A stretch of DNA of 48,919 nucleotides. It comes from Clostridia bacterium (lineage in GTDB: Bacteria; Bacillota; Clostridia; Oscillospirales; RGIG577). The notes beneath the pieces were generated by a model. It was not told the origin of the DNA, did not search any database, and saw nothing but the letters and a program-made list of their open reading frames with translations. Shown piece after piece: positions 1 through 48,919 of this stretch. The stretch covers positions 1 to 48,919 of the forward strand of contig JAFWDJ010000041.1 of assembly GCA_017513095.1 (NCBI GenBank), in the 5' to 3' direction. Each line of letters begins with the position of its first letter. The first letter of the stretch is position 1. Made by a program: the position numbers and the translations under genes.

Positions 1-346
1 AGCGCCCAGAGCCGCAAGCAGTATTACGGGCCACCAGATCTGCCCCGTCTGCGGCAGCTTATCCGAATCCGTCGTGCTTCCGTCGTCGGGCTCGTCGCCG
101 TCATCGTCCGGCGTCCCGTCGCTTGAATCGTCGCCGTCGTCGGGATTATCGCTGTCCGGCGGATTGTCGGGCCGGTACCGCCGTCTTTTTATATACGACG
201 GCTATCGTTATATCGCCCGTGCGGTCGCTTTGCCCTATCTCGCTCATCTTATCAGCCGCCGGGGCCGATATACCGTATCCAAACAGTATGGCCAAGACAA
301 GAAAAACAACAAGTCCTCTTTTAAAGCTTTTTGTCATTCTCATCAT
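1..346 (-). pseudogene. Frameshifted LPXTG cell-wall-anchored protein, 3' end off the window
   Basis: The N-terminal part starts at an ATG near 346-343, behind an AAAGGA site, and has a basic start followed by a hydrophobic signal segment (VVFLVLAILFGYGIS). It runs about 50 codons in one frame and then stops at 148-146. From about position 201 leftward a different frame is open. It encodes a P/D/N/S/G-rich linker, the sortase signal LPQTG at 57-43, and the start of a hydrophobic anchor (WWPVILLAALG) that runs off the left edge. The second frame has its own stop at 204-202, so a +1 shift between about 201 and 149 is needed to join them. The A5 run at 190-186 is an obvious place. The gene overlaps the end of the sortase gene by 26 bp, so it is probably that sortase's substrate. 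A base-call error, a real pseudogene or slippage could each explain the break. Confidence 0.6.
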
Positions 347-1169
347 GCTTCCTTTTGTTTGCGGTTCTTGATTTGCTAACTATCAATATCACAAGTACTA
401 TAATCAGCGGTACCGCGCCCGCAGCCGCGGCCATCGCGCGGTCTATCTGCAGGGCATCGGGCGTTATGCGCACGTCGTCGTCCGCAGCCGCGTTGTCTGT
501 CCTGTGCCCGCGAACGAGAAGCCTGTGAGAATTGACGCCGTACGGAGTGCATGTGACTATGGTGCAAAAATCGGCCTTGGGGTCTATCTCAAGCAAAGAC
601 ACGTCGTCGGGCAGAACAACGGATATGAGGTCCGTTTCATACGTCAACGTATGACCCAACACTTCCAATATAAATATATCGCCTACTTCGACCTTATCAA
701 GGTCGGTAAGAAGTCTCGCGGAGGGCAGTCCCCTGTGCCCCGAAATGACCGAATGAGAGCCCGTTCCCCCTACGGGAAGGCTCGTTCCCTCGATATGGCC
801 TATACCGTTCGACAGCACTTCGTCGTCAGAGCCGTGATAAAGCGGCAGAGACACCTTTATTGAGGGAATTGAAAGCGTTCCGAGCACGTTTGAGCCGTCA
901 AGAATGAGCTGAGAATCGTATTCGGCGCGCTCAGACGGCGTAAGCTCGTAAAAACGGTTCGCTTTAAGATTGCGGTTATATTCCTGCGCGCTCTCCCACA
1001 GCTCTTCAAGCTTCGCATCATCCGATACGGCCACAGCCTTCGTATACTCGGATATGCGGCTTTGAAATTCGCGCTTGTGAAAGATATCCGACACCGTGGG
1101 ATACAGCAAAAAAGCAAGGCCAGCCACTAATATGACGACAATCACGATCGCCGCCGCTCTTCTTTTCAT
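321..1169 (-). CDS. Class C sortase
   Basis: This membrane-bound transpeptidase should cleave LPXTG-type signals and attach or polymerise surface proteins. The 282 residues carry an N-terminal membrane segment (about 7-24), the sortase barrel, and a second membrane segment near 247-265 before a basic tail. A C-terminal anchor of this kind is typical of class C (pilus-type) sortases. The catalytic residues are visible: His145 in SGHRG, Cys207 in VTCTPYG and Arg216 in HRLLVRG. The adjacent LPXTG protein overlaps its 3' end, which supports an enzyme-substrate pair. No class C lid motif is obvious, and no pilin backbone gene is in the window, so pilus assembly is not shown. The ATG at 1169 has GGGGAG eight bases upstream. 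Confidence 0.9.
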   Translation of the reverse strand: MKRRAAAIVIVVILVAGLAFLLYPTVSDIFHKREFQSRISEYTKAVAVSDDAKLEELWESAQEYNRNLKANRFYELTPSERAEYDSQLILDGSNVLGTLSIPSIKVSLPLYHGSDDEVLSNGIGHIEGTSLPVGGTGSHSVISGHRGLPSARLLTDLDKVEVGDIFILEVLGHTLTYETDLISVVLPDDVSLLEIDPKADFCTIVTCTPYGVNSHRLLVRGHRTDNAAADDDVRITPDALQIDRAMAAAAGAVPLIIVLVILIVSKSRTANKRKHDENDKKL

Positions 1170-1305
1170 CGTTACAACTCCCCGACTGTTATTTTAGGGT
1201 AATATCATCTGCGCGTTCTTCTGCGTCTTCCGAGCACAGCGGCCGGAAACGCCAAACGTCTGCGACCAATGGCCGGGCGAGAGCGTAACCGTCTTAGTCC
1301 CGCAT

Positions 1306-1341
1306 TAAAAATAAACAGTACACCCCCTTGCAGGAATGTAC
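1306..1341 (-). terminator. Intrinsic terminator in the sortase leader
   Basis: On the minus strand a nine-pair stem (GTACATTCC with its G-U-tolerant partner GGGGTGTAC, plus strand 1318-1341) is followed by TGTTTATTTTT. It lies 137 nt before the sortase start, so it would act as an attenuator or end a small RNA. Confidence 0.65.
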
Positions 1342-1521
1342 TTCACTGTCTGCCTTACCTTCGGCAGGGTTTAAAAAGCGCCCAATGGTCCATATTTACA
1401 AGCGGAATTTGCCGGGTAAAATACAGCCATATAAAAGAGCATTATTTAAGCACAGACCCGTCTTGCTTCGCTTTGCAGTTTTGGATTGTCGTGTCGATCT
1501 GCTCTAAACTACTCCCTTTCA
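1306..1521 (-). ncRNA. Candidate structured leader RNA or small RNA ending in a terminator
   Basis: About 215 nt lie between the promoter at 1528-1555 and the terminator at 1306-1341, with no credible coding frame. The transcript begins GAAAGGGAGTAG and contains several local stems: CGGGT pairing with ACCCG around a 40-nt loop, CTGCC/GGCAG around position 1360, and the terminator hairpin. A premature terminator upstream of a gene is the usual layout of a riboswitch or attenuator, and a free-standing small RNA is also possible. I could not match it confidently to any riboswitch class I know. Confidence 0.45.
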
Positions 1522-1527
1522 TAATCA

Positions 1528-1555
1528 ATGATATCATATCTTAAAATAATATCAA
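1528..1555 (-). promoter_or_regulatory. Sigma-A type promoter for the sortase leader
   Basis: The minus strand reads TTGATA, a 16-bp spacer and TATCAT. Transcription would begin near 1521, about 350 nt before the sortase start codon, which leaves a long untranslated leader. Confidence 0.65.
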
Positions 1556-1607
1556 GGGTTTTTGTTAAAAATATATCGTAGTAAATATTTATCGCTTTAA
1601 ATAAATA

Positions 1608-1637
1608 CAGCGATGCGTTTTTTATGCCGCATCGCTG
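1608..1637 (-). terminator. Terminator of the apbE-kinase-C39 operon
   Basis: The arms CAGCGATGCG and CGCATCGCTG form a ten-pair stem with a ten-base loop. It is followed on the minus strand by TATTTATTT, just after the stop codon at 1666. Confidence 0.75.
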
Positions 1638-1665
1638 CAAAAATCGAATAAATACCCGGCCTTTT

Positions 1666-2304
1666 TCAAGCTTTGATTAACCCCGTATCCCTATAATGTA
1701 CAAATCCGCCGCCCATTTCCGCAGTCTCAAGCCAGAGCCCGAGATCTATCTCCTTGAGCATACTCTCATCGGCTATCTCTGCCGTCAGCATATCGAGGCT
1801 CCCGCGGTAGTACGCACCCGTAATCGTGACCCAGTGCCACGAATCAAGCCGCGTTTCCCTGCCGCAGCCCAGGTTCAAAAACGCCACGGGGGTATCTCTC
1901 TCGAGCGCACCCCTCAGATAATCGAAAAGCATGGATTTCGACGGCCGCTTTTCTTTTTTAGGAAGTATTTCCATGGCGCATCTTTCGCCGAAGGAGACGC
2001 CGTTCTCCGACAAATACCGCTCGAAGCCCGCCGCGAACATATCAACGGAATCGACGCCGCGCCTGCCGGGCGTTATATACGTCCACATGACCTCCATGAG
2101 GTCAAGAAACTCCTTTTTCGTATAAGCGTCGGCGCCGCGCTTCCTGTTTTCGTACATGGCAATACACGAGCCGGTCGTGGCGCCGCATCCCGCAAGCCGC
2201 TGAAGCCTTGTTTTGTACCATTCCTGATTGCCGCCGAAGTAGCGCTCCTCTCCCCGCGCGTCCTTTATCATAAGTAAATTATAATCAAGTTTAAACTCTT
2301 TCAT
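1666..2304 (-). CDS. C39-like papain-fold protein of unknown function
   Basis: The protein has 212 residues and no signal peptide or membrane segment. The start MKEFKLDYN at 2304 was chosen because upstream codons in this frame would overlap the preceding gene and encode low-quality sequence. A conserved GCGATT motif (Cys40) near the N terminus and SWHWVTITG (His157) near the C terminus are in the order and spacing of the Cys-His pair of C39/papain-like peptidases. The Cys is preceded by the GGNQEWY region that often supplies the oxyanion Gln or Asn. The substrate is unknown. The gene lies 28 bp after the kinase-like gene and ends the operon at the terminator at 1608-1637. It could be a peptidase or an inactive papain-fold binding protein. 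Confidence 0.6.
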   Translation of the reverse strand: MKEFKLDYNLLMIKDARGEERYFGGNQEWYKTRLQRLAGCGATTGSCIAMYENRKRGADAYTKKEFLDLMEVMWTYITPGRRGVDSVDMFAAGFERYLSENGVSFGERCAMEILPKKEKRPSKSMLFDYLRGALERDTPVAFLNLGCGRETRLDSWHWVTITGAYYRGSLDMLTAEIADESMLKEIDLGLWLETAEMGGGFVHYRDTGLIKA

Positions 2305-2332
2305 AAAAAGCCCCGCCCAAAAATTCGTATCA

Positions 2333-3001
2333 CTAAAGCTTAACGTCCGGCTTATTCTCAATGCCCTGCTCGCGGCAGACGCGCTCAAGTGCTGCGTCAA
2401 GCCTGTTTTTGTCATAATCGCCGCCGAGAAGAGCCCTCGCCGCCGCCGATTTAAACTCCGCGGAGCACTTGTCACACAGAAGGATCTCTGCCGCAAGCGT
2501 GTGAAGGTCGTCCTCGAAGCTGCCGGTATAATCGCCGTTCTCAAAGTCGTATCCGTATACGACTCCCGCGGGCGCGAGCGTGAAATTCGTAAGCGACAGA
2601 TCGCCCGCCGAGGTTATCTTCGCGTCGGGGAAGCCGGCGCAGACCTTGTGGAAGCTTACGAGCCAGTCGCGAAGCGCCGAGGCCGCCTCCGTAAAGTCGC
2701 CGCCGTTTTTCTCGCAGTCGGCAAGCGTATCGACGAGCGTTCCGCCGCGCAGATATTCAATCATGAGCGTCTTATCGTCGCGCGCCATGATTTTGGGCAC
2801 CTTTACGCCGTTTTCGTAAAGGAACGTAAGCATCTTCGCCTCAAATTCGATGTCGCGGGGCGACTTGAGCATATACTCTATAAGCATACAGTCCGGATTT
2901 AATGCGCAAGCCATGTAAATCTCATTGTGCCTCGACGGATACGCCTCCTTGTGGCATTGTTCATAACCCTGATACAGTAAGAAATCGTGCGGAGTCTTCA
3001 T
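2333..3001 (-). CDS. Small APH/choline-kinase-like phosphotransferase
   Basis: This 222-residue cytoplasmic protein belongs to the protein-kinase-like fold used by aminoglycoside and choline kinases. The catalytic loop reads GDLSLTNF (Asp134, Asn139), matching the HxDxxxxN pattern with Gly in place of His. The metal-binding motif is YDFE around Asp152 in place of DFG. The N-terminal lobe is short and its nucleotide-binding lysine is not obvious, so the substrate cannot be named. It is 27 bp downstream of apbE and 28 bp upstream of the C39-like gene, consistent with co-transcription. Confidence 0.6.
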   Translation of the reverse strand: MKTPHDFLLYQGYEQCHKEAYPSRHNEIYMACALNPDCMLIEYMLKSPRDIEFEAKMLTFLYENGVKVPKIMARDDKTLMIEYLRGGTLVDTLADCEKNGGDFTEAASALRDWLVSFHKVCAGFPDAKITSAGDLSLTNFTLAPAGVVYGYDFENGDYTGSFEDDLHTLAAEILLCDKCSAEFKSAAARALLGGDYDKNRLDAALERVCREQGIENKPDVKL

Positions 3002-3028
3002 ATGTGCCGTCCTCCCAATTATTATATT

Positions 3029-4093
3029 TTATTCTTCAAAGATAAAGCGTCCTTCCATTGCCTCGCTGCCGTAAAAATATATCTCGCCGTCTGTATCGAC
3101 GTATATAAGCACCCAGCTAAGATCGGAAAATTCGGGATTATATAGCGCAAACATCGCCGCGTCGTCCTCGCCGAGAAGCATAATGGACGTGGAAAGGATA
3201 TCGGCGGTCATGCCGTCCTTCCAGATCACGGCCGAAGCCGACGCGCCTCTTACGGGATATCCCGTGTCGGGGTCGAATATATGGCAGTAGCGCACGCCGT
3301 CAACTTCAAAATAGCGCTGATAATCGCCCGACGATACGACAAATTCGTCGCAAACGTCCACCCTGCCCGCTATATCCGAAGCGTCGCGCGGATGCTGGAT
3401 GCCCACGGACCAGTCGGAGCCGTCCGGCTTTGTGCCTATGGCGCAGATGTTGCCGCCCGCGTCGATTATCGCGGACTTTATACCCGCACTTTTTAGCGCC
3501 TGTGCCATAACGTCGGTCGCGTAGCCCTTCGCTGCCGCGCCGAGGTCCATCTTCATGCCGGGCTTTTTAAGATATACGGTATGCTCATCTTCGTTTAAAA
3601 CGACGTCGGACAGACTGCAGAGCGCAAGCGTCTCTTTTATCTCCTCATCGGAGGGAACGCGGTATTCCTGCGTTGAAAAGCCCCACAGGTCGGACATCGC
3701 GCCCATTACGATATTAAATTTGCCGCCCGTAATCTCGCCGTAGTGAAGCGAGGTCGCAATCAAATTCCACACGTCGTCGGAAACGTGCACGGGTGCAACG
3801 CCGGCGTTCTCGTTTACGGCCCAGACTTCGCTTGCGGCCTTTTCCGAGTCGGTATTCGGAAATCTCGTTACGCGCGCGGCGATATCCTCGAACGCGGTCT
3901 CCGCCGCGTCGAACGCGGCCTCGGCCTGTTCGCTTGAAATACCGGCGCCGGAGGGTATGCGAATAACGACTACGGTGTCCATCGAGTAGAACTCGCGGCG
4001 GTACTCCTCGCCGCCGCTCTTTTGTCCGGAGCAGCCAGAAAAGACGAGTAGTACGATAATTACGCTTATGATAATGCTTATTGCTCGTTTCAT
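3029..4093 (-). CDS. apbE: FAD:protein FMN transferase lipoprotein
   Basis: ApbE enzymes cleave FAD and transfer FMN covalently to a Thr or Ser of extracytoplasmic redox proteins. The 354-residue product has a lipoprotein signal peptide ending in FSGC (lipidated Cys21). Family motifs appear in order: FNIVMGAMSDLWGF near 126-139, DLGAAAKGYA at 183-192, DAGGN at 211-215, and HIFDPDTGYP at 271-280. No RnfG/NqrC-type or FMN-binding target is in the window, so its substrate lies elsewhere. GGAAGGAA precedes the ATG. The gene heads an operon driven by the consensus promoter at 4122-4150. Confidence 0.95.
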   Translation of the reverse strand: MKRAISIIISVIIVLLVFSGCSGQKSGGEEYRREFYSMDTVVVIRIPSGAGISSEQAEAAFDAAETAFEDIAARVTRFPNTDSEKAASEVWAVNENAGVAPVHVSDDVWNLIATSLHYGEITGGKFNIVMGAMSDLWGFSTQEYRVPSDEEIKETLALCSLSDVVLNEDEHTVYLKKPGMKMDLGAAAKGYATDVMAQALKSAGIKSAIIDAGGNICAIGTKPDGSDWSVGIQHPRDASDIAGRVDVCDEFVVSSGDYQRYFEVDGVRYCHIFDPDTGYPVRGASASAVIWKDGMTADILSTSIMLLGEDDAAMFALYNPEFSDLSWVLIYVDTDGEIYFYGSEAMEGRFIFEE

Positions 4094-4121
4094 TTTGAAA
4101 TTCCTTCCTATTGATATTTAA

Positions 4122-4150
4122 ATTATATACACAGGCGCGCATTTTGTCAA
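4122..4150 (-). promoter_or_regulatory. apbE: Consensus promoter of the apbE operon
   Basis: Minus strand: TTGACA, 17-bp spacer, TATAAT. This is a perfect match to the housekeeping consensus, about 30 nt upstream of the apbE start. Confidence 0.9.
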
Positions 4151-4241
4151 ATGCGCGCGGCGGATTTGTCGGGGGAAAATATGCGATTTCAGGCTATTGG
4201 AAAAACTGCATAAATGTAAATATCTTTTTTATCGTTTTTTA

Positions 4242-4270
4242 TTGAAATATGGTAAAGATTATATTATAAT
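4242..4270 (+). promoter_or_regulatory. Promoter of the EF-G-like gene
   Basis: Plus strand: TTGAAA, 17-bp spacer, TATAAT. It leaves a leader of about 85 nt before the start codon at 4362. Confidence 0.85.
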
Positions 4271-4310
4271 GTTTAAGTGTCGTTACAAAATTGGAGTATA
4301 CGGCGCGAAG

Positions 4311-4337
4311 GGCCGCGCAAAATGCGATTTTGCGGCC
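4311..4337 (+). promoter_or_regulatory. Leader stem-loop before the EF-G-like gene
   Basis: GGCCGCGCAAAAT pairs with ATTTTGCGGCC around a GCG loop, with a two-base bulge. The stem ends about ten bases before the ribosome site. No T tract follows, so it more likely affects mRNA stability or translation than termination. Confidence 0.4.
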
Positions 4338-4361
4338 ATAATTGAAAGGAGAGAAATTTAA

Positions 4362-6443
4362 ATGAAACAATACCCGGTCGAAAAGCTTAGAAACGTAGTC
4401 GTAATGGGACACGGCGGAGACGGAAAGTCGTCGCTTTTGGAGCATATCCTTTTTCATACAAAGGCTATCGACAGACTGGGAAAGATTGCTGACGGCAATA
4501 CCACTTCAGACTTTGATCCCGAGGAGATAAAAAGAACGATCTCGATATCGGCTTCGATCCTCCCCGTTGAGCATGACGGATATAAAATAAACTTCCTTGA
4601 TACTCCCGGTTATTTCGATTTCGTCGGCGAGGTCGAAGAGGGTGTGCGCGTATCCGACGCGGCTCTTATCGTTCTCAGCGCAAAATCGGGCGTAGAGGTT
4701 GGTACGCGCAAGGCGTACAAGCTCGCCGTAAAGAACAATCTGCCTACCATGTTTATCATAAATAAGATGGACGAGGAGAACGCGGACTTCTACGCATCGC
4801 TTGACAGCCTCAGAGAGAACTTCGGCGTTAAGGTATGCCCCATCTCGATACCGATAATCGAGAACGAAAAGTTCGTGGGCGTTGTAGACTGCATCCGCTT
4901 AAAGGCAAGACGCTTTGAGGGCGGCAAGGTAATAGACATCGACATTCCCGACAGCATGAAAGAGCATATCGAGCCCGTTAGAAACATGCTCATGGAGTCC
5001 GTTGCCGAGTCGAGCGACGAGCTTATGGAAAAATTCTTCGACGGCGAGGAGTTCACCGCCGACGAAATAGACAACGCGTTAAAGAACGGCGTAAGAGAGG
5101 CGACCATACTTCCCGTGCTCTGCTCGTCCGCTGTTACGGGCGGCGGCATCCCCAGCCTCCTTGCAAACATAGAGAGCTACTTCCCCTCCCCCGCCGAGTG
5201 CAAGCCGGAAATCGCGACGAACGCAAAGGACGAAGAGGTTGAAGTACCCGCGAACGCCGCAGACCCCGCAAGCGCGCTCGTATTCAAGACCGTTGCCGAC
5301 CCGTTCGTAGGCAAGCTTTCCTACTTCAAGGTAATGAGCGGCTCCGTTAAGGCAAACTCCGAGCTTTACAACACGAGAGCGGGAGCAAGCGAAAAGATCG
5401 GCCGCATCTTCTTCGTTCGCGGCAAGAAGCAGGTAGAGACGACCGAGGTTGGCTTAGGAGACATCGGCGCCGTTACGAAGCTCGGCAAGACCGTAACGGG
5501 CGACACGCTCTGCGCTTCCTCGCGCCAGATAAAGTTTAGGGGCATAGACTTCCCGAAGCCGTCGCTTTCGCTTGCCATTGTTCCGAAGGCAAAGGGCGAC
5601 GAGGAAAAGATAGCCTCCGGTCTTACGAGACTTTCCGAGGAGGACTCCACCTTCTCCACGATGAACAATCCCGAAACGCGCCAGCTCGTTATCTCCGGCG
5701 TGGGCGACGTTCAGCTTGACGTTATAATCTCGAAGCTCAAGAGCAAGTTCGGCGTTGACGCTGAGCTTATCGAGCCCAAGGTAGCATACCGCGAGACGAT
5801 CCGCAAGTCCGCCGAGGCAGAAGGCAAGCATAAGAAGCAGTCCGGCGGCGCAGGTCAGTTCGGCGTCGTTCAGATACGCTTCGAGCCCATCACCGACGGT
5901 TCGTCCGATTTCGAGTTCGTAAACGCTATCGTAGGCGGCGTCGTTCCGAAGGAATTCATACCCGCCGTTGAAAAGGGTCTGCGCGAGAGCATGCAGCACG
6001 GCGTTCTCGCCGGATATCCGATGGTCGGCGTTAAGGCTACGCTGTTCGACGGCAAGTACCACCCCGTTGACAGTAAGGAAGTTGCCTTCAAGTCCGCGGC
6101 AAGGCTTTCGTATAAGGCTGCCTGCGCACAGGCAAGCCCCGTACTGCTTGAGCCCATAGGCAAGGCCGAGGTACACATCCCCGACGATTACATGGGCGAC
6201 GTTATCGGCGACATGAACAAGCGCCGCGGCCAGATACTCGGCATGGATAAGGACGCCGACGGATTAAGCGTCGTAAGCGCGTACGTTCCGATGAGCGAGA
6301 TGCACACCTACGCTATCGACCTTCGCTCCATGACGCGCGGTCAGGGCGACTTCACGATCGAGTTCGACCGCTACGAGCAGGTACCGGATTCCGCGGCTCA
6401 GAAGATAATCGCAGACGCAAAATTCGAGGACGAGGAGGAATAA
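4362..6443 (+). CDS. EF-G-like GTPase paralogue
   Basis: This 693-residue translational GTPase has the full EF-G architecture. The G domain has GHGGDGKSS (16-24), DTPGY (80-84) and NKMD (134-137). It is followed by domain II and the C-terminal EF-G III-V region (GQFGVVQIRF, PKEFIPAVEKG, GDMNKRRGQILGMD). The P-loop differs from the AHIDAGKTT of canonical EF-G, which places it with the EF-G-like second paralogues common in Firmicutes. Those keep the fold, but their role in translocation or ribosome rescue is unsettled. The gene is monocistronic, with its own promoter and a bidirectional terminator at 6472-6504. A housekeeping fusA would be expected elsewhere. Confidence 0.9.
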   Translation: MKQYPVEKLRNVVVMGHGGDGKSSLLEHILFHTKAIDRLGKIADGNTTSDFDPEEIKRTISISASILPVEHDGYKINFLDTPGYFDFVGEVEEGVRVSDAALIVLSAKSGVEVGTRKAYKLAVKNNLPTMFIINKMDEENADFYASLDSLRENFGVKVCPISIPIIENEKFVGVVDCIRLKARRFEGGKVIDIDIPDSMKEHIEPVRNMLMESVAESSDELMEKFFDGEEFTADEIDNALKNGVREATILPVLCSSAVTGGGIPSLLANIESYFPSPAECKPEIATNAKDEEVEVPANAADPASALVFKTVADPFVGKLSYFKVMSGSVKANSELYNTRAGASEKIGRIFFVRGKKQVETTEVGLGDIGAVTKLGKTVTGDTLCASSRQIKFRGIDFPKPSLSLAIVPKAKGDEEKIASGLTRLSEEDSTFSTMNNPETRQLVISGVGDVQLDVIISKLKSKFGVDAELIEPKVAYRETIRKSAEAEGKHKKQSGGAGQFGVVQIRFEPITDGSSDFEFVNAIVGGVVPKEFIPAVEKGLRESMQHGVLAGYPMVGVKATLFDGKYHPVDSKEVAFKSAARLSYKAACAQASPVLLEPIGKAEVHIPDDYMGDVIGDMNKRRGQILGMDKDADGLSVVSAYVPMSEMHTYAIDLRSMTRGQGDFTIEFDRYEQVPDSAAQKIIADAKFEDEEE

Positions 6444-6471
6444 TCCTCTCCCCGCCTCACCCGACAGGCAT

Positions 6472-6504
6472 AAAACGGAAGGCAGAAAACTGCCTTCCGT
6501 TTTT
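6472..6504. terminator. Bidirectional terminator
   Basis: ACGGAAGGCAG and CTGCCTTCCGT form a stem with an AAAA loop, flanked by an A-run on the left and a T-run on the right. It separates the convergent EF-G-like and MmcQ-EVE genes. Confidence 0.9.
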
Positions 6505-6508
6505 TATA

Positions 6509-7582
6509 TCAAAGCTTCTCAATTTCATTTAAAAACCGTTCGGGCGCGAGCCTCGGGCCGCGCACCGTATTTATGCCGACGCCTTTCAGGCGTTCAAATT
6601 TAAATACGTCCGGCGGATAGGTTTTTTGCCGCTTTATCTTCATCACGCGGTCTATCCTTATATTCTCGTCGCTGTAATCGTACGGCATGTCCGCCGCGGT
6701 CACGACGCATTTGTATCGTACGGCGGAAACGGGCGCTCCGACGTACAGATAGACGATATCGCCGACGCAGATTCTGCTGCTCTGCTTCCAGATGATCTCG
6801 GGATTGCTTTCAAACGCGGCGTCAACGTCAAAGTATCGCGGATTGGCCGGGATGATCCAGCTTTTTTGCCCTGCGGCTCTTGCGGTCGCTTTCTTTGAAT
6901 TTGCGGCAAAGCCTCTGCTTATTTCGATAAGCTCGATTATGCGGTCGTCAGGAAGCGTCCCGTCGAGCAGCACGCTTGCCCAGCTTTTGTGGTTCATGTG
7001 GTACGCAGGATATATTCCTGCCGTTTTTATCAGCGTCCCGTGCATTTCGGGGTCGGTCTTTAAGTTTACGACCTCGACCGTCTCGTCTCCGCTTTCGCCT
7101 TTACCTTCCTTTTTAAGCTTGCTTCTTTCAACGGGCATAATAAGGGCGTACCACTTGCGGTTATCGGGGCATCGGAGAACGCCTATGCCCTCGGCGTTTT
7201 TGAACGGATTATCGGGGCTTTCGCCGTACTTTTCATATATAAGGCGCGTTATGCGGTTCGCCTGATCGGACATAAACGGCGTTTTAATAAAGCAGGCGGC
7301 GGCTATGCGCCCAAGCATCGCTTCATATTCTTCGCGCACCGCGCCTACGAACGCGCCGGTGTGAAGCGGCGCGTGTATGGGCAGGTACTCCTCCCCGGAG
7401 TCCGTATCGAACACACGGCCCGTTACATTGCCGCCGTCGTCCACGAATACGTCGGCGCGGAACGCGCCGTCCATTATCGTCTCGCTGTACGTATATCCGC
7501 CGTCCGTGCGCACGAAGCCGAACGCGGCGAGACGCGAAAAATCGGGCGCCGTTCTTTTGAATACTTCGCTTTCAATGCTCAT
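6509..7582 (-). CDS. MmcQ/YjbR-type domain fused to an EVE domain
   Basis: The 357-residue protein has three parts. The N-terminal 100 residues are unassigned. A MmcQ/YjbR (CyaY-fold DNA-binding-like) segment follows, with the signature IYPAYHMNHKSWASVLLD near 190-207. The C-terminal domain from about 231 (SWIIPANPRYFDVDAAF, then GDIVYLYVGAP) fits EVE/PUA-like folds that read modified bases. I chose the second ATG at 7582 because GGGGG lies five bases upstream of it, whereas the ATG at 7594 has no ribosome site. It follows the terminator of the ABC operon. The pairing suggests a nucleic-acid reader, but the target is unknown. Confidence 0.7.
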   Translation of the reverse strand: MSIESEVFKRTAPDFSRLAAFGFVRTDGGYTYSETIMDGAFRADVFVDDGGNVTGRVFDTDSGEEYLPIHAPLHTGAFVGAVREEYEAMLGRIAAACFIKTPFMSDQANRITRLIYEKYGESPDNPFKNAEGIGVLRCPDNRKWYALIMPVERSKLKKEGKGESGDETVEVVNLKTDPEMHGTLIKTAGIYPAYHMNHKSWASVLLDGTLPDDRIIELIEISRGFAANSKKATARAAGQKSWIIPANPRYFDVDAAFESNPEIIWKQSSRICVGDIVYLYVGAPVSAVRYKCVVTAADMPYDYSDENIRIDRVMKIKRQKTYPPDVFKFERLKGVGINTVRGPRLAPERFLNEIEKL

Positions 7583-7602
7583 ACTTTCCCCCATATGTAA
7601 AA

Positions 7603-7622
7603 GGGACGGTCAAAGCCGTCCC
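7603..7622 (-). terminator. Terminator of the ABC importer operon
   Basis: GGGACGG, a six-base loop and CCGTCCC are followed on the minus strand by TTTTA. It lies just after the ATPase stop codon and partly overlaps the leader of the MmcQ-EVE gene, so some read-through may drive that gene. Confidence 0.65.
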
Positions 7623-7635
7623 GTAAGTTTCTTGT

Positions 7636-8439
7636 TTATTCTTCCTGCGAAAGCAGTATGCGGTCATTGTCAAGTATATGACCCTTGACCTGCCTGTACT
7701 TTTCCAAAAGTCCCTCGACGGTCAGATTGTCTCGCTCCTCGCCCATGAGGTCGAGCACAATGTTGCCGTCGTCCATCATGAGCGTTCTGTTGCCAAGATG
7801 AAGCGCCGACGCTATGTTATGAGTTATCATAAGCGTCGTTATGTGCTTCTCTTTTACAACTTCCTTCGTAATTTCAAGCACCTTTTCTGCGGTCAGCGGG
7901 TCGAGCGCCGCAGTATGCTCGTCAAGAAGAAGTATCTTCGGCGTAACGATAACGGCCATAAGAAGCGTGACCGCCTGTCGCTGGCCGCCGGAAAGAAGTC
8001 CCATGCTCGTCTTCATGCGGTCCTCAAGGCCCATATTGAGGCGCGAAAGCGTCTCTCTGAAGACCTCGCGGTCCTTTTTCGATATGGCGGGACGAAGAAA
8101 TCCCCTTTTGCTTGACGAATAGGCAATGGCCAGATTCTGCTCAATCGTAAGGCTGGGCGCGGTGCCCATGAGCGGATTTTGGAAAATGCGCCCCACGACG
8201 CGCGCGCGGTACGTCTCGGGCTTGAACGTAACGTCCTCGCCGTCTATGTATATCTCGCCCTCGTCGCTTATGAATACGCCCGCAATGGCGTTAAAAAGCG
8301 TTGTTTTGCCGGCTCCGTTCGAGCCTATTATAGTTGCGAAATCGTCGGGGCGAAGCTGCAGCGAAAGGCCCTTTAAAGCGGCCTTTTCGTTTACGGTGCC
8401 GCGTTCGAAGGTCTTGTAAAGATTATTGATTTTTAGCAC
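7636..8439 (-). CDS. ABC importer ATP-binding protein (TrpZ type)
   Basis: This 267-residue ATPase energises the importer encoded by the two genes upstream. Walker A is GSNGAGKT (39-46), the Q-loop is in RIFQNPL, the signature is LLSGGQRQ (148-155), and Walker B is ILLLDEHTAALD with Asp173 and Glu174. The DEHTAALDP form is usual for ATPases paired with LivH-like permeases and an ABC_sub_bind lipoprotein. Its start overlaps the permease stop by 17 bp, indicating translational coupling. Confidence 0.92.
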   Translation of the reverse strand: MLKINNLYKTFERGTVNEKAALKGLSLQLRPDDFATIIGSNGAGKTTLFNAIAGVFISDEGEIYIDGEDVTFKPETYRARVVGRIFQNPLMGTAPSLTIEQNLAIAYSSSKRGFLRPAISKKDREVFRETLSRLNMGLEDRMKTSMGLLSGGQRQAVTLLMAVIVTPKILLLDEHTAALDPLTAEKVLEITKEVVKEKHITTLMITHNIASALHLGNRTLMMDDGNIVLDLMGEERDNLTVEGLLEKYRQVKGHILDNDRILLSQEE

Positions 8440-9343
8440 TTTGCTTCACCCTCCTTGACTTGCTGTTGCTTGCGGCTATCGAATCGCGTATCGGCTTTAT
8501 GCTGAGCGCGATTACGATTATAATAACCGAAATAAGCTTTAAGAAGTACGTCGGGAAGAGGTTCGTCTTTATCGCAACGGCGATTATAATGCGGTACGCC
8601 ACGCTTCCGACTATGGCCGATACGAAGCCGATGCTTATATTCTTCCTTACGCATATCGTTTCGCCGATGATAACGGAGGCAAAGCCCACGACGATGGTGC
8701 CGCTGCCCGCCGTAACGTCGGCGTAGCCCATGTACTGAGTGTACATCGCGCCCGAAAGCGCTACGCAGGCGTTCGCGATGGCAAGCGCTATCCACTTCAT
8801 CTTATCTGTGGATATGGAAGTTGCGCGCACCATGTCCTCGTTGTCGCCCGTCGCGCAGATGCTCAGTCCCGTAGGCGTGGAGAAGAAAAACTCAACGAGC
8901 ATAACGACAATGGCACATACAACGACGGCCACCGTTATTATCGAAGTATGCTTTGAAAGCATCGTCGCGCTCTGAAACATCGTAAACAGCGTTTGTGAGC
9001 CGAGTATCGAAATATTCGGACTGCCGTTGTTCATTATCAGCAGGTTTATTGAATACAGACCCGACATTGTCATGATACCGGCGAGTATCGGCGCGATTTT
9101 ACACTTCGTTTGGAAGAACGCCGTAAGCGATCCGGCCGCCGCGCCCGCAAGTATCGCAAGTATGAGCGCAAGAAACGGATGTCCCGCATTCGTTACCATC
9201 GCGCAAACCGCCATACCGAGCGTAATGCTTCCGTCAACGGTAAGGTCCGGTATTTTAAGTATCCTGAACGTTATATATACGCCGAGTACCATAAGCCCGT
9301 ATACAAGACCGAGCTCTATCGCACCGAGCAGCTGATTTATCAT
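8423..9343 (-). CDS. ABC importer permease (LivH/TrpY type)
   Basis: The 306 residues are mostly membrane helices of the branched-chain-amino-acid permease type (BPD_transp_2), with about eight hydrophobic segments. The cytoplasmic loop GDNEDMVRATSIS corresponds to the ATPase-coupling EAA-like region. The N terminus (LGAIELGLVYGLMVLGVYITF) is typical of the family. The lipoprotein gene lies upstream across a 173-bp gap with a long hairpin, and the ATPase gene overlaps downstream. Confidence 0.92.
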   Translation of the reverse strand: MINQLLGAIELGLVYGLMVLGVYITFRILKIPDLTVDGSITLGMAVCAMVTNAGHPFLALILAILAGAAAGSLTAFFQTKCKIAPILAGIMTMSGLYSINLLIMNNGSPNISILGSQTLFTMFQSATMLSKHTSIITVAVVVCAIVVMLVEFFFSTPTGLSICATGDNEDMVRATSISTDKMKWIALAIANACVALSGAMYTQYMGYADVTAGSGTIVVGFASVIIGETICVRKNISIGFVSAIVGSVAYRIIIAVAIKTNLFPTYFLKLISVIIIVIALSIKPIRDSIAASNSKSRRVKQSAKNQ

Positions 9344-9409
9344 GAGTTTTCCTCTTTCCTGTTTCGGCTAAAACTAATCGTTAAAACCGAAAAAAATTAC
9401 GTCAAACGA

Positions 9410-9440
9410 GCGAAAATGGCGCGTTCTGCGCCATTTTCGC
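9410..9440 (-). promoter_or_regulatory. Thirteen-pair intercistronic hairpin
   Basis: GCGAAAATGGCGC and GCGCCATTTTCGC pair perfectly around a five-base loop in the gap between the binding-protein and permease genes. The T-run comes only about 12 bases later on the minus strand. It therefore looks like a leaky terminator or mRNA-stabilising stem that keeps the lipoprotein message in excess. Confidence 0.6.
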
Positions 9441-9516
9441 CGTTTGATTTACATACTTCTGATTTATGCTGTCCGCGCATTTAAAAGACAGCTTTTATCC
9501 GGCGCGCAGTATAGTC

Positions 9517-10578
9517 TTATGCTGCGTTGGTGGAAACGTAGGTAGCTTCTGCAGCGTAGGACTCGGGAAGAGTTACGCCGAGCTGGTTCATAACGCCCTC
9601 GTTGATAACGAGCGTAAAGTCGCTGTACTGCTGGCAGGGCATACTCTCAAGCGGAGTGCCGTTGTACCATTCGATAACCATCTGAGCGGTCATCTCGCCT
9701 ACGGTGCCGTAGTCAACGCCGTACGAGCAGAACGCGCCGCCCGTCGTCATAGCGTCAGCTGCGCCGTATACGGGGATGCCCGCGTCGGCAAGAATCTGAC
9801 CGAGCTGATTGAAGTTGGAAGCGATTATGGAGTCGAGCGTTACGTAAACGTATGCGGTCGTTGCGGGATCGAGCGACTGAGCCTGGGTAATGGCGTCGGT
9901 TACGTCAGCGTAGCCGATAACCTCATAGGGGAAGCCGTTCTCCTCGCAGAAGCTCTTCGCAGCGTTCATCGTGCACTCGGAGTTGTTCTGAGAGGTGTTG
10001 TACATAATAACGATCTGCTTGCCCTCTTCGATGGGGGTGATGTCGTTTGCGGTGGTGATGATAAGGTCAGCGGGGATGGTGTTCGAAGTACCCGTTGCAA
10101 GGATTGCCGGATCAACGGTGTCAAGGTCGGGCATGATCTTCGAGTATACGGGGTCAACTACCGACATGAAGATTATCGGAGTCTCGCCGCCGCAGATGCT
10201 TACGGCCGCCTGGGTCGGAGGAGTGAGCATCGGAACGACTACGTCGTACTGATTGTCAACGAAGCCCTGGATTATGGTGCTCATCGTACCGGTATCGCCG
10301 GAGGCACTCTGGAAATCAACCACGATCTTGTCGGAAAGGCCGGCGTCGTCTATGGTCTTTAAGAACGAGTCGTGCATCTGCTGTGCATCGGCCATATCAA
10401 CGAGCTGTACGAAGCCGACGGTGATAACGTCCTTCGTGTTTACGGTGCCGACAACCTCGGCGGTCTCTTCGCCCGACGGCTCGGCAGCAGTCTCTTCGGA
10501 AGCCTTGCTGTTCGAAGAACAAGCAGCGAGTCCGAAGGCCAGTGCGAGAACGCAGAGCAATGCAATAAGTTTTTTCAT
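9517..10578 (-). CDS. ABC importer substrate-binding lipoprotein (ABC_sub_bind family)
   Basis: The 353-residue lipoprotein has a signal peptide ending in LAAC (Cys20), then an acidic linker and a two-lobed periplasmic-binding fold of the PF04392 type (ITVGFVQLVD, PTQAAVSICGGETPIIFMSV, GYADVTDAITQAQSL). Such proteins with LivH-like permeases include the TrpX/TyrX aromatic amino acid importers of streptococci and clostridia. The ligand here cannot be read from the sequence, so tryptophan or tyrosine is only a suggestion. GGAGG lies six bases before the ATG. It is the first gene of the operon. Confidence 0.92.
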   Translation of the reverse strand: MKKLIALLCVLALAFGLAACSSNSKASEETAAEPSGEETAEVVGTVNTKDVITVGFVQLVDMADAQQMHDSFLKTIDDAGLSDKIVVDFQSASGDTGTMSTIIQGFVDNQYDVVVPMLTPPTQAAVSICGGETPIIFMSVVDPVYSKIMPDLDTVDPAILATGTSNTIPADLIITTANDITPIEEGKQIVIMYNTSQNNSECTMNAAKSFCEENGFPYEVIGYADVTDAITQAQSLDPATTAYVYVTLDSIIASNFNQLGQILADAGIPVYGAADAMTTGGAFCSYGVDYGTVGEMTAQMVIEWYNGTPLESMPCQQYSDFTLVINEGVMNQLGVTLPESYAAEATYVSTNAA

Positions 10579-10628
10579 TGTTTACCTCCACAAAATTTTT
10601 ATAGTTTTCATGCTTATGCATAATAATT

Positions 10629-10657
10629 AGTATTGCATTTTTTTATATGAATGTCAA
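10629..10657 (-). promoter_or_regulatory. Promoter of the ABC importer operon
   Basis: Minus strand: TTGACA, 17-bp spacer, AATACT (TACTAA, two bases on, is an alternative -10). A small palindrome, TTATGCATAA, follows within the early leader and could be an operator, but there is no independent support for that. Confidence 0.75.
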
Positions 10658-10682
10658 GGCTGTTTTTATTGTTTTGCGGGTG

Positions 10683-10688
10683 TATAAT
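10683..10688 (+). promoter_or_regulatory. Possible -10 box of the cupin gene
   Basis: TATAAT lies 42 bp upstream of the cupin start. The region 17 bp further up (near 10660-10665) has only a weak -35 match, so this would be a poor or activator-dependent promoter. Confidence 0.35.
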
Positions 10689-10730
10689 TAAAATATTGTT
10701 AAGTATATTTAAACATACGGAGGCAGAACG

Positions 10731-11072
10731 ATGAAAAAGAACATATTCGGCGGTCTCGCGCCGGTGAACATGTCGCCCGAGGTAAGCCGCAAGCTTATCG
10801 CATACCAGTCGGGCGAGAACGGATACACTATAAACTACATGGAGGCGCGGCGCGGCGCGTCCGCTCCCCCGCACAGTCATCCGCATCTTCAGGCCGTATA
10901 TATATTAAGCGGAAGCGGCGTTTTCTTATGCGGCGGCGAGGAGATACCGATGGAAAGCGGCGATATACTGCAGATAGGCCCGAACGTCCCCCATACGTGG
11001 AAGGAAGTATTCGAGGAGACGAAATGGCTTGAATTTTTCACCCCCGAAAGAGAGGATTTTAAGCCCGAATAA
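10731..11072 (+). CDS. Small cupin-fold protein
   Basis: This 113-residue single-domain cupin has metal-binding residues in the usual places: His48, His50 and His52 in PPHSHPHLQ, and His88 in NVPHTW. The Gly-rich turn SGSGVFLCGG lies between them. Single-domain cupins range from isomerases and dioxygenases to sugar- or metal-binding proteins, and nothing here fixes the function. A good AGGAGG-like site (CGGAGG) precedes the ATG. It is divergent from the ABC importer and ends at a terminator shared with valS. Confidence 0.85.
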   Translation: MKKNIFGGLAPVNMSPEVSRKLIAYQSGENGYTINYMEARRGASAPPHSHPHLQAVYILSGSGVFLCGGEEIPMESGDILQIGPNVPHTWKEVFEETKWLEFFTPEREDFKPE

Positions 11073-11079
11073 AAAGCGG

Positions 11080-11107
11080 GAGCCCCGGCCCAAAAAGGTC
11101 GGGGCTC
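11080..11107. terminator. Bidirectional terminator between cupin and valS
   Basis: GAGCCCCGGCC and GGTCGGGGCTC form an eleven-pair stem around CAAAAA, with T-rich sequence on both strands' downstream sides. Confidence 0.88.
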
Positions 11108-11127
11108 TTTTAAATTCCTGATTACTT

Positions 11128-13770
11128 TTATGCTTTGCCTTCGATTTTGGCAATCGACTGCATAACGGAGTCGAGCATCGCCTGATACTTCTCCTTCTTT
11201 GCGCGCTCCTCCTCTACCACGGCGGGCGGAGCCTTCGCTACGAACTTCTCGTTCGAGAGCTTGCCGTCTACGCGCTTAAGCTCCGATAAAAGCTTCGTCT
11301 TTTCGCCGTTCAGTCTTTCAAGCTCCTTTTTGAAGTCGATAAGATCGCCCAGCGGAATAAATATCTTCGCGTCGCCCGTTACGACGTTCACGGCGTCGTC
11401 GTCCGAGTAGCCGACGCTTTCGTCGATTACCGTGATTTCCGACGCGCCCGCAAGCCTCTGAAGATAAGGCTTGCCGCTTTCGTAATGCGCCGTATTCTTC
11501 GTGAGTATCGTCATCTTCGCCTTGCGCGACGGAGCTACGTTCATCTCGGCGCGGATATTTCTTACGGCGCCGACAGCGTCCATAACGTCCTGCATATTGC
11601 GCTCGTCCTCGGGGAAGCAGAGGCTTTCGTCGTATACGGGGAACTTCGAGGTAATTATAACTTCCTCGTCGCGCGGCAACGCGGAGAATATTTCCTCGGT
11701 AATGAACGGCATGAACGGATGCAGAAGCTTAAGAATATTCGTAAGGACGTACAAAAGCACGTACTGCGCCGATTCCTTCGTCTCGTTGTTGTCGTTGGAG
11801 TCGTAAAGGCGCGGCTTTACAAGCTCTATATACCAGTCGCAGAAGCAGTCCCAGGTAAAATCGTAAATCTTCTGAACGGCTACGCCGAGCTCGAACTTGT
11901 CCATGTTCTCGCAGACTTCTTTTACGACCGTATTGAGCTTCGAGAGTATCCACTTGTCCTCAAGCTGGAGATTCTCGGGCAGCTTGCACTCCTCGACCTT
12001 CAGGTTCATAAGCACGAATCGCGCCGCGTTCCAAAGCTTGTTGTTGAAGTTGGAGCTTGCCTCTACCCTGTCCATATTGAAGCGAAGGTCGTTGCCGGGG
12101 GCGTTGCCCGTGATGAGCGTGAGCCTCAGCGCGTCCGCGCCGTACTGCGCGATTACCTCAAGCGGGTCTATGCCGTTGCCCGCCGATTTCGACATCTTCT
12201 TCCCGTACTTGTCGCGCACGAGGCCGTGTATGAGCACCGTCGAGAACGGCGGCTTGCCCGTATGCTCAAGGCCGGAGAATATCATTCTTGCGACCCAGAA
12301 GAAGATTATGTCGTATCCCGTTACGAGCACGTTCGTAGGATAGAAGAAATCGAGCTTTTCCGTCTTGTCGGGCCATCCCAATGTCGAGAACGGCCAGAGC
12401 GCCGACGAGAACCACGTATCGAGTACGTCGGGGTCCTGAATAACGGCGCCGCCGCACTTTTCGCAGCGGTCGACCTCGGTCTTCGATACCGTGACGTGAC
12501 CGCACTCCCTGCAGTGGTACGCGGGTATGCGGTGACCCCACCAGAGCTGGCGCGAGATGCACCAGTCATGTACGTTCTCCATCCAGTTTATATACGTCTT
12601 AGTGAATCGGTCGGGCACAAATTTTACTTCGCCGTCCTTAACGACTCTTATAGCGTCCTTCGCAAGGGGCTCCATCTTTACGAACCACTGCTTCGACGTC
12701 ATCGGCTCTACTACGGTGCCGCAGCGGTAGCAGGTGCCTACGTTATGCGAATGCGGGCGTATATCGACAAGAAGGCCCTCTGCCTTTAGGTCGTTAACAA
12801 TGTTCTCGCGGGCCGTGAAGCGGTCCTGACCCTCGTATTTGCCGCCGTTCTTGTTTATGCAGCCGTTCTCGTCCATAACGAGAATCTGTTCGAGGTCGTG
12901 TCGAAGGCCGACTTCAAAGTCGTTCGGGTCGTGGCAGGGCGTTATCTTTACGCAGCCCGTACCGAATTCGCGGTCAACGTATTCGTCCGCGATAATCGGT
13001 ATCCTTCTTCCGACGAGCGGAAGTATTGCGTACTTGCCCACAAGATCGGTATAGCGCTCGTCCTCGGGATTTACGGCTATCGCCGTATCGCCCAGCATCG
13101 TTTCGGGGCGCGTGGTCGCGATCTCGATAAAGTCGTCGCTGCCCTCGATGGGGTATTTTATGTGCCAGAAGAAGCCGTCCTGCTCCTTATGCTCTACCTC
13201 GGCGTCGGAAAGCGCCGTCGTGCAGCGGGGACACCAGTTTATTATGCGGTTGCCCTGATAGATGAGGCCCTTGTTGTAAAGGTTTACAAAGACCTCCTTT
13301 ACGGCTCTCGAACAACCCTCGTCCATCGTAAAGCGCTCGTTTTCGTAGTCGCACGAGGAGCCGAGCTTTTTAAGCTGGCTTACGATGCGGTTGCCGTAAA
13401 GGTTCTTCCATTCCCAGACGCGCTCCAAAAACTTCTCGCGTCCGAGGTCGTAGCGCGTTATATGCTCGTTTACGCGAAGCGACTCCTCGACCTTTATCTG
13501 CGTTGCTATGCCCGCGTGGTCGGTGCCCAGAATCCACAGCGCGGCGTATCCGCTCATGCGCTTGTAGCGCGTCAGGATATCCTGCATCGTCTCGTCGAGC
13601 GCATGGCCCATGTGAAGCTGTCCCGTGACGTTCGGAGGCGGTATAACTATCGAAAACGGCTTTTTCGACGTGTCGGGCTCCTGCGAAAAGTATCTTCCGC
13701 GCAGCCACATATCAAATATTTTGTCCTCGATCGCGCTCGGATCGTATGATTTTGATAGCTCTTTTCTCAT
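11128..13770 (-). CDS. valS: Valyl-tRNA synthetase
   Basis: This class I synthetase charges tRNA-Val. The 880 residues match the usual length. The signatures are HMGH (53-56) after [15 protein letters not shown] (525-529), and the editing domain between about 200 and 340 with [12 protein letters not shown]. Zinc-type cysteine pairs are Cys180/Cys183, Cys347/Cys350, Cys420/Cys423 and Cys436/Cys439. The C-terminal 70 residues form the Val-arm coiled coil. It is monocistronic. The leader is too short for a T-box, so control by tRNA-sensing attenuation is not evident. Confidence 0.98.
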
Positions 13771-13828
13771 AAATGCCTCCCGGTATTATTAAGCGGTCGC
13801 CGCTTATATTAAAAATTCATTATATTTT

Positions 13829-13857
13829 ATAATATCATGCAATTTGACCGATTGCAA
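13829..13857 (-). promoter_or_regulatory. valS: Promoter of valS
   Basis: Minus strand: TTGCAA, 17-bp spacer, TATTAT. A short hairpin (AAGCGG/CCGCTT, 13791-13805) sits in the leader just before the CGGGAGG ribosome site. Confidence 0.75.
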
Positions 13858-13887
13858 CTTTTTAATGCACGCTATGCCAAATAAAAT

Positions 13888-13919
13888 AACGTCTTCGGCC
13901 CGATGAGGCCAAAGACGTT
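13888..13919 (-). terminator. Terminator of the nitroreductase gene
   Basis: AACGTCTTTGGCC pairs with GGCCGAAGACGTT with one mismatch around a short loop, followed on the minus strand by ATTTTATTT. Confidence 0.8.
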
Positions 13920-13935
13920 AAATTATTATGCCGAT

Positions 13936-14478
13936 TTATACGTAATTGCCCTTTATCTTCATTTCGGACAGCTTCTTTTCCTCGGGCTGTGCCTCTGCGT
14001 AGCCGAATACGAGGCCGAAAAGCGCCGTCATATCGGCGTCTATGCCGAGCGCGCTCTTTAAATCCGCGTCCTTGTCAATAGCCGGACCCGCGAACCACGC
14101 AAAGCAGCTTCCTATGCCGCCCTCGGCCGCCTGCACCATCATATTTTCGGCTATCGTGCCGCCGTTCGTGTAGTTTATGCCCTTAAGCGAGGCGTCCTTT
14201 GACGAGATAACGATGAGCGTGGACGCACCGTAGAAGTTGAACGGGCGCTTCATCTCCTTGCCGAATACCTTCGACATATCGCGGCTCATCACCGTGCCGA
14301 TGCGAACAAGCATTTCGGCGTCGCGCACGACCGTAATCTGCATCGTCTCATATCGTCCCATGCTCACCGGAGCCGCGTCGCCCGCAAGCAGTATTTTTTT
14401 TAAGTCCTCGTCCGACACGGGCGTTTTCGTGAATTTTCTTACCGAACTTCTTTTCGTTATACCTTTTACGATATCCAT
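13936..14478 (-). CDS. Nitroreductase-family FMN oxidoreductase
   Basis: This 180-residue flavoprotein belongs to the NAD(P)H-dependent nitroreductase superfamily. It has the N-terminal phosphate-binding motif KRSSVRKF (9-16), the PVSMGRYE segment, and the GGIGSCFAWFAGP region near the C-terminal third that lines the FMN site. The start MDIVKGITK at 14478 was chosen because GGGAGAG lies four to five bases upstream. It is transcribed divergently from the aldo/keto reductase from closely spaced promoters. The natural substrate is unknown. Confidence 0.88.
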   Translation of the reverse strand: MDIVKGITKRSSVRKFTKTPVSDEDLKKILLAGDAAPVSMGRYETMQITVVRDAEMLVRIGTVMSRDMSKVFGKEMKRPFNFYGASTLIVISSKDASLKGINYTNGGTIAENMMVQAAEGGIGSCFAWFAGPAIDKDADLKSALGIDADMTALFGLVFGYAEAQPEEKKLSEMKIKGNYV

Positions 14479-14517
14479 AATACTCTCCCGTTTTCCATGT
14501 AATTTATTTATATAGTA

Positions 14518-14546
14518 AGTATACATGCGAATTTGCTTCTTTGCAA
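14518..14546 (-). promoter_or_regulatory. Promoter of the nitroreductase gene
   Basis: Minus strand: TTGCAA, 17-bp spacer, TATACT. Its -35 box is 12 bp from that of the divergent promoter at 14559-14587. Confidence 0.8.
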
Positions 14547-14558
14547 GTGCCAAAAGTG

Positions 14559-14587
14559 TTGCACCTTTCCAAAAAATGCTTTATAAT
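14559..14587 (+). promoter_or_regulatory. Promoter of the aldo/keto reductase gene
   Basis: Plus strand: TTGCAC, 17-bp spacer, TATAAT. Confidence 0.8.
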
Positions 14588-14640
14588 ATAATCATAAATG
14601 TAACCGCGGATAATTATTTCAGATTTAAGGGGGTAAAAAC

Positions 14641-15765
14641 ATGGCATTTTTAGGCGAGGACATAAAAAAGCTCGGCTTCGGGCTTATGAGACTGCCCGTA
14701 AAGGAGGGCACGAAGGAAATTGACATAGAGCTCACCAAAAAAATGGCGGACGCCTTCATTGAAGCGGGCTTTACTTATTTCGATACGGCGTGGGCGTATC
14801 CCGGAAGCGAGGACGCTTTCAGGCAGGCCGTTGTCGAGAGATATCCGAGAGAAAGTTTTACAATAGCCACAAAGAACGCGGCGTGGATAAACTGCAAAAC
14901 GCGCGAGGAGGCCATAGCTCAGTTCGAGACCTCCTTAAAGCAGACGGGCGCAGGCTATTTCGACTTTTATCTGCTTCACAATCTCGGCGAGGGACGCACG
15001 CACTTCTTCGACGACTTCGATATGTGGACGTTCGTAAAGGAGAAAAAGGCCGAGGGCCTTATAAAGCATATCGGATTTTCGTTCCATTCGACGCCCGAGG
15101 AGCTTCGCGAGATACTTTCGGCCCATCCCGAGGCGGAATTCGTACAGCTTCAGATAAATTACGGCGACTGGGAGAATCCTGCCGTTCAGTCGAGAGGCGT
15201 ATACGAGGTTGCGCGCGAGTTCGGAAAGCCGGTCGTTATCATGGAGCCCGTAAAGGGCGGAATGCTCGCAAAGCCGCCCGAGAGTGTTATCGACGTATTC
15301 AAGGCTGCGGACCCTGATGCTTCCCCCGCTTCGTGGGCGCTTCGTTTCGCGGCAGATCTCGAGGGCGTTATAACGGTTCTTTCGGGCATGAGCAACATGG
15401 AGCAGATCGAAGACAACATAAATATGATGAAGGGCTTTACGGGGCTTACCGACGAGCAGCGAAAGACTGTCGAGCGCGCACGCGAGGAGCTTGCTAAAAT
15501 CCCGCTTATCCCCTGCACCACCTGCAACTACTGCGCAAAGGTATGCCCGAAGAACATCGGCATCTCGGGCTCGTTTACGGCGCTCAATATGTATACGCTC
15601 TACGGCGATTTTAAGGCCGCGCGTCAGCAGGAATCGTGGCTCGTTATCGGCCACGGCAAAAAGAAGGCCGCCGAGTGCGTTAAGTGCGGCAAATGCGAGG
15701 CAGTATGCCCGCAGCATATTAAAATACGGGACGAGCTTGAAAACGTGACGAAAACGTTCAAATAA
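14641..15765 (+). CDS. Aldo/keto reductase with two C-terminal 4Fe-4S clusters
   Basis: The 374-residue protein has an AKR barrel with the catalytic tetrad Asp48, Tyr53, Lys78 and His113. The C-terminal ferredoxin-like segment has C292xxCxxCxxxC and C346xxCxxCxxxC motifs. This architecture belongs to the 'predicted oxidoreductase of the aldo/keto reductase family' proteins of anaerobes, where the clusters presumably pass electrons to or from ferredoxin. The substrate is unknown. AAGGGGG lies before the ATG. The gene seems monocistronic, and no clear terminator follows it. Confidence 0.9.
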   Translation: MAFLGEDIKKLGFGLMRLPVKEGTKEIDIELTKKMADAFIEAGFTYFDTAWAYPGSEDAFRQAVVERYPRESFTIATKNAAWINCKTREEAIAQFETSLKQTGAGYFDFYLLHNLGEGRTHFFDDFDMWTFVKEKKAEGLIKHIGFSFHSTPEELREILSAHPEAEFVQLQINYGDWENPAVQSRGVYEVAREFGKPVVIMEPVKGGMLAKPPESVIDVFKAADPDASPASWALRFAADLEGVITVLSGMSNMEQIEDNINMMKGFTGLTDEQRKTVERAREELAKIPLIPCTTCNYCAKVCPKNIGISGSFTALNMYTLYGDFKAARQQESWLVIGHGKKKAAECVKCGKCEAVCPQHIKIRDELENVTKTFK

Positions 15766-15840
15766 TCGACGCGGTTTTTATAGTATTAGTAAATATTTTT
15801 AAGCGCATGTGCCATCTTTGCCGTATTTGCGCCCAACCGA

Positions 15841-15869
15841 TTGATATTTCGGGTGCGGTATGTTATACT
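15841..15869 (+). promoter_or_regulatory. Promoter of the DUF4364-MBL operon
   Basis: Plus strand: TTGATA, 17-bp spacer, TATACT. It leaves a leader of about 80 nt. Confidence 0.75.
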
Positions 15870-15952
15870 GCTTACGTAAAATCATACGTTAAAGCCCGAG
15901 GGACGCGCACAAAGGCAGGTGCCCGAGGGCGTAATTTTCAGGAGGTGCGTTT

Positions 15953-16498
15953 ATGCCTTTCGGCGTTATTACGGACATTACGGAGGCCAAGCTGCTCATA
16001 CTTTATATTTTCAAATACTGCGGTACGGCGCTTCCGAAAACGGCGCTTGACGACATCGTAAAGACCGACGAGCTTATAGAGCATTTCACCTACTGCGAAG
16101 CCTTTTCGCAGCTCGTGGAGTCGGGGCACGTCTTTAAGCATCCCGATAAGGAGCTTTATTATATAAACTCCGAGGGCGAAGAGACGGTAAATCTCTTTAC
16201 GAAGAATATCCCGTTCTCCATTCGCGAGCGCGCGATAAAGGAATCGACGATAGTATTGGCAAGACTCAGCGAGGGCGAGCACATCGTTTCGGAATACGCG
16301 CCGAACAACGACGAGGCGGGCTCTTATACCGCCGTGCTCAAAATAATCGGCGACCGCGAAACGCTGTTCGAGCTGAAGCTGTGGCTTCCCAATAAGATGC
16401 AGTGCGAAATAATCACCACGAATTTCAGGGAGAACCCTATCGGCATATTTAAAGAGTTCTTAAAATTAGTTGCAAACGAAAACAACCAAGGAGGATAA
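15953..16498 (+). CDS. DUF4364-family winged-helix protein
   Basis: This 181-residue cytoplasmic protein matches the DUF4364 family of Clostridia. The N-terminal half is a winged-helix region (EAKLLILYIFKYCGTALPKTALDDIV and the following YINSEGEETVNLF wing). The C-terminal half is an alpha/beta region that may bind an effector. CAGGAGG precedes the ATG. The stop codon is one base from the start of the MBL-fold gene, so the two are translationally coupled. It could be a transcription regulator, but no target is evident. Confidence 0.8.
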   Translation: MPFGVITDITEAKLLILYIFKYCGTALPKTALDDIVKTDELIEHFTYCEAFSQLVESGHVFKHPDKELYYINSEGEETVNLFTKNIPFSIRERAIKESTIVLARLSEGEHIVSEYAPNNDEAGSYTAVLKIIGDRETLFELKLWLPNKMQCEIITTNFRENPIGIFKEFLKLVANENNQGG

Positions 16499-16499
16499 A

Positions 16500-17405
16500 A
16501 TGAAGGATTTCGACAAAGTGATAAAAAGAGTGACGGGCGGAAAAGGCGGCGAATCGTTTCTCATTTTAGGCAGCAAAAAGACGGCTGTCATCGATACGGG
16601 CGCGGCTTACTGCGCTTCGGTGCTCATTGAGAACCTCGAACGCGAGCTTTCGGGCCGCCCGCTCGACTATATATTCATAACGCATTCCCATTTCGACCAC
16701 GTCGGCGCGGTGGCGAACTTAAAGGAGCGCTGGCCCGAATCGAAGGTGCTGGGCGGCACGCACGCGGCCAATATCCTCTCCCGCCCCAACGCGAGAAAGC
16801 TTATAAGAAAACTCTCCGAGGGCGCAAAACAGCTCTTCGATCCCGAGGGAAAGTTCCCGCCCGTAAGCTACAACGACGACCTTCTCGTGTGCGACGTTCC
16901 CCTAAAGGAGGGCGACAGCGTATCCTTAGGCGATATAACCGTACGCGTGTACGACGCGCCGGGACATACGCGCTGCTCCGTTATGTTCCATCTTGAGGAG
17001 CTCGACATAAACTTTATGAGCGAGTCCGTGGGCGTCGTATTAAAGAGCGGCGACCGATTCCCCTCCTTCGTTACGAGCTACGACGACGCGATCGATACGA
17101 TAGAAAAGTGCAGACGCATAAACGCGCGCTATTTCGTTGTCCCCCACTCCACATATATAATGTCGCTTGACGAAATGCCCGACTTTTTCGATACGATGAT
17201 AAAAGTGGCAGGCAATTTAAAGGATAAGATATTAAGATACCACGACTCCGGCATGGACAACGACGCGATAGTCGGCGCGATAGTCAAGGAAATGGGCCCC
17301 ATCCTCCTTAAGAACAACCAGACCGAGGAGGCGTTCGCGCTCAATATGACGAACACCGTAAAGGTCGTTGTGCGCGATTTCAGGCCCGACGCCGAGGCAA
17401 AATAA
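16500..17405 (+). CDS. Metallo-beta-lactamase-fold hydrolase
   Basis: This 301-residue cytoplasmic protein has the MBL metal motif THSHFDHVG (His72, His74, Asp76, His77). It also has the downstream GHTRCS histidine, DINFMSESVG aspartate and VPHST histidine region. The last 100 residues are helical. The start MKDFDKVIK at 16500 follows AAGGAGG, which overlaps the end of the DUF4364 gene. MBL proteins of this type include hydroxyacylglutathione-hydrolase-like and other thioester or phosphoester hydrolases, and the substrate is not determined. Confidence 0.88.
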   Translation: MKDFDKVIKRVTGGKGGESFLILGSKKTAVIDTGAAYCASVLIENLERELSGRPLDYIFITHSHFDHVGAVANLKERWPESKVLGGTHAANILSRPNARKLIRKLSEGAKQLFDPEGKFPPVSYNDDLLVCDVPLKEGDSVSLGDITVRVYDAPGHTRCSVMFHLEELDINFMSESVGVVLKSGDRFPSFVTSYDDAIDTIEKCRRINARYFVVPHSTYIMSLDEMPDFFDTMIKVAGNLKDKILRYHDSGMDNDAIVGAIVKEMGPILLKNNQTEEAFALNMTNTVKVVVRDFRPDAEAK

Positions 17406-17418
17406 AAATAACGTCGAA

Positions 17419-17452
17419 AGCCCCGCATGAGTATCATGCGGGGCTTTTTTTT
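17419..17452 (+). terminator. Terminator of the DUF4364-MBL operon
   Basis: AGCCCCGCATGA and TCATGCGGGGCT form a twelve-pair stem with a three-base loop, followed by a run of eight T. Confidence 0.95.
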
Positions 17453-17461
17453 CGTGCAAAG

Positions 17462-17483
17462 CGCGGCGGCCGAAGCCGCCGCG
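17462..17483 (-). terminator. Hairpin after the flavoenzyme gene
   Basis: CGCGGCGGC and GCCGCCGCG pair around CGAA directly after the stop codon at 17497. The T tract on the minus strand is poor, so termination may rely on the next hairpin at 17419-17452. Confidence 0.5.
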
Positions 17484-17496
17484 TTAAATTTTATAC

Positions 17497-20286
17497 TTAG
17501 TCTATCTCGTCTCTGAACGTCTTTAAGAAGGTGCTCTTGTCGTAACGGCCGTAGATGAGCTTTGCAAGCACGTCTCTCGTGGGAACGCTCGCAACTACCT
17601 CGAAGCTCTTTAAGAGCAGATCGTTTACGCAGTACGCGCCGCCGATAACGTGTCTTACGGGAAGGTCGTTCCACGCGTCGTCAACGCTCGACTGAAGCTT
17701 TATCGTGGCAAAGCCGGGCTTCCACTTCTTATAGTCGAATTCGGTGGTGCTCTTTACCATGCTCGCCTGCTTCCTGTTGTAAAGATAGAGGAACATCTCC
17801 TGCATCTGCTTTTCCTCGGTCGAGGGATTGCCGAACAGATCGTGAGCTATGCGGTTGTTGTATTCGCCTATCTCTACTTTGGCATCGAGTATCTGAACGC
17901 CGTGGCGCGCGATCATTACCTTTGCGATGTTTCCGTCCTTTTGGAACTCGAACTCAGCGCCGAGCTTCTTCGGATAACCGCCGTCGCGGCCGATCTGCGT
18001 TGCCATTTCGGCGCCGGGACCGCCCAGGAGAAGCGCCGCACAGTACCAGCCGAGCTGCTTCTCATGGTAGCAGAGGATGTACATAACGGCCTCCTGATAC
18101 GGACGCGCGAACGACGGGTCGTGCACGTCACACGCTGAGATCATCACAACGGGCATTCTATACGGCTTTAAGGGCGCGGGAAGCGCCTTCTTTATAGCGT
18201 CGGGATCGGTCATGTAGAGCATATATAAGCCCTCCTGATTTGCCATCATGGAGTAGCTTATGAACTTCTTGAGCATCGGAACGGAAGCAGCGAAGCCGAA
18301 CTCCTCGTCCTTCTTTACGAAGAGGTTTCTCGCTACCTCGTAGCCCGTCTTCGTTGCGGGAGCTATAACGCCCGAGCGAACGGCGTTGCCGACCGCGTAG
18401 ACCTCTATGCCCTTTTCCTTAAGCTCGGTATAAAGCGCGTTGTTCGGCTTTTCTCCGAGCGAAAGAACAACGGCGTCTGCGGGTACGGTCACGTCCTGTT
18501 CGTTTTCAAGATTAGTAAGCACAACGCCGTCGGCCGTTATCTCCTTTAAGGAGTGGAGCATCATGAACTTCACGCCGTATTTTCTCAGTCTCATCGAAAC
18601 GTCGCCCACGTTGGTGGCGTTCGCGCCCTGTCCGGGTCTCTTTACCATGTCGGCGATAATTACCTTATTGCCCGCAGCGCAGAGATATTCCGCCGTCTCA
18701 AGGCCGGTAAGGCCCGCGCCTACGAGCACAACGTTCTTGTCCTTGATTTCGGTCTTCCCCGAGAGCACATCTTCAACGGTGAATACGTTGTCGTTCTTAA
18801 TGCCGGGGATCGTGTCGGGCACTACGGGGAGCGCGCCGGTCGCGATGATGACTGCGTCGGGCGACTGCGCCTCTATGTCGGCAGCCGTAACCTCGCAGCC
18901 GAGCTTTACATTTACGCCGAGACGCTCAAACTCGTTCACGTAATAATCGGTCACCCACTGCATACGCTCCTTGTGCGGGGGCACCTTCGCAAGATTAACG
19001 GCGCCGCCGAGCTTATCTGCCTTTTCGCAGAGCGTTACGTCTACGCCGCGGATTGCAAGCGTCTGAGCGGCAATCATGCCGGCGGGGCCGCCGCCTACTA
19101 CTATCGCCTTATGATTTCCCGTGTCGGGCTTTTCAAAGCCGTATTTATATTCGCGGCCGAGACGCGGGTTTACTGCGCACTCGAACGGCACGCCCTTCAT
19201 CATATCCTGCATAAGGCTTCCGAAGCAGTGCATACAGGAGATACACTTTCTTATCTCCTTCTCGCGGCCTTCCTGCATCTTTCTGCCCCAGTCCTCGTCG
19301 GCAAGCCAGCTTCTGCCGGACGCCACGAAGTCAACGATGCCCTTTTCAACGTAGGAATTCGCAACCTCGGGCTCGCGGATAACGGAAACGGCGATAACGG
19401 GCAGCGAAACGCTGTCCTTAACAGCCTTTATAAGGTCGCCTCTCCAGCCCTGCGGGAAGGATATCGGCTCAATGGAAGTAACGCCCGTCTCGTACATGCC
19501 GCAGGTAACGTCGAGCGCGTCTATGCCGAGCTTTTCAAGCGCCTGCGAAATCTTTATGCCCTCTTTAAGGTCGATATACGGCTCCTTTACGCCCGTCTGA
19601 TTTAAGAATTCATCGACGGTAAGGCGAACGCTTATCGGGAAGTCGGGGCCGCACTTTTCGCGGATTCCCGTGATTATCTCGGTTATAAAGCGCATACGGT
19701 TCTCAAAGCTGCCGCCGTATTCGTCGTCGCGCTTATTCGTATAGGGGCTTAAGAACTGATTGATAAGATAGCCGTGCGCAGCATGGATCTCAACGCCGTC
19801 GCAGCCTGCCTTCTTAACTCTTACCGCACCGTCGATGAACTGCCGAACGAGCTCTTTTACCTCGCTGTTTTCAAGCGCTCTCGTGGGCTGACGCGAAAGC
19901 TTGCACTCGATAGCGGAAGGCGCGGTGCAAAACGGCTCGGAATTGAGCTTTATCATGCCCTCGCGGCCGGGATGCTGAAGCTGTATGAATATCTTCGCAC
20001 CGTGTCTCTGTACCGCCTGCGCAAGACGCGAGAGCGGCTCTATGTGTCTGTCCTTCGTTACGGAAAGCTGGCAGAGAGCGCCGGGGCCGTGCTCGTCGTT
20101 TATACGCGTGATGCCCGTTATGATAAGGCCGGCGCCGCCCTTCGCGCGCGCCTCATAATAGGCTATCATGTCCTCCGACGGCGTGCCGTCAAGGTTGGCA
20201 AGGCCGTGCTCCATAGCCGTCATGACAAGACGGTTCTTTATCTCCAGTTTTCCTATCTTTCCTTTCTCAAAAAGCTTTGAATACAT
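17497..20286 (-). CDS. Old-Yellow-Enzyme/enoate reductase-type flavoenzyme fused to an acetoacetate-decarboxylase-like domain
   Basis: At 929 residues it is about 260 longer than usual family members. Residues 1-340 are an FMN TIM barrel (ENRMRF at 195-200, EIHAAHGYLINQFLSP). A 4Fe-4S site follows (C348xxCxxC, then Cys370). Residues 393-660 hold FAD and NAD(P) Rossmann motifs (GGGPAG at 398-403, VGAGLTGLE at 522-530). This matches 2,4-dienoyl-CoA reductase, BaiCD and enoate reductases. The extra tail (about 670-929) looks like acetoacetate decarboxylase, with GYPKKLGAEFEF placing Lys773/Lys774 where the Schiff-base lysine pair lies. The start MYSKLFEKG at 20286 follows GGAGG by seven bases. 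The substrate is unknown. Confidence 0.88.
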   Translation of the reverse strand: MYSKLFEKGKIGKLEIKNRLVMTAMEHGLANLDGTPSEDMIAYYEARAKGGAGLIITGITRINDEHGPGALCQLSVTKDRHIEPLSRLAQAVQRHGAKIFIQLQHPGREGMIKLNSEPFCTAPSAIECKLSRQPTRALENSEVKELVRQFIDGAVRVKKAGCDGVEIHAAHGYLINQFLSPYTNKRDDEYGGSFENRMRFITEIITGIREKCGPDFPISVRLTVDEFLNQTGVKEPYIDLKEGIKISQALEKLGIDALDVTCGMYETGVTSIEPISFPQGWRGDLIKAVKDSVSLPVIAVSVIREPEVANSYVEKGIVDFVASGRSWLADEDWGRKMQEGREKEIRKCISCMHCFGSLMQDMMKGVPFECAVNPRLGREYKYGFEKPDTGNHKAIVVGGGPAGMIAAQTLAIRGVDVTLCEKADKLGGAVNLAKVPPHKERMQWVTDYYVNEFERLGVNVKLGCEVTAADIEAQSPDAVIIATGALPVVPDTIPGIKNDNVFTVEDVLSGKTEIKDKNVVLVGAGLTGLETAEYLCAAGNKVIIADMVKRPGQGANATNVGDVSMRLRKYGVKFMMLHSLKEITADGVVLTNLENEQDVTVPADAVVLSLGEKPNNALYTELKEKGIEVYAVGNAVRSGVIAPATKTGYEVARNLFVKKDEEFGFAASVPMLKKFISYSMMANQEGLYMLYMTDPDAIKKALPAPLKPYRMPVVMISACDVHDPSFARPYQEAVMYILCYHEKQLGWYCAALLLGGPGAEMATQIGRDGGYPKKLGAEFEFQKDGNIAKVMIARHGVQILDAKVEIGEYNNRIAHDLFGNPSTEEKQMQEMFLYLYNRKQASMVKSTTEFDYKKWKPGFATIKLQSSVDDAWNDLPVRHVIGGAYCVNDLLLKSFEVVASVPTRDVLAKLIYGRYDKSTFLKTFRDEID

Positions 20287-20356
20287 TCGCGCACCTCCGA
20301 ATATTATTTGATTTGCGGCTTTTGCCGCTTTGTTCACAGAATTTCTTATTAAGAAT

Positions 20357-20385
20357 ATTTTAACATAAACAAGAATACCATACAA
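20357..20385 (-). promoter_or_regulatory. Promoter of the flavoenzyme gene
   Basis: Minus strand: TTGTAT, 17-bp spacer, TAAAAT. A GCGGC/GCCGC hairpin (20315-20328) lies in the leader. Confidence 0.6.
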
Positions 20386-20406
20386 GAATTTTTTACTATA
20401 TGCACA

Positions 20407-20438
20407 AAAAAAGATAAGAGCGCCGCTCTTATCTTTTT
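20407..20438 (-). terminator. Terminator of the ftsEX-M23-S41 operon
   Basis: AAAGATAAGAGCG and CGCTCTTATCTTT pair with a one-base centre. A T-run follows on the minus strand, directly after the S41 protease stop codon. Confidence 0.85.
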
Positions 20439-20449
20439 GTTTAAGTGTT

Positions 20450-21670
20450 TTATTGTCCGCGCAGAATTTCAAACGCCGCCCTAAGCTGCGGGTCCTCGGT
20501 CTCATCCATCGCGAACATATGCCTGCGAAGGTCGCCGGGCATCTCAACGACTACGTCCGGCTCTATCCCCGTGCCCTCGAAGTTCGTGCCCGATGCCGAA
20601 TAGAACATCTCGGTCACTATGGATATCGCACCGCCGTCGCTTAACGGATACGTCGATATAGCGCAGCCCTTGCCGTACGTCGTCGTGCCTACTATTTTGG
20701 CCTTGTCATAGTCACGAAGCGACCCCGCGAAAAGCTCGGCCGCGCTCGCCGTCGATTCGTTCACGACAACGCACATCGGCAAATCTATCTCGGAGGCGTC
20801 GGAGGTATATACGCTCTCGCTTCCCTCCTTGTCGACGAGCTTTACTATATCGCCCTCGGGCAGTATCTCGTCGAGCACGCTCACAATAGCCTCAAGCGAG
20901 CCTCCGGTGTTGTTTCGAAGGTCGAATATTATGCCTTTAGGCGCTCCGTCCGCGCTCATCTCGGACAGCGCGTCAAGCGCCTTTTTAAAGCCCTCGTACG
21001 TCACGTCGTTGAAGCTTCTGATACGGATGTACGCGATATCGCCGCCAAGCATCCTGTACGTCACGGAGTCGAGGTTAATGGTCTTTCTCGTAATCACGAG
21101 CGGTATCTCTTCGCCGTCGCGCATTATAACGAGGCTTACGTCTGTGTCGGCCTCGCCCAAAACGAGATCGACGCCGTTCTCAAAGCCCACCTCGTAAACG
21201 CTCGTGCCGTCCACCTCGGTTATTATATCGCCCACGAGAATGCCCGCCTGCTGCGCCGGAGAATTGTCGTAGACCTCGATTATTTCGATTAGATCGTCGT
21301 CCGTTGCGGTGGCAGTAACGCCTATGCCCGTGAAATGACCCGCTCTGTCCTCTCTTTGAAGGGCCATGCCCTCGGCGTTCGTATAATACGAATACGGGTC
21401 GCCAAGCCCCCTTACGTACGTAAACAGGGCTATATCCTCCATCATATCGTAATTTATGTCGGTCTCGCCCTCGGGGTTTAAGTAATTCTCTTCAAGGATT
21501 GAGTTTATTTCGCTTACCTTATGGGCGAAGCTCCGATCTTTTACTCCCGCCGCGTCGGTCGGAGAATAGACGCGGAAGAACCATCCGCACGCGCCCGCAG
21601 TGATTACAAAGACAAGCACCATCGCCCAAATGAGCGTACCTATGCTGACTTTCTTTTTATCGTTGTTCAT
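20450..21670 (-). CDS. C-terminal processing peptidase (S41 family)
   Basis: This 406-residue membrane-anchored serine protease has a hydrophobic segment at about 11-27, a PDZ domain (about 115-195, GIGVTATATDD) and the S41 catalytic domain. The Ser-Lys dyad is Ser309 in NESTASAAE and Lys334 in TYGKG. The residue four after the Lys, often Gln in CtpB-like enzymes, is Ile here. The internal ATG at 21670, with AAAGG ten bases upstream, is preferred over an in-frame TTG at 21688. It is the last gene of the ftsE-ftsX-M23 operon, so it probably processes envelope proteins outside the membrane. Confidence 0.92.
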   Translation of the reverse strand: MNNDKKKVSIGTLIWAMVLVFVITAGACGWFFRVYSPTDAAGVKDRSFAHKVSEINSILEENYLNPEGETDINYDMMEDIALFTYVRGLGDPYSYYTNAEGMALQREDRAGHFTGIGVTATATDDDLIEIIEVYDNSPAQQAGILVGDIITEVDGTSVYEVGFENGVDLVLGEADTDVSLVIMRDGEEIPLVITRKTINLDSVTYRMLGGDIAYIRIRSFNDVTYEGFKKALDALSEMSADGAPKGIIFDLRNNTGGSLEAIVSVLDEILPEGDIVKLVDKEGSESVYTSDASEIDLPMCVVVNESTASAAELFAGSLRDYDKAKIVGTTTYGKGCAISTYPLSDGGAISIVTEMFYSASGTNFEGTGIEPDVVVEMPGDLRRHMFAMDETEDPQLRAAFEILRGQ

Positions 21671-21730
21671 ACACCATTGGCCTTTCAAAAAAATATACGC
21701 CGTGTATAATCTACGCGGCGTATCGAATAT

Positions 21731-22906
21731 TTATGAGAAATAATTCATCGGATTTACAAGCGATCCGTTTATTCTGATTTCAAAATGAAGGTGATTGCCG
21801 GTGGCGTATCCCGTCGCGCCGACTGCGCCGACCTGCTGTCCCTTCGTTACGGTCTGTCCCGTCGAAACGCTTCGTGAGCTCATGTGAGCGTAGAGCGTAG
21901 TCCTGCCGCCTCCGTGGTCTATTACAACGTAGTTGCCGTAGGCGCCGTTCTTCGTCGAGGTGATGACGGTGCCCGCGTTCGCCGCCACTATCTTCGTTCC
22001 CTTAGGAGCCGGTATGTCAATGCCCGTATGAAGCTTATACACCTTCAGCGTGGGATGGAAGCGCATGCCGAAGCCCGACGACACCGTCGTATGTCCGGGG
22101 AGCGGCCATCCGAACACGCCGCCGACGTATTCCTTTACGGCCTGCGTTTTCTTCTGCTCGGCAAGTATCCTGTCGATCTCCGCCTGTACCTGATTTGCTT
22201 CCTTCTCGGCTATCGAATACTGCTCCTTTAAATACGCCTCGTCGTTTGCGAGCTTATCTATAATAGCCTGACTTTCGGCGCTCTTTTCTTCAAGCTCGCG
22301 CTGCTTCTCCAGGACCTCGGCCCTCGCCGACTCGGTCTCGGCAAGGCTTGCTTCAAGCTCCGCCTTCGCAGCTTTAAGCTGAGCGCTCGTTGCCTTCATC
22401 TCGTCAATAAGGCGGTTGTCGCGCTCCATAATGCTCGTTACGAACTCCATGCGCGTAAGAAATGCAAAATACGACGTTGACTCCAAAAGTACCTCAAGAT
22501 ATGAGGATTCGCCGTCCTCGTACATCACGCGCACGCGCGTCTTGAACTGCGCTATCTGGTTTTCGAGCTTTATCTGAAGCTCGTCTATCTCCGCCTGCTT
22601 TTCGGCTATCTGCCCCTCGTAATCGGCGATAAGGCCGTTTAACGTCTTTATCTCCTGCTCGGTAAGCGATATCTCCTGCTCAAGCATATCCTTGTACGCC
22701 ATCTCTTTGCTCTTGTCGTTCTTAATGGCGGAAAGCTCGCTTTGAATCTTCGATTTCTGCGAGGCAAGAGACGAAAGCTGATTTTTCTTTGATGAAATAT
22801 CATTGGCCGCTGACGCATACATATTTGTCGCCATAGGCACAACGGCCATGATAAGGAACGCAGCCACGACAATCGCCGCGACGACCGCTATCCATTTTTT
22901 CTTCAT
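21731..22906 (-). CDS. EnvC-like coiled-coil M23 murein hydrolase or activator
   Basis: The 391-residue exported protein has an N-terminal membrane/signal segment (about 5-27), a long coiled coil (about 35-265, rich in Q, E and K) and a C-terminal M23 domain. LHTGIDIPAPKG, GYATG and NHLHFEI carry the zinc ligands, so the peptidase appears intact, unlike degenerate EnvC activators. In FtsEX systems such a protein is the periplasmic or extracytoplasmic partner that FtsX gates. The gene directly follows ftsX by 16 bp, which supports that role. Confidence 0.93.
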   Translation of the reverse strand: MKKKWIAVVAAIVVAAFLIMAVVPMATNMYASAANDISSKKNQLSSLASQKSKIQSELSAIKNDKSKEMAYKDMLEQEISLTEQEIKTLNGLIADYEGQIAEKQAEIDELQIKLENQIAQFKTRVRVMYEDGESSYLEVLLESTSYFAFLTRMEFVTSIMERDNRLIDEMKATSAQLKAAKAELEASLAETESARAEVLEKQRELEEKSAESQAIIDKLANDEAYLKEQYSIAEKEANQVQAEIDRILAEQKKTQAVKEYVGGVFGWPLPGHTTVSSGFGMRFHPTLKVYKLHTGIDIPAPKGTKIVAANAGTVITSTKNGAYGNYVVIDHGGGRTTLYAHMSSRSVSTGQTVTKGQQVGAVGATGYATGNHLHFEIRINGSLVNPMNYFS

Positions 22907-22922
22907 GTTTATCTCCTTTGGG

Positions 22923-23810
22923 TTAAACTCTGAGGTATTTCCTCATGGCGAAGGCGCTGCCCGCAACGCCGACTATAATGCCGACGCCGTAGAAAATAAG
23001 CGCAAGCCTTCCGCTTATAACGTTAAAGTCGAGGAGCTTAACGATATTTATGCCCTCAAAAACGTTGTCAACGAAATAAGTGTAAAGGTACCACGAGCAA
23101 AAATACGCGAGAGACGCCGCAACGAGGCCGATTATAAGGCCCTCTATGACGAACGGCCACCGAATGAACCAGTTCGTGGCTCCCACGAATTTCATTATGT
23201 TTATCTCCTTGCGCCGCGCCACGGTCGCGAGGCGTATCGTATTGTAAATAATGAATACGGACAGCGCAAGAAGTATGATAAAGAACGCGAACGCCGCGAT
23301 CGAGAATACGTTTCTTAAGCTTATTATGTTGTTCGTTACGAATTCGTTATGGCGCACCTTTATGATGCCGGGTATCATTTTAACGGCATCGGCAACGGCG
23401 GTGCTGTCCTCTATGTCGTCCACGAAAATGCGGAACGAATGGCGAAGCGGGTTGTCGCTTTCAAGCTCGGCCATGATATCCTCGGCGCCCTCGAGCTGAT
23501 CCTCGAAGGTGTGAAGCGCCTCGGTATTCGATACGAATATGCTTTCCTTAACGTGAGGAACGGCGTCGATAACGTATTTAAGGTCCTGCGCCTCCTCGAT
23601 GGTGAGTATCTCGTCAACGAACGCTACTATTTCGTCCTGTTCCTCGATATTCTGAAGATTTAAGTCGATATTCTCGGTAGTCAGAAGGAATATGCCGATG
23701 ATAACGAGGCACGAAAGCAGTATCGCGATCGACGCAATGCCCATAAAGCCCTGTGTGAAGGTGTTCTTAAGACCCTCTTTTATAAAGTAGAACGCGTTTA
23801 TTCTTTTCAT
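22923..23810 (-). CDS. ftsX: Cell division ABC transporter permease-like protein FtsX
   Basis: The 295 residues have four predicted membrane helices. One is near the N terminus (about 22-44) and three are in the C-terminal half, with a large extracytoplasmic loop of about 120 residues between the first and second. RRKEINIMKFVGATNWFIR is the cytoplasmic coupling region typical of FtsX/MacB proteins. FtsX transmits ATP hydrolysis by FtsE to a peptidoglycan hydrolase. Its start overlaps the ftsE stop by four bases (ATGA). Confidence 0.96.
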   Translation of the reverse strand: MKRINAFYFIKEGLKNTFTQGFMGIASIAILLSCLVIIGIFLLTTENIDLNLQNIEEQDEIVAFVDEILTIEEAQDLKYVIDAVPHVKESIFVSNTEALHTFEDQLEGAEDIMAELESDNPLRHSFRIFVDDIEDSTAVADAVKMIPGIIKVRHNEFVTNNIISLRNVFSIAAFAFFIILLALSVFIIYNTIRLATVARRKEINIMKFVGATNWFIRWPFVIEGLIIGLVAASLAYFCSWYLYTYFVDNVFEGINIVKLLDFNVISGRLALIFYGVGIIVGVAGSAFAMRKYLRV

Positions 23811-24484
23811 AAGAGTCCGCCACCAACCTTATCATAAAGAAGCTTGCCGCCGTCAAGCTGGATTACGCGCTTGTTCATCCTTTTAACGAGGCTTAATTCG
23901 TGCGTAACGACGATTATCGTCGTGCCGCGGTCGTTTATCGCCTGGAACAGGTCCATAATCTCGCGCGACATGTTGGGATCGACGTTTCCGGTGGGCTCGT
24001 CCGCTATAAGTATGGACGGCGAATTTATAATTGCCCTCGCAATGGCCACGCGCTGCTGCTCGCCGCCCGAAAGCTGGGTGGGATACGCCTTCGCCTTATG
24101 CGTAAGTCCCACGAGCGAAAGCACGTGGGGCACTCTCGCGCGTATCTCCTTCGCGGGCGCGTTTACTATGCGCATTGCGAAGGCCACGTTTTCATATACG
24201 GTCTTGTTGTCGATAAGTCTGAAGTCCTGGAATACGACTCCAACGGTCCTTCGAAGATACGGTATCTGGCTGTTTCTAAGCGTTTTCAGCCTGTATTTAT
24301 TTACGACCACCTCGCCCGAATCAAAGGCTTCCTGACGTGTGATGAGCTTTGTTATCGTGGTTTTGCCCGCGCCCGAAGCGCCTATTATAAACACAAATTC
24401 GCCCTGATCTATTCTGAAGCTGACGTCCTCGAGCGCCTTTGTGCCGTTTGCGTATGTTTTGGTGACATTGTTAAACAGTACCAT
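23807..24484 (-). CDS. ftsE: Cell division ATP-binding protein FtsE
   Basis: The 225-residue ATPase carries Walker A GASGAGKT (35-42), the Q-loop VVFQDFRL, the signature LSGGEQQ (138-144) and Walker B with Asp162 and Glu163 in [11 protein letters not shown]. The start MVLFNNVTK at 24484 was chosen because GGGGG lies seven bases upstream, which gives the normal FtsE length. It heads the envelope operon. Confidence 0.96.
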
Positions 24485-24552
24485 TTTCAGACCCCCTTTT
24501 TCCCTGCGAAACCGCAGCCTACAAACGGTCCTATTTTTCACCGATTATCGCT

Positions 24553-24581
24553 ATTATAATAATTATGCGCCCAATTTTCAA
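24553..24581 (-). promoter_or_regulatory. ftsE: Promoter of the ftsEX operon
   Basis: Minus strand: TTGAAA, 17-bp spacer, TATAAT. It marks the left limit of the accessory locus. The rest of 24,582-24,753 holds no gene and no convincing T-tract terminator for the last locus gene, only a weak CGCGG/CCGCG stem near 24,731-24,748. Confidence 0.85.
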
Positions 24582-24753
24582 GCAAAAATCGCTCTCAAGG
24601 TGTAAAATTCACATAACATTCACAAAAAGAAATTATTTATTCACAATATCCCCGGTGCGTAAAAATTTTGATACGCCCGGCTGATAAACGACGCAAACAC
24701 AGGCGGTTTACGTTAGTTTGACGCATTCTGCGCGGGTTTTGTTCCGCGGGGGA

Positions 24754-26766
24754 TTAAAGCGCCTTGAAGTAGATGCTGTGCTCCTTCGCGTACCGTTCGG
24801 CATAAGACCCCGCAGGCGCACGGATGGTGATGCCCCAAAGGCCCTGGCAACCTAGGAACGCACTGTCGCCGATGCTCGTTACGCCATCCGGCAGGATGAT
24901 GCTCCTAAGGCTTTTGCAACCGGCGAACGCAAAGTTGCCGATGCTCTTAAGGCCCTCCGGCAGGGTGATGCTCGTAAGGCTTTTGCTGCCCCAGAACGCA
25001 TGGTCGCCGATACTTGTCAAACTCTCCGGCAGGGTGACGCTCTTAAGGCTTTTGCAGCCCCGGAACGCACCGTCGCCGATGCTCGTCACTCCCTCCGGCA
25101 TGGTGATGCACGTAAGGCTTTCGCAGTATTGGAACGTCTCTTTGCCGATGCTCGTCACGCCGTCCGGCAGAGTGACGCTTATTAGGCTTTTGCAGTTGTA
25201 AAACGCTCGGTCGCCGATGCTCGTCACGCTCTTTGGAAGGGCGATGCTCCCAAGGCTTGTGCAGCCGCTGAACGCTCCCGAGCCGATGGTCGTCACGCCG
25301 TTCGATATAACGATCTCTTTAAGCTTTCGGCAGTTCTCAAAAGTACATGTCGGAATCTCTTTGAACCATCCCGGTATCTCTATTCTCTCAGCGTCCATAT
25401 ATCGTAATCCGAGCATATTCCTGAACTTTTCTTCCGTGATAATTCCCACGCCGAGCTCGGCCGCCTTTCTGGTCTTCTCAGAGCCGCTGTCCGTATCGTT
25501 TGTAACAAGATAGTCCGTCTTCTTCGTTACGGACGATCCGAGCTTTGCGCCGTACTTTTCGAGATATATCTTTATAACTCTTTGGGGCACCCAGCTAATG
25601 CACGAAACTACGAACGTCATGCCCTCGATGCCCTGCGACGGATCACGCTTCATCATTCTTTCAATGAATGCGTCCTCATATTCTTCTTTTTTCTTTTCCT
25701 TCTCTTCGCGCGCCTTGAAAACGTTCTCCATGCCGAGACTGTTCTGATAATTAAGTATCAGAGCTTTAAGCTCGACGTCGCCGCGCTTCCCTGCTTCCTC
25801 AACATAAACGTCAACATCGCCCGGGTTTATAAGCTTGTTTTCGCAGAGATAATAAAGCAACTTAGGATTATCAAAAGCGAACGAACAAAGCTTGCCCGCG
25901 TTCCTTTTCGCGAAGTCTAAGTATGACTTTGACCGCTCCGATTCGGGTTCGCTGATTTCTTCCGATACAAATCCGAGCAGTGCGGTACGACGGAGACTTG
26001 GGGGAACGATTGTAATTACGCTCGGACGAACGCGTGGACCGACGAGGCCGGATTTATACAGCGCAGTGTAATAAGGAAGCCAGCGGCTGACTTGGAGCGT
26101 AAGGTTCCAGCAAAAATAGAACGCCCGTTCACCGATGCTCCAAATACCCTTCGGCAAAGTAATGCTTGTAAGGTTTGTGCAGAAATAGAACGCCTCTTCG
26201 CCGATGCTCGTCACGCTGTCCGGCAGGGTAATGCTCGTAAGGCTTCTGCAACCTAGGAAAGCCCTTTTGCCGATATTCGTAAGGCTTTTCGGCAGGGTGA
26301 CGCTCGTAAGACTCGCGCAGCCGTTGAACGCATAGTCGCCGATGCTTGTTACGCCCTCCGGCAGGGTAACACTCGTAAGGCTTTTGCAGTATTCAAACGC
26401 TTCTTTGCCGATGATCGTCACGCCATCAGGTACAGTCATGTCCCCGCCGGGGCCGTTGTATTTTGTAAGTACACTGTTTACTATAACGAAATCAGGCTCG
26501 GACGGCTGAGTTTTCTTCAAAAACTCCGCGTATCCGATCACGGTTATCGCCTTTCCCGCCGCTATAAGCTCCTTTGCCTTTCTGTACTTTACCGTTTCCC
26601 TGAGAGCGGTATCCGATACGACAAGGATATCCGTCTTCCCCGAAACGGCGCTTTTTACCACAGCGCCGAGGTTTTCCGCAATTCTCTTGACCTTAATTTC
26701 CTGATCGTCGTCAAGGCAGGTCGTAACTATGCTTTTTCCCTTAAGCTCCAGCGATGTTCCGTTCAT
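24754..26766 (-). CDS. BRCT-LRR-BRCT-LRR protein
   Basis: The 670-residue cytoplasmic protein has no signal peptide, unlike most BspA-type LRR proteins. Domains in order: a BRCT-like domain (about 6-86; LKGKSIVTT, SGKTDILVV); a BspA/LRR_5 array (about 108-225) with the 23-residue core SLTSxTLPxGVTSIGxxAF; a helical ankyrin-like region (about 245-365; AGKLCSFAFDNPKLLYYLCE); a second BRCT resembling that of NAD-dependent DNA ligase (about 375-455; VTKKTDYLVTND); and a second LRR array (about 470-640). It is a paralogue of the protein at 33867-36023. It is the last gene of the locus, behind a conserved hairpin element. I infer recognition of DNA ends or protein partners. Confidence 0.85.
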   Translation of the reverse strand: MNGTSLELKGKSIVTTCLDDDQEIKVKRIAENLGAVVKSAVSGKTDILVVSDTALRETVKYRKAKELIAAGKAITVIGYAEFLKKTQPSEPDFVIVNSVLTKYNGPGGDMTVPDGVTIIGKEAFEYCKSLTSVTLPEGVTSIGDYAFNGCASLTSVTLPKSLTNIGKRAFLGCRSLTSITLPDSVTSIGEEAFYFCTNLTSITLPKGIWSIGERAFYFCWNLTLQVSRWLPYYTALYKSGLVGPRVRPSVITIVPPSLRRTALLGFVSEEISEPESERSKSYLDFAKRNAGKLCSFAFDNPKLLYYLCENKLINPGDVDVYVEEAGKRGDVELKALILNYQNSLGMENVFKAREEKEKKKEEYEDAFIERMMKRDPSQGIEGMTFVVSCISWVPQRVIKIYLEKYGAKLGSSVTKKTDYLVTNDTDSGSEKTRKAAELGVGIITEEKFRNMLGLRYMDAERIEIPGWFKEIPTCTFENCRKLKEIVISNGVTTIGSGAFSGCTSLGSIALPKSVTSIGDRAFYNCKSLISVTLPDGVTSIGKETFQYCESLTCITMPEGVTSIGDGAFRGCKSLKSVTLPESLTSIGDHAFWGSKSLTSITLPEGLKSIGNFAFAGCKSLRSIILPDGVTSIGDSAFLGCQGLWGITIRAPAGSYAERYAKEHSIYFKAL
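24826..25330 (-). repeat. 69-bp tandem coding repeats, C-terminal LRR array
   Basis: The GATGCTCGT-type unit boundaries fall at 24871, 24940, 25009, 25078, 25147, 25216 and 25285, exactly 69 bp apart. Each unit encodes 23 residues. Confidence 0.9.
26130..26450 (-). repeat. 69-bp tandem coding repeats, N-terminal LRR array
   Basis: Unit boundaries at 26134, 26203, 26272, 26341 and 26410 keep the same 69-bp register and share long identical stretches with the other arrays. Confidence 0.9.
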
Positions 26767-26797
26767 TTTTCGTTTCTCCTTCCGTCCGTTCGTTATC

Positions 26798-26865
26798 TTA
26801 ATGTGCAGTCCTCGTGCATATTATTATCCCGGATGCACACGGGCATGCCTCCCGCGGGCGCGCGC
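26798..26865 (-). repeat. Conserved intergenic hairpin element, copy 1
   Basis: Catgcctcc and its imperfect partner form a stem (26831-26852) beside TATCCCGG and TTAATGTGC blocks, between the HIRAN stop and the LRR start. It is closely similar to 36054-36120 and weakly to 32276-32304. Confidence 0.6.
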
Positions 26866-26885
26866 GGCTGCGTCCGGCGAGCTTT

Positions 26886-27374
26886 TTAGATCCGCTCTGA
26901 GAGGCGAGCCTTAAGCTCCACGAACAAAACCGCCTGTTTCGCGTGACGGCTTCGGCGCGAAATGGGCTCCGCATAGCTCACACGCGCCTTCTCGAACAGA
27001 AGGCTTCCCTCGTCGTAAAGCGGCGCTATCACATTGCACAGCTCGGCGGGCATATTTCCAACGTCCTTGCCATTAGCGGTAAAAAGCAGAAAATTATTGT
27101 GATTGAAGGGATTTTCACGGTCGCGCCTTATCTCGATAATGTCTCCCTCTTTGACTTTTTCTATCTGTTCGGTGCGCCCGCTGTAACGAGTGCCTCGCGA
27201 TTCAAATCGCAAAAGAAGTTCTCCGCTTGCTTCGTCGTATGTTCCCTCCGATTTATCGAGGTATTCCATAAGCCCCGGCTCGAAATAGTCGGGGCCTGCC
27301 GTTTTGGAAAGCTCAAATCTCTCGTGCAGTCTGCCCGCTTCCGAAAGAAGCGCCTCCTTTTGCTCCCGTGTCAT
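26886..27374 (-). CDS. Stand-alone HIRAN domain protein
   Basis: The 162-residue protein has an N-terminal 60 residues of no clear family and then a HIRAN domain (about 60-162; SGRTEQIEKVKEGDIIEI, RENPFNHNNFLLF, GKDVGNMPAELCNVIAPL). HIRAN domains in HLTF/Rad5-type proteins bind single-stranded 3' DNA ends, and bacterial copies are often in DNA-processing or defence contexts. Its ATG overlaps the stop of the alpha-CTD/sigma-like gene by four bases (ATGA), so the two are co-translated. A GGAGGAG site is present. It would act as a DNA-end or lesion sensor. Confidence 0.8.
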   Translation of the reverse strand: MTREQKEALLSEAGRLHERFELSKTAGPDYFEPGLMEYLDKSEGTYDEASGELLLRFESRGTRYSGRTEQIEKVKEGDIIEIRRDRENPFNHNNFLLFTANGKDVGNMPAELCNVIAPLYDEGSLLFEKARVSYAEPISRRSRHAKQAVLFVELKARLSERI

Positions 27375-30271
27375 ATAATCTCCTCCGTTTCTTCAAGCTC
27401 ACGGTCATAAACGTCGCTGTTTGCGTAGAATCTGTCAAGTATCCTGTCGTAATATATCGCCGTGCCCTTCATTTTTTCAATAATGTCGCTTCTGTCGACC
27501 GAAATGCAGCCATACGTTTCTTTTAAGTCATTCAAAAGATCGTATACGTCTATGCTGCCCGCCTTATTTACAAGTAACTCCACAAACGATTTTACGCTCA
27601 ATGCAATATCACCCGAATAAAATACTATATTTCCGAGCATTTTTACAAAGGTGAGTCTTCTGTCCGATATGAGCAGATTAGCATAAAACCAATCGGAGAA
27701 CCCAAGCTCGAACAACTCGGAATCGAACCCTTTCCCGCGCAGGGATTGTATCGTGAAATACTTCCCCTCGCCTATAAACTCGTACACATCATCGCAATAA
27801 TCGCGTATCGTGTCCTTTGTAACATCCGCGGCTTCAAGTCTGCGTATATTTATAATGCGGTTCGGCTCAAACTCGATTATTTCGAGTTCGCGTTTCAGAT
27901 CCATGAGTATATTTGAAAACGCTGACACATACGTAAACCGCTTTCTGAACTCCGTTATGTCCACGATATCCCCGCTTGTAAGAATGCTCTTAAAATACGC
28001 CTCTGCGCTGTCATAATTTCTTATGGCATATGTTGACAGAACAATAAATCCCATTGATTTAAGGTTGAACGGATTTATTTCCCCGGTGTCGGCGCCGGGT
28101 ACGGCCTGCGAATATATTGTTTTAAGCTCATCAATATAATAAAAGTCGTCTTCCAATGCCGCTTCAAGCGCCGCTCTGTTTTCATCGGACATCGTTTTTC
28201 TTTCGATCGTGAACATGCCGTTATGATAATACACGTAAAGCGGAACAAGATAAGTGGACATGGTTATTTCCTTCGTATAGCCGTATTCCGCCTCTATTAT
28301 AGCGCACAAACGATCCGCGCTGATGCTCGCATTGCCTGCCGTGTCAATGCTCGCGTTGTTCACCATCAGTTCAAAAAGCGCCCTGTCTCGATTGAATTTT
28401 CCGAATTTCAGCATGGGCATACGCTCGCAGCTGAAATCATGAAAGCTTCCCTTGGGTATTATTTTTCTTAAAAGATTATGAAGCTCATACTGATCGCGTA
28501 TATCATACTTAGCCATAATGTCCGGGTGCTCCCGCATAAGCTTTAAGGCGGATATTTCTATGTTTTCATAAGCTTCCAGATTAAGCTCTTCAAGCAGTTC
28601 GGTGTAATCTCTGGCGTCGATATCGTAGTATCTGATCTTCTCGAACTGCTTCCACAGAATAAAGCGGGACTTTGACAAGCTGTTCTTCCTCGTTTTTATG
28701 TTTTTTTCGTTAAAGCAGAGGTCTTCATCCTCTCCGATTCCCTCGCTTTTTAAAAATTCATTGTATTTACGGGCAAACTCGTCAAAATCGATTTCATCGG
28801 TACAGAATCGCCTTGCGACAACCTCTTCAAGAGCGGATCGCTTCTTGGAAACCCACATGCCGTCAATAAATATTTTATTGCGGTTAAGATAGTTCTTGAT
28901 TTTAAGCCGCAGACCCGCATCAAGATTATCCGTATCTTCAAGCGCGTATTTAAGCGCTTTTGTTCCCTTCTTTGTTCCTGCCATTTCATAATAATTAAAC
29001 ACATATTTTGGTATACCGAGCCAATCTGCCGCATCCGTCTTGTCGAACTCATACGTTTGATAGAAATACCGATAATAATCCTCATCTATAACGTTTTTTC
29101 CGTTGAGCGTTAGCTTTCGGAACCCCTTTAAAATCAGCTGCCTTACCCGCTCCCTCGTCACTCCGTAATCTTTGCCTATCTCATCAAGCGTATCGCCGTT
29201 TAGTCTTCTGCGAAGTATATCCTTCGTTCGATCGTCGAAATCTTCTCTGCTGTCAAGGTACTCAAGGACTGACGGATAAATGCGGTAGCATCTGAAGTCA
29301 ACATATTCAAGCTGTTTCTCCGCCAGTAAGGCGCCCAGCGTCTTTTTAAGCCTTGTTTCGGCTATATGCGACGGCAGCCGCTCACGCATTTCATTTAAGC
29401 TGAAGCCTTTGAACCGTGCCTTTTTGTATAAGTCAAGAACAAGTGCTCTTATAGAGTCGTCCGAGATGAGCGCGTCCTTGTCGCCTGCGCAGTATGCCCT
29501 TATACGCTCTTCGTTGTTTAAAAGATACTCGTTTCGCTTCGTAATAATCTCATTTATGCCGTCGGATGATAAACCGCGGCATTCGTCTAAATCACGATAC
29601 GTCAAAAAGATTATATCGCTCAGTTTTTCAAGTCCGCCTCTGAGCAATGCGTTTGAATTGCGTCTCGTAAGCTTAAGCTTATCCACTCCCTTATCGTTAG
29701 CTTTAATGAATTCCAGTATTTTGCCCTTATACGGCTGTATGCCGCACAACGTAAGTATATCGACGTCGGCTGCATCTTCGTGCGGGTCTTCCTCTGCAAG
29801 CATGATGCTTTTATTTTTGAGCAGGTAATCTCTGCACAGCGTCTCTATCGCCGCCGCTGTCTTTTCATCAAGCCCCGGTATCTCCGAAAGCTTCCGTCTG
29901 CTCAAAAATAAAATATGATGCAGCTTATCGTAGCCGTTCAGAGTAAGTATATTGAATGCACGCACCGACATCGCATCCAGGACGTCTATTCCGACGTCAC
30001 TCTTTTCAAGATACTCTGTTATACGCTTTTTTTCCTCTTCGGGCAGTTCCGGGTCATCGTTCTTGTCTTCGTACTCCGCCATCAAAAGATACCTTTTCTT
30101 CTCTGCAAGTATCTCATCTGACGATTTTTTGCCCAGATTCTGAATCGACATGAGCGATTCTTCCGTGCATTCGAGCATCTGCCCGACAGTATGTATCCCC
30201 GCCCTGCGCAGTGCATTCTTTGAACGGACAGAAAGGGGGGTCTCCTCTATCGGTATCATCCTTACATCCAT
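27371..30271 (-). CDS. Large protein with three RNA-polymerase alpha-CTD-like domains and a sigma region 4-like helix-turn-helix
   Basis: The 966-residue cytoplasmic protein has three helix-hairpin-helix domains like the C-terminal domain of RNA polymerase alpha. The first (about 8-55; TPLSVRSKNALRRAGI, then NLGKKSSDEI) is very close. The second (about 95-145) and third (about 196-245) are more diverged. A sigma-70 region 4-like helix-turn-helix follows (about 345-388; GVTRERVRQLI), of the type that contacts -35 boxes. The remaining 570 residues are helical and unassigned. It lies 11 bp after the HEPN-ParB gene, with AGGAGGTG before the ATG. It may bind promoter DNA or RNA polymerase, or simply use these folds to grip DNA. 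Confidence 0.78.
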   Translation of the reverse strand: MDVRMIPIEETPLSVRSKNALRRAGIHTVGQMLECTEESLMSIQNLGKKSSDEILAEKKRYLLMAEYEDKNDDPELPEEEKKRITEYLEKSDVGIDVLDAMSVRAFNILTLNGYDKLHHILFLSRRKLSEIPGLDEKTAAAIETLCRDYLLKNKSIMLAEEDPHEDAADVDILTLCGIQPYKGKILEFIKANDKGVDKLKLTRRNSNALLRGGLEKLSDIIFLTYRDLDECRGLSSDGINEIITKRNEYLLNNEERIRAYCAGDKDALISDDSIRALVLDLYKKARFKGFSLNEMRERLPSHIAETRLKKTLGALLAEKQLEYVDFRCYRIYPSVLEYLDSREDFDDRTKDILRRRLNGDTLDEIGKDYGVTRERVRQLILKGFRKLTLNGKNVIDEDYYRYFYQTYEFDKTDAADWLGIPKYVFNYYEMAGTKKGTKALKYALEDTDNLDAGLRLKIKNYLNRNKIFIDGMWVSKKRSALEEVVARRFCTDEIDFDEFARKYNEFLKSEGIGEDEDLCFNEKNIKTRKNSLSKSRFILWKQFEKIRYYDIDARDYTELLEELNLEAYENIEISALKLMREHPDIMAKYDIRDQYELHNLLRKIIPKGSFHDFSCERMPMLKFGKFNRDRALFELMVNNASIDTAGNASISADRLCAIIEAEYGYTKEITMSTYLVPLYVYYHNGMFTIERKTMSDENRAALEAALEDDFYYIDELKTIYSQAVPGADTGEINPFNLKSMGFIVLSTYAIRNYDSAEAYFKSILTSGDIVDITEFRKRFTYVSAFSNILMDLKRELEIIEFEPNRIINIRRLEAADVTKDTIRDYCDDVYEFIGEGKYFTIQSLRGKGFDSELFELGFSDWFYANLLISDRRLTFVKMLGNIVFYSGDIALSVKSFVELLVNKAGSIDVYDLLNDLKETYGCISVDRSDIIEKMKGTAIYYDRILDRFYANSDVYDRELEETEEII

Positions 30272-30282
30272 ACGCTCACCTC

Positions 30283-32010
30283 CTAAATCATATTTTTAAA
30301 CCTGGCGGCAATTCTTACTATCTCATCTAACTGAGCGCGAAGCATCTCCTTTTCATCCGGCTCGAGCTTTGTGAAAAAGCGCGGGTCTATTTCCAGCAAA
30401 AGGTCTATGCTCTTTTGCGCGTTTTCTATCGGTTTTTCCTTCAGCTGCCTGCTGCGCACTCTTTGCATCGCGCGCTCCATGCTTTTTTCGAGCTCCTCCG
30501 AAAGCTCTTGATTTTTCAAAGCGAACAAATCCGCGTCGTCCTTAGTTCTTATATCCGCCGCGTCGTAATTCTCTTTTATCTTTTCAATAGTCTTCATCTG
30601 ATCGTCAAAAAATGCGTTGTATCCGTCTGACTGTATCAGCTTTTTTATATCTCGTACAAGCTTTCTCTGGTCTGCCGTTGAGCGCATTAAGACGTTGTTG
30701 AACGCTATCAGCTTGAGCCGCTTTTTATCCTCGTCCGAAAGCTGCTTTAAAGGTGCGATAAGCTCCTGGAAAAGGCTGTACACCTGATACTCGCGTGCTA
30801 TATGATACTGCTCGGGCATCTTCAGATAATCAAGAAATTCACTTATTAACCCGGCTATCTCTATCCTCTTTCTTACTTCGGCGGGAGGCTCGTTCGTGCC
30901 CTGTGCATATTCCGCCACGGTGAGAAGTTTGGTCACCACGACGTCGCGATATGTGCCTATTGCGTAATCTATAAGATCGTAATCGACCTTTTTTTCTTCG
31001 CCGTGCTGGATTGCAAGCTCAAGCAGCTTTATCTGCTTTTTGTCGGCTTCTATGTCCATGTCCATGATGACGGTCTCGAAATACAGCGGCTCCGTCGTCA
31101 TGCGCTGCAGCCGCCGCAGACATGTGAATCTCCGGTTGCCGTCAACGATACGTCCGTCCGCGAGCGCGACTCCCGGCACCTGCTGACCTACCAGCGCGAT
31201 ATTTTTCTGCGTTTTTTTAATGGCCTCCGGGTTGCTGTCAACGATAAAATTCTCTATGACCATATTGTATATGTCCCGGTCTATACCTTCAAGGGAGCCC
31301 TCTCCGTTCTCCGTCTCGTAGCGCGTGATCCACGTTGCGATACGGTCGTTCTGGTCGTTGTAATACAAGGCGTCAAGTCTTATGCGGTAAACGGGATATA
31401 CGACCGTTTTTCCGCCGTAACTTACCTTTCGCGTCTGCTTCGTCTTCTTTATAACGGCCGTTCCCACCTTGCGAAGCAGGCTCCCCTCCGCAAGCTCGCC
31501 GCGCTTTGATTCGGGCGCAGGCTGTGCAACCTCGCTGAAATCGGCAGTCGACATCTTCTGCTGACCGTCAGCTCTTGTGCGCACCTCTTTATACAGTTTT
31601 TTTATGTCTCTTTCGGCTTCTTTGTCTATCTCATGCATAATAAGGCGCATATTGTCAAGCGCGCGCTCCGCCGTATGCTGTTCCATGTCCTGTGAGCCTA
31701 TGTGCGAAACGATATTGCGTACGCCCATAAGCTCCTTGGCCCATCCGCGGCAGTTCTGCGACAGAAGATCGCGAAAAAGGCTGCCCCACAGGCGGTCGAT
31801 AAGACGTATGCAGTTCGCTATATCGAGCGAGTCGATCAATTCAGAGTATTCGCCGTCATAAGGCAGATCTCTCTGATCCGAAAGCGTATCGAGGACAACG
31901 TCCCACCACTTATCCTTATACTCCGCACTCAGCTTATAGCCTATGTACTCCGCCAGCGGAGTAAGCATGATATTAAACCCATTTTGTACAGATTCATAGT
32001 TTTCTTTCAT
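30283..32010 (-). CDS. HEPN (Swt1-type) and ParB-like domain fusion
   Basis: The 575-residue protein begins with a helical domain (about 1-140) resembling the Swt1-type HEPN family. It has the motif RNIVSH (Arg98, Asn99, His103), the R-x4-6-H signature of HEPN RNases. The central part (about 200-300) ends in IVDGNRR (Asp290-Arg294), the ParB/Srx-like DGNRR motif used for CTP or nucleotide binding or nuclease activity. The C-terminal 260 residues are helical, with charged coiled-coil segments. No signal peptide is present. I infer a nucleic-acid-cleaving or nucleotide-responsive effector. The ATG overlaps the stop of a micro-ORF by four bases. Confidence 0.72.
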   Translation of the reverse strand: MKENYESVQNGFNIMLTPLAEYIGYKLSAEYKDKWWDVVLDTLSDQRDLPYDGEYSELIDSLDIANCIRLIDRLWGSLFRDLLSQNCRGWAKELMGVRNIVSHIGSQDMEQHTAERALDNMRLIMHEIDKEAERDIKKLYKEVRTRADGQQKMSTADFSEVAQPAPESKRGELAEGSLLRKVGTAVIKKTKQTRKVSYGGKTVVYPVYRIRLDALYYNDQNDRIATWITRYETENGEGSLEGIDRDIYNMVIENFIVDSNPEAIKKTQKNIALVGQQVPGVALADGRIVDGNRRFTCLRRLQRMTTEPLYFETVIMDMDIEADKKQIKLLELAIQHGEEKKVDYDLIDYAIGTYRDVVVTKLLTVAEYAQGTNEPPAEVRKRIEIAGLISEFLDYLKMPEQYHIAREYQVYSLFQELIAPLKQLSDEDKKRLKLIAFNNVLMRSTADQRKLVRDIKKLIQSDGYNAFFDDQMKTIEKIKENYDAADIRTKDDADLFALKNQELSEELEKSMERAMQRVRSRQLKEKPIENAQKSIDLLLEIDPRFFTKLEPDEKEMLRAQLDEIVRIAARFKNMI

Positions 32011-32087
32011 AGAGTCTCGCCTCCGTATTTTTTATTGTATTTCTTTACATCCGGCGGTCGCCGGATGTTTTCCCGCTGTCTGTTCAT
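32007..32087 (-). CDS. Micro-ORF coupled to the HEPN-ParB gene
   Basis: A 26-codon frame starts at ATG 32087 with GAGGAG six bases upstream. It encodes a basic peptide (MNRQRENIRRPPDVKK, then YNKKYGGETL) and stops in an ATGA overlap with the HEPN-ParB start. A perfect ten-pair hairpin lies inside it (32047-32068). Upstream the same frame is open for about 20 codons to a TAG near 32150, so it could be the remnant of a longer gene. It could act as a leader peptide, and no homology is recognised. Confidence 0.4.
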   Translation of the reverse strand: MNRQRENIRRPPDVKKYNKKYGGETL

Positions 32088-32275
32088 CCACAGCTCCTCA
32101 GTGAGGCCTGCGTACAGATTGTGCCGGGGCTCCTTCCGCAGCGTCCGCTATTCTATGTCGGTGGATAACGGCGCAGAAGAGCTGCTGTCGATTTTTACGA
32201 TGCTGCCCCGACACGTTGCCTCACACCGCCGCAAATGGGATGTTGCGTTTCATTCGCGGCCGGTGCGTCCGCGTT
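32088..32275. other. Non-coding stretch between the MoxR and HEPN-ParB genes
   Basis: No convincing gene is seen. Short frames on the minus strand are interrupted by TAG and TAA. The interval interrupts an otherwise tightly packed locus, which fits either a decayed gene or an internal promoter region, but no good -35/-10 pair is visible. Confidence 0.4.
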
Positions 32276-32304
32276 TTCCCGGAAGCACGCGAGCGTGCCC
32301 CCTT
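32276..32304 (-). repeat. Conserved intergenic hairpin element, copy 3 (diverged)
   Basis: CCCGGAAGCACG and CGTGCCCCC (stem core GCACGC/GCGTGC) begin six bases after the MoxR stop. Pattern and position match the copies at 36085-36106 and 26831-26852. Confidence 0.45.
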
Positions 32305-32309
32305 TTATC

Positions 32310-33824
32310 CTAAAGCGCTTCGAGCTCCTCAAGCTCGCGAATGATATCCTTCTGGCGCTCATAGAACAAAAGCTCCCTGTTGTGGGCGAAATATTCCGGG
32401 GAGCCGTAGCGGCTTATAAAACGCGAGCTGTAATAGCTTATCGTAAGCTCCGTCACGAGCACCAAAACCTCCTGTCCGCCCGGGAATACCTCCTCGGAGA
32501 ATTTGAACATATTTGAAAGCTTCTTTCCCGCGCTGTCGGCGCTCTTTTTAAGCGCCTTCGTGCGCGCGTCGAAATCCTTCTTGAGAAGTGCGAACGCCTC
32601 CTTCGCGTCGTTCGGCGTGTTTTTCATAAGCATGGCCTTCTCTTCATCAAGCGTCTCGATCGCGGACTGAAGCGCGAACTGCCTGTCGTCGGAGAGCGTT
32701 CCCGAACGCTTGCCGGCGGAAAGCTCCCCCTGAAGGCGCGTGATCTGCCTTGAAACGGCGTATTCGGCGTCCGCCGACGGCGACGCGAGCGCGCCTCTTA
32801 CGTTCTTTAAAGCCTCGAGCGTTGTCTTCAGCGCCTCCTCTTCCCTGCAGACGCCCTTTAGATGACCCGTCGCCGCGTCGAGCATAAGGCCGAGCAGCGA
32901 AAGCCGCTCGTCGAAGCGCGCCTGCTTCGCCCTTTCCTTTATGCTGTCGTCCGCCTTGCCGTCAAGGATGGTATCGACCTGATAATCGGAGCGGTACTTC
33001 GTCCACAGGTCGTAATATACGGCGAAATCCTTCGCGATCCTTCTGTTCTGAAGATACTGCACGACGAGCTTTTCGTTCACCGTGTCCTTGTTCTGCTCGT
33101 AAAGGCGCATCATATCGGAAAGGTCGCTCCAGCCGCGCGCCGTTACGAAGCTTTTTCCGTCAACGGTGCTCTCGATCTTGTAAAAATCGCCCTTTTTTAT
33201 GTCCAGATACGTAAGGATCGCGGGATGCACCGACTTTTTCCACGCGTATTCCTTCCAGACCTCATAGTCCGGCTCGACGTCGACGCGCTTGAGCCTGTCC
33301 CACGTTACTATGTCGAACTCGCGCACGGAGTTGTTGTATTCCGGCGGATTTCCAGCGGTGACGACGATCCAGCCCTCGGGCACGCGGTGGCGTCCGAATA
33401 TTTTATACTGCAGAAACTGCAGCATCGCGGGGGCCAGCGTCTCCGAAACGCAGTTTATCTCGTCGAGAAAGAGTATGCCCTCTTTTAGGCCCGTCTGCTC
33501 CATCATGTCGTAGACGCTCGCGATTATCTCGCTCATCGTATACTCCGATACGGCAAATTCGCGCCCGCCGTACGTTTTATGCTCGATGAACGGCAGACCG
33601 AGTGCGCTCTGGCGCGTGTGGTGCGTCATGGAGTAGCTGACGAGCCCGACGCCGAGCTCCTGCGCGATCTGCTCCATTATCGCCGTCTTGCCTATTCCGG
33701 GAGGGCCCATGAGGAATACGGGCCTCTGTTTTTCTATCGGGATAACGTAGTTGCCGAATCTGTCCTTCGTAAAATACGCGCGCATCGCGCTTTCGATCTG
33801 TTCCTTCGCTTGTTTTATGTTCAT
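32310..33824 (-). CDS. MoxR-family AAA+ ATPase
   Basis: The 504-residue ATPase has Walker A GPPGIGKT (40-47), Walker B GILFLDE with Asp121 and Glu122, sensor 1 Asn in TAGNPPEYN, and the arginine-finger region DRLKRVDVEP. A helical C-terminal extension (about 300-504) has coiled-coil character. MoxR ATPases usually act with VWA proteins as chaperone-like remodelling machines, and a VWA gene lies two genes upstream. GAGGTG precedes the ATG by five bases, and the LRR-BRCT gene ends 42 bp upstream. I take it as the motor of the locus. Confidence 0.92.
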   Translation of the reverse strand: MNIKQAKEQIESAMRAYFTKDRFGNYVIPIEKQRPVFLMGPPGIGKTAIMEQIAQELGVGLVSYSMTHHTRQSALGLPFIEHKTYGGREFAVSEYTMSEIIASVYDMMEQTGLKEGILFLDEINCVSETLAPAMLQFLQYKIFGRHRVPEGWIVVTAGNPPEYNNSVREFDIVTWDRLKRVDVEPDYEVWKEYAWKKSVHPAILTYLDIKKGDFYKIESTVDGKSFVTARGWSDLSDMMRLYEQNKDTVNEKLVVQYLQNRRIAKDFAVYYDLWTKYRSDYQVDTILDGKADDSIKERAKQARFDERLSLLGLMLDAATGHLKGVCREEEALKTTLEALKNVRGALASPSADAEYAVSRQITRLQGELSAGKRSGTLSDDRQFALQSAIETLDEEKAMLMKNTPNDAKEAFALLKKDFDARTKALKKSADSAGKKLSNMFKFSEEVFPGGQEVLVLVTELTISYYSSRFISRYGSPEYFAHNRELLFYERQKDIIRELEELEAL

Positions 33825-33866
33825 GAGAACACCTCGTTTTCTCTAGAATTATATGATACGCTATTG

Positions 33867-36023
33867 TTACTCTGCCGCAAACGGGATGTTGTTTTCCTGA
33901 GCGTATTCTTCCGCATACGAACCCGCGGGGGCGTGGATGGTGAGGCTTTCGCAGCCGTAGAACGCAAAGCCGCCGATGCTCGTCACGCCCTCCGGCAGGG
34001 TAATGCTCGTGAGGCTTTCGCAGCCCCAGAACGCAACGTCGCCGATGCTCATTACGCTGTCCGGCAGGGTGATACTAGTAAGGTTTTTGCATTCTTTGAA
34101 CGCATAATGGCCAATGCTCGTCACACCGTCCGGTATAGTAATGTTCGTGAGGCTTTCGCAGCCGTTGAACGCACGGTCGCCGATGCTCGTCACGCCGTCC
34201 GGCAGGGTGATGCTCGTAAGGCTTTTGCAGTCCTCGAACGCCCCCCAACCAATGCTCGTCACTCCCTCCGGCAAGGTGATGCTCGTAAGGCTTTTGCAGC
34301 CCCAGAACGCGTATGCGCCGATGCTCGTCACGCTGTCCGGTATAGTAATATTCGTAAGGCTTTCGCAGCCGTAGAATGCCTGCCAGCCGATTGTCGTCAC
34401 GCCGTCCGGCAGATTGATGTTCGCAAGATTTTTGCATCCTTTGAACGCATAATTGCCGATGCTCGTCACACCGTCCGGTATAGTAATGTTTGTAAGGCTT
34501 TTGCAGTCCTCGAACGCACGGTCGCTGATGCTCGAAATACCCTTCGGTATAGTAATGCTCGTAAGACTTGTGCAGCAGTTGAACGCACGGTCGCCGATGC
34601 TCGAAATACCCTCCGGTATGGTGATGCTCGTAAGGCTTGTGCAGCCTTGGAATGCACCGTTGCCGATGCTCGTCACACCCTCCGGTATGGTGATGCTCGT
34701 AAGGCTTGTGCAGCCTTGGAATGCACCGTTGCCGATGCTTGTAACGCCGTCCGGAATAATGACCTCTTTAAGCTTTTCGCAGCCTTCGAAAGCTTCCGCC
34801 GGTATCTCATTGAACCATCCGGGTATCTCGACATTCTCTGCGTCTTTATGCCATTTTCCGACCATATTGTTGAACTTATCTTCCGTGATTATTTCCACGC
34901 CGAGGTCGGCTGCCTTTCTGTTCTTCTCCGAGCCGCTGTTCGTGTCGTTCGTCACGAGATAGTCCGTTTTCTTCGTTACGGACGGACCGAGCTTTGCGCC
35001 GTGTTTTTCAAGGTGTTCCTTTATATCCTTTCGTGATTCCCAGTGTTTAAGCGCTCCCGAAACAACGAACGTCATGCCCGCGATGCCCTGCGACGGATCA
35101 CGCTTCATCATTCTTTCAATGAACGCGTCCTCATATTCTTCTTTTTTCTTTTCCTTCTTATCACGTGCCTTAAAAACGTTCTCCATGCCGAGGCTGTTCT
35201 GATAATTGAGGATCATGGCCTTCTCTTCGACGTTGCCGCGCTTTTCTGCTTCCTCAATATATGCGTCCACGTCGCCCGACTTTATAAGCTTGTTTTCGCA
35301 GAGATAATAAAGAAGCTTCGGATTATCAAACGCGAACGAACAAAGCTTGCCAGCGTTCTTCTTCGCATAGTTTAAGTATGACTTTGACCGCTCCGATTCG
35401 GGGTCGCCGATTTCTTCCGATATAAATCCGAGCAGCGCACGTCGGCGGAGATTTACGGGGATATCCGTTATAAGGTCTTCCTTCGATATAATAACGGCGG
35501 TGCGGCCTTTGAACGTCTCCGTATAATACGGCTGCCAGCGCACACATTTTACCGTAAGGCTTTTGCAGCCGTCGAAAGCCCGGTTGCCGATTCTCGTCAC
35601 GCTATCCGGCAGGGTGATGCTCGTAAGGCTTTCGCAACGCCAGAACGCCTCTTCGCCGATTCTCGTCACGCTATCCGGCAGGGTGATGCTCGTAAGGCTT
35701 TCGCACCATGCGAACGCCCGGTCGCCGATGCTCGTCACGCCCTCCGGCAGGGTGATGTCCGTAAGGCTTTCGCATCCGTAGAACGCATAGTTACCGATGC
35801 TCGTCACGCCCTCCGGCAAGGTGATGCTCGTAATGCTATTGCAACGATAGAACGCAAAGTCGCCGATGCTCGTAAGACTGTTCGGCAGGGTTATGCTTTT
35901 TAGGCTTTCGCAGCGCCAGAACGCTTCTTTGCCGATGCTCGTCACGCCTTCCGGCACGACAACGTCCCCGTCGGGGCCGCAGTATTTCTTCAAAACGCCG
36001 TTTTCTATCACAAAAGCTCTCAT
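33867..36023 (-). CDS. LRR-BRCT-LRR protein
   Basis: The 718-residue cytoplasmic protein has an N-terminal LRR_5 array (about 15-175), a helical ankyrin-like region (about 185-320; GKLCSFAFDNPKLLYYLCE), a BRCT domain (about 325-405; GMTFVVSG, SVTKKTDYLVTND, GVEIITEDKF) and a C-terminal LRR array of about twelve units. It differs from its paralogue at 24754-26766 in lacking the N-terminal BRCT and having more repeats, while the middle region is strongly conserved. GGGAGG precedes the ATG. It sits between the VWA and MoxR genes, so it is the best candidate for a recognition subunit of that pair. Confidence 0.87.
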   Translation of the reverse strand: MRAFVIENGVLKKYCGPDGDVVVPEGVTSIGKEAFWRCESLKSITLPNSLTSIGDFAFYRCNSITSITLPEGVTSIGNYAFYGCESLTDITLPEGVTSIGDRAFAWCESLTSITLPDSVTRIGEEAFWRCESLTSITLPDSVTRIGNRAFDGCKSLTVKCVRWQPYYTETFKGRTAVIISKEDLITDIPVNLRRRALLGFISEEIGDPESERSKSYLNYAKKNAGKLCSFAFDNPKLLYYLCENKLIKSGDVDAYIEEAEKRGNVEEKAMILNYQNSLGMENVFKARDKKEKKKEEYEDAFIERMMKRDPSQGIAGMTFVVSGALKHWESRKDIKEHLEKHGAKLGPSVTKKTDYLVTNDTNSGSEKNRKAADLGVEIITEDKFNNMVGKWHKDAENVEIPGWFNEIPAEAFEGCEKLKEVIIPDGVTSIGNGAFQGCTSLTSITIPEGVTSIGNGAFQGCTSLTSITIPEGISSIGDRAFNCCTSLTSITIPKGISSISDRAFEDCKSLTNITIPDGVTSIGNYAFKGCKNLANINLPDGVTTIGWQAFYGCESLTNITIPDSVTSIGAYAFWGCKSLTSITLPEGVTSIGWGAFEDCKSLTSITLPDGVTSIGDRAFNGCESLTNITIPDGVTSIGHYAFKECKNLTSITLPDSVMSIGDVAFWGCESLTSITLPEGVTSIGGFAFYGCESLTIHAPAGSYAEEYAQENNIPFAAE
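33930..34780 (-). repeat. 69-bp tandem coding repeats, twelve-unit LRR array
   Basis: Unit boundaries run from 33975 to 34734 in steps of exactly 69 bp. Two neighbouring units (34612-34670 and 34681-34739) are identical over 59 bases. Confidence 0.92.
35545..35980 (-). repeat. 69-bp tandem coding repeats, N-terminal LRR array
   Basis: Boundaries fall at 35589, 35658, 35727, 35796, 35865 and 35934. The segments 35588-35636 and 35657-35705 are identical. Confidence 0.9.
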
Positions 36024-36053
36024 GATTATTCCTCCCTATTCTTATTTTCGTTA

Positions 36054-36120
36054 GATTAATGTGCGCCCTCGGTCATATTATCCCGGAGGCATGAGGGCAT
36101 GCCTCCCTGCGGGGCACGCT
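36054..36120 (-). repeat. Conserved intergenic hairpin element, copy 2
   Basis: GGAGGCATG and CATGCCTCC form a perfect nine-pair stem (36085-36106) next to TATCCCGG and TTAATGTGC blocks, between the VWA stop and the LRR start. The TTAATGTGC block lies 31 bp from the LRR start codon, as in copy 1. Confidence 0.65.
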
Positions 36121-36124
36121 TCCC

Positions 36125-37525
36125 CTATATCTCGTCTTTTCTAAGTATCAGCTTTATCGCCCACGGGGGCACGTCGTAGTTGTTGTATTCCTCGTCGAGG
36201 AAGAGAAACGCCGTACTGTATTTTGGCATTTTCTCGGGGAACGTGCCGTATCCGTCTGTGAAATATATAAGTCCCTTGAGATTCTGGAACTCTTTTTTCT
36301 CTATAAGCTCGTCGACGTATGAGAACACGGGGCGAAAATCGGTGCCTCCGAGTCCCTTTATCGTCATATTCTTAAGATAGCGGTCAAACTCCTCCTGTGT
36401 TGTAATCTTTACGTCCTCCTGAATCTCGGCGTCGCACTGGATGATGTGTAGATTTATCTTTGAAAAGAAGCTTTCCGTGCTTTTTAAGATGTTGTACGTC
36501 TTCTGCACGAACCTCTGCACAATATCGCCCGCAACGGAACCCGAGGTGTCTATAGCGATAACAAATTCGCGTATGCGCTTTACGTCCTTGTATTCGAGCG
36601 GCTCTATGAGCGGCATATTCTTATATAGCGAAAGCCCGTACGTATAAAAAATATAGTCGAACTCGTCGTCGTTTATCTTCATGACCTCGCCCAAAACGGC
36701 GAATCGCCGCAGAAATTCCGTATAATCGTACCGTTCGCGGTTCACTTCCTTTAAATTCTGCATAAGGCCTCCGGCGCGGTCGCCCTGCTGCTTTGAGAAG
36801 GTCTCCATGTCCATCTCTATGCGTTCGGAAACGTCCCGCCAGTCCTTCTCGGAGCCAAGCGGCGCATCCGTGGCGGCGCCGCCCGCGGCAGCCGCTTCGC
36901 CTTCGCCCTCCGCGTCGCCGTCGCCTTCACCGTCGCTCTCTCCCCGGCCGCCGCCCTTTCCGAGGCCGAGGGCGGATTTTTCTTCGTCGCTCATATACCA
37001 CACGCGGTGGTCGTCGGCGTAGAAAATGCCGCGAAGCTCCGCCATTTTCGCGGGCGGCAGCTTCTTATCAAGGTAATAGCGGTATATCTTCTCCGCCGTA
37101 AGCTGTCCCACCTTGCCCGAAAGCTCATTGTAAACGGCCGTCTGCCGCGCCTCGCGTGCCGCCGCGGTACATGAAAGCCCCAGCCCCGCGATGGAATACT
37201 CCGCCGCTATGTCGCAAGCCAAATCCCACGCGGTGTGATCGACGAGCGTATGTACGAACATATGCCGGTATATGCAGTGGAGCACAATGTGAAGATAATC
37301 GCGCACCGGCACCGTGCGCTCCGTTTTATAGCATTTTAAGATATGCCCCGGATCGTAGGCGATAAATCTTCCGTCCGTAGCGTACGTAAGCTCTTGTATC
37401 TCCACCGGCTCAAGACGGCTCAGCGCCGCGTCGAGAAAACGCAGATTCACAAGCAGCTGATTTCGCGACAGACTAAGCACGTCTCTTGCAAGCTGCGACC
37501 GTCTTATGCTTTTTTCTTCGTTCAT
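36125..37525 (-). CDS. DUF2201-type VWA protein
   Basis: This 466-residue protein is the usual partner of MoxR ATPases. The N-terminal region (about 1-175) resembles the DUF2201 zincin-like domain, with histidines at 79, 83 and 88 (LHIVLHCIYRH) but no HExxH. An acidic Gly/Glu/Ala linker (about 188-222) follows. The C-terminal VWA domain has a MIDAS DTSGS (Asp326, Ser328, Ser330), GGTDF further on, and TDGYG. The ATG at 37525 was chosen because AGGTGA lies five bases upstream. Metal-dependent binding by the MIDAS could link MoxR to its targets. Confidence 0.9.
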   Translation of the reverse strand: MNEEKSIRRSQLARDVLSLSRNQLLVNLRFLDAALSRLEPVEIQELTYATDGRFIAYDPGHILKCYKTERTVPVRDYLHIVLHCIYRHMFVHTLVDHTAWDLACDIAAEYSIAGLGLSCTAAAREARQTAVYNELSGKVGQLTAEKIYRYYLDKKLPPAKMAELRGIFYADDHRVWYMSDEEKSALGLGKGGGRGESDGEGDGDAEGEGEAAAAGGAATDAPLGSEKDWRDVSERIEMDMETFSKQQGDRAGGLMQNLKEVNRERYDYTEFLRRFAVLGEVMKINDDEFDYIFYTYGLSLYKNMPLIEPLEYKDVKRIREFVIAIDTSGSVAGDIVQRFVQKTYNILKSTESFFSKINLHIIQCDAEIQEDVKITTQEEFDRYLKNMTIKGLGGTDFRPVFSYVDELIEKKEFQNLKGLIYFTDGYGTFPEKMPKYSTAFLFLDEEYNNYDVPPWAIKLILRKDEI

Positions 37526-37590
37526 ATGATTCACCTGCCTGAATTTTACTATATCATACATTAGGCGCTCATGCACGCCGCTTCGGCGGG

Positions 37591-40500
37591 TCAGAGGATG
37601 AAGTCGAGTAAATTATACAACTCCGGTGCGTCCGGATTATTTTTCTGACTGCACAACATGAAAGCCGGCTTTTTCGGCTCTTCGGGCAACGGATGCGCCT
37701 TTGATATTTTCGCATTCAGCGAAAGCGTCTGCCGTGATACTTTTGTCGGTATCGCCGCAATATCCCGTGTGTACTCTTCCTTCGCTTCGTCTCTTTTCTT
37801 TCTGATTTCCGGAAGCGTAACGCCGTTTAACTGCTCGATTATACTTCTGAGCGCGCGTTTTTTCGAGAAGCTGAAGAATCCGAGCTGCGAAAGCTGTGAC
37901 TCCGACCGTGCAAGCTCCTCATTCGCTTTTGTCTCCTCGTCGTCAAGAGCGCGAAGGGCATTCACCCTTTTTTCCTCCGCTTCGGCCTCTAATTCGGCGC
38001 GCAGCTTCTCCGTTGCCTCCTTTAAAGCCGCGTTTCGTCTTTCTTCTATAACCCTGCACTCTTCTCTCCATTTTGCATACGCCTTCTCATATTCCGCCTT
38101 CTGCTTCTTTTCTCTTTCCTCCCGCCTGCGCTTTTTTTCGGCCTCACGGGCTTCTCTTTCTTTTCTCTCTATCTCTTCAAGGCGCTGCTTCTCCAAAAGA
38201 AACTCTTTGCGCGCATTGCAGTATGATATAAGAATTGCCAAAGCCCCGGGCCTCGCTTCTGCAAGTCGCGCCTCTTCTATACGTCTGTTCTCCTCCGCGA
38301 TACGCTTTTTTTCGGCCTCGCGCTCTTTTCTCTCCTTTTCGGCCCGCTTCTTTTCCATCTCCTTCTTTTTTTCTGCGGGCGGCGGGCCTACACGGCTTTT
38401 AAGCTTTTTCGCGTATGCCGAGCTAGCCTCGATCTTATTGCTCTTGTCGATCGTGACCGTAAGCGTTGTTTCCCCGGCTACCATCTTCAGCACGTCGTAT
38501 ACCTTGTCAAGCAATTTGCTGTCGGGATTCGATTTCGACAGCGCAAGATATACGCTTTCGCATCGTTTAAGCAGTTCATCAAGATGTCCGACCGTGGTTT
38601 CAAGTATCGTTTTTATGTTCCTTTTGAACTCCGGTATATTTGCTTTACCGCTTTGGGAGTCGAGCTTTAAGAACTGCACTTCAATATTTATTTCAATCGT
38701 TCTTGCATTAAGTAAATGCTCCTGCCAGCTTTCGACAAGCGCCTTCCACTCCTTCACGAGAGCGGCGGTCAGCTTAGAGGACGTAAAGCGGTCGTCGTCG
38801 GGATATTCGAGATAATTTAGGCTTTTCTTCGGTCTTATATGTCGGAATACTTCCAAAATCACGTCATCATATGCGGGGCGGTCCTTTCTTTTGATTCCGT
38901 CGAGCTGAATGCGCATTGAGCGCAGGCCGTTCGTCATGCAGGCGAAAACGTTGGCGTGAACAACGCTGCCGTCGTATGCTATCGATACAGCCCCCGGGAA
39001 CGCTTTTTCTTCAAACGGAATCGTTTTTACCGATTCAAACATGCTGTTTAATGCTCCCCCGAGTCCGCCGCTTCCTCTTTTTATGGCTTCGGCTCCCAAT
39101 TTGTTGAGCGCAATGTATTCCGGAAGCGTGGCGCAATTCTTTATACTGTCATTATCGAAAAGCTGTCCCGCAAAAATAACAAAATCGGAGCCGAACATGC
39201 CCTTTTGCCCCTTTGACGGGCGATACGCAATAAAATCGCGTCCCTCAGCGCCCACTTCTATAACAAATCCGTCGGGGATGTCCATTTCATAATTCGGGCC
39301 GTACGCCTTATTGCCGTCGTTATACGTGATCACTGCGGCAGCCGCATTTTTCGCGGGTGTTTTCGCAGGCTTTTCGGTCTGTGCAGGCTTTTTGTCGGCG
39401 GTTGCGGGCTTTTTATCGGCCGGTGCAGGCTTTTTTTCCGCACTTGCGCTTTTTTTCTCTTTTTTCTCCGTTTCAAATCCAAGCGCCTTATAAAACCGCT
39501 CGGCTGTTATTACTTTAGTCGATGCGCAGCGTCCCTTAAGTCGCTGAAGATTTAGATCACGGATCTTCGAGTCGCCCGCGTATTTCGGTTCGCAGACAAG
39601 ATAATCCGTCTGTCCCGATACAGCCGTGCGGTAAAGGCCGCCTTTTTTCTGCAGCATTTTCAGTGCCTCATCCCAGTTCTTGCTGGCCTCCATGCCGCTG
39701 AAAACGAACTTTTTCCCCGCGAATACAACTTTCGAGCGTTTGTCAAGAAGCGACGAGTGCTTGTTCAGCCACTCCCTTTCGTGTTCGAGTGCGCTTTCCT
39801 CCATATAAGTCTCCCAATACGGCTTCTCATCGGGATGAGAGAACGAACAGTTCACGGGACCGTCCTCACTGAATATCGGCTCTCTCGCCGCATAAGCCAT
39901 AGAACACCATGCGTACAGTATATCCGCTGCGGCTCCTTCGAGCGGCTCGTTTCTGTCGCGTATGCTTTCAAGCTCAGCATGCAGCGTGCGCACAGCGGGC
40001 AGCATCCACGAAAGCTCGCTTCGCAATCCGTCAAGCGATGATACGGCGCATTTAGGCGCATCATCGGGAACTCCTGCGTTGACAGCCTTTAAGAGGGCTG
40101 TTCTGTCCGTCTTTGTGACCGCATCGGGAAGGTAGTATACATGAATGTCGTCACCCGAGCAGAGCACGGGGCATATTTCGTTCTCCGTGTAATTGAGGCA
40201 GCCGTTATGCGATACAAAGTAAGCTATATCAAGGAGCGTATCTATGGCCGCGTCGGCCGGTTCTGTCTCATTGTCGCGGCAGTACGCGCCGAGCGTCCAT
40301 GCGAAGGAGCGAAGCGCGTTGTAATTAAAAGCCCGCTGTATAAAGCCGCTTTTTATCTCCTGCTCACGGTCGTGGCCGGCGTCGAACGCCTCTATAGACA
40401 CGCGGAAAAGCTCCGACATCTTAAGCGCCTCGTCGGCCGCCGAAAATCCTCCCTTGTCCTTCGCGCACGCGCGCTTAAGCACTTCTTTTATCTTCGCATC

Positions 40501-41202
40501 CTCCGTTATTTCGGCTTCTCTCTTAAGCGGCACGAACGCATATTCCGTACCCGTTTGATTTACCTGCGCGATGCCGCCCAAAAGCCCGAAAACGTTTTTT
40601 GACTTGTTAAGAAAATCAAGATGCGTATGCTGTCCCGCTTTCGGTTTTCCGATGCGAAACTCCCCGTCGTAGGACGGGCCCGCTTCGCTTGCCGCCTCGT
40701 TTGCCAGCTTTATGAGCATATCTGCGGTGATCGGCTCAAAAACGCCCTTGTCGTTGTCTATCACCATGCAGTTAAGTACCGAGCTCAGATGAAGCGCGAC
40801 GCTTTCGATAGTTATTTCCCTGTCCTCGGGCCGTCCCGCCCTGACGATCGCCATGGAATACGCCGCGCCCTTATGCAAGACGTTTACGCCTGCGATAACG
40901 GCCGTCACGTCAAATATGAGCATTCTATCTTCCCTTATTATGCACTTTACAACTGCCTCGAAACTGCCTTTCAGATTGACCTCCGAGCTGTCAAAAGCGG
41001 CCGCGTCCATGTTTGCAACCTTTACGGCATAAGGTACATCGTCTCTTAATGCTTCACTTTGGCCTTCGGAAATGCATTCTATTTGAAAAAACGTATCGCC
41101 ATCGTCGTCCGTTTCGCGCTTTGCCGTATATCCGCTTTTTAGTTCAAACTCAAGATGATTGTCAAATCTCTCGCTGCTTTTGTTATTTCGCGCGCTTGCC
41201 AT
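37591..41202 (-). CDS. Giant BRCT and coiled-coil protein
   Basis: The 1203-residue cytoplasmic protein has an N-terminal 500 residues of unknown fold and one BRCT domain (about 520-605; KFVFSGMEASKNWDEA, SGQTDYLVCEPKY). An alanine/lysine/proline-repeat linker (about 610-655; KKPAPADKKPATADKKPA) and another unassigned globular region (about 660-870) follow. A very long E/K/R-rich coiled coil (about 960-1150) comes last. The ATG at 41202 has AAAGGA eight bases upstream and overlaps the WYL gene by 20 bp. It resembles no family I can name. Architecture suggests a DNA-bound scaffold. Confidence 0.72.
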   Translation of the reverse strand: MASARNNKSSERFDNHLEFELKSGYTAKRETDDDGDTFFQIECISEGQSEALRDDVPYAVKVANMDAAAFDSSEVNLKGSFEAVVKCIIREDRMLIFDVTAVIAGVNVLHKGAAYSMAIVRAGRPEDREITIESVALHLSSVLNCMVIDNDKGVFEPITADMLIKLANEAASEAGPSYDGEFRIGKPKAGQHTHLDFLNKSKNVFGLLGGIAQVNQTGTEYAFVPLKREAEITEDAKIKEVLKRACAKDKGGFSAADEALKMSELFRVSIEAFDAGHDREQEIKSGFIQRAFNYNALRSFAWTLGAYCRDNETEPADAAIDTLLDIAYFVSHNGCLNYTENEICPVLCSGDDIHVYYLPDAVTKTDRTALLKAVNAGVPDDAPKCAVSSLDGLRSELSWMLPAVRTLHAELESIRDRNEPLEGAAADILYAWCSMAYAAREPIFSEDGPVNCSFSHPDEKPYWETYMEESALEHEREWLNKHSSLLDKRSKVVFAGKKFVFSGMEASKNWDEALKMLQKKGGLYRTAVSGQTDYLVCEPKYAGDSKIRDLNLQRLKGRCASTKVITAERFYKALGFETEKKEKKSASAEKKPAPADKKPATADKKPAQTEKPAKTPAKNAAAAVITYNDGNKAYGPNYEMDIPDGFVIEVGAEGRDFIAYRPSKGQKGMFGSDFVIFAGQLFDNDSIKNCATLPEYIALNKLGAEAIKRGSGGLGGALNSMFESVKTIPFEEKAFPGAVSIAYDGSVVHANVFACMTNGLRSMRIQLDGIKRKDRPAYDDVILEVFRHIRPKKSLNYLEYPDDDRFTSSKLTAALVKEWKALVESWQEHLLNARTIEINIEVQFLKLDSQSGKANIPEFKRNIKTILETTVGHLDELLKRCESVYLALSKSNPDSKLLDKVYDVLKMVAGETTLTVTIDKSNKIEASSAYAKKLKSRVGPPPAEKKKEMEKKRAEKERKEREAEKKRIAEENRRIEEARLAEARPGALAILISYCNARKEFLLEKQRLEEIERKEREAREAEKKRRREEREKKQKAEYEKAYAKWREECRVIEERRNAALKEATEKLRAELEAEAEEKRVNALRALDDEETKANEELARSESQLSQLGFFSFSKKRALRSIIEQLNGVTLPEIRKKRDEAKEEYTRDIAAIPTKVSRQTLSLNAKISKAHPLPEEPKKPAFMLCSQKNNPDAPELYNLLDFIL

Positions 41203-42256
41203 CCTTATCATCCTTTCTTTTTTCTGCCGCACGGACTTTTCGTTTTACTGCGCATGAAGGCGTCGCGCGCTCCTGCTTCACGCGCGCGGGCGCGTCTGCC
41301 TGCCGGGACGTTTTTTCTTCGCTCTTTCCTGCGTCTATGACCTCTATTACGTCGCCCTGGCCCCTGAGCCAGATGTCCACGCCGTCGCCGTATACCTCGG
41401 CCTTTATAATCCAGCCGCTTTTATCATGCGATACTACCTCCGCCGTCGGGAAGCGGTCGAGCACGGATTCTATGCTTATCCCCTTATATTTAAAGCAGAT
41501 CGTCCTAAGCTCGCCGCCGAACATGAACTGGATGCGCTTTCTGAACTCGCCCTCCTGAAAGCGGTCGGCGTACGGTTCGTTGAAATGTATGTCCGTAAGC
41601 TCATATTCCGCTATTCTGTCTATGCGGTATATCGTGGGGAACGGATGCTTCGGCACGTCGGGCGTATCCTCGCCTGCGCAGATATAGGCGCACAGATAAA
41701 AGTAATACTCCGAAAACATGATGCCCACGGGCTGCACGAGCCTTGTCACCTTCTCGGGCTCCTTTAGCTTACGATAGCGCATCCGCATAAGCCTGCGCTC
41801 ATATACGGCGCTTGCTATGTTCCACATATCCTCGACAAATCTCTTTTGATGGTGCGGCTCAAGATAGTGATGCTTTTCGTTTGCAATGAGCTTTGCCACC
41901 TTCTTATAATTCGCATACGGCACGCAGCGCATTATAAGCTTGTCTATTATCGGATACATCTCGTCCTTTGTAAGCGATCTGCTCTCAAGCAGTATTTTGC
42001 ATACCGCGAGTATTTCGCTGTTCGTAAGCGTTTTTTTCGAATTCTGCACGAGCATATACCCCTTTTTCGCGCGGTCGTATATAAGCTCGCGGTCGGAATC
42101 GGGATCGTTTGCGAAAAACGAGCGGATGTCCTCTATATCCCGCTGTATCGAACGCTCGTTCACGCCGAATCGGGCTGCCTCGTCTGCCTTTACGATGAGC
42201 TCGCCCTCAACGACGCGGTTATACATATTGATAATTCTTTCTATCTTTTTATCCAT
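41183..42256 (-). CDS. HTH-WYL transcription regulator
   Basis: The 357-residue protein has a DeoR-like winged helix at the N terminus (about 1-60; RFGVNERSIQRDIEDIRSF) and a WYL domain (about 135-300; QPVGIMFSEYYFYLCAY, YRIDRI). A very basic tail of about 50 residues follows, which is unusual. WYL proteins commonly repress defence operons (BrxR and CapW type) until a nucleic-acid or nucleotide signal binds. The gene lies inside the locus, 36 bp after the exonuclease gene, which points to autoregulation. GAGGAG precedes the ATG. Confidence 0.88.
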   Translation of the reverse strand: MDKKIERIINMYNRVVEGELIVKADEAARFGVNERSIQRDIEDIRSFFANDPDSDRELIYDRAKKGYMLVQNSKKTLTNSEILAVCKILLESRSLTKDEMYPIIDKLIMRCVPYANYKKVAKLIANEKHHYLEPHHQKRFVEDMWNIASAVYERRLMRMRYRKLKEPEKVTRLVQPVGIMFSEYYFYLCAYICAGEDTPDVPKHPFPTIYRIDRIAEYELTDIHFNEPYADRFQEGEFRKRIQFMFGGELRTICFKYKGISIESVLDRFPTAEVVSHDKSGWIIKAEVYGDGVDIWLRGQGDVIEVIDAGKSEEKTSRQADAPARVKQERATPSCAVKRKVRAAEKRKDDKDGKRAK

Positions 42257-42292
42257 ATCGCCGCATCTCCTCTCTTTTATATATCCGCCTTT

Positions 42293-43681
42293 TTAATCGT
42301 CCCAGCTCTCTATATCGGCAATCATATCGTCAAGCCCGCCGGGCATGTCGGGGTTATCCATCTCTTTAAGCTTCAAAAACGCCTTCGCCGTCGTTACAGC
42401 GTCCGAAAGAGCTCGGTGCGCCTGCGGATTCTCAACCGAAAGCGCGTCTGCGAGAGTCTCGAGCGATACTTTCGGGGTTTTTATCCCAAGCTCACGCTTA
42501 AACTTTTCAGCGTAGCTCATAACATCGAAAAAGGCGTTCTTCATTTCGATGTGCGCGTACCTTCCCGCTCTCACAAGAAAGCGGCTGTCAAAACTTATGC
42601 AGTTGAAGCCGACAAGCACGCAGCCGTCGGCAAAATCCATGAAATCCTTAAATACGTCCCACACCTCGCGGGCGTCCTTCAGGTCGTCGGGCGTTATGCC
42701 TGTAAGCTCCTGAACGTATTCGCTTAACTTCTTCCTGTCAATCGTTTTTGTGAAGCTTTGGAAAACGTTTTCTCCGCTTTCCGGCACGACTCCGTTTATG
42801 ACCCTGACCGCTCCTATCTCGATTATCGAGTCTTTTTTCGGGTCAAATCCCGTTGTCTCCACGTCGAACGCCACGAACGTGTCAAATCCGCAGTCGCGCG
42901 TCTCTGTCGGGTCGGGATAATCTTCACGCGGTATCGGCTTCGGCCGTGCGCTTTTTTGTACCGGAGGTTTTGCCTCGATGCCGAGCGACGAAATAAAGGC
43001 AATGTACCGTGCCTGCACCTTAGCTGCGTTTTCCTTTGGATTCGGCATATACTCGCCCTTTCCCGTCGCGGCCTTTTCCATACGGTCGCGGTTCTTTTTC
43101 TCAAGATAATTAAATGCGCCCGCTTTTTCGGAATCGTCCCGAAAGCGCGCCCGGGCCTCGGCGATTATGCGCGCCGCCTCGTCATATCTCCGCGTGGTCA
43201 TATAAAACTCCGCGAGGTTTAAATACGCCTGCGGCGGAACGTCGGCCGCGCCGCAAAGAAGCTTTGCCGTCTCTTCGGCCTTTTCGTATTCGTAATCCAT
43301 ATAATACGCGCCGAGCGCGACTCCGCGCAGACGGTTTATCTCAAACGAGGAAAGCCCCGCTGCATCCTTATTCTTATCGTATATCTCGTAAAACCACGGT
43401 CTGCTTTTCTTTTGCACGTTCGCGCCGTCCCCGATTATGGAAAGCACTTTCATATACTCCCGCTTCGGCGGCAAAAGCCGGTCGCTCAGCGCAAAAACGA
43501 CGCTTTTAAAATTACCTGCATGAGACAGTCCCGCCGCGGCCGCGTCCCAAACGGGATTTTCGCCGCATCCCGGCCTGTACGCAAGTATTTCCACGCAAAG
43601 CCTTTCAATATCTGTCGTTTCGCGGCATGCGCCGCATAATATGCTTTCGCTTTCTTTTCCGCATTTGATACATACCGTCAT
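42293..43681 (-). CDS. Zinc-ribbon, TPR-like and DEDDh (DnaQ) exonuclease protein
   Basis: The 462-residue protein opens with a zinc ribbon (Cys4, Cys7, Cys16, Cys19). A helical TPR-like stretch (about 110-200) follows, then a linker, and the exonuclease domain from about 268. Its catalytic residues are Asp273 and Glu275 (AFDVETTGFD), Asp365 (NCISFDSRFL), and His422 and Asp427 (AHRALSDAV). This is a 3'-5' exonuclease of the epsilon type. The ATG at 43681 follows AAGGAGAA and overlaps the helicase stop by four bases, so the two are coupled and may form one DNA-resection unit. Confidence 0.9.
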   Translation of the reverse strand: MTVCIKCGKESESILCGACRETTDIERLCVEILAYRPGCGENPVWDAAAAGLSHAGNFKSVVFALSDRLLPPKREYMKVLSIIGDGANVQKKSRPWFYEIYDKNKDAAGLSSFEINRLRGVALGAYYMDYEYEKAEETAKLLCGAADVPPQAYLNLAEFYMTTRRYDEAARIIAEARARFRDDSEKAGAFNYLEKKNRDRMEKAATGKGEYMPNPKENAAKVQARYIAFISSLGIEAKPPVQKSARPKPIPREDYPDPTETRDCGFDTFVAFDVETTGFDPKKDSIIEIGAVRVINGVVPESGENVFQSFTKTIDRKKLSEYVQELTGITPDDLKDAREVWDVFKDFMDFADGCVLVGFNCISFDSRFLVRAGRYAHIEMKNAFFDVMSYAEKFKRELGIKTPKVSLETLADALSVENPQAHRALSDAVTTAKAFLKLKEMDNPDMPGGLDDMIADIESWDD

Positions 43682-46554
43682 TTTAAATTCTCCTTTTCTT
43701 GCTTGCCCATAGGCTCCATGCCGCAAACGCAGCGCATATCGCAGAACGCGCAGGCTAAACCGTCCTTCGCGCCCTCCTCGAAGCGTTTGCCCTCAATATT
43801 TGCAATAGTTTGAGCGGCCTCCGATATGGCGGTCTTTATGGCCTCGTCCGTCCGCTCGAACGTGATAAGCGGATCGCCGTCCGTCCGGCTCGTATAGTAA
43901 AGGTGCATACGGCTTACTCTCCTGCCGTATCGCTTCTCGGTAAGATATGCGTATATCTCAAGCTGCCGCCTGTAATGCGCGACGCGCTGAGGCTCCTTTG
44001 ATATATCGGGCTTCGGCCCCGTCTTATAGTCGACTATCTCGACCGTATCTCCGTTGCTTTCGATAAGGTCGATTACGCCCTGAAGAATAAAGTCGGGCAG
44101 CACGAGATTGATCTCCTGTTCGGCCTTCCATACGCGCTTTATGTGATCACGCCTGAGATCGTAATATGAAAGCACCTGCGAAAGCGCGTTTTCTCGCTCT
44201 TCCTCGGTAAGATAAAAGCCCGTGTGCTCCTGCAGGGCGGAGTAATTGAGCATGAGCCATTCGCTTATCGACGTCTCTGTAACCTCGTGTGCGCGTCCCG
44301 CGATCGCGCGCCTGTTTATATCCTCCAGCGTCTCATGCACTAGCGTGCCTATCGCCGTATGCTTCATTTTATTGCGCGCGAAGGCGTATTCCTTGAAATA
44401 CTTGTACTGCTTCGGACAGCCGTCGTATATCGAGATATGCGACGTAAACGAATATACTCGCTTGTATTTTGCGGCCTTCACGCCCGAAAACGCGGCCGCG
44501 GAATCGAACATTTCTATATCGGGCAGCTTATCCACATATGGAGCGAAGTGCTTTCCTACGGGCGTCTTCCCTGCAAGAATCAAAAGATCCTGCGCCCTTG
44601 AAAAGGCCGTATAATACAGCCTGTAGAAATCAAAGAATCGTATATCGCTCAGCGGCTCGAACGGTCTTCTGTGGAAAAAGCGGCTCTCCGCGGAATAAAG
44701 CAGATTGTCGATGCTTTGCCGCGGCCTGCCCGAGAGCGAACACGCCACGACAGCGGGAAATTCAAGCCCCTTCGCCTGATGCACCGTCATAAACGAAACG
44801 CAGCCCGACGGCGCATATTCCGATTCGTCCTCGTATTCGCCGATGCCCTCGTCTATCATGAATCTGAGGTAAATATTGAACAGCTCCTCGGGCATGGCCG
44901 TTTTGTTCTGCTCTGTGACGGCGTGCATATCGTGAAGATGCGAAAAACGCGACAGCATCCGTGAAAGCTCCGACAGATTCCGCGCCGCGCGGCTTTTTCT
45001 GATGTCGGCGCTGTCCGCCTGAAGGTATTCTTTGAACGGCTGCGCCGCGATTATGTGATAGAACATGGTCAAAAGGCCAATTTCGGACGTTTCACCGGGC
45101 TTTCTTATAAACGCAATCGTTTTTCCTATGTAATCGTAAAGCGCGGGGTCCGCCTTAATCAAGGGCACCGCTGCCTTGAGGCATGATTTATAATACGATT
45201 TGAGGTCGTCCGATATGGTATACCTGAATCTATCGTTTTTAATATCCGCCGTATAGCTTTGAAAGCACATCATAAGGCAGCCGAGAAGCCGCTTGACCTC
45301 GTCTCGCTCGAAAAACATATCCGATCGCGGCGAATATACGGGAATGCCGTTCTTCTCAAGAAATCGGCCGATTTCCACGGCCTCATTGCTCTTTACCGAC
45401 CTGAACAAAAACGCGATCTGATTGAGATTGCCGATATTCCCGCTTTTTATAAGCCTTTGTATCGTTGAAAGCAGCCGAACGCCCTGCTCTTCTACGGAAT
45501 CCGCCGTGCAGGAATAGACCGAGCCGCACGCATGGCGCGGCTCCTTCGCAGCGCGGATATGCTTTTCGTAACGGAAGTTGTTCCAGTTGAACACGTTCAC
45601 ACCGTCCGCGTTTTCCATCCATCGGCTGTAAAAGCCGATGATCTGAGGCTCGGAGCGGTAATTTACGTCAAGATGAATCTTTTTGCACTCGCCTGCGGCG
45701 AATTTATCGGGAAATTCGAGAATATTTCTTATCGTCGCGCCGCGGAAGCGGTACATGCCCTGATCGTCGTCGCCCACGGCGCAAATGTTATGCCTGTCGC
45801 CCGCGATAAGCATAAGAAGCTGTTCCTGTATGTAATTCGTATCCTGATATTCGTCCACCATAATATACTTTATGCCTTCCCTGACCTTTGAAAGAAGCGC
45901 GGGATTCATACGAAGCATATCGTAGGCTGCGGTCTGCACCGTGGAAAAATCAAGAGCCCCGCGGCGGCGCAAAAGCTCACGGTAGCGCTTTACGAGCTTC
46001 GCAAGAAAGCGCATATCGGGGTCGGCGTCGCACTCCATCGCGTCGACGTCCGCAAGCTCCTCAGTCAGCAGATTTACATACCGGCATATTTCAAGCGACT
46101 GACGCCACACGCTCTTCGCCCTTATATGGTCAGCGAAGCCGCTTATGCTCCTGAAGCTTTCAATGCTGCGGCAGACGAGATACGTCTGCTCGAAGGCGTC
46201 AAGCATGCGCCTGCCGCCGCCGTTTTCGATGTATTCGGAGTTCTCCTTCATAATCCTCAGGCATACCGAATGGAACGTGCCGAGATACATATCGTTCACG
46301 TTTATGCTTTCGTCGTACTTTATAAGCTCGTTCGATATCCTTGTAAGAAGCTCCTTCGCGGCCTTCTGCGTGAACGTGACGCACATTATCTCGCCCGGCG
46401 CGACGCCCAGCTGCGTTACTAGATACGATATGCGCTTCACCAGAGTGAACGTCTTGCCCGTACCGGGCCCCGCGATTATAAGCACGGGTCCCTCGGTCGT
46501 CGTTACGGCTTCTCGCTGCGCGTCGTTGAGCGAAGCGAAATCATACTCTTTCAT
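43678..46554 (-). CDS. UvrD/Rep-type helicase with PD-(D/E)XK nuclease and cysteine cluster
   Basis: The 958-residue SF1A helicase has motif I GPGTGKT (29-35), motif II VDEYQDTN, motif III GDDDQGMYRFRG, motif V TVHQAKGLEF and motif VI YYTAFSRAQ. The C-terminal 200 residues form a RecB/AddB-type nuclease with Asp829 (GVIDLI) and Asp842-x-Lys844 (VDYKTG). Near the end Cys935, Cys938, Cys942 and Cys944 follow an earlier Cys in DGCPKQYKYF, as in the iron-staple nucleases of AddB and Cas4. The ATG at 46554 has AGGTG six bases upstream. It combines in one chain what AddA and AddB share. Confidence 0.9.
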   Translation of the reverse strand: MKEYDFASLNDAQREAVTTTEGPVLIIAGPGTGKTFTLVKRISYLVTQLGVAPGEIMCVTFTQKAAKELLTRISNELIKYDESINVNDMYLGTFHSVCLRIMKENSEYIENGGGRRMLDAFEQTYLVCRSIESFRSISGFADHIRAKSVWRQSLEICRYVNLLTEELADVDAMECDADPDMRFLAKLVKRYRELLRRRGALDFSTVQTAAYDMLRMNPALLSKVREGIKYIMVDEYQDTNYIQEQLLMLIAGDRHNICAVGDDDQGMYRFRGATIRNILEFPDKFAAGECKKIHLDVNYRSEPQIIGFYSRWMENADGVNVFNWNNFRYEKHIRAAKEPRHACGSVYSCTADSVEEQGVRLLSTIQRLIKSGNIGNLNQIAFLFRSVKSNEAVEIGRFLEKNGIPVYSPRSDMFFERDEVKRLLGCLMMCFQSYTADIKNDRFRYTISDDLKSYYKSCLKAAVPLIKADPALYDYIGKTIAFIRKPGETSEIGLLTMFYHIIAAQPFKEYLQADSADIRKSRAARNLSELSRMLSRFSHLHDMHAVTEQNKTAMPEELFNIYLRFMIDEGIGEYEDESEYAPSGCVSFMTVHQAKGLEFPAVVACSLSGRPRQSIDNLLYSAESRFFHRRPFEPLSDIRFFDFYRLYYTAFSRAQDLLILAGKTPVGKHFAPYVDKLPDIEMFDSAAAFSGVKAAKYKRVYSFTSHISIYDGCPKQYKYFKEYAFARNKMKHTAIGTLVHETLEDINRRAIAGRAHEVTETSISEWLMLNYSALQEHTGFYLTEEERENALSQVLSYYDLRRDHIKRVWKAEQEINLVLPDFILQGVIDLIESNGDTVEIVDYKTGPKPDISKEPQRVAHYRRQLEIYAYLTEKRYGRRVSRMHLYYTSRTDGDPLITFERTDEAIKTAISEAAQTIANIEGKRFEEGAKDGLACAFCDMRCVCGMEPMGKQEKENLK

Positions 46555-47335
46555 AGCGCACACCTATCGCTTTCATAAAGTCACAGATTCGGTTAAGGCT
46601 GATTTCGTCGGCGTAAATTTTAAGCGTTACCGCGCCGTCCGGCTGTGCGGGCGCGCTTTCTGCGGCTTTGGGCGCTTCGGCGGCCTGTGCGGGCACGCTC
46701 ACCTGAGGAGCGATGCTTTTAAGCGACTCCGCAAGCTCCGCGGCCTTTGATTTTACGGCGTCCATCGACATAGTCTGAGAGTACACGCGAAGCAGCGCCT
46801 CCTCGAAGGGCGATTTTGTCTTTTTTATCTCCTCGATATCGCCGGCCGCGAGGTTTATCGCCTCGAGCACGCCCTGTTCGTATTTGTTTCGCGCCGTCGA
46901 CGCGTTGAGCCACTTTTCGTCAAGCAAAACGGGAAAGAGCGCGTCGGACAGCGCGCCGAGATGGGCGGACTTCCTGTCGTAAAAATCACGTATCTCCTGC
47001 CTTTTTATCTCTTTCTGACGCTTTTCGAAATCCTTCACAGTTGAATCTATCGCGTTTATATGCCTGTCCACAACGGCGACAAGCGACTTTATCTCGGGCT
47101 CTATCGCGTTGTAAGGCGCAAGGCACTTTTCCTTGTATTTCTTTCGCTCGGTCTCGATGGACGATTTTACATCCTTGAGCAGTTTGCGGTCGTCCTTTGC
47201 CGCCTTTATATTCTCGTCCGTGTATACGGTCTTTTCGTAGCGTGCAAGCCTTTCTTCAAGTCTTTCACGAAGCGCGGGAAAATCCCACATCGTTACATCG
47301 GTATTGTCGATTGTTATAAGCTCGTTGTTTTTCAT
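46541..47335 (-). CDS. DUF1351 phage-type protein
   Basis: The 264-residue protein matches the DUF1351 family found in phage recombination and replication modules. It has an N-terminal region with LKDVKSSIETERKKYKE, a coiled-coil centre with DRHINAIDSTVKDFEKRQ, a low-complexity A/P/S linker (about 210-235) and a short C-terminal beta-alpha unit. Its stop lies inside the start of the helicase-nuclease gene (14-bp overlap), so the two are co-translated. AAGGAGG precedes the ATG. Its biochemical role is unknown, but phage homologues sit near RecT-like and exonuclease genes. Confidence 0.75.
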   Translation of the reverse strand: MKNNELITIDNTDVTMWDFPALRERLEERLARYEKTVYTDENIKAAKDDRKLLKDVKSSIETERKKYKEKCLAPYNAIEPEIKSLVAVVDRHINAIDSTVKDFEKRQKEIKRQEIRDFYDRKSAHLGALSDALFPVLLDEKWLNASTARNKYEQGVLEAINLAAGDIEEIKKTKSPFEEALLRVYSQTMSMDAVKSKAAELAESLKSIAPQVSVPAQAAEAPKAAESAPAQPDGAVTLKIYADEISLNRICDFMKAIGVRYERV

Positions 47336-47414
47336 GTCGTTTCCTCCTTTAATAATTTATCAGAAGCGCTGTATTTCCCCGAGCGCATATTCCTTGATTT
47401 ATCCAACGGCGCGC

Positions 47415-48919
47415 CTACCACTCCAGCGTAAATTCGTCCATCGGGTCAAAGTCGGCGAAGTGGGCGTTTTTGTATTCCAAAAGCGCGGCCAATACGTTTA
47501 CGGCGTTCGCCTCCTGCGCGGCGGCGATAAAATCGGTGATCTGCGCGATATTGCAGCCGCGCACAAAGTCCATCGCGCTTATATCGTCCTTTTCTATGCG
47601 GCCGAGGACCGTCACGCGGTCGAGGTAGGCGACGGCATGGTTTACCGCCCTGCTGTATGAATATATTTTAAAGCTTTTAATATCACAGAACGTCACCGTT
47701 TTTCCGCTCGCAGCCTGCTCAGACGTCCATTTTGCGTCAACCGTGCATCCGGGAATAACAAGCTTCTCGCTCAGGCCGTGTTTGACCGCGCCCTGAAGCT
47801 GAAAGAAGTTTATCGGGCAGCCCGCGTATCGGTCGGGTGCGATATCATCCTTAGTATGTACGGGCTCCCATATCTGCGCAAAGGGCTGCTTTAGTCCTCG
47901 CGCCGTAAAATACGCCTGCCATGCCTCTGTCTCGCTTGTTTCCATTTCCATCGGATGCGCCGCGCGTATCGGCTTATCGCTCAATACGTACGGCGTGCCG
48001 TCGCTTCGTACAAGGCCTCCGTCGGTGCGGGTAAAGTAATTTTTGTCCTGCTCCCATACGATAAGGCACGCCACTCCGTGAAGCACGGGATTCCCTGAAT
48101 ATGCGCGCTCCCATTTATCGGCGGCTCGCCCTTTCCCGCTTATGAAATCTCCGAGTATCAGATCGGCGCGGTTCTTCCAGATGCTTTTTACGTCCTTTTT
48201 CATTTTGGCAAGCTCGCTTTTGGCTTTATCGTACTTTTCTGAATCGGCGCCCTTTTTAGGCAGAGATTTTGCGGTCTTCCCGTCTGGCAGCTCTATTGAA
48301 AACGTAAAATCGGAAAGCATCCTCACCGTGACGGTTTGGTTTCCGAGGTCAAGATGTCTGCATCGGTCTTTGTCAAGACCAAGGTCCGAAAGCATGTTGT
48401 CTCTTAGCTCGTCCTCATCAAGACCGCGAATTCTTGCGTATTTGTCAAGCTCTTTTCGCTTATCGGAAAGAAGCATCGCCGCCCTCGTGTCGCTGTATAG
48501 ATACGCCGCTTGGAATTTTTCATTCCATGCTTTGACGAAGTGTTTTGAAGCTTTTATCAAATCGGCCATTTGGTCTTCGTCCGCCTGCTTTATATATTCA
48601 CCCATATTTTTGAAACCCGTGGACAGTTCTTTGCTTTGCCCTATCAGCGTAAGCAGTCCGGAGTCATATTTATCCGGCAGGATGATGCTTTTTAGGCTTT
48701 TGCAGCCGAAGAACGCACCGCTGCCGATGCTCGTCAAGCTGTCGGGTATTGTGATGCTCGTAAGGTTTTTGCAGCCGTTAAACGCATCGTCGCCGATGGT
48801 CGTCACGCCTTCAGGCAGAGTGATGCTCGTAAGGCTTGTGCAGCCCTCGAACGCCCCCAAACCGATGCTCGTCACACCCTCCGGCAGGGTTATGTTCTTA
48901 AGGCTTTCGCACCACGCGA
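47415..48919 (-). CDS. LRR-DUF4132 protein, 5' end off the window
   Basis: About 500 C-terminal residues are present. The frame stays open through the right edge, so the N terminus is missing. It begins within a 69-bp-repeat LRR array (CESLKNITLPEGV and similar), then switches to a DUF4132 region with GLKQPFAQIWEPVH near the middle and a C-terminal MDFVRGCNIAQITDFIAAA segment with an ankyrin-like end (NVLAALLEYKNAHF). DUF4132 proteins occur beside MoxR and VWA genes, as I recall for E. coli YehI/YehL/YehP. A 79-bp gap separates it from the DUF1351 gene. Confidence 0.8.
   Translation of the reverse strand, partial: AWCESLKNITLPEGVTSIGLGAFEGCTSLTSITLPEGVTTIGDDAFNGCKNLTSITIPDSLTSIGSGAFFGCKSLKSIILPDKYDSGLLTLIGQSKELSTGFKNMGEYIKQADEDQMADLIKASKHFVKAWNEKFQAAYLYSDTRAAMLLSDKRKELDKYARIRGLDEDELRDNMLSDLGLDKDRCRHLDLGNQTVTVRMLSDFTFSIELPDGKTAKSLPKKGADSEKYDKAKSELAKMKKDVKSIWKNRADLILGDFISGKGRAADKWERAYSGNPVLHGVACLIVWEQDKNYFTRTDGGLVRSDGTPYVLSDKPIRAAHPMEMETSETEAWQAYFTARGLKQPFAQIWEPVHTKDDIAPDRYAGCPINFFQLQGAVKHGLSEKLVIPGCTVDAKWTSEQAASGKTVTFCDIKSFKIYSYSRAVNHAVAYLDRVTVLGRIEKDDISAMDFVRGCNIAQITDFIAAAQEANAVNVLAALLEYKNAHFADFDPMDEFTLEW
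48680..48919 (-). repeat. 69-bp tandem coding repeats in the LRR-DUF4132 gene
   Basis: Boundaries at 48726, 48795 and 48864 are 69 bp apart and share unit sequence with the other arrays. The array continues off the right edge. Confidence 0.85.

Follow-up and report, generated by a model that had tools for sequence, protein, structure and literature searches.

A 966-residue protein encoded in the window, the 48,919-nucleotide stretch of Clostridia DNA analysed here, carries domains of the kind with which RNA polymerase finds promoters, and its gene sits in a mobile cassette beside that of a ParB-fold partner. The reading that we favour, at a probability of about 0.55, is that the protein provides the DNA-reading part of this cassette and that the cassette probably serves anti-phage defence; it draws on residue conservation, on predicted structures and on the comparison of gene neighbourhoods. 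The effectors would most likely be an HEPN RNase or a helicase/PLD protein.

Architecture of the 966-residue protein

The open reading frame has exactly the coordinates given in an earlier, sequence-only reading (Table 1), which had described the product as a chain whose first helix-hairpin-helix (HhH) domain closely resembles the C-terminal domain of the RNA polymerase alpha subunit (alpha-CTD), followed by two diverged copies and by a region-4-like helix-turn-helix. This description is borne out in all its parts. The Pfam model RNA_pol_A_CTD has three matches (E 7.5e-29 for the protein as a whole) and Sigma70_r4 a single one. The first HhH copy scores 74.7 bits against the family profile, and in an AlphaFold2 model of the chain (53 homologues, mean pLDDT 88.4) residues 1-63 superpose on the Bacillus subtilis alpha-CTD over 63 residues at 1.3 Å, with 46% identity. 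The diverged second and third copies are real and not chance matches, because each stands out when scored singly against the genome (Table 1) and because they reach 45.6 and 42.0 bits with the family profile. The possibility that the alpha-CTD matches are mere noise from rpoA was rejected, as the protein has three copies of its own and the rpoA gene of the genome lies on another contig.

Table 1. Features of the cassette in the window, with their supporting evidence
Feature	Positions	Strand	Evidence and remarks
966-aa protein ("SIG")	27371..30271	-	alpha-CTD-like HhH x3, winged helix, sigma region 4, winged-helix array
alpha-CTD-like HhH domain 1	30107..30268	-	E 2.7e-18; Z 11.8; DNA-contact residues all retained
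alpha-CTD-like HhH domain 2	29846..30013	-	E 8.6e-5; R, N, K retained; G296 = D
alpha-CTD-like HhH domain 3	29537..29701	-	E 8.2e-7; R, N retained; G296 = S, K298 = D
Winged helix immediately preceding sigma region 4	29276..29464	-	residues 270-332; archaeal Rpa2 winged helix Z 10.8, 1.5 Å over 62 residues
Sigma-70 region 4	29111..29236	-	residues 346-387; E 1.3e-9; -35 recognition helix TRERVRQ intact
C-terminal winged-helix array	27425..29086	-	residues ~396-949; family-defining part
Family signature D-x-Y-E-L-H-N-L-L	28469..28495	-	residues 593-601; D, Y, E, L, H, N, L invariant in 53 homologues
Swt1-type HEPN fused to ParB-fold protein (partner gene)	30283..32010	-	575 aa
HEPN_Swt1 domain	31624..31980	-	E 3.3e-22; RNxxxH (Rx4H) RNase motif intact; Swt1 4pqz Z 8.0
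ParB/KorB-like fold	30991..31398	-	DGRIVDGNRR motif; ParB-CDP 7bnk Z 10.4, 1.7 Å over 93 residues
HIRAN-domain gene	26886..27374	-	E 1.2e-10; 4-base overlap with 966-aa gene

Beyond the HhH and sigma region 4 domains lie some 570 residues that predicted secondary structure assigns to winged helices, in the two stretches given in Table 1. Their top solved look-alikes are tandem winged-helix proteins, namely UFL1/DDRGK1, SelB, TFIIIC and a Pol III initiation subunit; no solved structure spanning the whole chain was listed by Foldseek or VIA-align, which we do not count as a sign of a new fold. Neither the winged-helix array nor the conserved mobile gene cassette around the gene had figured in the sequence-only reading. 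The likeness to polymerase subunits is confined to parts of each. Pfam finds no sigma region 2 or 3 (no Sigma70_r2 at E 0.1), and the NCBIfam sigma matches span region 4 only; no alpha N-terminal domain is found either, the rpoA models of Pfam and NCBIfam being matched by their CTD part only.

Gene partners, mobility and the operon-regulator view

The C-terminal array served to find full-length relatives, its almost invariant family signature being the search pattern. In 84,980 species genomes this search yielded 71 loci, which together with one viral contig, Enterococcus plasmids, one Clostridia genome and the window make 77; two of these are the same Ndiopella gene, so that the homologues number about 76. 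The family is found mostly in Bacillota, where 4 of 398 sampled genomes (~1%) carry it, and also in Spirochaetota, Melainabacteria, Verrucomicrobia and one Succinivibrionaceae metagenome-assembled genome. Most often the HhH domain is present in two copies (39 proteins); 16 proteins have three and 4 have one, while in 18, some of them truncated, no copy is detectable. Among viral contigs, a single-protein query retrieved no close relative and an alignment query one, while phage records gave rpoA and sigma matches only and no family member. The NCBI name of the Enterococcus protein says only "sigma factor-like helix-turn-helix DNA-binding protein".

The dominant conserved partner is a ParB-fold protein of about 400 residues, present in 45 of the 77 loci by neighbour-gene clustering, usually only a few bases from the family gene and often overlapping it; helicases accompany 32 and HIRAN proteins 15, with the HIRAN gene directly adjacent to the family gene in 12 homologous loci. 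Cassette genes are mostly spaced by -20 to +20 bases, and two layouts recur. In layout I, a protein of the 966-residue type is followed by ParB and then by an SNF2 helicase, some of these helicases bearing a PLD domain (N-terminal in the 856-residue example examined). In layout II, a Swt1-HEPN-ParB fusion precedes the 966-residue-type protein and a HIRAN protein follows; this arrangement occurs in 15 loci including the window, and its 15 proteins, joined by 3 solo ones, make up one well-supported set of 18 rows in the tree. In the window the HEPN domain scores 79.4 bits against a Pfam cut-off of 27.5 and carries the Rx4-6H RNase motif, and the RNxxxH (Rx4H) form is intact in all 14 aligned HEPN-ParB proteins. 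The assignment to the ParB/Srx-fold superfamily comes from structure, the partner model matching KorB most closely (Z 11.2) and also ParB-CDP (Table 1). Pfam gives no match (ParB_N), and profile-profile comparison reaches only E 0.008 at 5% probability, with the GERRxRA and ENLQRE boxes in register. The ParB part in the window is 43% identical to the partner encoded on an Enterococcus casseliflavus plasmid.

These genes do not belong to the operon in which they lie. Synteny with one sister genome extends to about position 24647 and is broken beyond, and a second sister genome holds the DUF4132, MoxR and 1213-residue BRCT genes contiguously, 78-80% identical in DNA, but has neither a ParB nor a SIG gene anywhere. 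Within the neighbourhood, GC and GC3 are lowest in the 966-residue gene, at 0.44 and 0.51, as against 0.557 and 0.752 for MoxR. HEPN-ParB, SIG and HIRAN thus form a separate, acquired cassette, and membership in the surrounding MoxR/VWA/DUF4132 operon was rejected. The expectation that the protein acts "when the system fires" had presumed just this membership. The MoxR, VWA and LRR/BRCT module nevertheless adjoins the family in five loci, that of the window and four others, so some functional link between the two is possible.

The cassette is mobile and moves between distant bacteria. In the tree, near-identical family proteins occur in Cohnella, Lacrimispora and Desulfosporosinus, which argues for recent transfer; other copies lie on plasmids, and sister species lack the cassette. 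Restriction-methylation is the sole signal standing out in a census of neighbouring defence genes. Dcm methylase and MutH-type restriction genes adjoin six cassettes, and an Enterococcus lactis plasmid copy adjoins a type I restriction-modification system. Ssp phosphorothioation genes lie directly 3' of the family gene in three loci, BrxP-BrxC-PglZ in one viral contig, and a PbeA-type helicase is nearby in one locus. The Ssp, BREX and PbeA links are sporadic: of the 398 sampled Bacillota genomes, 33 have a BrxP-type protein and 4 the family, and none has both. A role as a regular component of type 4 BREX or Ssp was rejected as a rule on the same ground, only four loci being so associated.

About a third of the loci hold the family protein without ParB or helicase, so the protein can evidently do something alone, and some of these partnerless copies lie in ordinary chromosomal settings, as does the solitary copy common to Ndiopella and Urinicoccus. 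Such copies keep alive the view that the protein chiefly regulates transcription of its own operon, as a repressor or an activator, with no direct role in attack. The family gene indeed heads the operon both in the helicase layout and where Ssp or BREX genes follow, promoter-type DNA-contact residues are present, and KorB, the nearest fold match of the ParB partner, is a plasmid repressor. In the window's layout, however, the family gene is second, and no conserved operator was found 5' of the cassette: upstream DNA is conserved over at most ~35 bases even between near-identical copies, and no inverted repeat is conserved, a strong one occurring only in the window and one relative. A chain of about 900 residues with many winged helices would also be unusual for an operon regulator, and on balance we hold this view to be unlikely.

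Promoter-type contact residues and RNA polymerase

Whether the polymerase-like domains may still act as their counterparts do in RNA polymerase is suggested by their contact residues, given here in E. coli alpha numbering for the first HhH copy of 53 homologues. The window protein retains R265, N268, G296, K298, S299 and E302 in its first copy. Across the family, R265 is kept in 53/53, G296 and E302 in 52/53 each, S/T299 in 51/53 and N268 in 50/53, with K298 following at 38/53. R16 and G47 of the window protein, the equivalents of R265 and G296, count among the few positions with the highest conservation in the whole chain. In copies 2 and 3 the Gly-Lys contact is partly lost (Table 1). The -35 recognition helix of region 4 is well preserved, its R-E-R-x-R-Q pattern being nearly invariant in the homologue alignment; few columns of the protein are as highly conserved as R373, E374, R375, R377 and Q378. 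By contrast, the determinant with which alpha-CTD contacts sigma (positions 259 and 261) varies freely in the first HhH copies, position 261 being mostly G, N, D, H or P. We infer from this residue pattern that DNA binding of the promoter type has been retained while contact with the polymerase has not.

The sequence-only reading had proposed that the protein could occupy promoters or bind RNA polymerase and so shut down or redirect transcription; in the form weighed here, the promoters are those of host or phage and the setting is infection. The Arg, Asn and Gly-Lys contacts are all in copy 1, only part of Gly-Lys being missing from copies 2 and 3. The proposal is partly supported. Promoter binding is plausible, resting as it does on conserved contact residues and a conserved -35 helix, and in RNA polymerase both alpha-CTD and sigma region 4 contact the promoter in its upstream half (structure 3n97). 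Binding to RNA polymerase itself is not supported, because the surface that touches sigma has not been retained and Pfam finds no sigma region 2; region 3 and an alpha N-terminal domain are missing from the matches as well. As an account of what the protein does, the proposal appears very unlikely.

A proposed DNA-reading subunit in a probable defence cassette

It is equally improbable that the cassette serves mobile elements for their maintenance or for something like partition, with a ParB-fold protein and a DNA-binding protein and no part in defence: the ParB/Noc/KorB fold of the partner, the plasmid locations and the relaxase genes by two loci would fit, but the cassette includes no ParA-type gene, an HEPN RNase with intact motif, HIRAN and SNF2/PLD proteins are among the partners, and most copies found lie in genome contigs, several by restriction or modification genes.

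The favoured reading, that of a DNA-reading subunit in a probable anti-phage cassette, can be spelled out as follows. Since copies of promoter-finding domains occur here in a defence-like mobile cassette, the protein may read or block promoter DNA during infection, and it would do so without RNA polymerase, by reading promoter-like DNA. The HhH and sigma region 4 domains would bind AT-rich upstream and -35-like DNA. The ParB-fold partner, putatively nucleotide-switched, would be delivered or licensed by the 966-residue protein and would load or spread on the bound DNA. Recognition of foreign DNA would then set off the effector, through RNA cleavage by HEPN in the window and through attack on DNA by the helicase/PLD protein in layout I. 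Counting against this reading are the loci without ParB or helicase, the limitation of the neighbourhood signal to restriction-methylation, the partial loss of the Gly-Lys contact in copies 2 and 3 of the window protein, and the 18 homologues in which no HhH copy is detectable. The most specific form of this scheme, an immune system that recognises invaders by their promoters, with the alpha-CTD/sigma-4 reader working independently of the polymerase and loading a nucleotide-switched ParB-type clamp that triggers an HEPN RNase or helicase-nuclease, is unlikely as a whole. The favoured reading would, if it holds, open one question to testing, namely whether bacteria can tell invaders by promoter-rich or AT-rich promoter DNA, beyond methylation or sequence motifs. 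If the favoured reading is true, a defence-type cassette in ~1% of sampled Bacillota and on Enterococcus plasmids has gone unrecognised by the catalogues used, and its targeting subunit re-uses the promoter-recognition parts of RNA polymerase. In a comparison aimed at Azaca and other catalogued defence systems, PADLOC 2.0, NCBIfam 20 and Pfam gave no model for the whole 966-residue protein or for the ParB partner, and no description of the fusion or the cassette turned up in the open literature searched. The partner set (ParB fold with HEPN, HIRAN and SNF2/PLD) and the signature residues are available for experiments.

A comparable logic has been published for SspB, DndG, FokI and PglW. In PglW of BREX, winged helices come after an alpha-CTD-like domain (PMC12839542), as they do in the 966-residue protein, and the two show a weak profile match over the HhH region only (22.4 bits with the full-length NCBIfam model, cut-off 990). 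PglW, however, begins with a kinase and ends in a STAND-like module, neither of which is present in the 966-residue protein (no kinase domain in the Pfam scan), whereas the latter adds sigma region 4 and, across its family, between one and three copies of the HhH domain. The other half of the likeness, a sigma region 4 in a large non-sigma defence protein, is offered by MzaA of the MZA anti-phage system; the match is again weak and limited to region 4 (25.6 bits, cut-off 800), with no alpha-CTD match and other partners. In SspB, DndG and FokI, tandem winged helices serve as target readers of restriction and phosphorothioation systems (PMC10853773). The array of the 966-residue protein resembles theirs as a possible reader of DNA targets, but no sequence match was found, and it is longer and joined to promoter-type domains; in the Ssp loci the family protein stands beside SspB and does not replace it. 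Compared with the RNA polymerase subunits themselves, the protein shares the fold, the DNA-contact residues and the -35 recognition helix, and differs in that it lacks the alpha N-terminal domain and sigma regions 2-3 and has not kept the sigma-contact surface.

For the partner gene there is a closer precedent. Fusions of Swt1-type HEPN with ParB have been noted as the Saro_3948 type (PMC3710099), and the domain pairing equals that of the gene in the window. A promoter-domain partner goes unmentioned in the portion of that source consulted here, and to the described pairing the cassette of the window adds the 966-residue protein and HIRAN.

The cassette and its surroundings

The window cassette (HEPN-ParB, SIG and HIRAN genes; SIG being the family of alpha-CTD-like and sigma region 4 fusions) is flanked on opposite sides by leucine-rich-repeat proteins. 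Proteins of the LRR/BRCT kind are found again in the vicinity of homologous cassettes, at 15 loci. The MoxR-to-DUF4132 gene set, encoded on one strand, is a second accessory module, separable from the cassette. The start codon of HEPN-ParB lies ~40 bases downstream of a perfect inverted repeat, which is not conserved in other cassettes, with locus L034 a possible exception.

Features and their coordinates
Feature	Locus	Position
BspA-type leucine-rich-repeat protein, internal BRCT domain	window	24754-26766
Same type, internal BRCT domain	window	33867-36023
10-base inverted repeat, arms ACATCCGGCG / CGCCGGATGT, spacer AC	window	32047-32068
MoxR ATPase, VWA/DUF2201, BRCT, WYL regulator, DnaQ-like exonuclease, UvrD with PD-(D/E)XK nuclease, DUF1351, DUF4132	window	32310-48919
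1449-aa SIG member, then directly BrxP, BrxC, PglZ	L104 (viral contig)	8915-21653
SIG member with N-terminal extension	L075	7634-12244

SIG members in other settings

On the viral contig, phage genes precede the 1449-aa member and its BREX genes; this is a BREX-like operon carried by a phage or prophage contig. Lone SIG copies of Urinicoccus (L090) and Ndiopella (L097, the same locus as L031) share a chromosomal setting, lack ParB and helicase genes at these loci, and are possibly domesticated.

Unusual architectures

In L061 and L068, the SIG protein is present as two tandem copies (~905 and ~660 aa), with the ParB gene following the pair. The N-terminal extension of the L075 member adds ~430 residues.

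What the first reader, a model, noticed from the sequence alone, without database searches (positions are those of the whole stretch)
42293..46554. Translationally coupled helicase-nuclease and DEDDh exonuclease
Seen: ATGA overlap between a UvrD-type helicase carrying its own PD-(D/E)XK domain with a putative iron-staple cysteine set, and a zinc-ribbon DnaQ exonuclease. Inference: together they form a DNA-resecting or invader-degrading unit, a one-chain counterpart of AddAB plus a proofreading-type trimmer.
Basis: partly seen in the sequence, partly recalled or inferred. Interest (0 to 1): 0.6.

Follow-up and report, generated by a model that had tools for sequence, protein, structure and literature searches.

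The report
Helicase-nuclease cassette with exonuclease partner
In a gut-type bacterium, a DNA-unwinding and DNA-cutting enzyme of a family already suspected of fighting viruses sits in a small gene cassette with a second DNA-chewing enzyme, a phage-recombination-type protein and a regulator; the same cassette recurs in a few other genomes and in one bacterial virus, so it looks like a transferable DNA-degrading module, probably for defence.

Summary
In detail: an ATGA overlap couples a UvrD helicase/PD-(D/E)XK protein (43678-46554, -) to a Cys4/helical/DEDDh exonuclease (42293-43681, -). The coupling is wider than reported: a DUF1351 gene overlaps the helicase start and a WYL regulator follows the exonuclease. 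DUF1351-helicase-exonuclease order recurs in all five loci found; WYL is seen in three. One copy lies in a prophage between endolysin and a serine recombinase. The genome has a separate AddA/AddB pair, and both congeners held lack the helicase. The helicase belongs to the published UvrD-Cas4 fusion family, usually placed before type III restriction Mod and Res genes (25 of 34 tree rows); the five exonuclease-type rows group together. So this is a partner-swapped variant of a known defence-associated helicase-nuclease, not a one-chain AddAB. A DNA-end-degrading anti-invader role is most likely but unproven; the exonuclease also occurs without the helicase (G307).

The parts
46541..47335 (-). 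DUF1351 protein (264 aa), first gene of the coupled set; its end overlaps the helicase start by 14 nt
   Evidence: PF07083 1.9e-24; phrog_674; upstream of the helicase in 5 of 5 exonuclease-type loci (in L045 a 171-aa ORF lies between)
43678..46554 (-). UvrD-type SF1 helicase fused to a Cas4/RecB-like PD-(D/E)XK nuclease (958 aa)
   Evidence: Pfam; conserved catalytic and cysteine residues; tree
45700..46530 (-). UvrD/REP helicase N-terminal domain
   Evidence: PF00580
43723..44442 (-). PD-(D/E)XK nuclease domain with H740, D829, D842, K844, Q864, Y868 and cysteine set C713, C935, C938, C944
   Evidence: PF12705; 32 of 32 readable rows
42293..43681 (-). exonuclease partner (462 aa): Cys4 ribbon, helical-repeat region, C-terminal DEDDh domain
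43625..43672 (-). CxxC...CxxC putative zinc ribbon, C4 to C19 of the exonuclease
   Evidence: invariant in the six sequences aligned
42377..42874 (-). DEDDh exonuclease domain (RNase_T)
   Evidence: PF00929; closest solved chain by sequence is 2p1j, PolC exonuclease domain
41183..42256 (-). HTH-WYL regulator, 36 nt after the exonuclease
   Evidence: PF13280; 68% and 76% identical in L045 and L142 next to the same module

Best explanation
A horizontally moving DNA-degrading cassette, most likely an anti-phage or anti-plasmid module. Shown: a conserved gene set DUF1351, UvrD-Cas4-type helicase-nuclease, Cys4/DEDDh exonuclease and (three loci) WYL, with intact catalytic residues, patchy distribution and one copy carried by a prophage. 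Inferred: DUF1351, which in a phage relative sits between an end-processing exonuclease and a RecT annealing protein, helps the enzyme engage DNA ends or recombination intermediates; the helicase-nuclease moves 3'-5' along one strand, unwinds the end and cuts with its iron-stapled nuclease; the DEDDh enzyme removes remaining 3' single strands, so the end is destroyed rather than handed to RecA; the WYL protein keeps the set repressed until a ligand signals damage or infection. In the sister branch of the same helicase family, type III Mod/Res takes the place of DUF1351 and the exonuclease, so the helicase-nuclease is the shared engine and the partners set its target.
For: Five loci share DUF1351-helicase-exonuclease order and their helicases form one group in 100% of 200 bootstrap trees, although branch support is only 86/58. 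Sister loci carry type III Mod and Res, also on Enterococcus, Nitrosomonas and Phaeobacter plasmids. PMC5704561 section 8 concludes from Mod/Res, WYL and Dcm/Vsr contexts that UvrD-Cas4 fusions are defence components. Prophage copy: L142's record holds portal, large terminase and tail tape-measure genes, and also type I R-M genes; the module lies between endolysin and a serine recombinase. Patchy: 0 of 2 congeners, 7 of 394 in the order at E <= 1e-60. AddAB is separate. Dorea phage DO134P1 gene order is YqaJ exonuclease, DUF1351, RecT, RusA. A PADLOC model called RTasHel (label DRT) matches the helicase at positions 5-360 and the exonuclease at 400-510, which suggests that a fused version exists. 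About half (48%) of BrxR-family WYL homologues lie with known defence systems (PMC9122601 abstract).
Against: No activity has been measured. Only five loci are known; in two of them no WYL is visible before the contig ends. G307 has a 49%-identical full-length exonuclease and no helicase at E <= 1e-60, so the pair is not obligate. PADLOC has no model for this module; its matches are to generic helicase or exonuclease domains. No base-composition shift marks the region. DUF1351 gave no fold match and no profile link to Gam (very shallow profiles). 17 of the 19 order genomes with a related WYL lack the helicase, so the WYL protein is not specific to the module.
Confidence: 0.55

Rival explanations
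1. A mobile recombination or repair cassette: the helicase-nuclease resects ends, the DEDDh enzyme trims 3' flaps, and DUF1351 works as in phage recombination modules. It helps a prophage or island recombine and does not attack invaders.
For: DUF1351 relatives lie next to RecT/Redbeta, Erf and Sak4 annealing proteins in phages (PMC8093625, passages; Dorea phage). The module is on a prophage. PMC5704561 itself allows partial redundancy with RecB.
Against: No annealing protein was seen in the module. In the prophage it lies beside endolysin and recombinase, not with the DNA polymerase gene. Sister helicases pair with restriction genes. A DEDDh 3' exonuclease would be expected to remove the 3' tails that recombination needs (inference).
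Confidence: 0.25
2. A loose gene-island neighbourhood: helicase-nuclease and exonuclease each act alone, and co-transcription only reflects shared transfer.
For: The exonuclease occurs without the helicase in G307. Related WYL proteins sit by McrBC or dynamin-like genes.
Against: Same order and tight spacing in five loci at 36-61% protein identity to the window; helicases with the exonuclease neighbour group together.
Confidence: 0.15
3. The unit replaces AddAB as the cell's own end-resection enzyme.
For: It is a single chain with helicase and iron-staple-type nuclease.
Against: AddA and AddB are both present on C27; both congeners lack the helicase.
Confidence: 0.03

Closest known systems
UvrD-Cas4 (pfam12705) helicase-nuclease fusions, PMC5704561 (2017)
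   Same: Same domain order; relatives at 36-47% identity have the type III Mod/Res neighbourhood described there; that section also mentions WYL regulators in several loci
   Different: Here the partners are DUF1351 and a Cys4/DEDDh exonuclease; section 8 and its Fig. 6 legend mention neither (supplements not read)
AddAB / RexAB helicase-nuclease
   Same: Helicase plus PD-(D/E)XK nuclease with a four-cysteine set of the AddB/Cas4 type (spacing recalled)
   Different: One chain, one helicase core, one nuclease; motor closest to PcrA/UvrD; a genuine AddAB is elsewhere in the genome
Gabija (GajA-GajB)
   Same: UvrD-like helicase working with a nuclease; PADLOC GajB models match the helicase domain
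   Different: No GajA hit listed among the five proteins scanned; the nuclease domain is fused to the helicase; the partner is DEDDh
Type III restriction-modification with upstream UvrD-Cas4 helicase
   Same: The same helicase-nuclease family leads the operon
   Different: No Mod or Res in this module
Phage YqaJ-DUF1351-RecT recombination modules
   Same: DUF1351 next to an end-processing nuclease
   Different: No RecT here; nuclease types differ

Membership tests
UvrD-Cas4 fusion (PMC5704561) | UvrD SF1 helicase fused to a C-terminal pfam12705 nuclease | tested here: met
   PF00580, PF13361, PF12705 and PF01930 over cut-off in one frame
UvrD-Cas4 fusion (PMC5704561) | Relationship to fusions that precede type III Mod/Res | tested here: met
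   36-47% identity over nearly the full length to Mod/Res-linked copies; tree; contexts. The paper's own accessions were not compared
UvrD-Cas4 fusion (PMC5704561) | Mod/Res or Dcm/Vsr neighbourhood (common, not universal, in the paper) | tested here: not met
   Neighbours are DUF1351, DEDDh exonuclease and WYL. This marks a variant, not exclusion, since the paper reports stand-alone and other contexts too
Cas4/AddB-type iron staple | Four cysteines, one before the nuclease core and three at its end (C-x2-C-x5-C; pattern recalled) | tested here: met
   C713, C935, C938, C944 in 32 of 32 readable rows
Cas4/AddB-type iron staple | 4Fe-4S cluster bound | not testable with these tools
   Needs purified protein
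AddAB | AddA/AddB model scores over cut-off | tested here: not met
   155 bits against a cut-off of 708 for TIGR02785; only a weak addB_alphas match; PcrA and UvrD models score higher
Gabija | GajA partner gene | tested here: not met
   No GajA among the hits listed for helicase, exonuclease, DUF1351, WYL and the 1213-aa protein (for the helicase only the best 25 of 67 families were shown)
Type III restriction-modification | Mod methyltransferase and Res next to the helicase | tested here: not met
   None among the neighbouring genes scanned
DEDDh exonuclease | D, E, D, H, D catalytic residues | tested here: met
   D273, E275, D365, H422, D427 invariant in the six sequences
Gam-type DNA-end protector (for DUF1351) | Profile similarity to Phage_Mu_Gam | tested here: inconclusive
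   hhalign probability 0.4% with 5- and 2-row profiles
BrxR-type WYL repressor | HTH plus WYL, repression of the neighbouring operon | tested here: inconclusive
   WYL domain over cut-off, HTH_11 only at E 0.037; repression not tested

The most novel reading that the evidence does not exclude
A defence module in which a phage-recombination accessory protein (DUF1351) has been taken over as the targeting or end-recognition subunit of a UvrD-Cas4 helicase-nuclease, with a DEDDh exonuclease to finish the 3' strand: a third wiring of this engine beside the type III R-M and Dcm/Vsr wirings, recognising DNA ends or recombination intermediates instead of a methylation-defined site.
Probability: 0.25. 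Interest if true: 0.68.

Novelty: new variant of a known kind. Interest (0 to 1): 0.42.

Why it matters
If true, one helicase-nuclease engine is exchanged between a methylation-guided restriction system and a methylation-free module that includes a phage-type recombination protein. That gives a direct test of how partner genes set the target of a RecB-like nuclease, and a first functional lead on DUF1351, a phage family without known function. The comparison with Gabija, where phage end-binding proteins license attack (PMC12407980, abstract and section 10), and with Hna, where a phage ssDNA-binding protein activates a nuclease (PMC13381803, abstract), makes the idea timely. If the module is only a repair cassette, it is an ordinary addition to a known family.

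Tried and rejected
AddAB replacement: rejected, AddA and AddB are on C27. Gabija and DRT by PADLOC: rejected as membership, since the hits are generic helicase and exonuclease domains. Fold of DUF1351: AlphaFold2 from 4 sequences, pLDDT 79.2, pTM 0.55; 0 of 35 Foldseek matches at E <= 0.001; VIA-align Z up to 9.2 only to assorted helical proteins, in the range the tool calls common for helical models. Not informative; Gam-like proteins were not listed, which excludes nothing. Fold of the exonuclease: pLDDT 61.8; the first 200 residues are helical with better confidence, the DEDDh half is poor; the best Foldseek match is the PolC exonuclease domain 2p1j at 2.9e-4, with weak TPR-like matches. 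The TPR label rests on a below-cut-off Pfam hit and is tentative. DUF1351 against a Gam profile: no link. Viral scan with the exonuclease alignment: 3 loci, generic DEDDh only; phage and plasmid tblastn with the exonuclease: 0 of 48 and 0 of 205 matched records cover 80% of the query. Viral scan with DUF1351: 1 locus, the L142 contig again. Link between the window's 1213-aa protein and the 709-aa protein after WYL in L045: not shown. Base composition: no shift.

Rows dropped or not used: of the 80 loci, thirteen (L055-L065, L071, L077) were examined for context; the other 67 (mostly about 26-38% identity, several partial) were not. Of the 27 loci (L135-L152, L157, L160) were examined. The tree used 34 helicases plus the genome's own PcrA as outgroup; L071, L077, L149-L152, L157 and L160 were not given to it. 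L050 was dropped as the same contig as L060; L062 (helicase in two frames), L064, L143 and L147 fell out because the helicase called there was split, short or hidden by another frame. L046 is counted as type III by a fragment only. L140 and L141 are identical; L141 was dropped for the residue count. One search was the same count with numbering off by one and is superseded.

Literature: nine paper searches were accepted. 'UvrD-Cas4' occurs in one paper of the held library; 'DUF1351' in four; DEDDh with UvrD, defense system and phage in none since 2018; DnaQ with UvrD, PD-DExK and defense in none. So I found no description of this exonuclease-type module, within those searches only.
Full report
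What is there. On the minus strand, 42293-47335 holds three tightly coupled genes. DUF1351 (46541-47335) overlaps the helicase start by 14 nt. The helicase-nuclease (43678-46554, 958 aa) overlaps the exonuclease (42293-43681, 462 aa) by the four bases ATGA. A WYL regulator (41183-42256) follows after 36 nt. A ribosome-binding-like AGGAG stretch precedes the exonuclease ATG (my reading).

Domains. The helicase-nuclease carries PF00580, PF13361, PF12705 and a weaker PF01930 (Cas4), all over Pfam's cut-offs. NCBIfam scores are highest for pcrA (248 bits), uvrD (240) and rep (208), all far below their equivalog cut-offs; addA_Gpos gives 155. Solved relatives by sequence are UvrD, PcrA and Rep, then 1095-residue UvrD/REP-titled chains (AdnB, recalled) and AddA. 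The exonuclease has four N-terminal cysteines, about 200 residues of predicted helices and a DEDDh domain nearest to PolC's proofreading domain by sequence.

Conserved residues. In 33 aligned rows (the window and 32 others, one truncated), C713, H740, D829, D842, K844, Q864, Y868, C935, C938 and C944 are the same in all 32 rows with a letter; C942 is a cysteine in the window alone. The exonuclease's C4, C7, C16, C19, D273, E275, D365, H422 and D427 are invariant in alignments A3 (window, L045, L051) and A6 (window, L055, L056, L142).

Own genome (1.99 Mb, 45 contigs, 97.7% complete): besides this helicase, PF00580 finds an 813-aa PcrA-like frame and a 1253-aa frame on C27. The latter is AddA (898 bits, cut-off 708); beside it is AddB (full-length TIGR02773 match, 608 bits, below the cut-off of 904). 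The only other RNase_T domain is in a 1364-aa frame, of PolC size (name inferred from length). The helicase is therefore not the only AddAB-type enzyme. The pair also recurs elsewhere (next paragraph).

Distribution. At E <= 1e-60, 7 of 394 genomes of the order have the helicase; at E <= 1e-100, 3 of 391 of the class and 3 of 297 in the family of G381, these counts including the window's genome or G381. Both congeners held lack it. Five loci have DUF1351, helicase and exonuclease in order: the window, L045 (G381), L055 (uncultured Ruminococcus), L056 (uncultured Lachnospiraceae) and L142 (an IMG/VR record). Identity to the window: helicase 54-61%, exonuclease 42-55%, DUF1351 36-46%, and WYL 68% and 76% in the two other loci where it is seen. 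L055 ends 387 nt after the exonuclease; in L056 no WYL was seen in the remaining 1.5 kb. Helicase-exonuclease spacing is -4 nt (window, L045), 14, 0 and 10 nt.

Prophage copy. The L142 record (56.6 kb) has portal, large terminase and tail tape-measure genes. The module lies after an endolysin (amidase/phage lysozyme) and before a serine recombinase; type I HsdM, HsdS and HsdR follow further on. That position, apart from the DNA polymerase gene, is what I would expect for cargo (inference).

The sister branch. Most other full-length relatives, at about 36-47% identity, stand before a type III-like Mod methyltransferase and a Res-like protein with a TnsA-like nuclease end. Examples on plasmids of Enterococcus casseliflavus, Nitrosomonas europaea and Phaeobacter inhibens show the same three genes, annotated as ATP-dependent DNA helicase, site-specific DNA-methyltransferase and TnsA endonuclease N-terminal domain protein. 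Of 34 tree rows, 25 are of this type (24 distinct; L046 by a fragment), 5 have the exonuclease and 4 have neither within 1.2 kb, two of these (L058, L060) near contig ends. The five exonuclease rows form one group in 100% of 200 bootstrap trees; the branch itself has only 86/58 support and the root is unsure, so which partner is older is not settled.

What is already known. PMC5704561, section 8 (read in full), describes UvrD-Cas4 fusions as one monophyletic family, most often with type III Mod and Res, sometimes with WYL/HTH regulators or with Dcm/Vsr, and proposes that they belong to several defence systems with a RecB/AddB-like nuclease role. The window's helicase fits that family. That section does not mention DUF1351 or a DEDDh partner. 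The present finding is thus a variant of a known kind.

What DUF1351 adds. In Firmicutes phages DUF1351 lies next to RecT/Redbeta, Erf or Sak4 genes, in the slot that Gam-type proteins occupy in others (PMC8093625, passages). In Dorea phage DO134P1 the order is YqaJ exonuclease, DUF1351, RecT, RusA. A structural model (pLDDT 79) is helical and gave no informative match; a shallow profile comparison with Gam gave nothing. An end- or intermediate-binding role is inferred from context alone.

Mechanism. Most likely the helicase-nuclease unwinds from a DNA end and cuts one strand, the DEDDh exonuclease removes 3' single strands, and together they destroy ends that AddAB would process for recombination. 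DUF1351 may bring the enzyme to ends or recombination intermediates, and WYL may hold the operon off. The engine and its intact active-site residues are shown; polarity, division of labour, targeting and regulation are inferred from families. Two recent studies make the targeting idea concrete: Gabija is licensed by phage end-binding proteins (PMC12407980, abstract and section 10) and Hna is activated by a phage ssDNA-binding protein (PMC13381803, abstract).

Results against. The exonuclease family occurs without the helicase in G307 (49% identity, full length). Related WYL proteins occur without the module's helicase in 17 of 19 order genomes that have one, next to other genes including McrBC and dynamin-like GTPases. 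No base-composition shift was seen. There are only five loci and no experiment.

Setting. The cassette lies in a run of accessory genes upstream of ftsE. In congener G001 FtsE and FtsX are 95% and 92% identical, but none of the island genes follow ftsE there. In G002 an LRR-like fragment stands there and the contig ends. Since the window's contig ends within an LRR/DUF4132 gene, the far border is not seen.

Noticed in passing
window 26886-37576: Accessory genes beside the cassette: HIRAN protein, a 966-aa protein with three RNA polymerase alpha-CTD domains and a sigma-70 region 4, HEPN_Swt1 protein, AAA (MoxR-like) ATPase and a VWA/DUF2201 protein, resembling a MoxR-VWA conflict system.
   Followed up: partly
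window 24754-26766, 33867-36023, 37591-41232: BspA-type leucine-rich repeats combined with BRCT domains in the first two; the third has a below-cut-off BRCT and coiled-coil-like stretches but no LRR hit. An unusual pairing in a bacterium.
   Followed up: no
window 47415-48919: LRR_5 plus DUF4132 protein running off the contig end, upstream of DUF1351.
   Followed up: no
L142:8683-9252: 189-aa ORF between exonuclease and WYL in the prophage copy contains a HIRNALAHG stretch like a HEPN R-x4-H motif (motif recalled; sequence; no Pfam hit).
   Followed up: no
L058:7666-11889: Helicase-nuclease relative in a 1407-aa frame with about 450 extra N-terminal residues; fusion or frame extension not resolved.
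   Followed up: no
L061:8938-17203: Helicase, Mod and Res with an extra 255-aa gene between helicase and Mod.
   Followed up: no
L148:7974-18818: A 32%-identical helicase relative on a viral contig followed by a 1081-aa protein, with diverged Mod- and Res-like genes further on.
   Followed up: no
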